DNA of 64,000 nucleotides from Cytospora piceicola (taxonomy: Eukaryota > Ascomycota > Sordariomycetes > Diaporthales > Cytosporaceae), in the NCBI GenBank assembly GCA_023375675.1, contig JALQBC010000001.1, forward strand, positions 186,001 through 250,000. Reading direction: 5' to 3'. This document shows positions 1 to 64,000 of the stretch, piece by piece (position 1 is the stretch's first letter; every line of letters starts with the position of its first letter). The notes below the pieces were generated by a model, which saw only the letters and a program-made list of their open reading frames with translations, ran no database searches and was not told the origin of the DNA. The translations under genes were made by a program, and so were the position numbers.

Positions 1-1494
1 TGGGAAGATGTCGAGGACGTGATACCTGCTTATGACTTTGGCGCGGTCATGTCTCAGACGAAGCTGTATGACAGTTGGAATTTCAACATGGTCATCAACC
101 CCAGCAATAAGGTCAACAAGACGGTAAGTTGCCTATCACCTTTGCCCCCCTTCGTTCCTCCGTGTGGCGGATCCTGACAATTGTTCCAGCAACTTCGCCA
201 CGCCTTCGAAGCCACAGTCATCAACAACCGCATACTCGCCTCCTTCCTCATATGGGACTCCCAAGCACTCCAATCCGACGACGCTCTCCACGTGGCGGTA
301 AAGCAGAACCCTAAATTCTTCGACATGATAGTAGAAGATGGCGGGTCCCTCGACACTATCGAAGACCTGAAGAACATCTCGCTCCACCATCCCCACCCAG
401 ACTACGCCACTCTTCCCGGCCCGGTATACCGCACCCTGCTGTTCGACATCAAGGAGACTGGATCCGCAGCCATGGTGACGAGTGTGCACCACTGTGTGAT
501 CGACGCCAGCATGGCCCAGATCATCCAGGAAGACATGGACCGGGCACTCGCCGGAGTGTACGCCGGCATAGAAACCACAGTAGGACTGATGGCGAAGTTG
601 ATCCCCCACGTGGACTACAAACCCTGGGCGGACTCGTACTTCAACCTCCGGAACTCGGTTGAGGCCCGCGCGGCGACCAAGTGGCATGTCAGACGCCTCT
701 CCTCGCTCTGGCAGCACATCGAAGCCGGGGCGCTGTTCCCACCTACGGTCCGGACGCCGCGCGACGAGTACAATGCCGCGCTGGTCGGGGGCGAGGACTG
801 CATCCCGATCACGTTCGACATACCCGACATCCACCTCCTCCGAAAGGAACACTCGAGTATTACGGCGCAGGCTGTTGTCAAGAGTGCGGTGTCGCTGATG
901 AATGTCTACCGTACGGGACACACGCACGCGCTGTTCACGAACCATGAGGCCTCGCGGACGTTCTTCCCTTTCATTCCAAAGGCGATGATGGACCTTGCGC
1001 CGAAGCAGTACGAGGCCACGGATGTGAGTGGGCCGGCGTACCAGAATGTCTGCAATCTGTTGGAGATCAAGAATGAAGAGACGGTGTTGGCGTTCTTGGG
1101 TCGGGTGCAGGACGAGCAGACACTCCTCACCAAGCACGCAGCAGCACCATTGAAAGAGATAATGAAGGGGCTGGAGAAGGGTGAGGAGCTGGTTCCTGAG
1201 GTCATCGGCGCGCAGGTGTACAACTGGGTGCCCGGTCTAGGAACGACGGGAACGAACCCGCACCATAACCACGAGGTGCTGGCCGCGGTTGTGAGGCCGC
1301 ACTTGGGCCTCAGCCTCAACTGTGGACTGGGTGGACCGCAGAACCAGACCGTCATCGTGCAGGTCAGGGGTGACGGCTTTGATATGGACGGGTTGAGGAA
1401 GGTGGGCGAGGAGATTGAGGCCATCACCAAGTGGCTGGTTAGCAAGGAGCACTGGGACTCGGTGGTTGGTGAGTACAAGAGCGTATTGGCATAG
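1..1494 (+). CDS. Condensation-domain protein, 3' part (NRPS-type C domain), 5' end outside window
   Basis: Two exons are visible: 1-123 (open at the window edge, frame 1) and 190-1494, split by a phase-0 intron 124-189 (gtaagt...cag). The 475 visible residues have the size and layout of one nonribosomal peptide synthetase condensation domain. They begin with an EDVIPAYDFG segment resembling the start of C domains and carry the catalytic HHxxxD motif as HHCVIDAS (near residue 143 of the visible part). The usual Gly after the Asp is Ala. A FDMDGL segment near the C-terminus also fits the fold. Such domains form the amide or ester bond between carrier-bound substrates. Because the visible protein starts at the domain edge and ends soon after it, this is probably the terminal C domain of a larger synthetase to the left. 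A stand-alone acyltransferase of the same superfamily cannot be excluded. Confidence 0.65.
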
Positions 1495-1975
1495 TGCACA
1501 TGTAGATGAATGCTTGTATGGCAAAAATGGATGTTCAACAGTTGTTACTTCTACTCCATTTTAGTAACACATGTGCAAAAGATACCATATGCTTATTCGA
1601 CCATGCTGGACAAGTCTCCCCTATCTATGAGACACCTATATACGCATCCCCCCCCCCCTGACCTCGACTAATAGGGTTATTCAGTCAGGGTTATGCAGTC
1701 ACAGGGTTCCAAGGTTCCTTGACTTGGCCCAGGTATGTACCTAGGTACTCTTCAGGTGGGTGGTGGTACTTCGGTACCTAGCGCAGGGTCCAATCTCAAA
1801 ATGCCCCACCATCAACACCACCATCAACAACATTCAGCGCCAACATTATTATACTCTGGACTCTCCCGTCCACCCTCCGCGCAGACCTCGTCCTGTCTGT
1901 TGCTTAATACCTGGTGTTAAAGGAAGACGCAGAACCTAAGCTTTATTACAATAACGAAATAATAACCCTTCCAAG
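1495..1975. other. Intergenic region, promoter side of the decarboxylase gene
   Basis: No gene is recognised. It includes a poly-C run near 1650 and copies of the short GGTACCT/AGGTAC motif around 1735-1780. Several CACCATCAACA direct repeats lie near 1805-1830. The small open frame at 1735-1920 overlaps these repeats and shows no protein-like features. Confidence 0.5.
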
Positions 1976-3281
1976 ATGGCCGACACCAAGGTTTACCGGG
2001 CGAGCACCACTGCCCCCGTCAACATCGCCGTCGTCAAGTATGTACATAAAACACCATCTCATGTCCCGCCCCCCTTTCTCCTCCCTCGCCTCTTCCATAT
2101 CTCACTTTAGTCCATACCAGAACTTCCGACTAACCCTCCATCTTTCTCTACCTCTTAGGTACTGGGGCAAGCGCGATGCCAAGCTCAACCTCCCAACCAA
2201 CTCGTCCCTCTCCGTCACCCTGTCGCAGGCCGACCTGCGCACCCTGACCACCGCCTCCTGCAGCGCCAGCTACCCCCCCAACTCCGACTCCCTCCTCCTC
2301 AACGGAGAGGCATCCGACATCACGGGCGCCCGGACCCAGGCATGCATCCGCGAGCTGCGCTCCCGCCGCAAGGCCCTCGAGGACAAGGACCCTGGCCAGC
2401 CCAAGCTCTCGGCGATGCCGCTGAAGCTGGTATCCGAGAACAACTTCCCCACCGCGGCAGGCCTCGCATCCTCCGCGGCGGGCTTCGCCGCGCTCGTCAG
2501 GGCCGTTGCGGACCTGTACCAGCTGCCCGACACGCCCGACGAGCTCTCCCTCATCGCGCGCCAGGGCTCCGGCTCGGCCTGCAGGAGCTTGTTTGGCGGC
2601 TACGTGGCGTGGCGCATGGGCAGCAAGGAGGACGGCACCGACTCCAAGGCAGACCTTGTCGCCGAGGCCTCGCACTGGCCCGAGATGCGCGCCCTGGTCC
2701 TTGTGGTCTCGGCCGCGAAGAAGGGCGTCTCGTCCAGCTCCGGCATGCAGCAGACGGTCGCGACGTCGGGTCTCTTTGCTGAGCGCATCAAGACGATTGT
2801 GCCCAAGAACATGGACTTGATGGAAAAGGCGGTCAGGGAGAAGGACTTCAGCTTGTTTGGTGAGGTGACGATGCGTGATAGCAACTCGTTCCACTCCTGC
2901 TGCGCTGATACATACCCCCCGATCTTCTACATGAACGACGTCTCCCGCGCGGCTGTCAGAGCGGTGGAGAAGATCAACGAGGCTGCTGGGCGGACGGTAG
3001 CAGCGTACACGTTTGATGCGGGCCCTAACTGTGTGGTGTACTACTTGGAGAAGGATGAGGCTGCTGTTGTGGGTACTTTCCACGGACTGCTGGCAGAGAC
3101 GGATGGATGGAAAGCAGCGGCCAAGGGCATTAAGGCTAGCGTTGAGGTTGACCTGGAGGAGGCTGTTGCTAGCACCCTGAAGACTGGTGTGTCTAGAATC
3201 ATCCAGACTGGTGTTGGTGAGGGGCCGTTGAAGACGGACGAGATGCTTATCACTGAGAGTGGTGAGGTTGCTAAGCGGTAA
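1976..3281 (+). CDS. ERG19: Diphosphomevalonate decarboxylase (mevalonate pathway)
   Basis: Exons are 1976-2037 and 2159-3281 (intron 2038-2158, gtatgt...ttag), giving 394 residues, close to the roughly 396 of the yeast enzyme. The start ATG at 1976 gives MADTKVYRAST, and the splice joins VNIAVVK to YWGKRD, the family's N-terminal substrate-binding signature (residues 15-27). The GHMP-kinase glycine/serine loop is at residues 118-130 (PTAAGLASSAAGF), followed by the SGSACRS segment. The enzyme performs the ATP-dependent decarboxylation of mevalonate 5-diphosphate to isopentenyl diphosphate, feeding sterol and other isoprenoid synthesis; it is cytosolic or peroxisomal in fungi. No truncation is seen. 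The opposite-strand frame of 384 codons is a GC-rich shadow. Confidence 0.96.
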
Positions 3282-4177
3282 TACAGTGGATAGAAGGGGC
3301 AAACCACTGCAGTATAATTTCCTGGACCATATAGCATAGCATTATATATTGATCAAATTGTAGGCTGTTGGTAGATACATGTACTGGTGGATAGGCCAAT
3401 GTGTTGCTAAGAATGCATAGAATCACAGACAGGTTTATTCATGCACACCCCCATCTGTTACCAAGTTTAGCCAACGCATGACATGATCTACAATTGATCG
3501 TCCTCGTGTCCTCATCGTATGCAAATGATCTTTAGAAGCTTTGGGAACGGCAAGGCCCACCAGGGCTTTTGTACAAGTACTTAGGTACTTACTTAGAGTA
3601 CTTACTATGTAGACCCTGAAGTTGGGGCTTATCAGGGCCTTATCGACGCTTCAATGCTCTCCTGCGACGTCACCCGGGCGCCCTGCAACCAATTCCCACA
3701 GGAGCATAGGAACACAGGAAGGAACCTTGAAACACAGGAACACGGCAATACAAGCACTTGGCAGGCTTACCTCATACCTCGGTAGTACTTAAAAGTACCT
3801 GTTTAGGTGGAAAGATACCTAGGTACCTAGGTACTTACCTAGGTACCGACCGACCTTCATCTGTCACACCCTAGGAATACAAACACTTTCCTTCTGCCAA
3901 CCTTCCTCTCGTCGACAAGGCTGTTCTGTATCATAAGCCTTGGCCTACCCTGCCCTGCCCTGCCCTGCCACCCAGCACGCTGTTCCTTTCTGAACTTGGA
4001 GATGAATTTGAGGATGCCTTTGTTCTGAATACTTCCATTAAGCACACTAACTTGACTTACACCCTTCACGCGTTAGTTACCTGCATTCTCGCGACAACGA
4101 GAGACAAGACCGAGTTCGCCCACACCCACAACTCTCCAACTGCGCACCTTTCACCACTTCTGGTTCTACTGATCACG
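3282..4177. other. Intergenic region with CCTAGGTA-rich upstream sequence
   Basis: No gene is recognised. The stretch between the decarboxylase stop and the RUS gene start carries a dense cluster of TACCTAGGTAC-type motifs (about 3815-3846), a TGCCC-repeat near 3945-3966 and CA-rich probable 5' leader sequence of the downstream gene. Confidence 0.5.
3815..3846. repeat. TACCTAGGTA palindromic motif cluster
   Basis: Several overlapping copies of the palindromic unit TACCTAGGTA lie about 330 bp upstream of the RUS-family start codon. The same unit recurs upstream of other genes in this window (about 11630-11680, 21831-21862, and single copies near 14698, 16086, 18902 and 21137). No function can be assigned from sequence alone. 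Confidence 0.7.
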
Positions 4178-5621
4178 ATGAGCAAGGTCTGCGACATTGA
4201 CGAGTCGGGCGACGTCCTTGTGACTTACACCAACACCGACAAAGATGGTTTGCAGAGTGTACGCAGCCTTATCCAGCTCTCCCCATCCTCCGAATCAACC
4301 GGCTCTCTCTCTATCCCCCACTACCAAAATGATTTGATACTGACCTGAATCGATCTCATTTTAGGAGAAAACCCATACCCCTCTCCCCAAGGCTGTTCTC
4401 TACGCCTTCCTACCCGCCGGCTTCCCACACACTGTCACCGACGACTACCTCGCCTACCAGACCTTCGACTCCCTCCAGGCCTTCTCGTCCTCCATAACTA
4501 ACCTCCTCGCCAACCGCGCCATTCTGGAGGGCTTGGGTGTCGGCAATGCTTCTCAGACCCCTACTACCGCCCTCTTCCTGCAAATAATCCAGGACACCTT
4601 CTCCCGACTGGCCACCATCCTCTTTGCCCACCGAATGGGCCAGGCCATCGAGCCCGAGTGCAAGTACTACCGCTTCCTCGCTGATATCTTCAACGACTGC
4701 AGTCAGTTCCTCGACCTCCTGCTCCCGGCCTTGCCCCTCATCCCGAAGGTGTCCGTCATGGTCAGTGCCTCTGTTTTGAGGAGTCTATGTGGTGTGGCCG
4801 CCGGCGCGAGCAAGGCGACACTGTCGGCACATTTTGCGAAGACGGGAAACCTTGCCGAACTCAGCGCCAAAGAACAGAGTCAGGAGACCGTTGTCAGTCT
4901 TATGGGCATGCTGACCGGTACCTTGCTCGTGAAACTGGTGGATGGAAAGACCGCTGTGTGGTGCTGGATGGTCGTCCTCGTGGGCGTACACCTGATGACG
5001 AACTACTACGGCGTCCGCGCTGTCAAGATGCGCACTCTGAACCGCCAGCGCGCCACCATTGTGTTCAGGGAGTGGCTCGATACCAACACCATCCTGTCCC
5101 CTGCCGAGGTCTCTAAGCGCGAGTCCATCCTTTTCAACAGCCGGGGCAACATGACTTCCAGAACAGGCGAATACAGAGGCACGGCCGATTTTGGTGGTTA
5201 TGGCGACGTCATAGGCTTCCGACCCTGGGGCTATCACCGATACGTCTTTGACACAGAGGACTACTTCATGGGCATATGGCAGTGGGGTCCCTCCTTTACC
5301 ATCCGCATCGCGGTCAAAGAGGGCAACAGATCCGTCAATGACCCACTGATGGCCTGGTTCGACGCTGTGGCCCACGCATATCACTTTGACACTGCCATTT
5401 TCAAATACGGACTGGGCGGCACGGGTCAGTATGAGAACGAGGTGCCAGACGATCACCGCCTCGGCAGCGGTGTGGTGGACCGCGACACCAAGATGGCGGT
5501 GCTGGAAGCCTTGAGGGCCAAGGGTTGGGAGGTCGAGAATGCCGCGGTTCAGACTAAGAATCCCATCAGGGTGAGGATGGGGGGACCAAGCAGTGACAAC
5601 AAGGCCCTGAAAGGCACGTAG
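4178..5621 (+). CDS. RUS family (DUF647) membrane protein
   Basis: Exons are 4178-4258 and 4365-5621 (phase-0 intron 4259-4364, gtacgc...ttttag), giving 445 residues. After a divergent N-terminus, residues 40-110 carry family-typical text (FLPAGFP, YQTFDSLQAFSSS, ILEGLGVG). Residues 175-260 contain the most conserved block: ASKATLSAHFAKTGNLAEL and SQETVVSLMGMLTG, followed by hydrophobic membrane segments ending near MTNYYGVRAVKMRTLN. The family is the ROOT UVB SENSITIVE / DUF647 group, linked in plants to vitamin B6 and light responses; the fungal function is not established. The donor site GTACGC is unusual but is the only nearby one that keeps the frame. No truncation is seen. Confidence 0.9.
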
Positions 5622-6501
5622 GACCGTTCATCGTTTGCGATCCCGCTTGTCCCGGGGTTCCCCTCATTTTCCGTCACTTTTGTCGGCACGCCCCTACTTC
5701 CAGAGGAGTATCCAAGTATGGTCCCCTTTGGAACCAGGACACCGATGCTATCTTTCAAGAAGGGGATGATGGTGAAGGAACCACAGAATCAAGTTTCCTT
5801 CTTTTCCTGTTGGAAACGCCTTCGATACCTGAACATGCAGGGTCAAATATGCTGATGCGTCTCAATAACCAGTGCCATCACCTATCAACGAAAAAGAACA
5901 CGGCTCACCCCTACACCGACCGCCGTCTCGGCAGGCGAAGCACGATTGATGAGCCCCCTTAAAAATGTATTTGGCGTTTGGTAGGGATAGGTACCGCGAC
6001 ATGACTTAGAGATCCAAGGCGTTGGTGGCTGGATAGGGCATACGAAAGACGGCACATTGCGAGATACGAAGTACTACGTACACTAGAAGTCACAGCGCAA
6101 ACTGTGTTCCATTTGCTGTTGCTTGTGGGCAATGTGGAGATGTACATTTTTGTTTGTAAGGCTAAGCTAAGATACCCGATACGACTGATGCAACTGGAAC
6201 CGAAATGAATATTTGCAGATAGTCCCGCGTTGCTCTTATACCGTCGTCTTCCGTGCTTTTATAATACCGTTGATCAGATGGTGTCCATATTTCACTAATC
6301 ACAGTATGAATTTCAAACCCGTCACCGCCTCTGCCCTCGAGCTCCTAAACCCAGCGCAGAAAAGTTCCCAGACACCTGGCGCCGTTTAGGGCGTAGAACC
6401 AGCTCGAACTGACTTTATGCTCTTGCTGCTCATCTGTAATTCAACGGGGCCCCAGACGGCGTTGATAGACGCGACTTGTAGATTATCAAGATCCCATCAG
6501 G
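5622..6501. other. Intergenic region between convergent genes
   Basis: This holds the 3' flanks of the RUS gene (plus) and the heme lyase gene (minus). No gene, RNA or clear repeat is recognised. Short open frames here (5549-5758, 5959-6147) have no protein-like composition. Confidence 0.5.
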
Positions 6502-7569
6502 TCATGCCAAGCCCAGCCCCTTCAAGGCACGCATCTTCACACCCTCCCAACTGTTCAGCTTGGGCCTCACGTCAAGATAGAAACTGGGCTTTCCCCCCGC
6601 CGCCCCGGGCCTACCAGCGTAGAAGTCAATCACGTAATCCACCCTCGTGCCACACCGGTCAATGACCCAGTCGTGCCTGTCAAACGGCGCCGTGAACCCG
6701 AGCAGGGTGTTCATCCTCGCGCGGGGGGACATGTTCGTCGACAGGCCCGCAAAGGACAGGAGCATGGGCCCCTGCGGGCACGTCGGCAGCTCGTAGGGCC
6801 TCTCCCACTCGCGGATCTCCTTCCAGGCGCGCTCGTTGACGGCGTTGTGGATGGGCACCACCGTCTTCATGTCGGCCACGCGCGTGTCGTGGCCCTTGCG
6901 CTTCATGGCGTCGAAGAACATCTTCTCGGACGGGTACACCCAGTTCCCGCTCTTGGGGTCGGCCCCCGTCTCCGTCTCGTGGTTGGACGGGCCGGCCGAC
7001 GCGTTCGGCTCGCCGGCGGATTTGGACCGCGGGATCGTGGAGACTTCGCGCTCGGTGGTGAGGCCGTGTGGTGCGGGCTTTGGTGGTTGCGTCGCAGGAT
7101 CTGGAGTTGTCGTGTCTGAGGGCTGAGCTGGAGTGGAAGAGGAGACGAGTGGTATCCGTGGCCAATGCCACCCCGAAGCCGTCTTTGATCCGCCCGCACT
7201 CGCTGGGGTGTGTTTTGCCGGTTCTGGTGGCTGCTGAGACTGCAGCTGCGCTTCTTGGGCAGCCCTCGCCTGGGCGAGCCAGGCCTCCCTGCTGTTGTGG
7301 TCCACGGGGCACTTGTCCTCTGCGCTCGAGGGACTCGCGTTGCCGGCGTCGCTGGCCGTGTTCAGCGAGGCAGGCAGCCAGTCCGTGGGATGTACTTGTT
7401 TTTGGCTTATTTGCTGCTGCTGATGCGGCTCTGGCTGTGACTGCGATTGTGCCTCTTGGGCAGCCCTCGCCTGTGCCAGCCACGCCTCCCTGCTCTTGTG
7501 ATCAACAGGGCACTCGGCGGCGGCGGCCGTGACGCCGCCCGCACTTGCTCGTTCGTCCTTGCTAGCCAT
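6502..7569 (-). CDS. CYC3: Cytochrome c heme lyase (holocytochrome c synthase)
   Basis: Single-exon gene of 355 residues from the ATG at 7567-7569. An in-frame ATG at 7744-7746 would add 59 residues of low-complexity sequence, so the shorter start is preferred. The N-terminus has two copies of a CPVDHxSREAWLAQARAA unit (about residues 18-37 and 91-110); CP(V) motifs are heme-binding elements of this family. A Pro/Ser/Gln-rich linker follows. The conserved C-terminal domain starts with NWVYPSEKMFFDAM and includes the HNAVNERAWKEI block with the expected heme-ligand His, then LLGFTAPFDRHDWVIDRCG and DVRPKLNSW. The enzyme attaches heme covalently to apocytochrome c in the mitochondrial intermembrane space. 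The symbol could equally be cyt-2 or a separate c1 paralogue; family assignment is firm. Confidence 0.93.
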   Translation of the reverse strand: MASKDERASAGGVTAAAAECPVDHKSREAWLAQARAAQEAQSQSQPEPHQQQQISQKQVHPTDWLPASLNTASDAGNASPSSAEDKCPVDHNSREAWLAQARAAQEAQLQSQQPPEPAKHTPASAGGSKTASGWHWPRIPLVSSSTPAQPSDTTTPDPATQPPKPAPHGLTTEREVSTIPRSKSAGEPNASAGPSNHETETGADPKSGNWVYPSEKMFFDAMKRKGHDTRVADMKTVVPIHNAVNERAWKEIREWERPYELPTCPQGPMLLSFAGLSTNMSPRARMNTLLGFTAPFDRHDWVIDRCGTRVDYVIDFYAGRPGAAGGKPSFYLDVRPKLNSWEGVKMRALKGLGLA

Positions 7570-9374
7570 CGTGGAGATTGTCGTCTTTACGTCTGGGGAG
7601 TTGCGTCTCTCGTTCTGGTTCGTGTCGTGTCGGTTCGTGTAGTTGTCCTGCTGTGACTGCGCGCCTCCCTTGGTTGCGGATTCCTCCACGTCCCCTAATG
7701 CCTGTGTGTTCAGAAATAAAGTGTCTAGTAGATCTTGCTGAAGCATGCTGTCGGCGCCATAGTAGTGTTCATTTTCTCGGTAGATGATGCTGTAGTGGTT
7801 GTTGTTGTAGTAGTGGTTTTGTTTTGGAGTGATCAGCAGTGGTGATTATTTTGTTGCCGTTGCCGGCCGGGCCACGCGGAAAATCTTGAGCTTGGGCCAA
7901 CAGCCACCAGACCCGCTCAGCCCGGTCAGGGTTTGGGTTTGGGTTCGGGCTCAGGCTGGTGTTTGGGTTGCAACCGTCGCCTTCTCCAGCAAATTTAGCA
8001 GCACCAGGGGGGCTTGTTGATCTTGCGGATAGCATCTTCGACGACCAAGAAAAATACAGCCACTGCCAAAAGTGAAACTGAACAACAAACCAAGGATGGA
8101 CGGATGAGTGTGGAAGAGAGGGAACACTTGCAGATGTCGGCCTGGTTACCCTTTTCTCGGCCTGGTACTCACCTTGGCTGGGTGGGGGACGAGTTCATAT
8201 TGTATTGCCCTCATGGCCAACAATCATCACGGCTGACGAGTACATCCATCAAACAGGTTCAGGCCGGGTTCCACAAGAGGCATCGTGATGCCGGCTGTCA
8301 GCCATTCAAAGCCACCCATCATATTGACCGTCAGATGCAGCAACCAATCCATCATGAGCTGTATATGTTTCGCGGTGTACTCGCGTCGTCCTCAAGCCTT
8401 CTGTTCCCCATCAGTCCGTCTTCCTACTCGACCACGTAGATCCATGTAATCCACCGGTGTTCAGACACGCAGTGTCACATGCAGGATGACTGCATGGTAC
8501 AATACAGCATGTGGATGTCCCAATGTTTTTCGCATACATCCAAGCATTACCATCTTTCCTGTATTGTGCTACTCGCGTGATTTAACTTTCCACTCTGCAG
8601 CACAGGCTATCTACCTCCCCACAAGTTTGATATCTCCTTGTCACATGTAGATAGCATCAGTCATGGGCATTTAGGGCAAGCTACAAAATAGACGAGCCCC
8701 AGATTCTAGACTCTGTCATGCAGCACGTTCTTCCATATTGAGCTCAGGAAATGGGTTGTTCGTCGTTGAGCAGAAATCAATGGTCTGGTTGATTATTCCG
8801 CCGGCAGATTTCCTGATCATGTCATATCGATCACGTTCTGGATATAAAGAGGCAAAAACATATATTACTGCAATCTAACCAAGACGGCGTGGATGCTGGG
8901 TCTTGAATCGAATATGATATAAATATAGGCCTTGGGGTATAAGCTGAGTAAAGTATGGAGTGGCTGCATTGATATATCCCAGGCTTTCATCATCCGCCGC
9001 CCTTCTGTTTCACCATCTTTTCCAAACAAGAATCTCCAGAACATAGGCATATACAACACAGTCATCGTCCAAGACAGTCGACAGTCAAGTCATTTATAGA
9101 GGACGTTTCATTCCGTCCCTTAGTCAAGCTCCTCCTTCCAAGGCCTGGCCGCCGTTATCTTCAGCTCCTCAGCGTCAACGTCAATATCTTCCCACTCATC
9201 ATCATCATAATCTTCTTCCCCCTTATCGATGCCGTTGATTATGTAGTTCCCCAAAGGACTCACCGTCAACGGTACATCAGCAAACCTGTCCCACCCCATC
9301 CCCATCTCCCCAAACACCCTACTGTGCCTACTGCCCCTGCTCCCACTACTCCTACACGCCGCACCACCAGCCCT
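7570..9374. other. Intergenic region, upstream of heme lyase and downstream of the sugar transporter
   Basis: No convincing gene. It includes a GGTTTGGGTTTGGG-like run near 7925-7950 and a weak minus-strand open frame 9120-9317 encoding a strongly acidic tail (EEDYDDDEWEDIDVD). That frame lies just downstream of the transporter stop, has no recognised domain and is probably 3' UTR or a chance frame. Confidence 0.45.
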
Positions 9375-11368
9375 CTAAGCCTTGTGCTCCACAATATCCG
9401 CATGCGCCTCGGCATCATGGGAGTCCATCTGCCGGAGCTTCTCGTCGCCCAACTCGTTCCTCTCCCTGAGGACCGTCTCGCGCCGCACGTTGTGCGTCTT
9501 CCAGGCCGGCTGGCCAATGTGCCGGATCGCACCGGGCTTGGTGTCGTCGAACAAGTCATCGACCTCCTCGAGGGGCTTGTTGGCCGTCTCAGGGAAGCAG
9601 AAGAAGACGTGCCAGAACATGGCGAAGCAGAAGACCGCGAAGACGACGTATGTCTTCCACGTAATGCTCGCGAACGCCGGAGGCACGAAGTACGCCAGCG
9701 CGAAGTTGAAGGCCCAGTTAGCGCTGGTGCAGAGGGCGACAGCCTTGCCGCGCAGGCGCAGGGGGTACAGTTCCGGGGGGTACGCCCACGAGACGGGGCC
9801 CCAGGTCGGCGCGTACGAGGCGACGAACAGGTAGGTGCACGCGATAACCGCCTTGGCCGCGGGGCCGGATATGGCCATGGACTCCGCATCAGAGGTGAAG
9901 TGGTCCGCGGCTGTCGGCGGCCTCGAGTACACGGCGAAAAGACCGGCGTTGCAGCACATCCACAGGCACATGAAGAAAGCGCCGATGAGGAGTGGCTTCC
10001 GTCGGCCCCAGTGGTCGAGCCAGATAAGTGCCGGGACGGTCATGAAGACGTTGATGATGTAGTCGATGCCAGATGAAAGCAGGTTGCCGTTGCCGATGCC
10101 CGCCATGGCGAAGATGTAGGTGATATAGTACATCATAACGTTCATACCGGTAAGTTGGGACCAGATTTGCGTGAAGACACTGGAAATTAGGAGTCAGCAC
10201 AATCTATCACCAGAGCAATCAACAGTAGGAACTTACCCGATCATAGTGCGGTTGATCATTTTGGGCTTGATCAGCTCAAAGTAGGTCGCATCCGCGTTCG
10301 ACCTCTCAAACTCGACCATCTCCCTGATCTCTGCCATCTCCTGTGCCACAAAGGGGCTGTTAGGGTCGCCATGGCCATGAACAAGAGTCAACACGGACAG
10401 GGACTCCTCCCAGCGGTCCTTCTTGGCGAGCCAACGTGGTGACTCGGGGAGGAAGAACAGGGCGCCAAAGAGCAGGATGGCGGGAATCATCTGCAGACCC
10501 CAAGGCAGACGGAAGCTGGCCTTGCCATCGATGAAGGAGCAGCCATAGCAGATGAAGTACATGATCAGGATACCCCAGGTGATGGCCCACTGCTGCAAGG
10601 CCACAACACGGCCTCGCTTCGAGGGAGGGGCTATCTCGGAGATATAGACAGGTACTTGGGCAGAGCAGATACCGACGCAAAATCCATTGATGATACGCCC
10701 GACGACAAGCATGGGGATATCCACAGAGGCGCAGCAGATGATGGAGCCGATGACCCTGGAGAAACACGGTATCAACAATCGCCAGCCACCAACAGGCACA
10801 ACTAATCATCCTTGGGGTATGCTCTTACCAGATGATGCAGCCAATCTGAATCGAAGTCTTTCGACCCCAGTGGTCAGACAGGAAACCAGAGACCAGAGCT
10901 CCCAGCCAGGAGCCACCAGGCATAGCCGCAGTGATGCCACCCTGCACGTCGGCCGAGGGTCCTAAACAATTGCCCTCATCGTCGAGGCCGAGGGTATTGA
11001 ACTGGCAAAGATATGGTTTGGTCGAGATAATAGCACTCATGGACGAGATCTATAGTGCAAATAATAAAGTCAGTAAAGGACAGGTACAGCGATGCTATAG
11101 GCGGTGGGGTGGTGAGCTAGGGCTAGAACGGAAGCTCTGGGTGAAGAGAACGAGCTTCAATTTTGCAGCATCCCCTTTGAAGCAGCTTCAAGAAATGAAG
11201 GTATTCGCAAGAGGAAAGGAGCCACTTGCGTCAAACCCAAATAATCTGTTGCGGGGAGAGGCTTGTTAGCACAATGCACAGCATATAGATAAGCTGGAAA
11301 GACTTTGCTTACCCTCCCCCGACCACAGCGGTGGCCGCAATGAAGTATAGGTTGCCGACCTTGTACAT
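9375..11368 (-). CDS. MFS sugar transporter with a 16-nt microexon
   Basis: Five exons on the minus strand: 11368-11313, 11245-11230, 11049-10829, 10755-10237 and 10179-9375. They sum to 1617 nt, 538 residues, all phases consistent. The start at 11368 gives MYKVGNLYFIAA, typical for fungal hexose transporters. The 16-nt second exon supplies LFGFD, so that VVGG-G-LFGFD-ISSMSAII is restored exactly as in the family. The intron after it starts with GC (GCAAGT). Sugar-porter motifs are visible: DHWGRKTS after TM2, PESPRWLAKK before the central loop, DHWGRRKP after the second-half TM2, and a PETANKPLEEVDDLF tail. The protein should be a 12-TM proton-coupled sugar carrier of the plasma membrane; the sugar cannot be told. 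CCTAGGTA motifs (11630-11680) lie upstream. Confidence 0.93.
11230..11245 (-). other. 16-nt microexon flanked by a GC-AG intron
   Basis: Reading the minus strand, the upstream intron (11312-11246, gtaagc...aacag) is followed by 16 nt encoding the end of a Gly codon plus LFGFD. The next intron (11229-11050) begins GCAAGT and ends tatag. Without this exon the conserved first-helix motif of sugar porters would be missing and the frame would not join. Confidence 0.85.
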
Positions 11369-14300
11369 CTTGTCGTCTGGTTGGCCTTGGACAAGGTCGG
11401 TGAGTAGGTTGGACTCGTTTGTTTGATTGTGAAAAGAATTGGAGCCTCTGAGGACGTTGCTCCAAAGGGCTGTCTGATGTTTATCGTTTCCACAACCCTT
11501 CGTCAATGGTTGAAGTGTATTGCTGGACTGGGACTAGGAAAGAAGAGGCTCTTCAATTAGAAGAGGAAGGAAAGGTGTGGGATGTTCATTCACTTTATAG
11601 ATGAGCTAAGCTCGCCGTACCCTAGCAACCTACCTACCTACCTAGGTACACCTACCTAGGTACCTAGGTAGGTACCTAAGCAGATAGACCTCGGGACCCC
11701 CAAGGCTGAGCACACAAACCTTCCAAGGTTCCTACCGAGGAGGTAGGTACGTACCACCTATGGTGTACCAGTATTTAGGCGCGTGGTTGTCATGTGCAGC
11801 GGGCCCCCGTTTCCGTGTTGGCTGTGCCGCACAGTCTTAGGCATTGACCCGAAAACAACCTTGGAAGCCTTGGGAGCCGGAGGAATTGCTCAGTAACACA
11901 GTATAGAAAAAGACCTATAGGTACCTAGGTAGATAGGTAGATATCAAAGGCCCAAGGGCGCGGGCGAGTTCTCCAGTAGAAGTGTAACATAACGTTACTT
12001 GAGATAAGACGCCTGTCCTGAAGGAGCGAGGTCACGAGAAGATCCTCCAGGGCCGCGGTATTGCATCCTGGTACCCGTGCAGAAACCTGGAGAAAGCGGG
12101 CTGGCCTGAGAACCTGGAAGGGCCGACTGGGGTGACACGGGGTATGGGGAGGGGTGAAAGCTGGGGGTGAGATGCAGGCGGTTTGTTTGGTTTGGCCGGG
12201 GTTGAGGAGGGGGAGAGACATGCCAGGGGTCCTGGAAGAGCAGAAGGAAGCCGGTGTATGGTGGCGTAGTGTGTGTGCAATAAGAATACCTTGGTGATAG
12301 GTGGGTGGCTGGCCCCAGGAGCAGAGAGCAGCGAGCAGCTGATCCTCATGGCTTCTTTCTTCCCGCCCGTGTAGATGGCATAATCATGTAGACCACGGTT
12401 GTTGGTCCTTAGAAGACAAGCAGGCCATGTCTTGACGGTACCAAGGCGGTGGTGTTGGTGGACCAGCATCGAGGTAGCATTCCCTGCCTTACCAGACCAT
12501 CCCGTGCATACCATACCACCAGTACCACCTGGCATGCCATCCGTTCAGGTACGTTAGTTGGGGGTGTCTCAGAAGGATTCGGGCTCTTCTTGGCACTGTC
12601 CTTCTTTTCTTCAATCTTCAACCAGTCAGCGGTCAACTGTTGGCATGCCACGCTGCAAAGACGCTGGCCCAGGCGAACCACACCATTGTCCCTCCTAGAC
12701 CAATGAGGACCTCGGGATAGACAGTTCAGCATCATTCCCCAGTCCTGCGCCAGTCAACCGTAGCCACGCCGACGTCCCGGTATAAATTGCAGAGTCCATG
12801 GGTTGATACCGTAAGATATACACCATCAACACCTGGGAAGTGTCTTTCCGTCCTTTGCCGGGCCGACATTATTTACATATTCAGTATTCTCGGTAATGGA
12901 AGATGGTTTCAAGTTGCAGCCGGGGGCGTGTGTGTGATGTCATGAGGGAACAATAGCCCGACGTAAGGGTGGTAACGAGACAAAAGTACGTATTACAGAT
13001 CCGTACTCAAGTACTTATGTAGGAAATCATGTGCCAGGGCAGAAGTGCTTGTTCTGTCTCATCTTACTGGACTGCGTTCCGACCAGAGATGGATGTGGAC
13101 ACGCGGGGAGATCCCCATGGAGAAGAGGGAAAAAAACTGGAGTCTGGAGAAGGTGATGGGTAACGGCACGGAGAACAAGGACGAAAACAAGCATCGATGA
13201 ACCCCTCGACGGGAGGATGTGGATGCCTCGAATTCCCCACACTGCCGTCCATTGGTTGAGCTTGTTGGCTGGAGATACCCTCGTCGCCGATCATAACCGG
13301 TTGCGGCCCCAGCCCCGGCCCTGGTTCTGTTTTCTGGCCTCCTCATCCTTCAATATTTTTCCCCAGATGGAGAAAAAGTGGATAAGTGGGGAGATTCATT
13401 GGAGAACATTCTGGACCGGACCGTAAACGTGTGAGACAAGTCTACATGTACATTTAGATGTTCGTTGGCACGACATCTGGATCATCAATCCGGGGAAGAA
13501 ATGCGGACCATGGTAGCCATGTCACTTCTTGCTACGCTAATCAACCTCCCATCTCGTCTTGCCTTCCTCGCCTTTGCCGCAAAGGCATCATGATCAACAT
13601 TGAATAGCACGAGGCTATGTCGAACCCAAAATGTCGTAATGACTTGACTGAGTGCGGACATGGCTGTTGCTCACATGATGCCCATTAAATCATCCTTTAC
13701 AAGCCGCAAACAGCCTCGACTGACCCAGGCTGCCATGTAGCTGTCAACGGTTGGCTTACCGCCTTGCTGAGCGAGGGCGAACCATTGGTACAGTAGCGAC
13801 GTACTGAGTGGTAGTAATCTGAACCATGCCCCCCCCCCATGCAGTTCGTTGACACAGTAGCCTGGCTGAATCGTTGGATCTTGAAACGGACCGAATACCA
13901 AAACCTCTCCCCCGACGCAACCAATCCCGTGCGGGCAACAGGATTCACACAGCTCATAATGCACCCTCTATGGTAATATCCTTCGACCGCGGTCCGCGGT
14001 CTCGCGTGCTGTGGTCCTTGAGCAAGTCTGGTTGAGGCCTGTCCCGGGCCGTTGGGTCAACTTCAGGTCAGGTGCTTCCGAGGTCACTCTCCTCTCCGTA
14101 AGGATCGTATAGACTGTTTGACATTCAAGTCGAACCTCTTGAAGCTTACAGATCGTTGTGAATAAGACCTTGGGACTTCGTCATGCGTCGCTTCAAAACA
14201 CAAGCACAATGCTTCACTCCGAGCTCTCGGCTTCAACCTTCAACGTGGTAGGAGTCATAATGCTGGGTACCCTAGGGTAGGTCCTTGAAACTGCCAGGCC

Positions 14301-16776
14301 TCGATCGATGCAACGTCTGATCTTGGGTTAAGACTTACCAGCTGACGTCCACGGGTACGGCTAGGCTTTGTGGGAATAAATACGGTTATTATCTGTTACC
14401 GTACTCGACTGGTACATTCATTATCCTTGATCCAGACCGGGAGTCTATTGGTATCATCGGTAACACCGACCATATGTAGCAAGTGACACTTGGATAATTC
14501 ATTCGGCATGGTCTTGTCGATCTGTTCCTCAGGAGGTCTCTGGCTGCATGTGCAAGCTCGCCACTAACCTTGGAACAGAATTCCTTCAATGCTCTTCTCA
14601 TGACACGTGGGCCGAGTGGAGGCACGAAACTGCCTTCTCTGCCCGTCAGGGTAGGCTTTGCGTCTGGGCCGAATGCTTAAGTGCTGACCCTGGAACTACC
14701 TAGGTAGCCAGATGGTTGACTGCAGTGGACCAAGTGGTATGTTCGATATGTGCATCATTTGACTCTTAGAGCTTTCATTCTCCGCACACATTGGTCCTGC
14801 ACTGTTCCACCATGACCAAGATGGCCCTTGTCCGCCAGCGATATCAAGAGACACCATAATAAGCATATCGCGGCTAGGGCCAAACGAACCCCAACCTGTG
14901 CGTCCTTAGGCCTCGTGTCCATCCCACATTCATCCCCGCATTCGTGTGGCGCACATCCATCTAGTGGTAGTACTATAGCTTGATGCCGTGAGCCGAAAGG
15001 ATCCCTTTCATGGGCCATGGCTGGAGAGGCGAACCGACGGCTGGTAGACTAACGAGAGGCCATGTGTGACACGAGCCTAAAAGCAGGAAAAGAACTGCGC
15101 ACTCTCCGCAGGGTGTGTGAGACGGTGCTACCACAGGGCTGAATACTGAGGTAACACCTCATGGCGGCACGCACGCATCGTTGCAGTCAACTCAAGACAG
15201 TGGTAGCGGTTGCAACATCCCCTGTCAGAAAAATCTACATGCGTAGACTGGAGAGGAGGAACCATAGAACAATATGTCACAATGGACAAGGCAAGACTGT
15301 CGTAGCAAGTGCCAGTTGCCCATATCCAAGTGCATATTATAGTATCATTTGGCTACCCGTATCTTGGGAGCTTTCCGAGGAGCTTTGTGCAAAACTTTGT
15401 TCTTGGACACCTCATGTGGGCATGGGGGTCCATCGTGTTCGAGTCAAGACCGTGATCATTCCTCCTTTCTCAAGCTGCTCATACCGATCTTACAAATCAC
15501 TAGCGACTGGTGCACCTTGGCGAGTCACAGACTTCTGGCTATGGGCTAGGAGATTTGATGGCCCAGAATCAAACACTTGTATCGGGCCGTAGATCCTGTT
15601 CAAGATTGTTTGACATGAGCCACCGGTTTCTTAGCCTCGTGAAGCTCAGTCGGAAGTCACTGGGTCATACGTCGAATGGACAGGACCGAGACAACTACGC
15701 TGGTATGTTAGGCGCTAGACACAACATGCACCTTGAACCCTTGCGATCTGCCGCAATTTGTTGACGGCGAGCGTGTTTCACGGAGTGCTCACTCGCACAT
15801 ATTGTCACCACTGGTGGAGGATCGACCGATTGTTCATGATATATGCAGACGGGACAGACCAACAGACTCGGGGACGATACCCAGTCTGAACCACAGGCGT
15901 TTGCGCCGCTTGGCTGTCAAGGCCCGATCTAACCTTGAATTGGTCACGATCGTTGATCTTTGAAGCCATCACGACATCCGTGCTTCTAACCTTCCGATGT
16001 AAGCAAACGTCGGGGAAACATGAGCCTGTGGCCACTCATCTTCGCAAGTTAAGAAGTCCAGCAACAAAGTAGTTTGCCCCAGTAAGTACCTAGGTAGGCA
16101 GTTCACAATATGAAAATGGCTTCGGACCGTGTCAAGATGATGGCCACTGGGTTCGGACTTGATCATACAGGAAATACCCAAAGAGGCTCAAGCCATGATG
16201 ATAGGGGCATAGCAGAGCAGTCAAGTGGGAAACACGTTGAGGAGTTTGCCAAGATTGCATGTTCTCATTCCATGACTTTCAGGGAAAGCCCTTTGTGCTC
16301 ATTTCGAAGAGCGGCGTATTCAATGATTAACCTTTTGCCATCGAATAATTTTGACCAAACTATCAGTACATACCGCGGCCAGTCTTCATAGCCAGCTTGT
16401 GTGGATCTCGAAAGCACGCAGGTGCCCAATGACAGAAACCGACCCGAGTTGTCTTGCATAGTGATGATGGAAATTGCAATGAGCACTGCCATGAGCACTG
16501 CCACATGGCTGCCATCATATCTTCCAAGTCAAGACAGCTTGGGCCGGTGGGCCGAAAGCATTTTTCGGCATGGCTGTCTCCTTGCCCCGTCTTTAGTGCC
16601 ACCTCTGCGCTTCTTGCCCCTCGATCCTTCCTCGCCCCATCCATCTTTTGACGCTGTTTGCCTCGGGCCAAGGGCGTTCCATATACAATACCCCGCCACC
16701 AACGCGCCTCGGATACCCGGGCAGCTCTTGGTCGCCTTGTCTAATCCAATCAACTCCTCTCCGAAGTGGTAATTTC
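11369..16776. other. 5.4-kb stretch without a recognisable gene
   Basis: Many short open frames occur on both strands but none has a recognised domain, a coherent codon bias or a spliceable extension. A CCTAGGTA cluster lies at 11630-11680 and more copies at 11918-11935, 14698 and 16086. A GC-rich palindromic run (accgcggtccgcggt) occurs near 13987-14001. Base composition is ordinary, so this is not RIP-mutated repeat. It may hold a non-coding RNA or a lineage-specific gene that cannot be recognised by eye. Confidence 0.4.
11630..11680. repeat. TACCTAGGTA motif cluster upstream of the sugar transporter
   Basis: This stretch is almost entirely built of CCTA/TAGG units, including CCTACCTACCTACCTAGGTA and CCTAGGTACCTAGGTAGGTACC. 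It lies 260-310 bp upstream of the transporter start (minus strand), as in other promoters of this window. Confidence 0.75.
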
Positions 16777-17322
16777 TCAAGCAAAGGCGCTGGCGCCGCC
16801 GCTCTCAATGACCTCAATCTCCTCGGCGGACAGAACGGAGCGTCGGAAGCGTGCGGGCAGCTCGTCCCGGTCGAAGTACATGCCCTTGGCGGGCTCGAGA
16901 GACCCGAGTGCAGCGGCGGGGGCAGCTCCTATGCCGTCCTCGCTAAGGCGGGTCCATGTCTTCTGGAGAGGGCCGTACTGCTGGGATCGTTGACGGTACT
17001 CGGAGAAGGAGAGGGAGGAGCGGCCGGTGAAGTTGGATGGGAGAGAGTTGGTTGGGCTGGCGGGGTGGGGCTTGGGGGTATGGTCGACGGCAGCTGGCAA
17101 AGAGAGCGAGGTCAGCATGAAATGTTATCACTGTGTAATGATTGCGACATTATATGGCTAAGCGCCCTAAGATCCGAAACCCCGAACAGTCCGAAGACTT
17201 GAACATAGTCAGAGGGAAGAGGGGGTGGCCGTACATGGGATGGACCGCTTTCCGATGAACTTGATAGAGGGGACACGCTCAGCGTGGGCAGCAGCCTGAC
17301 GGAGGGCTCTCGTGGCAAGCAT
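16777..17322 (-). CDS. KGD4: Kgd4 / mS36-like subunit of the 2-oxoglutarate dehydrogenase complex
   Basis: Exons 17322-17235 and 17093-16777 on the minus strand (intron 17234-17094, gtacgg...gccag) give 134 residues. The N-terminus MLATRALRQAAAHAERVPSI with IKFIGKRSIP is a plausible mitochondrial presequence followed by the family's IKFIGKR motif. The middle is Pro/Ser-rich. The C-terminus has the diagnostic ELPARFRR...EEIEVIESGGAS block (about residues 108-131), matching the end of yeast Ymr31/Kgd4. The protein, formerly classed as mitochondrial ribosomal protein S36, recruits the E3 subunit to the 2-oxoglutarate dehydrogenase complex in the mitochondrial matrix. The splice joins phases 1 and 2 cleanly. 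The length agrees with fungal members. Confidence 0.9.
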
Positions 17323-19232
17323 TGTGAAAGTATTGTACTTGTTGATCTATCGTTCTGAAGAGAACAGGTGTGTCTCTCGACGTACGTAGTCGAAGAGGGT
17401 GGGTGAAATTGGTTGTCGAGAGTCTGAGGGCGTTCGAGAAAGTCAGGAAAAGTCGCGCAGTGATAAGGGCAATTAGCAGTCAACTCTGGTTCAAACTGTA
17501 TTGCGAGAAATGTGGCCGGTCGGAATGGATGGTGATTTATTTAACAGAGGTGGACAACGAAGGTTGGAGGGAAGAAGTTGAATACAAGACAAGAAGTTTG
17601 GTGGGAGGAAATGCTGCAGATAATCGGCGGATTGTTCTCGGAATTTGGAGCAAGCAGCACTTAACAAAGTTACAGGGGTTGTTGGTTTGTGGTGTTGTAA
17701 TTCGTGAGGGAAAAAATAATTACTTGGGTACTCGGTATACTTAGGTACATTCTCTCACGTAAATCCGGTAAAGCCTGCCTTCCCGAACTGCTGGGTGCGA
17801 ACACCGGAGCTTTCAGGGCCAACCAGCCACTAAAAAGCGTGCCCACAGTATGCCTGGACCTCCTGTTCCCGGCCGGTATCCGGCCGGTTCCCACCTGCAG
17901 GCAGTGCGCCAAGTCGCTGAGAGAGGTTGCAGCTTTCCCTAAAAGTCCGAATCTCGGGCACAGGGCAGAAAACACGCCATTTCCACCTGGAATCGTCCGT
18001 TCGATCGGCGATGACATTTACACTCTCTTCAATCTTTGCAACGCGACACATGTTCCTTTCCCAAGCACATGTCACAAGCCTGGGTACCTGCCGCCTGAAC
18101 CCCGCGTTCCGGATCCGGATCACGAACCCTAACCCCGCAGACGTCATCTCGCGCCGGGCTGGGGTGCCGGAGTTCCACTCACAACTGCACACATCAGGCA
18201 TTGTATGCATCATCAAGACCAGGGTATGTTGACTACCTGGGTAAGTAGTGTCGACGAGAAATGTGTAGATATATAGCATGTGCACTATGCCTGATTTCCT
18301 GCGAATACTGTACCGGTAGGCCTAGCTTGTGAACCCCCGACGTGGCACCTCTTTCACAGTCTTACTGTCAGCTGTCAGCAAACAGCAAACTGCAATCCGG
18401 ACATCTGTCGACCACCCAACAGCAAACCGAACGCAGTAACACCGAAAAGCATCTTGCGCCAAGTTGTACGACGCCTCTATATTAGGGCCGTACTACCTGC
18501 TTCATTGGCATATTCTGCCTAGGGGCACACAGCAAGACCGTTGTCTTGGGGAGATGGGATGGGATGGTCTGGTTGTTGAACCTCACCTCAAGCTCAGCAA
18601 GCCCAGCCAGCAAGTGCTCACCCATCACGGATGGCCATCACGGATGGGAAGGAATTCGCTCTGACAGAACGGTCTAGATGTTGATCAGTCACACCTACTT
18701 GCCTGTAGGAAGCATGCCACTTGTCGAATTTGCAGAGAACTCAACGCCTTGTAATCTGACCCGTGGACTCGAGTCTTCAATGCTAGATTAACTGATCTCC
18801 CTTGCTTTCCTGTCGGGCCAAGATGTTTTACCCCAAGTGACTACGGTGCACATTGGGATACCACTCCCTGTGGCCTGCAATCCGCTGACCAAGCTTGATA
18901 AGTACCTAGGTAGGCTTGCTGCCAATGCACCTTCGACGGAGACCATCATCCAACAAGATCTCATTAGGCTGACTCCCTCGGTCGGTAGTGGCGGCGGAGT
19001 TTCCAAGTCTTCGTAATTGTTCTCCGTCTTGGACGCCCTCGTCGGCGACCCTGTTTTGCCTCTGCTCGTATCCAGCTTACACTTCGTCTCTTCCTCCGTG
19101 GACACCGCCTCCAATGTAGCTCAAGTGTTCAAAAGCGAAGTTGAGATGGAGATCGATATCGAAATCGAGATCAAAATCAAAATCAGCCTCACCAGAACCC
19201 AAAATCCCGGCAGCCATTACCACCAGGTGGTT
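17323..19232. other. Intergenic region upstream of the Kgd4 gene
   Basis: No convincing gene. A minus-strand frame at 18788-19114 (108 codons) has no recognised domain. A GAAATCGAGATC-like low-complexity run lies at about 19143-19185. Single CCTAGGTA copies are present near 18902. Confidence 0.4.
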
Positions 19233-20660
19233 TTAGCGCCCACACATCTGTTTCAGCACCTGAGTCCTCGCCCGTCCCCGATAACTCGTCGCACACTTAG
19301 TGTCGTCGCACCAAGTCAGGTGCTTCAAACCCGGATCCCGATCCCAATGCCCAGCCACCGAGGCAGGGTCGATGCGCCCAAGCCAGTTCATATCGCACGG
19401 ATTCGGCTCGCTCCTTAAACCCTCCCCCGGCACAGTCTTCACCTTCCTCTCCAGAATGATCACGCACCCCATCTTCAACCATAGCGTCTGCTCACCGGTA
19501 AATGGGTGCTTCCACCTCTTCCAGGAATACCATGTGCCACAATCTGTGCAACTTGCCTCGTGATTTGCAAGCTGGGCACGCGCAACCCCCTCGCCAGTGT
19601 GTGGTAGCAGTCTTCCAACGGCATTATACTTGAATGACTGACAGAGACAGCAATCACCAGCCAGGCCTCGAAGCCGGCACTTCTCCGCATCATGCAGCAA
19701 AGGTATAGCCATACCCAGACAGCAGCAATAGGTCGGGTCGAAGGGCCTCAGCAGCGAATCGTCATCCCACTTCAAATGGGGACACAATAGTCTCGGGGCG
19801 CTTCCATTGCACTGCGTCATTGCTGACGACATCAGCTCTTGTAGCTGGCCGTACGAGACACTCGGTGGCTCGCCCGTCGTGTCGTCGACGGGGAGCTTGA
19901 CGATGGCTGCTTCCCACTGGATCCGAACCTCGATATGTCCTGCAGAAGTTGAGTTATGGTAGGTCAATGTCGCCCGGGGCACGGTGTTGGGCGCACAGAT
20001 CTCGTTGTGTGAGGGGTGTCGGCAAACGAGGCAGTGCTGGTGGCCGTTACGATCCTCCTGTCTCTTCATCTCGACGGACCTGTTGAACTGGAGGATGTCA
20101 TCCCAAGTGATAGATATATGCTCACATATGGGCATCGAAGCCTGGCGTCCGACGCAAGTGATCGTCGGCCAATCGCCTGCTGAGCAACAGATCTTCTCTC
20201 GCTCAGGAGCCGAGTGGAAAATTCTAGGGTGTGGGATCTCACACCCCGAGCATGCTACGCCCTCCAGTACAGGCTTCCCCCAATAGCTCATCTGCTGCTC
20301 CAGCATCGACACTGTCCCTGGCACAACAGCCCTTCTCCACTGCAGACATGGTGCACAGAATTGTGTCGTGTTAAGCCTTTCCTTCACTCTTTCCCAATCG
20401 GAATAGATGCCCCACCAAGGCACCTGTTGTGACCTGATCCTTCTGTCTGGTCGCCAGGCATTACGCCTACCCCGGGCCACGTCCGCAACCTCACAAAGCC
20501 CCAGGAAGTAGCGACATGTATTTCGTAGTGACCAGACTGTATCGTGGTCGGCTTGCTTGACGACCTGCACCCATAGCTCGCATGGTAGCAAGCCGGTAAG
20601 CCGCACTTGGTTGGGATGATGGTTGGCGGCCCATCGCTCCGCCGCCGGTTTAGGTAACAT
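19233..20660 (-). CDS. F-box-like domain protein, cysteine-rich, unknown substrate
   Basis: Single open frame of 475 residues from the ATG at 20658-20660. Residues 20-52 (LTGLLPCELWVQVVKQADHDTVWSLRNTCRYF) show the Leu-Pro, Trp/Ile and CRYF pattern of fungal F-box domains, which bind Skp1 in SCF ubiquitin ligases. The rest has many Cys pairs (for example CxxC near residues 95 and 135, CLVCRHPSH near 208, and CTDCGTW near 385) that may bind zinc. No leucine-rich or WD repeats are visible. Large families of such proteins exist in filamentous ascomycetes, mostly uncharacterised. The F-box call rests on pattern only; the coding status is supported by length and codon usage. Confidence 0.7.
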   Translation of the reverse strand: MLPKPAAERWAANHHPNQVRLTGLLPCELWVQVVKQADHDTVWSLRNTCRYFLGLCEVADVARGRRNAWRPDRRIRSQQVPWWGIYSDWERVKERLNTTQFCAPCLQWRRAVVPGTVSMLEQQMSYWGKPVLEGVACSGCEIPHPRIFHSAPEREKICCSAGDWPTITCVGRQASMPICEHISITWDDILQFNRSVEMKRQEDRNGHQHCLVCRHPSHNEICAPNTVPRATLTYHNSTSAGHIEVRIQWEAAIVKLPVDDTTGEPPSVSYGQLQELMSSAMTQCNGSAPRLLCPHLKWDDDSLLRPFDPTYCCCLGMAIPLLHDAEKCRLRGLAGDCCLCQSFKYNAVGRLLPHTGEGVARAQLANHEASCTDCGTWYSWKRWKHPFTGEQTLWLKMGCVIILERKVKTVPGEGLRSEPNPCDMNWLGRIDPASVAGHWDRDPGLKHLTWCDDTKCATSYRGRARTQVLKQMCGR

Positions 20661-22194
20661 ATCCTGGCGGGAATGAGCAGGCCGGAGCTTTGTTCGTTGG
20701 GATAGAGGTTGCCAAAGCGGTCAAGGCAACAGTGGTTCAGTGGCACTCACTGCTGGAGGTTGTCAGTATAAGGATGGTTTACTAAATACGTACTAGAGCC
20801 TTCAGGTTTGGACGACAAGCGCTTGTCGTCGGGGAAATGCCACGTGTTTGCTATTTACTTGCGTAAACAAACGTTTGAAGTTCACTTACGGAGGAGGCAG
20901 GGGAGACAAATCCTGAGCTCAGTGCATGTGGTGCGCAATTATTGAACATGCCAACTGAAGGAGGGACAATCTTGATAGATTGACTAAATGACTCCGTCAC
21001 GAAAGTCGGTTGGGGAATGATGAAGGGAACGACAGACGCCAAAGGCTGTCGAAACTCTTTGAAGTTGTGTGGCATGCAGGCAAAATCAGGCTGGAGGATA
21101 ACCCACCAGGCACCCATTTACTGCCTACAATCACTAGGTACCTACTTCCAAGGTTATAGCTACCTAGGTAGAGCCGCTGAATGACACCTGCAACCTACAG
21201 CCTATCATCCACCAACTATCGACTAACCCACACCACAAACCTTGGAACACACGATACGCGACTTATAGCACACAGTCCATGGCCAACAACCTGTAGAGGC
21301 AGCCTGCAACCCACAGCCCAGAACCTATCCACGTATAGTCCACGATCTCTAGCCAATAACCTGAAACCCAGAACCTAGAGGTCAGGTAGGCAAGCCACTT
21401 ATACTGAACCAAAGGTCAAAATGGTATGTATATTAGAAAGAAACTCTTGGTCCTTGGCATCACTTGACAGGTGGTTCAGGGATGGGAAGCAAGGCATGAG
21501 CCATGGTAGTACCTACGTAACCTCCATTTGTCCCAGGCCCCTTGAAGGAGAGATATAAGCAAAGTGAGGACTGAGCAGGCTGGAAAAATAGTATGTCACA
21601 CCGGTCCCAGCCCCAATCGCAGGCCCGAATACGGGTAAACAAGGCACACACAAATGTATACACTTGCAAAGGCAGCCATTCCAAGGTTGTCTGGGAGAGT
21701 AGTCCTCCAAGTTAAGTTCGGACAAGCCATTACTGGAAGATTGTCGACCTTGGGAACTAAAAAGGGGTTGAGGCCAGCTGGTGCGCAGCTGTTTGCCAAC
21801 TGTCTTTTTGGGCGAGGTCACTGAGAGAAGTACCTAGGTACCTAGGTAGATACTTAGGTACCTTCCAAGGTTATTACAGCAACCGGGCACCCCTGTCGGC
21901 CAACCCGGCAGTTTAGCGGAACGCGTCCAACGCGACTGCGCGACTGTCACTTTATTTCACGGAGAGTGATACGGGACGTACCGTTTACTGAGCATATGAG
22001 TGCTTCCGTCTTGCTACCAACAAGCACATCCAAGCACATCCAAGCACAAAGCCATACTACCATTTTCGATGCACTTGCGCCAGAGATGTTTTGCGCTCAT
22101 CTGCATTCATCACAAGATTCCACTTCGTCACCTTCGCAATCGCAATCCCACTGAAATCAACAAAGCCCTCTTCAGGCTTAGCCTTTTCACCATA
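20661..22194. other. Divergent intergenic region between F-box gene and PNKP gene
   Basis: No convincing gene. A minus-strand frame of 88 codons (20851-21117) lies upstream of the F-box gene but has no recognised domain. Direct repeats of a CCTACAGCC/AACCTGTAG-like unit occur near 21186-21365, and a CCTAGGTA cluster at 21831-21862. Confidence 0.4.
21831..21862. repeat. TACCTAGGTA motif cluster upstream of PNKP
   Basis: Overlapping TACCTAGGTACCTAGGTA units, about 330 bp upstream of the PNKP start codon. This is the same unit and a similar distance as upstream of the RUS and sugar transporter genes. Confidence 0.7.
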
Positions 22195-23641
22195 ATGTCT
22201 CCCGCCAAACGATCTGCACCCGACGATAACGACCCTTCCCTCTCTCCTCCTCCAACGAAGCGTAAAGCCCAGAGTAGTGTCACGAGTAAGGACCTGCCCA
22301 CGCCCGGTTTCCACTTCAATTTGATTACTGGTTTTTGGCTGACATTGTGGAAAAGACGGTGCAGTGGCTGATTTCTTCAAACCCACCTCCCAGAAGAAGG
22401 ACCAACCCAGAACCGTCTGGTCTGAACGTGCACCGGACGACGATGGACCCGCTACACTGCTAGTTGGACGATACGATGGCCATGGCGACACGGATGAGGA
22501 ACCGACGAAAAGGAGGAAGGTCGCTGCCTTCGACCTAGACTCGACATTGATTACATCGGCCTCCGGCAAGAAATTCAGCAACGATGCATCTGATTGGAAA
22601 TGGTGGGACGTCTCGGTCCCCGCCAAGCTACGGGGCATGTACGAGGAGGGCTACCGAGTCGTTATCCTTTCGAATCAGAATGGTCTGACCTTGCACCGAG
22701 ATCCCAAAGCGAAGGGCCCGGACACTTCGAAGCGACTTGCCCCATTTAAACAAAAGGCCAGCGCAATTCTCGCCCAGCTCCACATTCCCACCTCAATATA
22801 TGCTGCCACGGGGAAAGATATATTTCGCAAACCCAGGACGGGCATGTGGAAAGAGCTATGCGAGGACTATGGCCTGGAGGATGTCGACAAGGAGCAGAGC
22901 ATCTTCGTCGGGGACGCAGGCGGACGAATCGCCGTGCCGGCCTCTAGTGGGAAAAAGGCGATAGCAAAGGACTTCAGCTGCTCGGACCGCAACTTCGCAC
23001 ACAACGTCGGCATCACATACCGGACTCCAGAAGAATTCTTCCTCGGCGAAGATCCAAGGGAATTTGTAAGAGACTTCGACGTCTCGACCTGGACATTTCC
23101 CTCGGAAGCGGTGGACAATGGCGACGCGCCAGACGTGTTGTTTGAAAAGAAGAACGACAAAGACCTTGTGCTGTTTTGCGGGCCACCGGGGGCAGGCAAG
23201 TCTACATTTTACTGGAGATGCCTGAAACCTCTAGGCTACGAGCGAGTCAATCAAGACTTGTTGAAGAGCAAGGACAAATGCTTCAAGGCGGCTAAGGAAC
23301 ACCTCGAAGAAGGCGACTCGGTGGCAGTGGACAACACTAATGCAGACCCTGATACACGCCGTCAGTGGGTTGAACTCGCCAACAAGAACGGCGTACCCAT
23401 CAGGTGCGTCTGGTTTAAAACGGCGCAGTCAGTGGCAGAGCATAATGATGCCGTCAGGGCCATGAACAAGGAGATGAATCCCGAGGCGCGAAGCGCCCTC
23501 CCGAAGCTGGCTTTCAATGGATTTGCAAGCCGCTTCAAGGAGCCCAAGGTGAGGGAGGGCTTCCAGGACATCACCGAGGTCGACTTCAAGTTCCGTGGTA
23601 CGAGGGAGGAGTATGAGATTTGGGGCCGGTACTGGACCTGA
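22195..23641 (+). CDS. Bifunctional polynucleotide phosphatase/kinase (DNA repair)
   Basis: Exons 22195-22285 and 22365-23641 (intron 22286-22364, gtaagg...gcag) give 455 residues. The N-terminus MSPAKRSAP with PPTKRKA is basic and may be nuclear targeting. The HAD phosphatase domain has FDLDSTLI (residues 86-93, nucleophile Asp86), then ILSNQNG, KPRTGMW and FVGDAGGR. The kinase domain has the Walker A loop GPPGAGKST (residues 303-311) and a VDNTNADPDTR segment. The enzyme removes 3'-phosphates and adds 5'-phosphates at DNA breaks so they can be ligated. No FHA domain is present, as is usual in fungi. A second in-frame acceptor 9 nt upstream (after 22355) would add three residues. Complete and apparently functional. 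Confidence 0.95.
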
Positions 23642-26469
23642 GCCTGTTTGATCTCCAAGGAATGACACGGTATGAGGTTCTCTGTATCGGGGAAGAAGTC
23701 AATGAGTCCTTCGGTTGTCGAGGTTACAAGTAGCCCGCTTATGTCAGTCGTACCAATAGTGTGCTACCTGGGCCTGCCAGTCACCATTACTCAGTTTTGT
23801 CAGAAGGAGGCACAGTTTGCAGCCCCGATATTCATGTCCTACAGGTCAGTCACGTATCATCCAGCTCATCAATAGGTGCAACGGTGGTTGTGCCTTGTCT
23901 ATTTGATGACCTTCTCCGGGCATCTCTTGGAAGCAAAGACACCCACCCACCTCGACACTCACAACAAGCTTCTACCAAAACCTTACAATGTGTTATCGAC
24001 CGTACGACCGCTACATATGCGGCCATCGAGTTTATCGGCCCTGGGCTCTGCGCTGTCCAGATGGTCCATGTCCGAACAGTGACAGCTGGCCGGCCCGTCA
24101 GGACTGGTACTTGGAAATCCTTTGCAAGGAATGCGGACGGCGAAAGCTTCGCAAGCCAGGTAGACTACCTAAATGAAGATGATGATTCTGGTGACAGGGC
24201 CACCTGGGCTTATACCCGTAAGTGAAAGGTTCTTTTTGGGTGCCTCTCATTGAAGCTCCCACGTACCATGAGGCTGGATTGTGCCCCAAATGCGTCTGGT
24301 CCAAACCCCAGTACCCTACTCCTCAACCTCGGACACAGTATTCAAGCCGGATTTGTTCTATCCTGTATTGATGATCTCGCAGACTTGGCGTTCGCCATAG
24401 CCTTCCCTTGTCCGGCGTGGCCAAGCGTCGCCGGCTCCTCCGATACGCCCTCTTTGCAAATCCGTCACGAGAAACGATTGAAATGGAACACGATGATATA
24501 CCGCGCTCCGGCGGCGATATCTGCAGACTGTTTCAAACATCGTGGTGGAGACTTCCTTCTATTTCGTCGAACATCGAGCATCGAGCACCCAGTGCCTCTT
24601 CAGACGAGTAACGAAGTACCTGTTTGTGGACACAACGTGGATGTCATGATCCAAATTGGACAGAGATGCAGGCTGACACTGGATGTGAAGATGTATCGGG
24701 ATCATCGTGCATTGCAGCCCCGAATCCTTTGAGAAGCCCTTAAGCGGGAAAGGTTGGGGACATCGGTTCCGAGGTCGCGGTCAGGTCGCTGGGTATAGGA
24801 TGCGGCAATAGCTTCGAGCAATTACATCAACCACATCGTGTCCATCGAGCGAGAATTGATCATTTTTCCAAGGTTGCTTCACTTTCCGGACTTCTCACAC
24901 CGGTCGTCAATGTCCTGGTCGATGTTAAGATGAGGTCCATGTCTCGATAGGTGACAAGGGCAATGCGAAGTCCGCAATTTGCACTGCGATACCCTGTAAA
25001 GGAGTTCAGACAGCCCGTGTCCTAGGTCCTGAATACCAACTATGCTGGAATAAAAACACTTGATGGTTGGGGAGTGAGAAGAAGCGTAGAGCCGGACATT
25101 AGCAAGTGCATTGCAAATTTGACAGTACTGTCAACTGGTAAGTAGTTAAGAGCATCTTCTGGTCGAGAAAACCAGGGGACTTCAAAAGCCATGTTCAACT
25201 TGTGGCGACGCGTGCATAGTCTACCCTGGGGTGAAGTTAAAGAAAGGGGCCGTATGTGTTCAGATAGGAGGTTGCACAGATGCCTGCACCACCTGACTTT
25301 GATGAAGACCTATACGAAAGGGGCGGAGCTTCCGGCTGACATAGCCCTGGAAGGCGTGAGGAGAAGAGATGAGGGTGGACTTGAGTTGGGTGCCCCTTGC
25401 TTCCCCCGGTAGGTTGTACAGCTGCATATTGGAGACTGTGAGGCTGCCCTATGAGAATAAGGAACTATTGACAGACATGACAGAACAAGGAGGTGCAAAC
25501 GAGGCGGTATGCATACCAGGCACCCCTACTGTGAGTGATCTCGGCTCGATGTCTCCTTGAAAATATTGGGGATGAACCTGGTCTGCTCGGGAATTTCCCC
25601 GGGCAAGGACCAGGAACTGGTCATTGATGGGCGTTGGCCCCTGAGACCTTTTATCCACAGTTGAAAATGACAGCGTTCAGGGCCGCAGCATCCGGTCAGC
25701 CGGTTGTCCGGTGGCTCGGATAAATACTTAATTTGTGCGCGCAGTGACAATTACCCCAGTATGTTATATATTGACCTTATTATTAGTGTGTATTGGGCGC
25801 AGCGATAAACCGGGAAATCCACGTCTGCCAGGTTGACGGAAGCCGAAGAAGATGACGATCGGGGCAGCCAGTCCCATAGAAAAAGAGCTAATATGTAGAC
25901 CATGAATCATTGGCAGCAGGAAACGGCAGGAAAAGGTCGGCATCACCCCTGGGAATCCGTTATAGAAGTTTGCGCGTCCCTGAATTTGTGCCAGCCCTGT
26001 GGGACTCTGGCCAGCCACTTATGCTACCTTGTGGATACGAGACCCGTCAAATATTCAAAAATAGTAGACTCGACCCACAGTAATCAAAATTCCCCAGAGG
26101 TCTCGACTTGTTCCATCACGTCAAGGACCACTCTTTCTTTACCACTCATTGTGGCCCACGACGCTTGGATACGAGATCGTTTCGGCGCCGGGAGATCAAC
26201 AACATTGAACGTGCCCTGTTTCCGTCTTCAAGGCGGATGGCCTTTAAACATGACCTTTTCCTCGACCAAGGAAGATCGACCTTTCCTCTTCTTTTTTTTA
26301 TCCTCTCACCCATCATCAGATCGTCATTAACCGGTTTTCCTTTGGTGTACATTCGTTTGACCCGTCCTCTCGCTGTCAACAAACAAACTCTAGATATACT
26401 TAATTGTTCTCGTCCACTCTTTTACTCCCGGTAATAACTCCCCAACGACCCCTGAACAAGATATTCAAG
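23642..26469. other. Intergenic region, 2.8 kb
   Basis: Apart from one weak candidate at 23988-24176 nothing is recognised. The last 300 bp before the GH17 start are CT-rich and look like a promoter and 5' leader. Confidence 0.4.
23988..24176 (+). CDS. Possible small cysteine-rich protein exon
   Basis: ATG at 23988 opens 62 codons beginning MCYRPYDRYICGHR, with cysteines at residues 2, 11, 22, 27, 45 and 48 and a basic CxxCGRRKLRKP end. The Cys/His spacing resembles small zinc-binding-like hypothetical proteins of fungi, and a GT donor follows the LRKPG codons. No convincing second exon was identified. No function is proposed. Confidence 0.25.
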   Translation: MCYRPYDRYICGHRVYRPWALRCPDGPCPNSDSWPARQDWYLEILCKECGRRKLRKPGRLPK

Positions 26470-27640
26470 ATGGTTTGCACCAAGAAGGCCACCCAGACCG
26501 CTGCTGCCGTCGCCACGGCGGCGAGCTCCATCTTCAGTGGATACAGCGGTGCCGATGCCACTCCTGTCGCAAACGTCGTTTCCAAGGCGGCCTCCACTGC
26601 CACAGTGGGCGCTGCCAACTCGGGCATCAAGGGCTTCAACTATGGCGCCTTCTTCCTCGACAACACGGCCAAGAAACAGGCAGACTTCGAGTACGAGTTC
26701 AACCGGGCACAGAACCTGGCCAACACAACCGGATGGAACAGCGCCCGTCTGTACACAACGGGTAAGTGCCTCATCATGCCCCGCATCTGAAGTCGTGGAT
26801 CGTGGATCTTGGGTCCTGCAACATTACCCTGCAGGCAGCCAATGAGCCAAGGAGCCAAGACCTTTTGTGTTGTGATGCTAACTTGCCCCTTCAGTCCAAT
26901 ACGGCACAGCAAGCGACCCCATCTCCGCCATCCCCGCAGCCATCGCCTCCAAGACATCACTCCTCCTCGGTATGTGGGTGTCCGGTAGCTCCTCGGCCAT
27001 CACCAACGAGATCGCTGCCCTGAAGGCGGCCATCGCCCAGTACGGCACCGCCTTCACAGACCTGGTCACGGGCATCTCAGTCGGGTCCGAGGACCTGTAC
27101 CGCGCCGCGCAGGGCGACGCCACCTCCCCCGGTGTCGATGTCGACACCCTGATTTCCTACATCAGCAGGGTCCGCGAGGCCATCGCCGGCACCACGCTGG
27201 AGGGCGTCCCCGTCGGCCACGTCGACACGTACGACTCGTTCGAGAACGGCACAAACACCAAGGTCATCAGCGAGATCGACTGGATCGGCTTCGACGGCTA
27301 CCCCTACTGGGAGAAGGCCAACGGAAACAGCATCGACGACGCCTCCAACCTGTTCTACAAGGGCCTGGACAAGACCAAGGCCATCGCCGGCGACAAGCCC
27401 GTCTACGTGACCGAGACCGGCTGGCCCGTCAGCGGCGACCAGTTCGGCGCGGCTGTCGCCAACGATGCCAACGCCCGCAAGTACTGGAAGGACATCGCCT
27501 GCACCCTGACTGAGAACAACATCAACGTTTGGTGGTACATGCTGCAGGAGTCGCAGAACGGCAAGGCCTCACCCGACTTCGGCCTCTTCGGCCCTGGTGA
27601 CCTGGCTGTCGTCCCTCAGAACTACGACCTCTCTTGTTGA
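26470..27640 (+). CDS. GH17 glucan endo-1,3-beta-glucosidase-like protein
   Basis: Exons 26470-26761 and 26895-27640 (intron 26762-26894, gtaagt...ttcag) give 345 residues. The TIM-barrel motifs of glycoside hydrolase family 17 are present: IKGFNYGAFF (first strand), ISVGSEDLYR with the putative acid/base Glu163, WIGFDGYPYW, and VTETGWP with the nucleophile Glu271. Close relatives are cell-wall beta-1,3-glucanases such as Bgl2-type enzymes, which remodel beta-glucan. The N-terminus, MVCTKKATQTAAAVATAASSI, is Ala/Thr-rich but lacks a classical hydrophobic signal peptide. There is also no GPI-attachment tail; the protein ends NYDLSC. Location is therefore uncertain. Confidence 0.9.
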
Positions 27641-30032
27641 TTATGTCGCAAGTGAGGTGTAGTATGTGTGAGGATGAAGGAGGATGATTAGGATGGCTTC
27701 TGTAGATTTGCAAGGGGACCATTTTGGAATAACTTGGAAATAACTTGGGAATCGAGCGCCGTCTTCTGATGCCTCGTTGATCCGAGAGGCAGGATGCTGT
27801 TGCATGAACTTCTTGTACATACTTGTGTAGCCAATGCAGCTCATATGCTCTCGCAGAAATCGCGTGTAACGTGTCCATGTGTCTCCCTGGGGTTTCTCCC
27901 CGGTCTCGTTTAACGTGTGATAGCAACGGATGACTGAAGAGAGCTCGTCCCGTCTGTGCTTCGATGTCGCCTGTGCCACATGCCGATTTGCCGATGTGCC
28001 GTTGCCAGTCGGGATCCTTCATGATTTCACGGGCATGGAAGTTCAAGCGACAGGCCAGGTAAGCATTGACGTAACCTTGGAAGTAAGTGAGTATGCAAGG
28101 GAGTCTGGGGCCAATAGCACCCGGTGAGAACAGAGATCCAGAAGTTTAGTCCAACCTCTGTGTGACACGTGAGGGAAACTTTGTGGTTACAATGTCGGCA
28201 CGAGGTGATCAGACCGTCAAGAGAATTGAAGCGAAGCGAAGCATAGCGTGACCCTGGTGAAGAACTCTTCCCGTTATAACATCCCGAGTGGTGAAGACCT
28301 TGGAGCCTTGAAGGTTGGGGGGGTTTTAGAGTTGCCGCTACTCCATTCGGATGTACCCTCAGACCCTCAGGACCCTTGACGGGCCCTAACTTAGGCACTG
28401 TCCCAGACATCTGGATGTTTCTACCTAATGCATGCACTGCAGATCTCCCTTTGTAAAGATCCGAAGAAAAGATAGACGAGCAGGTGTTCCATCCTACCGT
28501 CCAGCGCCCTATTATCGATCGCATTTAGAGATCAATCTCGAGTCACTCGTGGACGGTGTGGCTGTAGCGCCGAGCCGGACAAAGAACAAAGTCTTCCTGT
28601 TATCGCACTTATCTGTAGATTCCCCTGCAGATGACCAGACGAGTTGGGGCTATGCCAAGTAGTGGAGAAGTATTTCTTGGCCTACGTCACGCTCCTGATT
28701 ACTATTAAAACGGGACTTTTTGGGGGACGGTTGTGGTAGGACTGATATGAAGTAGTACATGGGCAATACTTGTGCTATGTAAAAGGGAAAGCCGGTGAGA
28801 GACGGTGCTTATGCTATGAACTTAAGTATGTACCACGGTACATGATCATGATCATGATCATATATATGCGCAGTTCAATGTTGGATGTGGATGATTATAC
28901 TCTGACACGATGCATCAGTGTTCAATATCAATTGATTTGATTGCTCTCCTTCAATGTTGTGAGACTCCTTTTAATACCTACAAATTACCCAAGGTAGGTA
29001 CCAAACGACCACATATAACATTGAAGAGTACGATGAGAGCTATAGATTGCTGCCTACATGTACTGCCAGAAACACCGAAATATTTCCAGCAATCTATCTG
29101 CCTATCTACTCAAGTGGCTATCTGTCTTGCCCGTGTATTACTATTGACGGCCCGAAACCAGGCGTACATCAATATCCACGGATGTGCAGAACACCCAGTT
29201 CGTATCTTACATGCCAAGTCTGCCTGCGGCATGGCTGCCAGGAGGGATTGATCCTAACTGTTCCACACTACAGATAGGCAGTCCGTTGTTATTGATGGTG
29301 GTGTTTATCTTGGTTGATCGATCGATTGTCCATCCTCGTCTTCTATTTGCCAATTCGTCAAGGCAAACTCCACGGCACCCTGGTAGGCAGGATTACTGGG
29401 TATTCGTTAAGAACCATTATCATCAGGTAATCAAGTAGATAATACATGGTGATAAAGACTCGGTGCCCGCGCCGGCCTCAGATGTCTCTGATAAGCCTCA
29501 ACACTCTGACCCTTGGAGTAACGCTCCAAGCCATCGGCCAGAGAAAATCTGCCCAATGAAAACGCCTTTGATCACATTGCCTCGGATCGGGGTAGTACTG
29601 ACAGGGATGCTGTGTGGGGAGCAAATGCCTACCTAAGTATGCACACAGCATAGAAACCTTGGAACCTTACTGGAACCTTCAGGGCTTTGGAATGCAGTGC
29701 AACAGTCAAATTGCCCCAGATTTTGCCTAGCTGAAGGATCCGGCCCATTGGTAGAGTCTGTATGAGAACACTAATAAGGATGCGGTGCTGCGGCCGAGAC
29801 TTGGTTACTTAAATCTTATCATCTTGCTGCTCACTCTTCTCCTCTTCTGTTCATCATACCATTACCGTTGTTCACCTCACCCCGCCTCACCTCACCTCAC
29901 CTCACCCCATCCGCCCCTGAGCCTGGTCATTCTTCTCTTGGCTCTCACTGTGCTTGACCCAGCAGTGACCAGCCCTATCGACCGACAACAATAACCAGCT
30001 CGACTTGGCCCGGCTGGCCAGCCTGCTGCAAT
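27641..30032. other. Intergenic region, 2.4 kb
   Basis: No gene recognised. An ATCATG microsatellite lies at about 28841-28862 and a CTCAC tandem run at about 29877-29908, the latter in the CT-rich probable leader of the permease gene. Confidence 0.45.
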
Positions 30033-32028
30033 ATGAGTACCTCCGACCAGGAAAAAAAGGCCCAGTACGGCGACGTCGAAGCCTTCCCCGACCGGTCCTC
30101 CGACATTGGTTCGGGCGAGATCCTCCATGGCAACAGTGACGGTCTACATCGGCGACTTGCCAACCGACAGATCCAATTGATCGCCATCGGCGGCAGTATC
30201 GGCACGGCTCTGTTCGTCAGCATCGGCAGCGGCCTGTACTCAGGTGGTCCCGGCTCCTTGTTCATCGCCTACCTGTTATACAGCTGTATGCTGGGCCTCG
30301 TCAACAACTGCATGGCCGAGATGGCCACGCTCCACCCCGTATCCGGTGGCTTTATCCGCATGGCGGGCAAGTGGGTGGACGAAGCCCTGGGCTTCACTGC
30401 CGGCTGGAACTTCTTCCTCTACGAGGCCCTGCTCATCCCCTTCGAGATCACCGCCCTGAACCTGGTGCTGAGCTTCTGGAGGGATGACATACCTGCCGCT
30501 GCCGTGTGTGCGGCGTGTATCGTCCTCTATGCGTGAGACCACCTGTTTTCTTCCTTGTGGAGGTGTGACCCGTTGTGATACGAGTGACAAGTTTCCCTGC
30601 GACGGCAAGACGATTGACCCCCGTTTGCCTCCTCTTGCCGGACCGTCCTCCCCTCCTTTGCCGGACAACCCCCCCTCTCCCCCTCCTCTTCGAAACTCCC
30701 CTTGCCGGACCCTTTTGAGTGTGAAAGTACACGAAGCTAAACTTTCTGTGAATAACTAGTCTCATCAATTGCCTTGCCGTGCGAGGCTACGGAGAAGCCG
30801 AGTTCTGGCTCTCCGGCGGCAAGGTTATACTCATCATCATGCTCTTCTCCTTCACCCTCGTGACCATGTGTGGCGGTAACCCCAAGCACGATGCATATGG
30901 CTTCCGCTACTGGGGCAACCCTGGCTCCTTCAAAGAGCATCACTCGACCGGTAGCCTCGGCCAGTTCGAGGGGTTCCTCGCTGCCCTGTGGTCCGCCTCC
31001 TTCACGGTCGTCGGCCCCGAGTATATCGCCATGGTGGCCGCAGAAGCCAAGCGTCCCCGGACATACATCAAGACCGCCTTCAAGACCGTGTACTGGCGGT
31101 TCGGAATCTTTTTCATCATGGGTGCTCTGTGTGTTGGTATAGTTATCCCGTATAATGACCCTACGCTCGTGAATATCTATGGTGGTAGTGGCGAAGGAAG
31201 TGGTACCGCCGCTGCCTCGCCTTATGTCATTGCCATGTACGTCTTCACCAGCCCGGACCTCGGAAGTCCCTCCTCCCCTCCCACCCTCCCTTCCCCGTCC
31301 TCCTTGCTAACCACGTGATCCTTCCCATCAGGAAGAACCTCGGCGTCACTGTCCTCCCCCACATCACCAACGCCCTCATGGTAACGTCCATTTTCTCCGC
31401 CGGCAACACCTACACCTACGCCGCCGTGCGCAACCTCTACGGCATGTCCCTCGAGGGCCGCGCCCCGCGCTTCCTCCGCAAGACGACGCGCAACGGCGTG
31501 CCCATCTACTGCTTCCTCATCGTCATGATCTTCCCCTTCCTCTCCTTCATGCAGCTCTCCAGCGGCTCCAACACGGTCCTGAACTGGCTGGTGAACCTCA
31601 TCACCGCCGGCGGCATCATCGACTACATCATCATGTGCATCACCTACATCTTCTTCTACCGCGCGTGCGAGGCACAGGGCGTCGACCGGACGCAGTTCCC
31701 CTATTACGGCTGGGGCCAGCCCTACTGCGCCTGGGTCGGCTTGATCTTCGAGAGCCTGGTGGTCTTCTTCTACGGGTACTCGAGCTTCACGCCGTGGAGC
31801 GTGGACAACTTCTTCATCTACTACACCATGGTCATCCTTGCGCCAGTCCTGTTTGTGGGCTGGAAGCTGATCAAGCGGACCAAGTTCGTGGGGCCGCACG
31901 AGGCAGATCTGGTGTGGGAGCGGCCTGTTGTTGACGCGTATGAGGCCTCATTTAGAAACCCGCCACTGGGTTTCTGGACGGAGTTGATCCAGATGGTTGG
32001 GTTTAAGAGGCATCTGAAGGATGACTAG
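30033..32028 (+). CDS. Amino acid permease (APC superfamily, YAT type)
   Basis: Exons 30033-30532, 30760-31236 and 31332-32028 give 557 residues. Introns are 30533-30759 (gtgaga...ctag, 227 nt) and 31237-31331 (gtacgt...tcag). The soluble N-terminus is followed by LHRRLANRQIQLIAIGGSIGTALF (about residues 44-67), the first-helix signature of yeast amino acid transporters with its unwound GSIGT. Further family text includes GGPGSLFIAYLLYS, EMATLHPVSGGFIRMAGKWVDEALGF, VVGPEYIAMVAAEAKRPR and SAGNTYTYAAVRNLYGMSLEGRAP. About 12 hydrophobic segments are present. It should be a plasma-membrane proton/amino acid symporter, perhaps of the acidic or neutral amino acid group; the substrate cannot be read from sequence. 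Complete. Confidence 0.93.
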
Positions 32029-32522
32029 GCTACATATGTAGCTTTTATAGCGAAATGGGAGAAACAAATACTTCCTGAAGGATTTTTACAAGGCCAGACT
32101 CACGTTGATCATGACTCTCTTCATGGGGTCATCGTATTTGTCAGTCAATCTCGTGTGACTGATCCCCGCATCCAAACGTGGTATATTACGTTGCATCTTG
32201 ATGGTTTTCCCGAATTTCTCCTCTCGGCTACGCGGCTCATATTCAGTACAACAGGATGATTGGAGATGTTGAAGTCCATCCGAGGTATGGTGAAAATATG
32301 CATGATAATGCATCTTTCTACCGTTACAGTATCTCACTCGTACACCCACATATCATGCACATGTGTACGGAACTGGCACACGGATACTGATGAGGTTCCT
32401 CACCCCGCTCTTGACCTATTTATTCCACGTTGTTCTCTCACTTTTACGTTTCCTGTTCTTTGCATTCTTCATAACTCTCCTCAAGCAGCTCTCAGAGTTC
32501 GGTGCAAGACATAGGAAGCGCA
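32029..32522. other. Intergenic region before the SDR gene
   Basis: No gene recognised. It is the 3' flank of the permease and a CT-rich upstream region of the SDR gene. Confidence 0.45.
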
Positions 32523-33776
32523 ATGGACCCCAAGCAAGGTTCAGACAAGAAAGTGGCCATCATAACAGGCGCAACGGTACGTCTGGATTCTTCTGCTTGT
32601 CTTATATTGGTTGCAGGCTAATCTGGTTGATCTCGAGAGCGGAATCGGAGTCGACTTGGCCGAGCACCTGTATAGTGGTGGCTATCGCCTTGGTATCACG
32701 GGCAGGCGCAAGGAGCTGGGAGACTCAATCGCCAAGAGCATCGACGCGACTGGAGAGGACGTGATCTTCGAGCAATGCGACGTGTCGTCCTATGATGACC
32801 AGGCCAAGCTCTTCCGGAGGGTCTGGGATAAATGGGGGCGCATCGAGTATGTAGCTCTTTCTATCTTTCTTGTTTTCTTCTCCTTTGCTTTCCCTCCATG
32901 TAGGGTGTTTAACCCACCTGGTTTTACTACTCCTCCCCTGCCGCTCAGCTGGGCACGGATGAGACAGGCCTGCTGAGAATTACTGGTCAGTGTTTTCATC
33001 GCCAACGCCGGCATCGTCGACGCCGGTTCTCTTTACAACTTCTCCAGGCGCGACGAACCTATCACTTCACTTCCACCAGCTCCAGACCTGTCCTGCACTG
33101 AGATCAACTATAAGGGACCCATATACGGCTCTATCCTGGCGACACATTTCATGCGGCACAACCCCGGCGGCCACGGGGGAAAGATCATCATTACAGCCAG
33201 CATGATAGCTGTCCATCCCTGCGGCACCTTTCCTGAATACGCCGGTGCGAAGGGTGGTGTGCTCAACTGGGCACGAGCTATGGCGCCGATTTTGCGGCAG
33301 AAGGAAAACATTACCATCAACTCAGTACTCATGGGTCCGTATGATACAGGGATAATGCCCGATTTTACAACTGCATTTTTGTCTAAGCAGTAAGTGTTCA
33401 GTTCCATCTTTTGGCAACTCCCAACTGCAAGGCCTGGTGCTGCTTTCGGTGCCCGATGATGTCGGCCAAGCTGACCTTTGAAAGCCTGACTAAAAAGGAC
33501 TCATTTTTGTCCGCTTACGACGTCTTTCTCAACGATGGTGACAACAAAGTGACTGGGAAAGCTGTCGAGCCAGGTTATGATAGGCTGTACTGGTATGATG
33601 TTCCTGAATATAAGAGCGGCGAGTTTGCGTGGCGCGACGACAGGATCTATGAGCCATGGTTCGTCGCCACTCATGGTGAAGCGAGCGAAGTCAAGGGGGC
33701 GCTCCTGGCACCACCAAATCAGGAAACCGGGGAACTGTTTATCAATGACGACTTCATAGGTCGTCGGGTAGAGTAA
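32523..33776 (+). CDS. Short-chain dehydrogenase/reductase, classical SDR
   Basis: Four exons: 32523-32576, 32638-32846, 32991-33389 and 33485-33776, total 954 nt, 317 residues with all phases matching. The first splice builds the cofactor motif TGATSGIG (residues 15-22). NAG occurs in IANAGIVDAG, and the catalytic set is Ser158, Tyr171, Lys175 (YAGAK). The last intron (33390-33484) is supported by the branch site CTGAC 12 nt before its AG; skipping it would introduce stops. The C-terminal exon (LTKKDSFLSAYDVFLNDG, KVTGKAVEP, YWYDVPEY) resembles fungal 15-hydroxyprostaglandin-dehydrogenase-like SDRs. Substrate unknown. It sits at the border of the accessory region and could be either a primary or a secondary metabolism enzyme. 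Confidence 0.85.
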
Positions 33777-34088
33777 ATTTCGGCGGATCTTTTTGTTCAA
33801 CTCGTTTGTAGCCATGCGAAACATCTAGTGTGCTTCGAATTATGAAAAGTAGTCGAAACAAATACTTTCGGAGACATCCATAACATCCACCCCCCCATAT
33901 GAGGGGCATTATTCCGCCAGCTATATAGGAGTATATGCCCGAAGCACTCGAGCTACATATATATATCAGACTTCCGGACAAATCTTTTTTGCTATAAAAC
34001 AAAACAAACGCGAAAATAATGCATGCGACTCCCTTCCTAGGGTAACTATAAAAAACCCAGCTGACCATAGTCTTCAGGTGCCGCTTCC
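33777..34088. other. Short intergenic region
   Basis: About 310 bp of moderately AT-rich sequence between the SDR stop and the HET relic. Nothing is recognised except a TA-rich run near 33955-33968. Confidence 0.45.
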
Positions 34089-35650
34089 CTAGACAAGTTG
34101 AGTTTTATTGCAATCTAGCTTATTCCAAAAGTGCTTAGTAGCCTCTCCCATCATCAAGCCAGAAACGTAACAAGGCCTAACAAGTCTGTGATAACTTTCG
34201 AATGGACATAGAACCAGAGGCACTCTATAGCCTCGAACAACAGCGACACGATCCCCCTGTTCTATGCTGCGAGGTCCGATACCTATGCGGCCGTGATGAG
34301 TACTGAACATAGCAGACATCTGATTGTCAATAGTCTCCTCCATCCTGAATAGGTGTTCCTTTCGATTCATATACAGTTCACCTGGGCCAGTTGACTCCAT
34401 TCCTCTTCCCTGTAACAATTCGAGGCCAAGCTTACAGAAGATCGAGCGAGGCGGGTGAAAACAGGGTGCCACCCGAAGAGCTGAACCAAAACTTCTTGAA
34501 AACCCAAGATTAACTTTTCCAGTCTCCCTCCGAGGCTGAATCTGAGTCGATTAACGCGGAATCGAAGTCCATTAACCCGTAACATGAGTCGAAGTCGAGG
34601 TCGAGTCCTCGAAAATTGTTGACTGAAAATAGCGACGGAGTTTCACCACCGATAAGCTCTTCCCATCAGGTGCCAAGCAAAGTTCCCTTATAAGGTCTCG
34701 ACGTTTCGCTTCATCCTTAGTGCTGCTACCAAGGTTCCGGTGCATTCGGACTGAGTCGGCAGATAGCAAGTCAACATATAGAATACTGTAATCAGTCGTC
34801 TCTTTCATTAAGATGGAACGAATCATCCGCGGTACTGTCAGCTTTGAAACATCATATGTAACTTCCCGCCAGATAGCGAATATCGACACAGCCGCCTCGA
34901 AGGTCTGGTACCCAGGATGGAAGCCTGATGTCCCCTCCGTTGGATGGGTTCCATATCCCGGCTGTGAACAACGAAGACAAGTTACCGTCCTTCGTAATCT
35001 GGCTCATTGCGAAGTATGTGTTGATATCTCGAACCGGAAGGGAATAGTCAGACGCCACTGCATGTTGTTGGCCAAGGCACTGCACACGCCCCGCAAAGCG
35101 TATAGTTTGTCTCTGGGATCCTGACATTGCAAGTGTCTTGTTGGGTGTAGAATATTGTTGATATGCTGGCTCTGTTCTTGATGAATGCGGAAATGCGCAA
35201 TTCTGAAGAGAGCTTTGCGTAAGCCATGGACCCATGAGTGTTTGATCTGGGCTGTCAGTCACAGCTCATGGCGTGCAGATATCTTGTCAAGCCGATTCCA
35301 TTGCTACTAGATAGCTTTCTGCTGACCACAATGGATGATGATTTGCTGAGCTAGCACAATTTCTTTGAATACCCACATGCGGTTTCAATATGATCGCTGA
35401 AGCAAGTTGGTGAGTGCTTTCTAGCCAGCTTCATCGCTTGTCACACTTTGCACGACGACCTCCCCGTCCTCTTCCGGGAATCTACCGCAGTCCTCAATAA
35501 GCTTGAAGGCCTCTTCAGCTTCCTCGGAGTCAGTGCCAACCCAGATTATCACGACTCTGGCGTGGGAATGAATACCAGCCCCATTAATTGTACCTGCTTA
35601 TTCCGGTCTTGAATAGAGGCTTGATTGATGCAGATGGTATCGATCTAAAA
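34089..35650 (-). pseudogene. Broken HET-domain (heterokaryon incompatibility) gene
   Basis: On the minus strand, pieces of a HET protein occur in the right order but different frames. Near 35650-35580 is the HET-domain motif DTICINQASIQDRNKQVQLMG. A one-frame shift follows before ARVVIIWVGTDSEEAEEAFKL. Near 35045 is DYSLPVRDI, near 34915 LPSWVPDLRG, then a shifted MSIFAIWREVTYDVSKL stretch. The typical C-terminal end GDRVAVVRGYRVPLVL with SYHRLVRPCYVSGLMMGEA lies at about 34260-34120. The N-terminal part of the domain is missing. HET proteins trigger cell death on non-self fusion; this copy is not translatable as one protein, although a few of the shifts could be unrecognised introns. Its presence fits accessory, rearranged DNA. 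Confidence 0.72.
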
Positions 35651-35967
35651 TGCTTAAGCCTTAAAGTAAGTGTAAGCCTTCTGGCAGGTATTGAAAGGCA
35701 TTATGACCTTAATTCTTCTAGCCGTTCGACAGCTGAAAACACTACTTTCGAAAGCTAATTAGATCCTTTGGACAAGTGCTATAGCGAACCAGTATAATTG
35801 TAATCTAGAGCTAATCGGGATTAAAAACAGGGGAAGCCTCCGAGTAAGAAAGTTTATATATGCTCGCCCGCCTTGTAAAACAAACAACAACCTTCTCAAC
35901 GCAAGGCACAGTTTCTGTATACTCGACCGCCTCGTGAAACAAACGACAACCTTCCCAACGAGAGGCA
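35651..35967. other. Intergenic region between HET relic and ABC transporter
   Basis: No gene recognised. Its right part is occupied by a two-copy 59-bp tandem duplication that reaches the ABC transporter stop codon. Confidence 0.5.
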
Positions 35968-35968
35968 T
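35851..35968. repeat. Two-copy 59-bp imperfect tandem repeat
   Basis: Copy 1 (35851-35909) and copy 2 (35910-35968) share AGTTT..TAT..CTCG.CCGCCT.GT.AAACAAAC.ACAACCTTC.CAACG spacing with about 11 mismatches, mostly transitions. Copy 2 ends exactly at the ABC transporter stop codon on the minus strand, so the duplicated unit includes the 3' end of that gene. Confidence 0.8.
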
Positions 35969-38900
35969 TATACTAATGTCATTCCAGCGAATAGGTCACA
36001 TCGTCCCATCAACTCAGATGGCGTCCCAACATCCTCAACCTGTCCATTATGTAGCACAACAACGCGATCGTAATCTAAGACAGCCTCGAGTCTATGATTA
36101 ACCGCAATCACAGTTTTCCCACGCAGCCTTGTCTGGATGAGCTTTTGGATCCTGGACTCGGTCTCGTTATCGACCCTACTCCGCACATTAGCTTGTATTC
36201 TCACCGCGCTCTGTCGGCGTGACTCACGCCCGAGCTGGGTGCTTACCTGCTTGTGGCTTCATCAAGGAGAATGATACCACCAACGTGCCCATCAGCATTG
36301 AGCATGATCCGCGCAATATTGAAGAGCTGCTCCTCGCCCTCGGAGAAATCGCAGTCGTCCTTCGATGTGTCAATACCGCCCGCCTTCATGACCTTTTCCA
36401 GCATTCCACATTCCTGCAGCACGGCCATGAGGGCTTCTTCCGAGAAGACTTGGCTAGGGTCTAGCTCGAGTCGCAGGGTTTCTGAGCTTTCCAATTTGTC
36501 CTGTGAGACGATGAAGAAAAGCTTGCGGAGTGCCTCAAGTGACATATCACCTTGCTCTATTCCGTCGATGTAGATAGAGCCTGTTGGCATATTCACCATG
36601 CGAAGTAGCGCAAGATGGAGGGTAGACTTTCCGGAGCCCGTTTTACCGCATACTGCTACGCGCTCTCCGTGCTTAATATCGAGGCTAATCCCTCGTAAAC
36701 TCCAGGTGACACTCTCGGACTCGGGATCTTGGTAGGTTGCCCAAACGTTCTCGACCCGTACCGCACCACCACCATGTCCTTCTTGTCTCTCGGGAGGCGT
36801 ACTTTGTCGTGAGCGATACTTAACTGTCTCGACAGGCATCTCTTTCTCAAAGTGAGCAATGCGCGCGATAGCACCTAGAGAGGTCTCAAGGCCAGTCCAC
36901 GAGACGATAAAGTTCGTTAGGGTCTCGCCAAGTGTAGTAGCATTCTGGAAGGCGATACCGATAGCACTAGGGCTAACCTTATGGGATTGTTTTAGGGCAA
37001 CTGCTGCACCTAGGACTACGACAATGAGCCCTGCGACGACCAGATTGAGGACTACCTGTAGCCATCGCTGGACGGCAAAGAGGAGGTATATAGGTTCTTG
37101 GGACCTATCAACCTTTTCCAGAAACTTATCCGCGATAATCTGGGACCACCCATGCGCACGGATAGTTGAGAGGGCAGAGCCAGCGCTGGCCTCGGCTAGT
37201 TTTGTTTGTAGTGCGGCCTTCGCTTCGAGGTCGTGCATTCGAAGTTGCTTAGAAGTCCGAAGGTAGAAGTGCTGAACGACCCAGATAACGGCAAACAGAA
37301 CCGGGACAGCGCAGAGGGCATAGAGAGATGCCTTAGCTATCAGGACGATCTGGATAATAGCTGTTGCGAACTCAGATCCCGTATTAAAAAGATCTATAGG
37401 AAGCTGGAGGTCGACGAGCATCAGGTCCTGGTTGAAGCGATTTAATATACTTCCGGTGTCCACCTGGGCAATAACAGGAAATTGCGCTGTGACTACTGTC
37501 GTAACCAGCTGATCGTGAAGGTTTAAGCCTGAATTTGCGACGACATAAATTTGTTGATGCCTGTGACTTTGTTAGCGGTCATGTTTTGGAGCATGGCTGC
37601 CGTCCATCGGGAACTCCAAGTTTAGAACCGGACTTGCCATAGCCAAATACACAGAATCAACAATGCCGCAACTCCGAAAGCGACGTAGCCACCTAGCCAA
37701 TAACCATTGCGATTGTCGGCGGTGGAGCTCGCATCAGTCCACCACCCTATCCAGATGTCTTCAGACAACTTTGAGTAAGCCTATGGCAATATGTGTAGAG
37801 ATATCCGGGATCAGGACTGGGTACTAACCGGAAAATTTGTAAACGACAGCCCATACCACTATGCCACAGACGAATAAGGTCGAGTGTAGCATTCCGATAG
37901 ATCGGAGGTACTTCCCATAAACGACTCTGTCCCGGACTTGAAGTGAACCCTTCGTGTCTCCGCCTCGGGCATTGCCTGGGACTTGAGCCATCGCCGAGAT
38001 TTGTGTTGTGTTTTCGTTCGCCACCTCTCCTGTTGTCTCTACATCCTCGACTGGGCCTGGATCGGCAGAATTGATCATGAATTGTGTTTCTGTACAAGCC
38101 AAGTCTCGAGGGTCCCTGCAGTGAATATTGCCTGACGCATCGATTTCGAGGATCTGATCTGCTAATGCAGCGATTTGCCCTGTCTTCCATCAGTATTGCT
38201 GTGCATGCATGTGTGAGGAGACATGATCTGATAAACTCACTGTCATGCGTAGCGAAGATGATGGTTGCATCGTCTTTATCCGCATCCCGCTTGAAGAGGT
38301 TATTGGCAATATGCCATCGTGTTTTCCTATCCAAGGCACTGAAGACATCGTCCAGGACCAGAACATTCCGTCGTGAATAGAGTGACCTCGCAAGTGCCTA
38401 AGATACACTGTCAGCCAGGGGCCATGAGATCTATTGAGGGTAATTGAATAGGCTTGTGGTTATACGAACCAATCTCTGTCGCTGCCCACCACTGAGCATG
38501 ACGCCACCGCTGCCCACGGGACCATCCTTGAAGCTTTGATTTCGAACGATATCATCCAACAGACAATCCCTCACCAGTTTTTCTAAAAGCTGCTGGCAAT
38601 TCGAGTCGGGCCCATACTGCGTTAGGTTCTCCAACGCTGGGACATTTTCTAGCCACGGAGTCTGACTGCAGTAGGCGAAGGTAGTAGAAGGACCGACGAT
38701 CAGCTGCCCACTGACTTGCTGAGCCTCCCCAAGCAGTCCTTTGAGAAACAAGGATTTACCACACCCGGTGGGGCCAATAATAGCGACTCTTGATCCGCGT
38801 TTTACATCAACGTTGATGTATGACAGAATAGGGCTTTCTGCTTTCCATCCGAGCGACACATTTCTCAGCGATAGTACATTCTGTGAAGCAGTCCCTCGTA

Positions 38901-40993
38901 GCTGATGTTCCGGTGTGGATTTATCACCATAGCCGTTGGAGCTTTGCGTGCACAACATTCTGCTTTCCTTCCTCTCCGATAGCTCGAGAAAACCTTGAAT
39001 TCGCTGCAAACAGCCATACGCAGCACCAAGGCCTGGAACAGTCTGGAACAAATGTACCAAGGGGGAGGAGACCAAGGAGATGATCGTCAGCGAGGTGAAT
39101 ACTCCCGAGACGCTGAAATTGGGATTCGAGCCTGCTGTACCAATGTACACGGCCATCACCAATGGTGGTGACAGGGTCGCAGTGCAGTACGCTGGGGCGA
39201 CGTGTCCACGCATTAGCACTATTCAGTATTTTTCCACCTCGTTACCAGCATTGTGGAGGGAGCTCACATAGAAAGACCGCAGCGACCAGGAGTCGGCGGA
39301 AGGTAGCGGCGGCATCGATCTCTAGTACGCGGAGCTTAGAAATGCTTTGGTGTATCCTTGATTCCCCCGCCATCATCTTGATGGCCTTAAGCGAGGACAG
39401 CATCTTTCTGGTGGCTTTGAGCCGGCACTGCGTTGCGGCGAGCCACTTATGTTGACTGATGCCTGAGAATTTCATCAGACGAAGGGAAAGCATGCCGGCA
39501 GCTGACAAGATTGGTTCTTTTAGCACGTACGTACGACAAGCGATCTGGACTAAATATGTGCAAGATGGACTCACTGGCTGCCACACCAAGCATTATAAAG
39601 CTTGCGGGTCCAACATGTCTGTAAAGCAGCCAGGTGGCTAAACCTGCTTCCAGCGGGGTAGCCCAGACCTCATGAATCTGGGCAGATGCATTCATAATTC
39701 GTTGTATGTCGCTCATCATCAATGTCGTGGCTTTTGATTCAATCTGGTCATCTTCTGGGAGCTTAAGGAGCTTCTCAAATATGAGTATGCAGAGACCGCC
39801 GCGTATATGGACGCTACAACGATATGCTTGATGCCAGTACCAGCTTTGCGAGGCCTAAATGACAATTGAGCTCGACGTATTCAGCTATGGGACTACCGGT
39901 AACTCACAGCAATACCAGAATAGCACAAAAATGCCGCACATATGAGACCATATCCATGAGACTCGGGTACTGGGCCCTCTGATTCTAGATATTTCAGAGC
40001 CGCGTCAACCAGAAAGGGTTGTGTAAAGGTGAAGGCCGTCACCGCTAATCTGGCAATGATAGCGCCTATTAAATCATAGCCGATACTCTTCGAAATAAGT
40101 CGGATAAGACTGATACTGGGGGAGACACCATCTGGCAAATATTAGCTTCGGATATCAGACCAATTTGGGGTTATCCTCGGTACCATGCAATCCGTCTACT
40201 ACCGAATGAAAGCGTTGTCTCAGATGGCCAGAGAGTAACCTGCCATCGATGGGGACCAAGTCAGAGGGACCGAGTATCCGGCTGTATCCCCTCCTCATCA
40301 AGCCGTTCAGCCAATGAAAAACTGTCCGGCTGATAGGTCCAGCCAGTGTCTCTGAAGCCACCTTGCCTTGTATGAGGAGGACTCCTCGTTTGTTCCTAGC
40401 TTCGAGGTACACCCCGGTGAGTCGCATTGCCACACTGGCAGAAAAGGCCGATGCTAACGCCACGTCTCCTAGAAGCCATTGCGTGCGCGTTCGTACTGCC
40501 TCGAGTAGAGCAGTCGCAGCGAGGAAGGCGACGAGTAGAGAAGACGGCCTGTATGTTCTCAGGTGTTCATAATGAGACAGCGGGAGGACGAGTATAGCTG
40601 CAATCGTGGAAAGTACAGCACTTGGCACCGAAGCCGGTGTCTTGTTTCTGGTGTGTATTTCCAGGCCGAGCAAGACAAACTGTGAGGCTGCTAAAGCGCA
40701 AGCTGCGAGCTGCAGCGTAGCTACGTGGTTAGGAATTTCAAGCGCATTGGAATATCTCGATTGGGACTGGAACTTGCAATCTTGAGCACATGGAGAAGAC
40801 CAGAGCGGGCGACCACCCGTTTGGTCTTGCTGACGGAGATGAGACGAGCAATCGACAAAGTAAGAAACAGGCATGAGGGAAGGATGGCGAGCACCGAGTC
40901 TTCGAAGAGCATAGTAAAGTCGAACTCGCGGCGGCATGGGGATACCACAGGACCAAAGTCCATATCGGACGACAGGCCGCAGGCGTCTGGCAT
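35968..40993 (-). CDS. ABCC-type (MRP-like) multidrug/peptide ABC transporter
   Basis: Eleven minus-strand exons: 40993-40778, 40709-40184, 40131-39908, 39854-39575, 39501-39268, 39191-38470, 38397-38241, 38179-37829, 37758-37638, 37560-36247, 36175-35968. They sum to 4353 nt, 1450 residues, with every phase matching, so the gene appears intact. The N-terminus (MPDACGLSSDMDFGPVVSP) fits the fungal ABCC extension. NBD1 has Walker A GPTGCGKS (633-640), signature LSGGQ (726-730) and LVLDD with Asp where the catalytic Glu would be, as is common in ABCC. The second membrane domain contains DTGSILNRFNQD. NBD2 has Walker A GKTGSGKS (1249-1256), an unusual signature FSEGE (1349-1353) and Walker B ILLDEATS. 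Introns 37637-37561 and probably 40777-40710 begin GCAAGT. It may export the product of the neighbouring peptide cluster; this is inference. Confidence 0.93.
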
Positions 40994-41174
40994 CGTGATA
41001 AAAGGCTTGTTTCCAGAGGTTTCTTTCTTATTCACGGCTGCTTCGTTCGTGGAGCAGTAACTTTCACCCACTCTGAAAATGGTCAGCTACAAAGGTAAAG
41101 AGAGCACCACGGGAGGGGAATCAGGATTTATCAGACGGCAGCAGGGGTGCCTGCGGAAATACCCCGGTCTGTAT

Positions 41175-41510
41175 AAAAAAGCAAGTTATATAATTAACCT
41201 TAGTATATATTTTATATATAAAGTAGTGTATTTAGGTAAGTAAGGTATAAAATATATATTAGTATATAAAAAGTAAATTTAAATTTAATTACTTTTCTAT
41301 ATATTTAAAAACCTATTATACTTAAAAGTTTATTTTTAATATAATAAAGATTTAAAGTATATTAATAAAAGTAAAGTTTATTTATATAAAGTATATTAAA
41401 TATATATTTAATAAAAAAATTATTATACTAAAGTAAGTACAATGTAAAATAATATAGTAATATATTTAATTAAGTATATATTATATATAATAGGTTTTAT
41501 TTACACGGTA
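41175..41510. mobile_element. AT-rich RIP-like island, unidentified repeat relic
   Basis: Composition changes abruptly to TA-rich sequence nearly lacking CpA and TpG, the same signature as the large repeat block after 50.4 kb. It is bordered on the left by a small inverted CAGAC...GTCTG repeat (about 41124-41173). No open frame or terminal repeat pair was found, so the element type is unknown. Confidence 0.5.
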
Positions 41511-41521
41511 GTATAAGACTT

Positions 41522-41721
41522 ACTTTTCTTTTTATCTTTACTTTAAAGTACTGCTTTAACTTAGGAAGGGCGTTGTACGGAATAGGCAGGAGATATTATG
41601 CAGAAGAATCAGGTTTCGTCTGCGCGGCGTAATCAGATCCACTTTTCTCTTTATCTCGAATGTTAAGTACTGCTTCGACATAGGGAGGGGCGCTATACGA
41701 GATAGGCAGGAGATATCATGC
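41522..41721. repeat. Pair of about 80-bp imperfect direct repeats
   Basis: 41522-41601 and 41641-41721 share ACTTTTCT.TTTATCT, AAGTACTGCTT.GACAT-like text, and GATAGGCAGGAGATAT.ATGC endings. The left copy has more A/T at the mismatches, consistent with C-to-T mutation of one copy. They sit between the AT-rich island and the DOMON/b561 promoter. Confidence 0.75.
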
Positions 41722-42006
41722 CTTACAAGGATTACCATGTACCTCTAGGTACTCTGCTTATGTACTTAAGTAGGTGGGGGGGTCAGCTGACAGGACATGC
41801 CCCTGCATGTAAATGCCAAGTGCCTCGTGGTAACACTATGAAGTAGATACTCGGACATGTTATCCGGATATTTGTTGAAGTACTTATTTAGATAGGTTGC
41901 GGTGAGATCCATCAATGTCACCATTCTCAGGTAACCTCAGTCCCATAAAGGACCCAGACAACTTCATTCGCTGCTACAGTGTTTAGAGCCTTCAATTGCA
42001 AACAAA

Positions 42007-43380
42007 ATGAATATACCATTGTTTCTTTCAGCCTGTCTTGTGGTTGCCTCCGCCATATGTGATCCTGTCCAGTATTGTCGATATGGCTTTCATGAGGACA
42101 AGGTCGACTTCTGCATCGCTATGACCACGCATTACAACGATTCAACTGCGTCACACGACTTCTACCTGGTTCTGCAGGTAACCCGCGCATCGTCTTCGGG
42201 ATGGACAGCCGTCGGAACTGGACCGGAGATGGCAGGATCCCTTATGTTCTTCGTATATGGCGACCCTGCATCTAGCCAGTTGCCAACCTTGAGCATCCGC
42301 ACGACCGATCAACACAATCCGCATTTGATCACCTCGTCAGATACAGGAGACACAGCTATCCGTGTACTTCATACATCTTGGTTGCCACCTAGCGCTGCCT
42401 CCTCCCCCGGGCTCCCTCGGTCTTCTCAACTTCCAGCACACACAGCACAGGTAGCTGCGATATGCTACTCGTGCACCCTATGGCCTGGCACTCCCATATC
42501 TGTTGCTGCCTCGAGCTATCCCTGGATCTGGGCATGGAACCCCGATCAAGATTTACACTCGTACAATGCGGACGCTCGGCTAGTTGGACATCATGGCACC
42601 GGAGGATATGGGCATTTTTACGTCAACATGCCGCAGTCTACCCAGCAAACGGCTGGCAGCGAGATTCCGGAGTTGCCAGTTATTCAACCAGGTATCGAAG
42701 CAGTCGGGGCTTCAGAGCGCCCAACAGATGGAGACCAGCCAGAGAGCTTGCGTGCAGAGTCTCGAACTGTTCGCCTCGCCTACATTCATGGCTCTCTCAT
42801 GGGTATAGCATTCTTGATCCTCTGTCCTTTGGGGACTATAGCAATAAGAGCCGGTCATTCTGAGGCATTCAAACACCACTGGATTCTGCAGACAACTGCG
42901 AGTTTGGTAGCAGTCAGCGGTGGAGCGCTCGGCTTGCTGGCAAGTGGGCGCAAGCCCCTTGCTACTCCTCATCAGAGCCTGGGTCTCCTGACTCTGACTC
43001 TTCTTGCATTCCAACCTTTGCTCGGCTGGGGACATCATATGATGTTTTTGCGGGTACGGCGGCGGACATGGTTGGCCCGTTTGCATATGGCGATTGGCTG
43101 GCTCATAAAACTGGGCAGCTGGTACAACTTATTGGATGGGGTGGCCCGAGCTGGTCACGGACAGACCACCATGTCTGTGGCTGTCACTGGTGTGGTAGTC
43201 GGATTTTTGGTCGTGACTATTGTCACATGGGTAGGAAGGAAACGATCTCAAAGTCTGCGGAGTCAAGGTCAGGTTCCACGGGGCAGTAGTGGTCAGTCAG
43301 ACGCTGGACAAGAGTACTCTCCCCTGAATATGGAAAACGACCGGGCCTCAGGCGATGAGAGCGAAGTTGAAAAGCCGTGA
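42007..43380 (+). CDS. DOMON / cytochrome b561 domain membrane protein
   Basis: Single-exon gene, 457 residues. Residues 1-18 form a signal peptide (MNIPLFLSACLVVASAIC). A DOMON domain of the cellobiose-dehydrogenase cytochrome type follows (about 20-205; GWTAVGTGPEMAGSLMFFVYGD, SSSYPWIWAWNPDQ-like text, GGYGHFYVNM). Next is a cytochrome b561/ferric-reductase-like domain (about 255-420) with five or six hydrophobic helices and histidines in YIHGSLMGIAF, KHHWILQ, TPHQSLGL, GWGHHMMF and RLHMAIGW that could ligate two hemes. The tail is polar. Such proteins move electrons across membranes. It lies 850 bp from the repeat-peptide gene and could supply electrons to cluster oxidases, but single genes of this type also occur outside clusters. 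Confidence 0.88.
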   Translation: MNIPLFLSACLVVASAICDPVQYCRYGFHEDKVDFCIAMTTHYNDSTASHDFYLVLQVTRASSSGWTAVGTGPEMAGSLMFFVYGDPASSQLPTLSIRTTDQHNPHLITSSDTGDTAIRVLHTSWLPPSAASSPGLPRSSQLPAHTAQVAAICYSCTLWPGTPISVAASSYPWIWAWNPDQDLHSYNADARLVGHHGTGGYGHFYVNMPQSTQQTAGSEIPELPVIQPGIEAVGASERPTDGDQPESLRAESRTVRLAYIHGSLMGIAFLILCPLGTIAIRAGHSEAFKHHWILQTTASLVAVSGGALGLLASGRKPLATPHQSLGLLTLTLLAFQPLLGWGHHMMFLRVRRRTWLARLHMAIGWLIKLGSWYNLLDGVARAGHGQTTMSVAVTGVVVGFLVVTIVTWVGRKRSQSLRSQGQVPRGSSGQSDAGQEYSPLNMENDRASGDESEVEKP

Positions 43381-44227
43381 GGTGTCCGGTCACTACTACA
43401 CATGTACACAGCTGAGATGCCTTCAACCCAGGTGTTTAAAGAATACGACAGAATCAGAAGCAATTACACACTCGAAAAATGGGCTTCAAAAATTAAATTT
43501 TGATATGTTAGTATTGTGTTTAGAGTTACTAGTGTTGCGCTGCCAAACCACGGTCACCCTGGACACCTCAGTGAACTCACACGCATAGCGGAGGGCTGAA
43601 CTCACGAGCGGAAGAACGCCGAAAGAAACCTCCGTGGAACCTGTGACAATGATAAATTACGTTTTCGCGGGCATAGGCACCGTCTCACAAAGACAGTTCT
43701 GAGAGGTTTGGGGCTTTCTGCTCATAGTAGAGAATCCACTCGACGTTCATTTATTTTCACGTTCGCTTTGAAGTCCAGCCTCTCGTATGAAACCTATACA
43801 TATGCCTGTCATTGATGTAAATGAGTGATCTATTTTTTATAATGTGAGAGTGGACTGGGCTGTTGAGCCCTTAAAGTAAAAGGTAGCTAATTCATGGGAA
43901 GGGGACTTAGATACAAGAGTATGTGTTTCCAATATCCATGTTTGACCGAACACGATCGTTCTTGCCAACCCATTCATAAGTGCCAGCTAAGAAAAGAACC
44001 CCTGGACAGTATCCCTGATTCAACAACACCTCTGAGATGACAAGCCCTCCCTTGATTGCACGTATGGTGTAGTTCGTAAAACCTTCCTTACGCCACAGAT
44101 ATCCAACTCCTATCTCCCTTGGAAAGGAAGTTCTGGTCAAACACCATGCTGTCGGCGTCGCTGTTACAAGTGTTTCCGCCAGTGCCATCAGGTCGTCCGC
44201 CAGGAATGATCGAGCTGGAAGAGGGGA
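43381..44227. other. Region downstream of the DOMON and precursor genes
   Basis: Convergent 3' flanks. The only open frame of note is 43907-44188 on the minus strand, listed separately. Confidence 0.5.
43907..44188 (-). CDS. Unrecognised open frame just downstream of the repeat-peptide gene
   Basis: 93 codons from an ATG at 44186-44188, beginning MALAETLVTATPTAW and ending in NMDIGNTYSCI. It starts 40 bp past the precursor stop on the same strand and contains a KGGLVISEVLLNQGYCPGVLF stretch of protein-like composition. In another frame the sequence just upstream reads like coding DNA (GGNTCNSDADSMVFDQNF), so the true gene may be spliced or frameshifted. No domain is recognised. Confidence 0.3.
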   Translation of the reverse strand: MALAETLVTATPTAWCLTRTSFPREIGVGYLWRKEGFTNYTIRAIKGGLVISEVLLNQGYCPGVLFLAGTYEWVGKNDRVRSNMDIGNTYSCI

Positions 44228-45106
44228 TTACTGCTCAGCGGCCTTGGTCTCGGGCTCGCGCTTATCGAGCACGTCGCTAGCAGTGTGGAAATACTGCTTG
44301 GCAGCCTCGGGCTGGGCCTCGCGCTTATCGAGCACGTCGCTAGCAGTGTGGAAATACTGCTTGGCAGCCTCGGGCTGGGCCTCGCGCTTGTCGAGCACGT
44401 CGCCAGCAGTGTGGAAGTACTGCTTGGCAGCCTCGGGCTGGGGCTCGCGCTTGTCGAGCACGTCGCTAGCAGTGTGGAAGTACTGCTTGGCAGCCTCGGG
44501 CTGGGCCTCGCGCTTGTCGAGCACGTCGCCAGCAGTGTGGAAGTACTGCTTGGCAGCCTCGGGCTGGGGCTCGCGCTTGTCGAGGACGGTGCTATCGTCG
44601 TAGATGTACTGCTTGGTAGCCTCGAGATCACGTTTGTCGAGGACGTCGCCAGCAACGTGGAAGTACTGCTTAGCAGCTTCGGGATCACGCTTGTCGAGGA
44701 CGGTGCTATCGTCGTAGATGTACTGCTTGGCAGCCTCGAGATCACGTTTGTCGAGGACGTCGCCAGAAACGTGGAAGTACTGCTTCGCAGCCTCGGGATC
44801 ACGTTTGTCGAGGACGTCGCCAGAAACGTGGAAGTACTGCTTCGCAGCCTCGGGATCACGTTTATCGAGGACGTCGCCAGCAACATGGAAGTACTGCTTC
44901 GCAGCCTCGGGATCACGTTTATCAAGGACGTCGCCAGCAACGTGGAAGTACTGCTTAGCAGCCTCGGGATCACGTTTATCGAGGACGTCGCCAGCAACGT
45001 GGAAGTACTGCTTAGCAGCCTCTGGGGCGCGTCTTTCGGCCGTCGGAGCCGCCAAGGCGTACTGTGCCAGGATGGCCACAACGGTCATGGAGATTTGGGG
45101 CTTCAT
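44228..45106 (-). CDS. Secreted Kex2-processed repeat precursor, candidate dikaritin-type RiPP precursor
   Basis: Single open frame of 292 residues. Residues 1-19 are a signal peptide (MKPQISMTVVAILAQYALA), followed by APTAERR and 13 tandem repeats, then a 9-residue tail. Repeats 1-8 are 19 residues ([A/D][P/L]EAAKQY-x6-VLDKR, one with EATKQY) and repeats 9-13 are 21 residues (E[P/A]QPEAAKQY-x6-VLDKR). Every repeat ends in Lys-Arg, a Kex2 site. EAAKQY and VLDKR are nearly constant while the six residues after Tyr vary: FHVAGD (four), FHVSGD (two), IYDDST (two), FHTAGD (two), FHTASD (three). This is the architecture of ustiloxin/phomopsin/asperipin precursors. A UstYa-family gene lies divergently 1.2 kb away and an MFS exporter beyond it. 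Not an alpha-pheromone precursor: no Trp/Cys/GQP core. The peptide product and its modification are inferred. Confidence 0.87.
   Translation of the reverse strand: MKPQISMTVVAILAQYALAAPTAERRAPEAAKQYFHVAGDVLDKRDPEAAKQYFHVAGDVLDKRDPEAAKQYFHVAGDVLDKRDPEAAKQYFHVSGDVLDKRDPEAAKQYFHVSGDVLDKRDLEAAKQYIYDDSTVLDKRDPEAAKQYFHVAGDVLDKRDLEATKQYIYDDSTVLDKREPQPEAAKQYFHTAGDVLDKREAQPEAAKQYFHTASDVLDKREPQPEAAKQYFHTAGDVLDKREAQPEAAKQYFHTASDVLDKREAQPEAAKQYFHTASDVLDKREPETKAAEQ
44255..45028. repeat. 13-copy in-frame tandem repeat (57- and 63-bp units)
   Basis: Eight 57-bp units (right part, N-terminal in the protein) and five 63-bp units (left part) encode the Lys-Arg-bounded peptides. Within each class the DNA copies are nearly identical, including synonymous sites, so the array has been homogenised recently by unequal exchange or conversion. 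The 63-bp class carries an extra Gln-Pro dipeptide. Confidence 0.92.
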
Positions 45107-45472
45107 TGTGGGTAGATCGATTGTAACGGTTGACGAGTTTCCGGATGATGAAGTCGGAAGAGTTCAGACTGCTTGAATCTCGAAGAATTGATATTTGAGA
45201 GGCTGGAATAGCTCAAGTCGCAAGATGGCTTGACAAAGTCTGCTTGATGACGAACCAGCATGACAAAATGAAAGCCATCGCGGGCCGCCCTGCTTACTAT
45301 ATAGCTGATCCCAGGTCTGCGTTGATCGTGATGCCCTCAACGAGCTAAGCGAGGTTGACAGTCTGGCTTGAGCTTGAGGGGCTTGGGTAAGAATCGTGAT
45401 ATCTCCTAGGTATCCACCTGTCAGCTCACTCAGTCATCTCACACGATCATCTCACAAGATCATCTCACTCTA

Positions 45473-46072
45473 TGGTGCGCGGCAGTGCAATCTCTGCGGA
45501 AAGTCAAAAATCGTCAATAGACATACACCTAAGACCGAATAATAATAACCCAAATCGGGAGAATATCTCGATTTACTAGCTTATAACTAGTAAATCAAAT
45601 AAATAAAAAATACTGTAAAATACTAAATATTATATTTACTATACTTATAAATTTACTTTTTAGTTTTACGTTTCTATTCTTTTATAAAAGAGATTATAAA
45701 GAATTTTCTCGTTTTCCGGTTTTCGTGTGGTCTTATCTTATCGCTGATAAGTACCCGTCCCGATAAGAAAATTCCGTACCTTTTCGATTTTATTTCCTAG
45801 TATTTCCGGATTTTCTAAATATATACCTACGCCTTATTAAACTCTATTAAGTACTTTATTTATATTAAATAAATATAATATTATAATAAATATATAATAA
45901 ATATATTTTATATATTTAATATTTAAATTATAGTTTTTTAATTTTAGTTTATTATAATATCAATTAGGTTAAGCGTAAAAGCAGGTATTTATAAATCTGG
46001 TTATTTAGGAGAAATGTGGTGTAGCTATAGTGGAAAAGTGACTTTCCGCAGAGATTGCACTGCCGCGCACCA
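45473..46072. mobile_element. 600-bp TIR element (Tc1/mariner-like MITE), RIP-mutated inside
   Basis: Left (45473-45506) and right (46039-46072) ends are perfect 34-bp inverted repeats starting TGGTGCGCGGCAGTGC. They are flanked by the dinucleotide TA on both sides (45471-45472 and 46073-46074), the target duplication of Tc1/mariner-type elements. The roughly 530-bp interior is TA-rich with few CpA sites and no open frame, so it is a non-autonomous or heavily RIP-mutated copy. The GC-rich ends are unmutated and identical, whereas the interior is strongly mutated. Inserted inside a TCTCACTCGGT-type minisatellite. Confidence 0.88.
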
Positions 46073-46215
46073 TACACTCGGTTATCTCACTCGGTTATCT
46101 CACTCGGTTATCTCACCCGGTCATCTCACTCGGTTATCTCACTCGGTCATCTCACTCGTTCATCTCACTCGGTTATCTCAATCGATCAGCCCAGTTTGTC
46201 ATCTCACTCGTTCAT
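46073..46215. repeat. Minisatellite of about 13 bp units (ATCTCACTCGGTT)
   Basis: About nine copies of a [T/C]CATCTCACTCGGT / TTATCTCACTCGGT unit run from the right end of the TIR element. Related CATCTCAC units continue left of the element at 45425-45470, which shows the element split one array. Confidence 0.85.
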
Positions 46216-46341
46216 CTTATTCAATACATTTATACAGGACTCGGCATCTCTTCTATAATCTTAGAAAGATGCTCTTACCCTTGGGACGATGTGCTCATAC
46301 CACAGCTTTGACTCGACACTGCACAAATTTTGGAAATCATA

Positions 46342-47352
46342 ATGTTCGCCTTTACGAAATTGAGGAGGCTCGAACCACCGGTCCTTCCCCATGAAGAAGA
46401 GCAATTTATACCCAAAGGGCCTAGAGAGAAGGCCGGGCCGGTTTCTTCTGGGCGCTTCAGCCTTCGGTTCATTTGGTTCGTGACGATCCTCAATATCGCT
46501 TTCTTGATCCTTTCTGTCGCGAGCGCGGTGTCGTCCCATCGGTATAGGATGGCTTTAAAGCACAACCGTGACAACGCTGTGGTACGCATGGTTGATTGGT
46601 ATTGTACGAGTCACTTCCTCCTCTCTAGAGGTCCCCAAAGCTGGACCCATCACACTAACCATCCGGCAGCTCCTCTTCATGACGAAATACAGATGGATTT
46701 TATCGACCAGACCATCAATGGCAGCTTACTGGACATGGACAAGTCCATCTTCCGGGCACCGCCTTCGCCAGAGGTCGATGCAGCTTGGGAGCGTGTCGGT
46801 AGCCTCTGGCCCCACGTCATCAGTACCGACGACGTGATCCGACTGGGTAAAGATCCCTCGAAGACTGTAAGATGGCCCCTGGACTGGGGCTTTGGTTCTG
46901 AAGCTCACGTCGCCGAGCTGGACGTGTTACACACGATACACTGCCTCAACGCCATCCGTCGTGACGTCCATTGGCGGCACTATTACATCGACGAGTACCC
47001 AGACGGCGTGTTCCCGGAACTGCACCGTATTCATACAGACCATTGCATGTATATTGTGCTTCAGAATCTGATGTGCAGTGCTACCGGCGATATCGTTAGC
47101 AATGCTTGGGTCGAAGGACAGCTGCACCCATTTCCCGACTTTAGTGTCAACAAGAAATGCCGCAATTTCGACGCAATACTGGAATGGCACGAGCGTACTG
47201 TGGTAATAAACAAGACAAAATATGAAGACATGCGGATGCCTCAAGGCCATGAGCCATATCACATGACACAGGAGTTCCATCAGGCGTTTGGGACCGGACT
47301 GGATAATCATGGAGGTCATGCACATGACCACCGAGAAGCAGGAGCGCAGTAA
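46342..47352 (+). CDS. UstYa-family (DUF3328) oxidative cyclase candidate
   Basis: Exons 46342-46603 and 46670-47352 give 314 residues. The 66-nt intron (gtacga...CTAAC...cggcag) is itself in frame and free of stops, so the region also reads as one 336-codon frame. Splicing yields DWYSPLHDEI, matching the family's YSPA..DEI segment, and is preferred. Residues 43-64 (FIWFVTILNIAFLILSVASAVS) are one transmembrane helix near the N-terminus. The family-defining motifs HxxHC are both present: HTIHC (175-179) and HTDHC (209-213). PSPEVDAAWE is also typical. UstYa proteins catalyse oxidative macrocyclisation of Tyr-containing core peptides in ustiloxin, asperipin and related fungal RiPPs. Located divergently from the repeat precursor. 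Other UstYa paralogues serve other pathways, so the substrate is inferred from neighbourhood. Confidence 0.92.
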   Translation: MFAFTKLRRLEPPVLPHEEEQFIPKGPREKAGPVSSGRFSLRFIWFVTILNIAFLILSVASAVSSHRYRMALKHNRDNAVVRMVDWYCTSHFLLSRGPQSWTHHTNHPAAPLHDEIQMDFIDQTINGSLLDMDKSIFRAPPSPEVDAAWERVGSLWPHVISTDDVIRLGKDPSKTVRWPLDWGFGSEAHVAELDVLHTIHCLNAIRRDVHWRHYYIDEYPDGVFPELHRIHTDHCMYIVLQNLMCSATGDIVSNAWVEGQLHPFPDFSVNKKCRNFDAILEWHERTVVINKTKYEDMRMPQGHEPYHMTQEFHQAFGTGLDNHGGHAHDHREAGAQ

Positions 47353-48216
47353 GCTGTGGTGGGAGAACTGAATTTGTCCTCATATATCGTATGTGATAGA
47401 TGAGACGGAAATAGATATTGGATACTGCGAATTTGTACATAACGTTAAACGTTTTTTAAACGTAGGCACTGTGATTTTCTCCATGGCTTGGTGTGGTCCT
47501 GGTTCCTCTCGTTTTGACGTTTTACGCAGCAGTGCACCATGCAGTGCTACACCAGATCTTACACAGAGGCCAAACAAACAATTCCGGATTGATGAAAGAA
47601 CCCGTAGATCGCAAATGCTAGAGACTGCGTATGCTAGACGATCTTGGTACGACCATCTAGATGAGAGCTTAGCTTTGCAGTATAAATCATCAACAGGCAC
47701 TTCATCCTCACTACGCACATTTGAAGTTCGGCGATGGAAAAGACAGCTAGCTTCCTCAGTATGTACGTTACCGTCTTATATGGATAGAATGTGCTCACTC
47801 AAGACAGACTTCTTCAAGAACAGAGGGGGTTCAAGATCTTAGTAAAGCCCATGACTTGATTAGTTGTGATCCGTTACACAGACAGATGGTTTGGTGTGCT
47901 TCTTTCGAAATGCAGACAAGATAAATAGCAGGACACACTATCTGTGTTCTGGTTCTATCGTGAATATACATAGAAGATTGCCTACCTTCAAGCTATCTAC
48001 CTTGCCGACAATGGTTTCGCCTGAAGCTCTGGATGTTGAAGGATCCAACGTGCTTGTTGGGCAGCAACGGGTGTTTATTACTAGCCGATCCTTGGTACCC
48101 CAGGGTAGACAGACAGGGTATGCCGGGGTTGAACCGGGCCCTAACTAGGTTCCGATGGGTTTTTGATTGCCCAAACCTTCCTCGCACGGTCCGACCATGT
48201 AGGGGCCTGACGTGTG
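47353..48216. other. Intergenic region between UstYa and MFS genes
   Basis: Two overlapping open frames, 47393-47842 (plus, 149 codons) and 47380-47718 (minus, 112 codons), have no recognised domain and neither is preferred. The convergent orientation of the flanking genes suggests this is mainly 3' flank, but an unrecognised cluster gene or its remnant is possible. Confidence 0.4.
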
Positions 48217-49968
48217 CTAACCATCGTGAAGAATCGCTCTCTGCTCTTCTTCATCTCTGGCATCCTCCTCGGGGATTGTCGAGTCTGTTGATGCCCGTAC
48301 GAGAAAAAGCATCATAGCAACTGAGCCGGCCAGAGCAAAAGACAACATGAATGGCATGCCAGCCCAAGTTCCGCCAAGTCGCATACTCCAACCAAATAGC
48401 CCTGAAACAAGCGGGCCAGCAAGAAGGGAGCCCAGTGTCTCCATGACCGCCATCGCTGTGTAGAGTGTCCCAAGCATGTTCGCCTCAACAAATGAGCTAA
48501 GAAGCGAGCGAGCAAAAGACCCAAATCCACTTCCAAGTGTATATAGTGTAAGCGCTGCTACTTGTCAATGGAAATGTACTCGAACATAAGCGCAGCTTCA
48601 GTCAGGCTTGGACGATACTGACCGAGAACCACAAACCCTATCGAGGGGGCTGCAGCAAGAAGGGCGAAGCTGAGCGTTACCAAAACGATACTGAAACGCG
48701 ACAGCTGCAGATTTTTCCTCCTCGGTGAAACACCGAGTTTCTTATCAACGAAGACATCAAGAGCAGGCAGAATTACTGCAATAATAACAAGTGTTGCGGA
48801 CGCTTTATATGATAAGAGAAAGTTTGCCTATTGATGGTCAACGCGTAAAGTTCTGATCAGTTACACTCAGACGATGTATTAGCTTACTGACCTCGGCAAT
48901 GGGAATGGAGTATCGCGTCGACGCATACTGCAACAGGATACTCAGCGACTGACGTGCGAAGTCCACCACAAGGAACGATAAAACAAGAATTAAAACTATG
49001 CGAGAGCGGCAGATGAATTTCAGCGTCTGCATCACGTAACGCAAAGTACCGCTGATGGAATCCTCGAGACAGTCATCGTCTGGCTGATCCGACAACTCTT
49101 CCTTAAGATGAATCGTTTCGGGAATAGTCCCAGCCAGGATGGTTGTCGTGCCGGTGCAAATGAGTGAAACGAGTAATGGCGGCCACACTCCCATGTTTTT
49201 CATCATGACGGAACCCAACGCCGGCCCAAGCAGCTCAGCAACTATAAAAGAAGCTTGGTTAAGGAAGAACACCCTCGAACTGTGTGTTTATCTCATCAAG
49301 TAAGCTACTTTTCAGTACCATTTTCAATGGTCAAGTGGTATTTGCCAAAGGTCCTCACCGGTTAGACTCAGGAGTCGCGTCAGTAACAATCATCGCGGCG
49401 ACTGCGCTGGTGACAGTGCCTCCTCCACCAATAACAAGAAAGCAGGAGGAAATCCAAGTGAGCTTCAGGGGAAGGTCGGCCCAGCCTGCGACATCGATGG
49501 TCAGAATCTGGAAAATTGACCGGACAGGTGGTGAAGTGGGTACTCACATATTAGGATCACCCACGCTTGCCCCAAGATTTGTCCTAGCACACTGAAGAAG
49601 AGGACTTGCTTCCGTCCATGTCTGTCTGCCAAGCCTCCATAGTAAAGAGCCAAGACCAGGCCGGGTATTCCATCAAAGAACGCCTGCCAACCGAAGATAG
49701 TGGCTACTTGACTTTGCACCGCAGGGACTTTGCACCACTCCTCAGCTGGCCCGTCCCCGTCGACCTGGAACTGGGAATGAAGATAGCGACGACACACGAT
49801 GTCTTCGAAAAGCCGTGTTGTGGGCGCAATAGACATGCAGAAACCAAGACCATCGACAGCGAGCATGAAAGTAATCACCCAGATCGGGTGCCAGTATGTT
49901 CGTGGAAGCGGCTTCGGGTTCTGACTGCTGTCGTCGGGCAGTTGTGATTGAACATCTGATGTAGACAT
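48217..49968 (-). CDS. MFS drug/metabolite exporter
   Basis: Five minus-strand exons: 49968-49548, 49485-49359, 49279-48892, 48827-48623 and 48557-48217, total 1482 nt, 493 residues with all phases consistent. Introns are 62-79 nt with GTGAGT, GTGAGG, GTCAGT-type donors. The N-terminus is MSTSDVQSQLPDD followed by the first helix WVITFMLAVDGLGFCM. The MFS signature after TM2 reads GGLADRHGRKQVLF, and a second-half helix reads TLGSGFGSFARSLLSSFVEANMLGTLYTAMAVMETLG. About 12 hydrophobic segments are present, followed by an acidic tail (PEEDARDEEEQ). It most resembles fungal multidrug or secondary-metabolite exporters. It is 0.9 kb from the UstYa gene, and such exporters are common in RiPP clusters. 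Intact. Confidence 0.9.
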
Positions 49969-50380
49969 ATTGGCAAGACTGAATTGCTTGAGGAAGGGAG
50001 ATGGAAACAAAGTGGAAGTGTAAAACAGCCTACACATGCAAGAAGAGGTATCTAGTCCTTTCGGAATACATAATCTTTGGCAGCTCCGGAGGGAGAACCG
50101 TATTCGTAGCAATGGCTGAGCACAGTTTCCGGCAGGAAATGCAACATAAGCTGATCTTGCATGGTGATATGTACAGGGCAGCGTCACATCACTCAGTATG
50201 TATGATAATTTCCAAGGATATGTCACCGAGGTGGATACAGCAGTGACCCACCCCACCACGACTGTGGTATGAGGCCGTTTTTTAATCACCCTGTCAGGTT
50301 CATGTAGTCCTTGCGCTTAACAGCATCTCTAAGCAGGGCACAGACCAGGTACATGACAGGGATATTTCAAATACCCTGGT
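49969..50380. other. Upstream region of the MFS gene and border to the AT-rich block
   Basis: Mid-GC sequence up to about 50.38 kb, after which composition falls abruptly to RIP-type AT-rich DNA. No gene recognised. Confidence 0.5.
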
Positions 50381-52639
50381 AGCTAAATGTTATACGTAAT
50401 ATATACTCGATTAATATATTAATGTATTCTCTCGTACCCTGCTTACTCGGGTACGCTAATTTCTATATTAAATATATCCCGAAGTTAATTATATAACTTA
50501 CTTATTCGTATAAATTAAGGTATTTCTGTAAAGACCCTTACTACTATCTAATATACCTTTTAAAAGAAGCTATTTATAAATAGGTTTTTTATATAAGCCT
50601 TTTTCTTAAAATATTAACCTTTATAAAGAGGTAAAGGTAAGTCAGGCCTGTTATAGCTATATAGCTAATTATATTTAGTAATATCGCTTATAAAACGTGT
50701 TTTTTTTTTCTTTTTATTTACTATTATATAGTTATTACTATTATTACTACTACTATAGTAATAGTAGTAATAATAATAAGTAAGGTTTTAATAGTTTTTT
50801 TTATATATTTATTTTTAATCGTTTTAATAATACCTTTTTATTTTAAAAAAAAGATAGTCGAAATAGCTATCGAAATATATAAAGTTAAGTTTAGCTTTTT
50901 TAAAAGGCTAGCTACCTTTATTATATATTTTTTTATATCTTTATTTCTTATACTACTTTTAATTAATATATAGCTTAATAATACTATCGTCTGCTTAAAT
51001 AATAACGATAATAATAAAGATAAAAATAAAGAAAAAGACGAAAATAAAGGTAAAAGTAAAAGTAAAGCCGGTATAAAGCTTATTATAAATACTTTTTCTA
51101 TAGTTTCTTTTATTAAGTTATTTACTAATACTTTTATTTTAAAGAGATAAAAAGGTTAAAAGCTAGCTATAGCTTTTAACTACTTTTTATACTTTATATA
51201 TAATATAATCTGCTAGAATATATATTATACCTTACTAGCGTTACGTTTATTAGTAAATATATTAAAGGTTTATAAACCTTTATTATAACTAAGCTAAAGG
51301 TTATATAAAAGCGTATATATAATATATACAGGTTAGTTATATATATCTTTCTATACCGGTTAATATAAAGCTTAAAGTTTATACTTTTAATCTGTTTTTA
51401 TAAAAGAATTTAAAAAAGCGTTTAAATTAATAAAAGTAAAGTAAAAGAGGTATATTATTATATATATACCTCTTTTACTAATATTATAGCCGTTAAAGCT
51501 ATATAAAAGTAAAAGGTACTTTTAAACTTTTACTTTTAATTAGTAATCTAGTTATAAAATAAAGGCTACCGATTTTAAATATAGTAGTTTATTTAAAAAT
51601 AATATAATATACTTTAAACGTTTTTATATATAAGCTAGTATATTTTATAACTTTTTTATTTTACCTTTATAATATATACTTTTATATATTTAAGTTAAAT
51701 TAAGAAATCTTTTAGCTTATTAATTATATTATCTTTTAAGTGTTTTACTTTTTATTTTTAAATTTTATTCTTAATATTAACTAGTTTAAGTTAAGTAATA
51801 AACGTTTAATAATTAATAATAAAGAGTATTTTAATTAAACTATTAATAACTATATTTAAAGTGTTAATATAATTAATATATAAGTGTTTTTATTAAACTT
51901 TTTACTATAATTAATAATTATATATATTTATATAATAAAGTTTTATATTAAGTTAAGTAATCTTTTTATTTATTAACTTAATTATTTATATATTATTATA
52001 TTATAGTTAAATAGTTTATTAATTAAACTAAACTTTTAATTTTTATATAAGCAGATATTAAAAAAGGCTTTTTTTAATATTTAAGTAAAAAAAGATAACT
52101 TAGCCTTTATAATAAAAGTAGTTATAGTATTTTACTTATTTACTTTCTATTTAATATATTTATTAAATAGTTTTATTATATATACTTATAAACTTTAATA
52201 GTTTAAGTTATTATTAGTAAAAAATAAATTACTTTATACTTTAAAAAAGTTTATTCTTTTTAATTTAAAAATAAAAGCTAATATTTAAGTAAAATATCTT
52301 AAAACTTAATCGGCTACTTTATAATATTATAGCTTAAATATTATAAAAGCTATATTTAATATTATAATTACTATTATATATAAAATTAATCCGACTTTAT
52401 ATTAATATAAATAAGCTAATATAATAAATACTTAGTTTAAATATAATAATAGTATTATTAAAGCTATTAGTATTTTATATAAAGCTTATTATTATATTTA
52501 TATAAAAGATAATATTTTATTTATATAGTTTATTTAAAAAAGTTAAATCTTTTATATAACTTAATTTTAAAGTATTATAATATTTAAAAACTATTAAAAG
52601 TTATTTCTACTTATACTTTTATATTATAACTTTAGCTAT

Positions 52640-52960
52640 TTAATAACTTTTTTAACTACTTTCTTATCTTTATTTTAATATATAATAATAATATTATCTA
52701 TATAAAAAAAGATTAATACGTTATTTTATATAAAATAATAAAGCTTATAAAAACTTAAAGTAAAACCTATCTTTTTAAATATATAAGTAAGTTCTTTTTA
52801 CTATAATAATAAAGATTCTTTAAGTTTATAAAAAGCTTTTTTTAATAAAAAAACCTACTTTAACTTTCGATATTCTTATATAATATATATATAAATCTCT
52901 TTATTTAAATAATACGTTAATAAAAGTATTAATTATATTATATTAAATAAGTTCGAAATC
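52640..52960 (-). pseudogene. Ty1/copia reverse transcriptase relic
   Basis: Translating the minus strand of this stretch gives, despite stops, the ordered blocks of a copia polymerase. There is a KA.Y.LKES segment (from about 52831), then KELTYIFKKIGFT, then the catalytic box as FYIDNIII (about 52680-52705) where the second Asp codon reads AAT, as a G-to-A RIP change would give. The spacing between blocks is that of copia elements. The element's upstream domains would lie at higher coordinates; no LTRs were identified. Confidence 0.72.
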
Positions 52961-54647
52961 TAACTAAGCTATAATTACTATTATTATTTTAAATAACGTT
53001 TTAATAAAAGTAGTTATATAAGCTTTTTTTATATTACTTTTTTATTATTAATCCTTTTAAATAACTAGTTAAGCTTTATATTTAATAAAAAACCTATATT
53101 TATTATATTTATAATTATATACTTATATATAATTTAATAAGGATTTTTTAACTACTATATTTATTACGTTTTCTTTTTATAATTATATTTATTTATAGCT
53201 TTAAAAATAGTCTTTCTTTACTTATTTAAATAAGTTTTTATAAATATATTTATAACGTTTATAAAACGTTTTTAAAGTTAAAAGTAGCTTTTATTTATAT
53301 ATCTTTTATTCTTTTTATAAACAGTATAATATTATACTTAAGTTTACGCTTTTTATTTTTTAAGATAACCTTTTTATTTCTTTTTATATTATACCTTTTA
53401 TAATAGTTTTCCTGTTTTACTATCTTAACTAGTTTTATAATTATTATATATTAAACGTTAAAATCTATAAATATACTTTATTAATTTAAAGTATTATTTT
53501 ATTTTTTAAATACTCTTTATCTATTCATATTATAAAAGCTATAAAGATAAAGCTATATAATAAAAAAAGAAATACTTTTAAAGTTAATAAGTATATATAT
53601 ACTTTATTTAAAAAGTAATTAGTTTCTTTAATATACTTTTTTATTATTTTATTTTTACTTTTATATATTTTTACTTTTATATTAACTTTAATATAAACGG
53701 TATTACTTTCGAAATCTTTTATTATTTCCTTTTTAAGTATTTTTTATCGCCTTTAAATATACTTTAAAAGCCGGTTATATAAATATATAACTACTTTAAT
53801 TACTTCTTTTTAAAAGAAATTCAGGAGTTTTATATAAACTATTATATATTTCGCCTTTATAGTAATTATACGTTTTAAACGCTTAATAATACTGTTTTAT
53901 ACTTATATTTATAATACTAAAGGCTTAATTTTAACGTTATTATCGTTTTTTAACTAGTCTTTTAGTTATTATAGTTTAATAATTTCTTTATCGTACTCGA
54001 AAGTTTTAAATATTACTTTTATATTCTTTATAGTTTTTATAAAGGATTTTAATAAACGTTTTAATATAGTTTAATCTCGGTTTCGAAAATAATAGTTATA
54101 TATTACCTTTATTTTATAGTAAGTAAAGAAAGCTATAGCTTTATATCTTTTAAGGTTTTTTATAATATCGGTAAAGTTTAAAGTAAAACGTTATATTTCT
54201 TATAGTTCTTTTTAAGAAACTTAAAACACTTATCTTCTTTATAATATATCTGTTATATTTGTATATATAAGGCTTTTACCTTATTTAAGTACCTTAATAT
54301 AAGTTAATAACTTTATTAAATCTTTTTAGCTCCGGATATTTAAGCTATAAGTATTAGAATTCATTTAAAACCTACCGTTTTATCTTTTATAGCGTTATAT
54401 TAAATAAGGCTGCTTTATTTTTAAATATAAATTTAGTTATAATATTAAAAAGCTTTTCTAATATATTTTATTTATATTTTATAAAAGAAGTATATAAAAA
54501 GAAGTTATTATAGTTCTGTTTAATAGTATTTTAGCTTTTTTATTATTTTAATAGTATTCTTTCTTTTAAAACTAGTTAAGTAATGTTAAAATATATATAA
54601 ATCCTTTATAAAAGGCTATATTTTTAACTTTAAATACTTTTAAACTA

Positions 54648-54652
54648 TTATC
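54648..54652. repeat. Target-site duplication TTATC, left
   Basis: TTATC directly precedes the left LTR and is repeated directly after the right LTR at 63366-63370. Confidence 0.85.
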
Positions 54653-55109
54653 TGTTATAACTTAAAGTTAAGGTACTAAGGGGTTATACGGTTAAGAAGT
54701 TATATATAACCTAAGTAAAGCTAGTATACCGGAACGAATAGAATCTCTATAAAAGAGTTCTGTCTAATTAAGGTAACCTATTAAGGTTAAGGTTATAATA
54801 CTTACAGTACTTAACCTGTAAGTATAATAAGTAAAAGGAGCTTATAGTACTCTTACTATAAGTACCTCGAGCTTATAATTAAAGAGCTAAATATATAAAG
54901 ATAGAAAGGTACTACCTTTTAAATAGTTTATAGTTAGTTTTTAGTTATTAATTTAAGTATTATTCTTATAATAGGTTTTATTACTTTTTAATTATTATAA
55001 AGATAAAGCTCGGAATATTATTTATCTTTTATATATATATTTTATTAATAATATAAACTCTACCGGTTATAATAAGTACTTTTATAAAGGTTATATTATA
55101 ATTATTATA
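54653..55109 (+). repeat. Left LTR of the gypsy element
   Basis: Begins TGTTATAACTT and ends ATTATTATA, aligning along its length with 62909-63365 with only scattered transition differences. The right copy starts TATTATAACTT, so its TG terminus has been changed by a G-to-A mutation. Confidence 0.92.
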
Positions 55110-56139
55110 TTTTAATAACCTTTATTTAATATAGTTTTAACGTATACCGTTAAGTAATATTCCGACACTTTATTATAATACCCGATATCCCGATAACCGA
55201 TAGTAAAAAGCTTATAGAAGCCTTCGCTTTAATTAGCGACCTTTAAAGTAAGTATAACGAACTAATAACTAATAAAGAAAGTAAAAAGAAAGAAGAAAAG
55301 AAGGTTTTATATAAGGCTATTAAACTTAAAAAGCTTAAAGCTTTCGATAGTACTAAAAGAACTTTATAAGGATTTTTTACTATAACTAAGGCTTATTTTC
55401 GATACTATAAGAATAACTTTATTATAGAAAGTAATAAAATCCTTTTTATAGCTATTTTATTAGAAAGAAACGTATTTACTTAGTTCGAACTTACTATATA
55501 TAACTATTTAGATAATAACTATAACTTACTTAAAGAAAATAGTACTATCGATATCTTCCGGGACTATATTTCGTTTAAAAAAATATTTAAAAAAGCTTTC
55601 GGTAAACTTAAAAAAGAACAATAAACGAAACGGGACTTAACTAAATATAAGTAACAGACCTTAATATTTAACTACTTAATAGACTTTCGGTAGATTTTTA
55701 TAAAGTTAGAATAGTCCGACGAACTTTTAATAATACTGTTTTATAATAGACTAAAGGATAACGTTAAAGATAAATTAGTTAAAGAAAACAGGCTAAACGA
55801 CTTTACAGAATATATAAAAAAAGCAGTTTAGATCGATAACAGATTATATAAACGATAACTAGAAAAATAGAAGCTTAAGCTAACTAATAAGTCTTATTAA
55901 AGACTTTATACTTATAATACCGGAAAGAAGTTTTAACGTAAAGGAAATAATTATAATAATATTATATATAAATAATATATAAGACTTATAAAACTCGACG
56001 TAACCGAACGTAAAGATAAGTTAAAGCTCGAATACTTTAACTATAGTAAAAAAGGATATTTCGTATAAAACTATTAAAGTAAGTTAAAGAAAATATAAAA
56101 ACCTATACCTAAAAAATAATAACGTAACGATAATATAAA

Positions 56140-56880
56140 ATACAAAACTCTTATAATAGGAAAATAAAGGCTACTATATAATATACAGAGTTGTAAAATA
56201 TAAGTAAATACAAAAATACAAAAATACAAATATAAAATACAAAAATACAAATACAGAGGGTCGGAAATAAATATAAATACAAATACGTATTTGTATTTGT
56301 ATTTATTTTGTATTTTTGTATTTCTAATACAAAAATACAAGTAATATAAAAGTAAATATATAATAATATTATTATTAATATAACTTATATTAGTACTATT
56401 AACCTGTAAATATAAGTATTTAATATATAAAATATTATAAAAACCTTAAAACTATTTTGTATTTTTATATTTCTAATACAGAAACATAAAATAAATATAA
56501 ATATAAATACGTATTTTATATTTTTATATTTGTATTTTATATTTCTAATATAAAAATATAAAAATACAAAAATATATACTTATATAAATATAAATATAAA
56601 ATTAAATAAAATACATATTAATACACTTTAAGAACTTTTATAATAAGAACTATAATACTTAATAATATAATAGTTATTTATACCTTTATATAGTTCTTTA
56701 TTATTTTATATAGTGTATTTGTATTTCTGTATTAGAAATACAAAAATACAAAATATAAAGGTTTAGAAATAAATACAAATACAAATACAGAGGTCTAGAA
56801 ATACAAATACAAAATACATGTATTTTTATATTTTTAAAAATACAAATATAAAATACAAAAATACAGTTATAACTCTGATA
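56140..56880. repeat. TACAAA-unit array with palindromes inside the gypsy element
   Basis: Dense irregular runs of TACAAA/TTTGTA units in both orientations, including a perfect 22-bp palindrome at 56276-56297 centred on ACGT. CpA is abundant here but almost absent in the surrounding element. Confidence 0.8.
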
Positions 56881-59800
56881 ATATAATAATTTAGAATAAC
56901 GACTCCGACTACTTTAACGTTAACTATTTAGTAAAAGTAGCAGGAAAAAACTTAAAAAATAAATAAAACTTTTAAAAAACCTTTATAAAATATAAAAAAG
57001 AAATCTTATTCGAACTATACCGAAACGATATTATTACCTTTCCTGATATTTAAAAGACTAAAATAAAAATAAGCTTTAGCTATATAACTACCTTTTAAAA
57101 AAAAGAACCCTTTAAATAAACGTAAACTTTAAAAACCGTAGAAAAAATACTATAAAAGAATAAGAAACGAATCGTTAAGTTTATTAAAAAAGGTAAGGTA
57201 ATAATCGATATTATTAACTAAATAGTTTTAGAAAAAGAATTATAAAAAACTAAGCTAAGTAGCGATATAAGCTTTAAAAATATATAGGAACGTAAGAATA
57301 ATTTTAATAAATAGATCGACGATAATACTATAAATAGCCTTATAAAAAAAAAGTATAGTAAATCCTCGAAATAGTAAAAGAAAACCCGGTATTACTTTAA
57401 TATATATTAAATAACCTATACTATTTCTTAAGTAGTATAATAAACTTCGCCTTTTATAAAAATAACGTCTAGTTCGCTATATATAACGTATTAATAAAGA
57501 AAACCGGAAAAGCTACTTATAATAAAACAATATAATAAAGCGATTAGTCTTACTTATCTTTAAGATATATATAATATATAATATAAATCGTTTAAATTTC
57601 GTATATCGACAATAAATATAAAGTATATTATTCTTATAAAGTATAAAACGATTTCTTCTTATAATAATACGCGAATATACTAATCTTATAAGTTTACCGA
57701 CTTAATAATATCGCTTTATACTATTACCGAATAAATAAAGGAAACTTAAAGGATTACGCTATTTTCGTACTTAACGAAAAACATTACCTTTTAAACTATA
57801 TTAAAATAGAATCTATTATCGGTAACTATTTATCGGATATATATTACGTCTATTCTTAATATAAATATATTAAATAGTATAAAATAATACGTATTTTAAA
57901 TAAACGAAAATCGGAAAGAAATCGGCTTTAAGCCTTAAAATAGCTATTAAAAAACGTTTAAGAAAAGATATTTTAGAAAGTAAGAAAAGATATTTTAGAA
58001 AGAAGATTTAAAAGAAAAAACGATACCTTTTAAAGAAATTTATAAAGTAACGCCTTTTAAAAAGAAATAAGACTAAGCTAGAAAATTAGTATAGTAGGTA
58101 GTAAAATAAGTAAAAAACAAGTTAAACTATTAAAAACAGAACTATCTAATAGTAAAGAACTAAGACGATTCTTTAATGTAATAAGCGTTTATAACTATAA
58201 CTACTTATAATTAGAAATATAAATCAGTAAAATTAAACTATACGTATTATTAGATAGTAACGTTTAAAAGAACTTTATTTTTTTAAAAATAGTTAATAAG
58301 TATCGACTAACTTATTATAGAAAGAAAGAACTATATTAACTAAAAACGATCGAAAAAACTAATATTACTTATAGTAACAGATAAATTAATAATAAAACTA
58401 ATTATTTTCTTATTATTATCTAATAATACTATAAGACTTTTAGCTTTAATATTATAAACCTTTTAAACTATAACGTAGTACTAAGTATTATATAATTTAA
58501 AAAGTATAACTTATATATTAATTAAATTACTAGCTAAGTTAATTAAACGAACCGTACCTTAATTAAAAGGATAATTAATAATATCGAGAAAAAGAGTTTA
58601 GTCTTTAAGAACAGCTTAAGAAAATAACGTTTAAACGTACTTAATAATACCTTTAAAAGAGTTTAAAGAACTACTTAAGTTTAAGAAACTATAATAAAGA
58701 AAGATACTTTAAAAAAGAATTATAATATTAAGAAAGTATAAACAAAACTCTTAAGTAAATCGAATATTATATAACTATACTAAATAACGCTATAGCGATA
58801 TAAAGATATAATTAAAAGAGCTAACGTAACTAAAAGAAAACAATAGATAGCGGCTATAATTTAAATAATTTAAAATATTAAAAAATATAAGTATAAGGTA
58901 TAAATATAGTAAAAAGCTAAACTATTAACGATAAAGATAATTATAATAATACGAAAAAAGACTACTTTACGTTAAAAGTAACGGTACGAATATAAAGAAA
59001 TAGTTAAATAAATATAAGAGTTACTTAAATAATTTATAAGCTATTTATAAAAAACTAAGAAAGTAAAGAAAAAACTTAAGAACTATATTTTAAAGGAATA
59101 TAAAAAGTATATTAAACTATTTTTAAAAGACTTCGATATTAAACTACTTAAATATACTTAATAAAATTATAAAATACCTTTAAAAGAAAGAATATAGCTA
59201 AAGTTCTAATAGATTTATAAATTAAACGAAAATTAATTAAAAGTACTTTAAAAGTATTTAAAGAAAAACTTAGCGAAAGGTTATATAAAACGATTAATAT
59301 CGCCGGTAAAATACTTAATCCTGTTTATTTTAAAAGAAAACAGAAAATTAAAACTATACGTTAACTACCGACAGCTTAACGAAATTACTATTAAAAATAA
59401 ATACCTTTTACCTTTAATTAAAAAACTTAAAAATAAACTATATAAAGTAAAAATCTTTATAGCTTTAAACTTAAAAGGAGCTTATAACTTAATTAAAATA
59501 AAAGAAAAAAAAGAATAGAAAATAGCGTTTAAGATATATTATAGATACTATAAGTATTTAGTAATACTATTTAAACTTATTAACGTTTTAGTTACCTTTT
59601 AAGCTATAATTAATTATATACTATAAGAATATTTAAATATTACTATCGTTATATACTTCGATAATATCTTTATTTATTTTAAAAATAAAAGTAAATATAA
59701 AGAGTATATTTACTAAGTATTAAAAGTACTATAAGATATAAAACTACTAATAAAACTAAAAAAAGGTTTTTTTTATATTAAAAAAGTAGATTTTTTTAAA

Positions 59801-62800
59801 TATACTATCTCGTTAAGAGAAATCTGAATATAAAACTTAAAGATTATAGTAGTTAAAGACTAACTTAAACTAATAAACTTTAAAAAAGTTAAAGGCTTTT
59901 TAAAATTTATAAACTTTTACCGATAATTTATTAAAAACTATAGTAAATATATAATACCTTTTATTAATCTTATAAAAAAAGATATACTATTTAATTAAAC
60001 TATAGAAATATAAAAGGTATTCGATAAACTTAAAAATATAGTTATATTAAAACTAGTTTTAATAAAAGTAAATCTTTAAAAACTATTCGAAGTTAAAATA
60101 AACTCTTTAAACTTTATATTCGGAAAATAACTCGGATAGTAAAATAAGAACAGTAAGTTATACTTAGTAGTATTCTTTTTAAAAAAACTTAGCAGATTTA
60201 AACTTCGATATTAAATATATAATAAAGAACTTATAGTAATTATCGAAGTATTTAAAAAATAAGAATTTTACTTACTAAACGTAAAATATTAAGTAAAAGT
60301 TTATTTAAACTATAAAAACTTAATAATATTTATAACTATTAAAGTTCTTAATAAACGATAAATATAATAAGCCGAATTTATATCTTAATTCGATATAAAA
60401 ATCTATTATTATAAGAGAGTAAATAATAAAATCGTAAACGTTTAAAGTAAACACTTAAACTATTAGTAAAACATTATATTAAAAATATAAAGTATTTTTA
60501 AGTAAGATAATAATAACACTTTTATCTAAGAACCGAGATAGTTAAACGTTATCTTCCGGATTAACGTAGATTTAAAATAAGAAACAGAACTTAAAGAGTT
60601 TTAAAAACGGCTTATATTAAAAGAAAAAAAAAACTTTTAAGAAAAAGATAATATACTCTTTTAAATAAATAGACTTTACGTTTTAGAAAACCTATAAAGT
60701 AAGTTTATTTACCGAATATATAAGGTATTAGCCTATAAATATTAAAGAATCGCTTTAATAGTTAAAAGAATCTGATAATATTATAAATTTCTTAAAATAT
60801 AATAATATATTATAATAACGCTTAAAGAATATAAGATTTATAATAAAAATAAAGTAGTACGATATAAGCTTTACAGAAAGCTAAAAGCTTTACTAGTTAT
60901 AATAAAACTATAGAAATTAGTTATTATAAACTTTATCGTTAAACTATTTAAGTTTAAAAAACTAATAACTAAGGTATTATATAATAGTATCTTAGTTACT
61001 ATAGATAAGCTTATTAAATACGCTTACTTTTTACTTTATTAAGAATCCTTAATTATAAAAGAATTAATATATATATTCTTACGAAATATTATTAACTAGT
61101 ATAGATTATTAAAAGAACTTATTATAAACTGCGATATTAAATTTACCTTTTACTTTTAATAAAGACTTATAAATAAGCTAAAAGCGAAGTATAAGCTTTT
61201 AATAGCTTTTTACTTATAAATAGATAAATAGATAAAACAGCTTAATTAAATTATAAAAGCTTACTTTAAAAGTTATATTAATTATAAATAAAATAATTAG
61301 GTTAATCTACTACTATTAATATAAATCGCTTATAATAACGCAGATATAAGTATAATAGAAATATTACTATTTTATATTAACTATAAGTATAATCTTAAAG
61401 TTTATAAAAAACTATTACTTAAAAAAAATAATATAAAAGTATTAAAACGTATTAATAAGATTTATAAATTATATAAATATATTTTAAAAAACTTTCGTTT
61501 ATTTATTAGTAAATAGTAAAATACTATAATTAATAACAATTAAAAGTACTACCTTTAAAGAAAGAGGATAAGGTTTATTTATTATATAAAAACATTAAAA
61601 TAAAAAGATTTAGCGAAAAACTTAATTTTAAAAAATTAAAAGTATTTAAAATTATTAAAAAGCTTTTAAACGTTAACTATAAACTTTTATTATCTTTAAG
61701 AATAAAGATATACTTCGTTTTTTATATTTTATTACTTAAACTAGTATATAAAAATATAAAGCTTAACGAAAAAATCGAACTTAATTACGAAATATAAAAA
61801 TATAAAGTAAAATAAATATTAAATAAACAATAAACTAACGAAAGAATAGAATTCTTAGTTATATAAAAAGGCTATAACTAGTTAAAAAATATATAAAAAC
61901 TAGCAGAAAACCTAAAACATTATAAAGTATTAATTAACTAGTATAAAAAGACTACTAATAACGAAACTAAACTAGTTAAACTAATAACTAAACTAGTTAA
62001 AATAGTTAAATAACAGACTTAAAATACTACCGGTTATAACTAACACGACTAATAAGAAGGATCGATACTAATTATAAAAGATCGATACTAATTACGAAAA
62101 ATCGTTACCGGTTAAATAAAATCCTATTAATAAAATAAAAGATTTATAACTAATTACTAATAACTAGACTAATAAAGTAATATAATAATTAACTAATAGG
62201 CTAAATAAGTTAATTACTAATAAAAAGTAATATTAATAGAAAATATAAATAACTTATTTTTAACTAAACGCTAAGCTAAAACTAATATTCGTTTTAAATT
62301 TTAATAACTCCGTTTTAATACTAGTTAGATCTACCGTACTTTAATTAAAGTTATTACTAATTACTTTAAGAATAATATAAAGTTTTTTTATACTTAAAGT
62401 AGCTTAACAGGCCTCTTCGGCCTTTATATAATTTATTTTATTAAAACTTTTAAAATTATAATACGTTATTTCTTTATTATACTTATAAAGCTAATAACGT
62501 TATTTCGATAAATAAGTAATACGTATAATAAAGATAGCTAATTACTTTTTAGCCTTTTTTTCTTCGGTTTTAATTTATTCGGTTTCTAATAAAATACAGC
62601 TAAAAGTAATAAAAGAAAATCTAACTATATTATAAGTATAACCCCGGCAGGTATATTTACTATACTTCGGATAAGTAGGATTTATAATATAAGAAATATA
62701 TTAAAAACAATAATAAGAATAAGGTAGTATTTCGAAACCGTTTTTATAAACTTTAATAATAAGGATTAAACGGTTTATAGTTTTTTTAAAATAAGGTTTT

Positions 62801-62908
62801 TCGACGTTATTAGGTATAATAAATTAAAAAAGTATAAATATATATAGCTAATAAAGAAAAATAACTTATAAGTTTTCGAAAATAAAAACCGATAAAGAAA
62901 AAGGATAA

Positions 62909-63365
62909 TATTATAACTTAAGGTTAAGGTATTAAAAAGTTATATAATTAAAAAGTTATATATAACTTAAGTAAAGTTAGTATACTATAACAAACAGAAT
63001 CTCTATAAAGGAGTTCCGTTTAATTAAAGTAACTTACTAAAGTTAAGGTTATAATATTTATAGTACTTAATCTGTAAGTATAGTAAGTAAAAAGAGCTTA
63101 TAATACTCTTACTATAAATACCCCGAGCCTATAATTAAAGAGCTAGATATATAAGAATAAAAGGGCACCGCCTTTTAAATAGTTTATAGCTAGTCTTTAA
63201 TTATTAATCTAAGTATTATTCTTATAATAAGTTTTATTACCTTTTAATTATCGTAAAGATAAAGCTCGGAATATTATTTATCTCTTATATATACATTCTA
63301 CTAATAATATAAACCTTACCGGTTATAATAAGTACCTTTATAAAGGTTATACTATAATTATTATA
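62909..63365 (+). repeat. Right LTR of the gypsy element
   Basis: Same length and register as the left LTR, followed by TTATC (63366-63370). Its start reads TA instead of TG. Confidence 0.92.
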
Positions 63366-64000
63366 TTATCCTTTTATACTTTAATATCGACGTTTCTTTA
63401 TATAAAGATAAGTACGTTTCTATTTCTAATAATTATATACTTAAAAGGGTTTATTATTTTAACGTTTATAAGCCGATAAATATTATTAAAAATAAGTATA
63501 GTTATACTTAAGTTTAGTAAAATTAATTATATAAGTAAGTAGATAAATTCGATCTTTATATTTTAAAACGTTATTTATACTTTAATTAAAAAAAACAGCT
63601 AACGTATACTTTTATATTAGTTATTATTTACTTACCTTTTAAATTTTAAGCCGTTCGATCCGATAGGCTAAGTGTTTATTTTATTAAATCTTTTATTTAA
63701 CTATTAAAACGTCGGTATAATATAGTTTAAACTATAAAACAGCCTTTTTAAAAAATACTACTTAGTAGTCTTATAAACGGTACAGCTTTTTATATACTTT
63801 ATATAACGTTTTATTACGTTTTAATAAGGATTTCTTTTTACTTTCCTTTTATTTTAAGCCGTTTTAAGCTTATTTTCTTTTCGGCTTACCTTTACTTTAT
63901 TCCGCCGATCTCTTTATTAAGGTTTCCTTTTAACTATACTAAATATTATATACTATATATATACTATACTTTATCCGGTTATATAAGGTAATAGCTTTTA

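Follow-up and report, generated by a model that had tools for sequence, protein, structure and literature searches.

Does the repeat-protein gene that lies beside a UstYa-family oxidase gene and a transporter gene in this 64,000-nucleotide stretch of Cytospora piceicola DNA (hereafter the window) belong to a dikaritin-type RiPP pathway, and what would such a pathway make? The evidence is best read as a candidate dikaritin-type RiPP locus, a reading that we judge likely, with trimming, crosslinking and export as its predicted steps; the probable products are cross-linked peptides released from a 13-repeat protein. Loci of this kind are already known in large numbers, with 1,758 published repeat precursors having UstYa nearby and 22% of 7878 repeat precursors having a UstYa gene within 15 genes, a count that peaks at the next gene (PMC7329392). 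The term "undescribed" used in the preliminary description applies to the core sequence, within the scope of our searches, and not to the type of locus.

The precursor gene (44228..45106, minus strand) is a single ORF of 292 aa, with a signal-like N-terminus (a hydrophobic stretch judged by eye), an RR and 13 KR-ended repeats as in Kex2-processed precursors. The ORF, the repeat table and a 57-bp tandem array (TRF score 749) all agree with the secreted-looking protein of 13 Lys-Arg-bounded repeats described before. We observe a KQYFH core in 11 of the 13 repeats and KQYIY (KQYIYDDST) in the other two, so that every repeat places a Tyr between Kex2 sites, as in dikaritins; among published repeat precursors, Tyr occurs in 65.6% of the repeats of those with UstYa versus 38.2% for those without (PMC7329392). 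The repeats are under purifying selection, with a pN/pS among the 11 KQYFH repeats of 0.17 in frame versus 1.14 one base out of frame, based on repeat pairs that are non-independent because the repeats are duplicates. The gene is single copy in the genome, a second match being its own opposite strand. Matches of the precursor to Pfam families (SNAP, 3e-9, and seven weaker ones) were discarded as repeat or composition artefacts, and those of a degenerate AAKQYFH DNA pattern in a prokaryote collection (82 stretches, one match each, none repeated, all prokaryotic by title) as chance.

Divergently transcribed from a promoter common to both genes, the UstYa-family (DUF3328) oxidase gene adjoins the precursor on the plus strand (46342..47352; PF11807, E 2.3e-43, residues 43-285) and contains both HxxHC motifs previously noted, HTIHC and HTDHC; a two-HxxHC UstYa/DUF3328 protein is class-defining for dikaritins (Montalban-Lopez 2021, cited in PMC12048977). 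The selected repeat frame and this divergently adjacent UstYa gene with both motifs support the dikaritin-type reading. The single-ORF model (336 aa) reads through a stop-free, in-frame intron of 66 nt (46604..46669, plus strand; GTACGA...ACTAAC...CAG), an insertion missing from most aligned orthologues, and its removal leaves 314 aa and restores WYSPLHD, the pattern of most of those orthologues. An AF2 model of the unspliced 336-aa frame (mean pLDDT 79.4) places the HxxHC motifs on helices 194-209 and 226-245. The protein had been called divergent in sequence, yet alignment and tree assign it to a well-populated orthologous clade, a supported group of 17 rows with 45-65% identity to named species. 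The six paralogues from the same genome that were taken into the tree, other paralogues being left out, fall outside this clade on long branches with unsure positions.

With respect to transport, the candidate MFS exporter gene (48217..49968, minus strand) encodes 493 aa in a model with four introns, derived from our own intron scoring without transcripts, with an open frame and an MFS_1 match at E 5e-24, in line with the intact MFS gene first reported. Gene model and orthologues together make it the transporter expected of a dikaritin cluster. Ustiloxin and phomopsin pathways share with this locus a signal peptide, Tyr-containing Kex2 repeats and UstYa-family oxidases, and their clusters have an MFS exporter. 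They differ in needing a tyrosinase for the first step and, for ustiloxin, in using two UstYa proteins (PMC6514808).

An older five-gene definition of dikaritins also includes a tyrosinase, multiple UstYa proteins, a methyltransferase and a peptidase (Ding et al., cited in PMC12048977). The contig carrying the window has one PF11807 match at E<=0.001 and none of the genome's five tyrosinase matches, which are all on other contigs, consistent with the earlier remark that no tyrosinase is visible; methyltransferases and peptidases are absent among the ORFs from ~32.5 to 50 kb run against Pfam, a set in which small exons may be missed. The asperipin-2a cluster of Aspergillus flavus (aprA, aprY, aprT, aprR) likewise joins a precursor and a transporter to just one UstYa-type oxidase, and neither tyrosinase nor peptidase is among the four genes listed for it; compared by description rather than by sequence, it differs in its core, FYYTGY, and in its reductase aprR (PMC6514808). 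Because of this reductase, the comparison "minimal, like asperipin" is only partly right, its tyrosinase-free aspect standing; the only reductase-like gene seen near the present locus encodes a short-chain dehydrogenase and lies on the far side of the ABCC gene discussed below, at ~32.6-33.4 kb.

Orthologues of the UstYa and MFS proteins occur together, on equal-length contigs of the same species, in five other species (5 of the 18 good MFS matches), and in Cordyceps javanica the pair carries locus tags V2A60_000067/_000069, two tags apart. Colletotrichum gloeosporioides, C. sublineola, Xylariales sp. PMI_506 and Ophiocordyceps sinensis also have the pair. The MFS orthologues are 49-58% identical. 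The MFS search gave at least 32 matches, each a 90%-identity cluster, among the 7998 candidates with most words in common, and this restriction and clustering make the co-occurrence counts lower bounds. A comparable published group is KEP type G-6 (#13) of Umemura, in which UstYa lies no more than 15 genes away for 46 of 49 members and repeats are rich in Tyr and Asp, a likeness by description and not by repeat sequence; its genera include Colletotrichum, Cordyceps, Beauveria, Ophiocordyceps and Penicillium and overlap with the relatives of the window's UstYa (PMC7329392).

Recurrence of the pair would also follow if UstYa and MFS served another metabolite and the repeat precursor were their neighbor by chance. 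The pair recurs between species, whereas no precursor homologue was found at E<=0.01 among the 7996 scored candidates, those sharing most words, from 5.8 billion proteins, a selection that may miss distant relatives with few common words. Furthermore, UstYa homologues work in non-RiPP clusters, e.g., that of cyclochlorotine (PMC12048977), which, together with the at least 24 UstYa neighbourhoods in this genome (our own merge of matches), weakens the dikaritin-type reading. Fast variation is nevertheless expected of RiPP cores; scoring itself is no obstacle to detecting homologues, since phmmer still gave good scores to computer-mutated repeat units in a local test. Given also that precursor, UstYa and a paralogous MFS lie together at two further loci in the genome, we consider a chance neighborhood improbable. 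The core sequence is new as far as searched, no homologue having been found in this protein search.

These two loci, on contigs C27 and C2, have cores unrelated to that of the window and, together with the pairing in five other species, strengthen the dikaritin-type reading put forward in the preliminary description. Repeat precursors were present in two of the 13 further UstYa neighbourhoods read over 10 kb, where the published rate of 5.25 per strain would predict 0.016; none more was seen in the other 10 of the 24, read up to 1.5 kb on each side, a range that also missed the C27 precursor. Of seven MFS paralogues, two have UstYa no more than 6 kb away (P ~0.001, assuming randomly scattered genes, which clusters near chromosome ends may violate). 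A fixed link between MFS and precursor was rejected, as the locus of the second-closest MFS paralogue (C13) has neither repeat precursor nor UstYa match, which also weakens the dikaritin-type reading. At C2, the UstYa match is interrupted by stops (introns or decay), and a second UstYa-like gene was recognized by eye, with no Pfam match. A two-copy repeat in L046 was dismissed as a precursor because it is too short and lacks a signal peptide. One genome contains three parallel loci of precursor, UstYa and MFS whose cores are unrelated, a natural set for the question of UstYa recognition.

The sister loci also bear on the other neighbors. The plus-strand gene at 42007..43380 encodes a 457-aa protein whose DOMON part is confirmed by CDH-cyt (PF16010, E 8e-9), the b561-like membrane part being assigned by eye; its cluster membership is uncertain, and its matches in the genome are weak (28-39% identity; C19, C46, C14), with none on C27 or C2. 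For the ABCC-type ABC transporter gene (36243..40993, minus strand), TMD0, membrane and ATPase pieces bear out the earlier identification, though they did not combine into a clean model of the complete gene. It is a possible cluster member: at C27, 24 kb separate the UstYa gene from the closest ABCC paralogue (52%), and at C2 a further ABCC gene adjoins the MFS gene. Of the 21 other ABCC matches, four have UstYa at 25 kb or less (P ~0.002) and just one at 10 kb or less (P 0.20), under the same assumption of random scatter, and constant membership was therefore rejected. Export of the product or protection of the producer would fall to the MFS protein, possibly aided by the ABCC pump.

The preliminary description overlooked spacers of the Ste13 type, and these change the predicted products. 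In-phase X-Ala/X-Pro dipeptides open 11 of the 13 repeats, reading AP.EA, DP.EA, EP.QP.EA or EA.QP.EA before the KQYFH cores, while both Y-IYDDST repeats open with DL. Ascomycete alpha-pheromone precursors have the same X-A/X-P dipeptides after Kex2 sites, and motif 3 of Le Marquer et al., DADAATXYV[A/V]D, similarly has acidic X-Ala dipeptides followed by A-[TK]-x-Y, with a different core after the Tyr (PMC6339444). This motif was not found in the genome by a DNA pattern allowing one mismatch.

The precursor might accordingly yield linear secreted signal or effector peptides through the alpha-pheromone route (Kex2, Kex1, Ste13), the adjacent UstYa being inactive on them. Such dipeptides are found in 11/13 repeats here versus 0/6 and 0/6 at the sister loci, and the signature, otherwise typical of linear pheromone-like peptides, weakens the dikaritin-type reading: Le Marquer et al. 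suggest that precursors bearing it are hormones and report it absent from those of ustiloxin, phomopsin and epichloecyclin (PMC6339444). Against this stand the divergently adjacent UstYa gene and the Tyr in all repeats. The window precursor also lacks a pheromone-like core. In filamentous ascomycetes this core contains Trp/Cys, though not universally; both residues are absent from the precursor, a Pfam search up to E 1 gave it no MF_alpha match, and the one pheromone pattern searched, W-C-x3-G-x-P-C-W, was not found in the genome. Moreover, annotated pheromone precursors are listed without nearby UstYa except for three, with UstYa two genes away from a Rutstroemia Ccg-4 homologue (PMC7329392). 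We regard purely linear products as unlikely.

Under the dikaritin-type reading, the precursor would enter the secretory pathway, Kex2 would cleave after every KR, as the sites suggest, and Kex1 would remove the KR. A Ste13-type dipeptidyl aminopeptidase (the genome has one gene of this family, DPPIV_N) could then strip the X-Pro/X-Ala pairs to leave 13-mers, AKQYFH[VT][AS][GS]DVLD, with the two DL-start repeats escaping as 17-mers. Calculated [M+H]+ values are 1462.73, 1478.73, 1464.71 and 1494.72 for the linear 13-mers and 1958.92 and 1988.93 for the 17-mers, from which crosslinking would subtract 2.016 or 4.031. Membrane-bound UstYa would crosslink the core via its Tyr, with Y-x-H or Y-x-Y as the most likely site, by analogy with Tyr-x-Ile of ustiloxin and phomopsin. 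What is new here is the combination of a precursor for which no homologue was found with Ste13-type spacers, which known dikaritin precursors reportedly lack. We tentatively propose, as a possibility short of an even chance, that a dikaritin-type pathway borrows alpha-pheromone trimming, in which Ste13 sets a uniform N-terminus, a single Pro-to-Leu change exempts two repeats, and 13-mers and 17-mers receive different crosslinks. If true, such a pathway would be a living link from linear pheromone-like peptides to cyclised toxins, an intermediate of the kind expected under Umemura's hypothesis. The proteases trimming the ustiloxin core flanks were still unknown according to a 2019 review (PMC6514808), and a precursor that has clean Ste13 spacers and is linked to UstYa offers one testable candidate for those trimming dikaritin flanks.

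The promoter common to precursor and UstYa contains an AT-rich MITE of 604 bp (45471..46074) with 36-bp perfect terminal inverted repeats, which might impair expression and to that extent weakens the dikaritin-type reading. Together with the drop in GC to 12-31% between 50 kb and the window end, it raises the prospect of a once-functional cluster that is now silenced or decaying after MITE insertion, on the border of an AT-rich block; the precursor, UstYa and MFS frames are, however, all open as modelled and the repeat pN/pS is low, so that we give decay very little weight. The genome holds 16 MITE copies of at least 590 bp, the promoter copy included. Beside the MITE, and like it absent from the preliminary description, an array of a 13-bp repeat (CACTCGGTYATCT) occupies 46075..46217 of the divergent promoter, with degenerate copies past the MITE at 45420-45470, and all eight genome-wide matches to a 20-bp pattern (<=2 mismatches) fall at this array.

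The window corresponds to C1:186001-250000 of a 43.6-Mb genome (99 contigs), which from its gene content is probably that of a filamentous ascomycete. We observe that the precursor gene of the window lies at 44228-45106 on the minus strand and encodes 292 amino acids, with a hydrophobic N terminus, RR, and 13 KR-ended repeats. Among its 11 KQYFH repeats, pN/pS is 0.17 in frame versus 1.14 when shifted by one base, a substitution pattern indicating that the precursor is a real gene. No homologue was found among the best 7996 candidates scored in a protein database search; in the survey of Umemura, as reported there, 2560 of 7878 known precursors stand alone (PMC7329392). The UstYa-family gene (46342-47352; PF11807, E = 2.3e-43), divergent from the precursor, encodes both HxxHC motifs (HTIHC and HTDHC). 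Orthologue alignment exposed a stop-free intron of 66 nt (46604-46669), the removal of which gives a protein of 314 amino acids. It is followed by the MFS gene, whose model has four introns and a product of 493 amino acids. Upstream lie two further genes, one DOMON/b561-like and one for an ABCC transporter, with a short-chain dehydrogenase past the transporter (~32.6-33.4 kb). Ten more open reading frames around the cluster gave no match in a Pfam search.

The pairing of precursor, UstYa and MFS is meaningful, and as a kind well known, given conserved linkage, recurrence within the genome and published base rates. According to the same survey, a UstYa gene lies within 15 genes of 1758 of the 7878 repeat precursors (22%), most commonly as the next gene (PMC7329392). 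With respect to linkage, orthologues of UstYa and of the MFS protein share a contig in Xylariales sp. PMI_506, Colletotrichum sublineola, C. gloeosporioides, Cordyceps javanica (V2A60_000067 and V2A60_000069) and Ophiocordyceps sinensis (G6O67_006634 and _006643), as read from equal contig size and species name across the two match tables, a shared long contig not in itself implying adjacency. Of the 18 MFS matches that reach 49% identity and 79% coverage, these make up 5; for the remaining 13, the UstYa table has no contig of equal size, which may be an effect of grouping matches at 90% identity.

The 36 PF11807 matches in the genome merge into at least 24 UstYa neighbourhoods, 13 of which, besides that of the window, were read over 10 kb each and 10 closely around UstYa only. 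In two of the 13, on contigs C27 and C2, a further repeat precursor is accompanied by a paralogue of the window MFS, against 0.016 precursors expected in 130 kb from the published mean of 5.25 per ascomycete strain (P ~1e-4). The first (C27:447600-457599, positions 4600-9806 of that stretch) combines a precursor with a signal peptide, an intron and six full repeats, [ASF]DSEDAVQKGYKR, with a UstYa gene (PF11807, E = 1.5e-47) and the MFS gene. The second (C2:114800-130799) has six repeats, GEEDEAWVQAASKR, and MFS and ABCC transporter genes side by side; its UstYa match is interrupted by stops. Its cores, with Trp and without Tyr beside UstYa, are worth a look. Counting against recurrence, neither precursor nor UstYa was found at the third MFS paralogue locus, on contig C13. 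By eye, the C2 locus has a second UstYa-like gene, which gave no Pfam match. Several UstYa matches also lie within a few kb at C54:20000-29999 and C33:42000-51999; neither of these 10-kb stretches showed a repeat precursor.

Kex2 cutting would release units of 19 or 21 residues. In-phase X-Ala/X-Pro pairs form a Ste13-type N-terminal spacer (AP.EA, DP.EA, EP.QP.EA or EA.QP.EA) in 11 of the 13 repeats, which are duplicates of each other and so not 11 independent observations. Because the extra QP is two residues long, it leaves the phase unchanged, and trimming would bring all 11 down to a common frame of 13 residues, AKQYFH[VT][AS][GS]DVLD. The two Y-IYDDST repeats have DL in the spacer, with CTC in place of the usual CCC, and would escape trimming. 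The signature occurs in none of the six C27 and none of the six C2 repeats, and is absent from the ustiloxin, phomopsin and epichloecyclin precursors as presented by Le Marquer (PMC6339444). The one DPPIV_N match in the genome lies in a 972-residue open frame that would fit a Ste13-type enzyme. For a fungal repeat precursor in Pichia, peptidomics showed that dipeptides of this type are removed, as described in PMC9769878. We infer that Ste13 would trim the window repeats; UstYa would presumably crosslink the Tyr, at a position that is likewise predicted.

We regard the window locus as a new member of an already known kind of locus, the novel part being the idea of Ste13-type trimming joined to a UstYa locus. 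No description of a UstYa-linked precursor with this signature was found in literature searched by titles and abstract openings; Umemura's Rutstroemia example, as shown in that survey, comes close (PMC7329392). Since genera overlap and the layout is D-x-[ED]-A-A-[TK]-x-Y, the precursor may belong to Umemura type G-6 or Le Marquer motif 3, compared by genus overlap and repeat layout alone. As dikaritins are defined in PMC12048977, the locus has what the current definition names: a repeat precursor, a transporter and a UstYa protein carrying both HxxHC motifs. It departs from the older five-gene definition, with only one UstYa gene and no tyrosinase on its contig. The preliminary description had seen no tyrosinase at the locus, and this stands, all five matches of the genome sitting on other contigs.

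The intergenic region between precursor and UstYa spans 1.2 kb. This divergent promoter contains a 13-bp repeat array, CACTCGGTYATCT (46075-46217), which might be a regulator binding array; all eight genome-wide matches to a 20-bp array pattern (at most two mismatches) sit here. The array, a minisatellite, is split by a 604-bp MITE (45471-46074) with TA-bounded, perfect inverted repeats of 36 bp at its ends, which has 16 near-complete copies in the genome, this one included (77-100% identity). Beyond ~50.3 kb, the window is gene-poor (50300-64000; GC 12-31%; longest stop-to-stop frame at most 123 amino acids), as repeat-induced point mutation would leave it.
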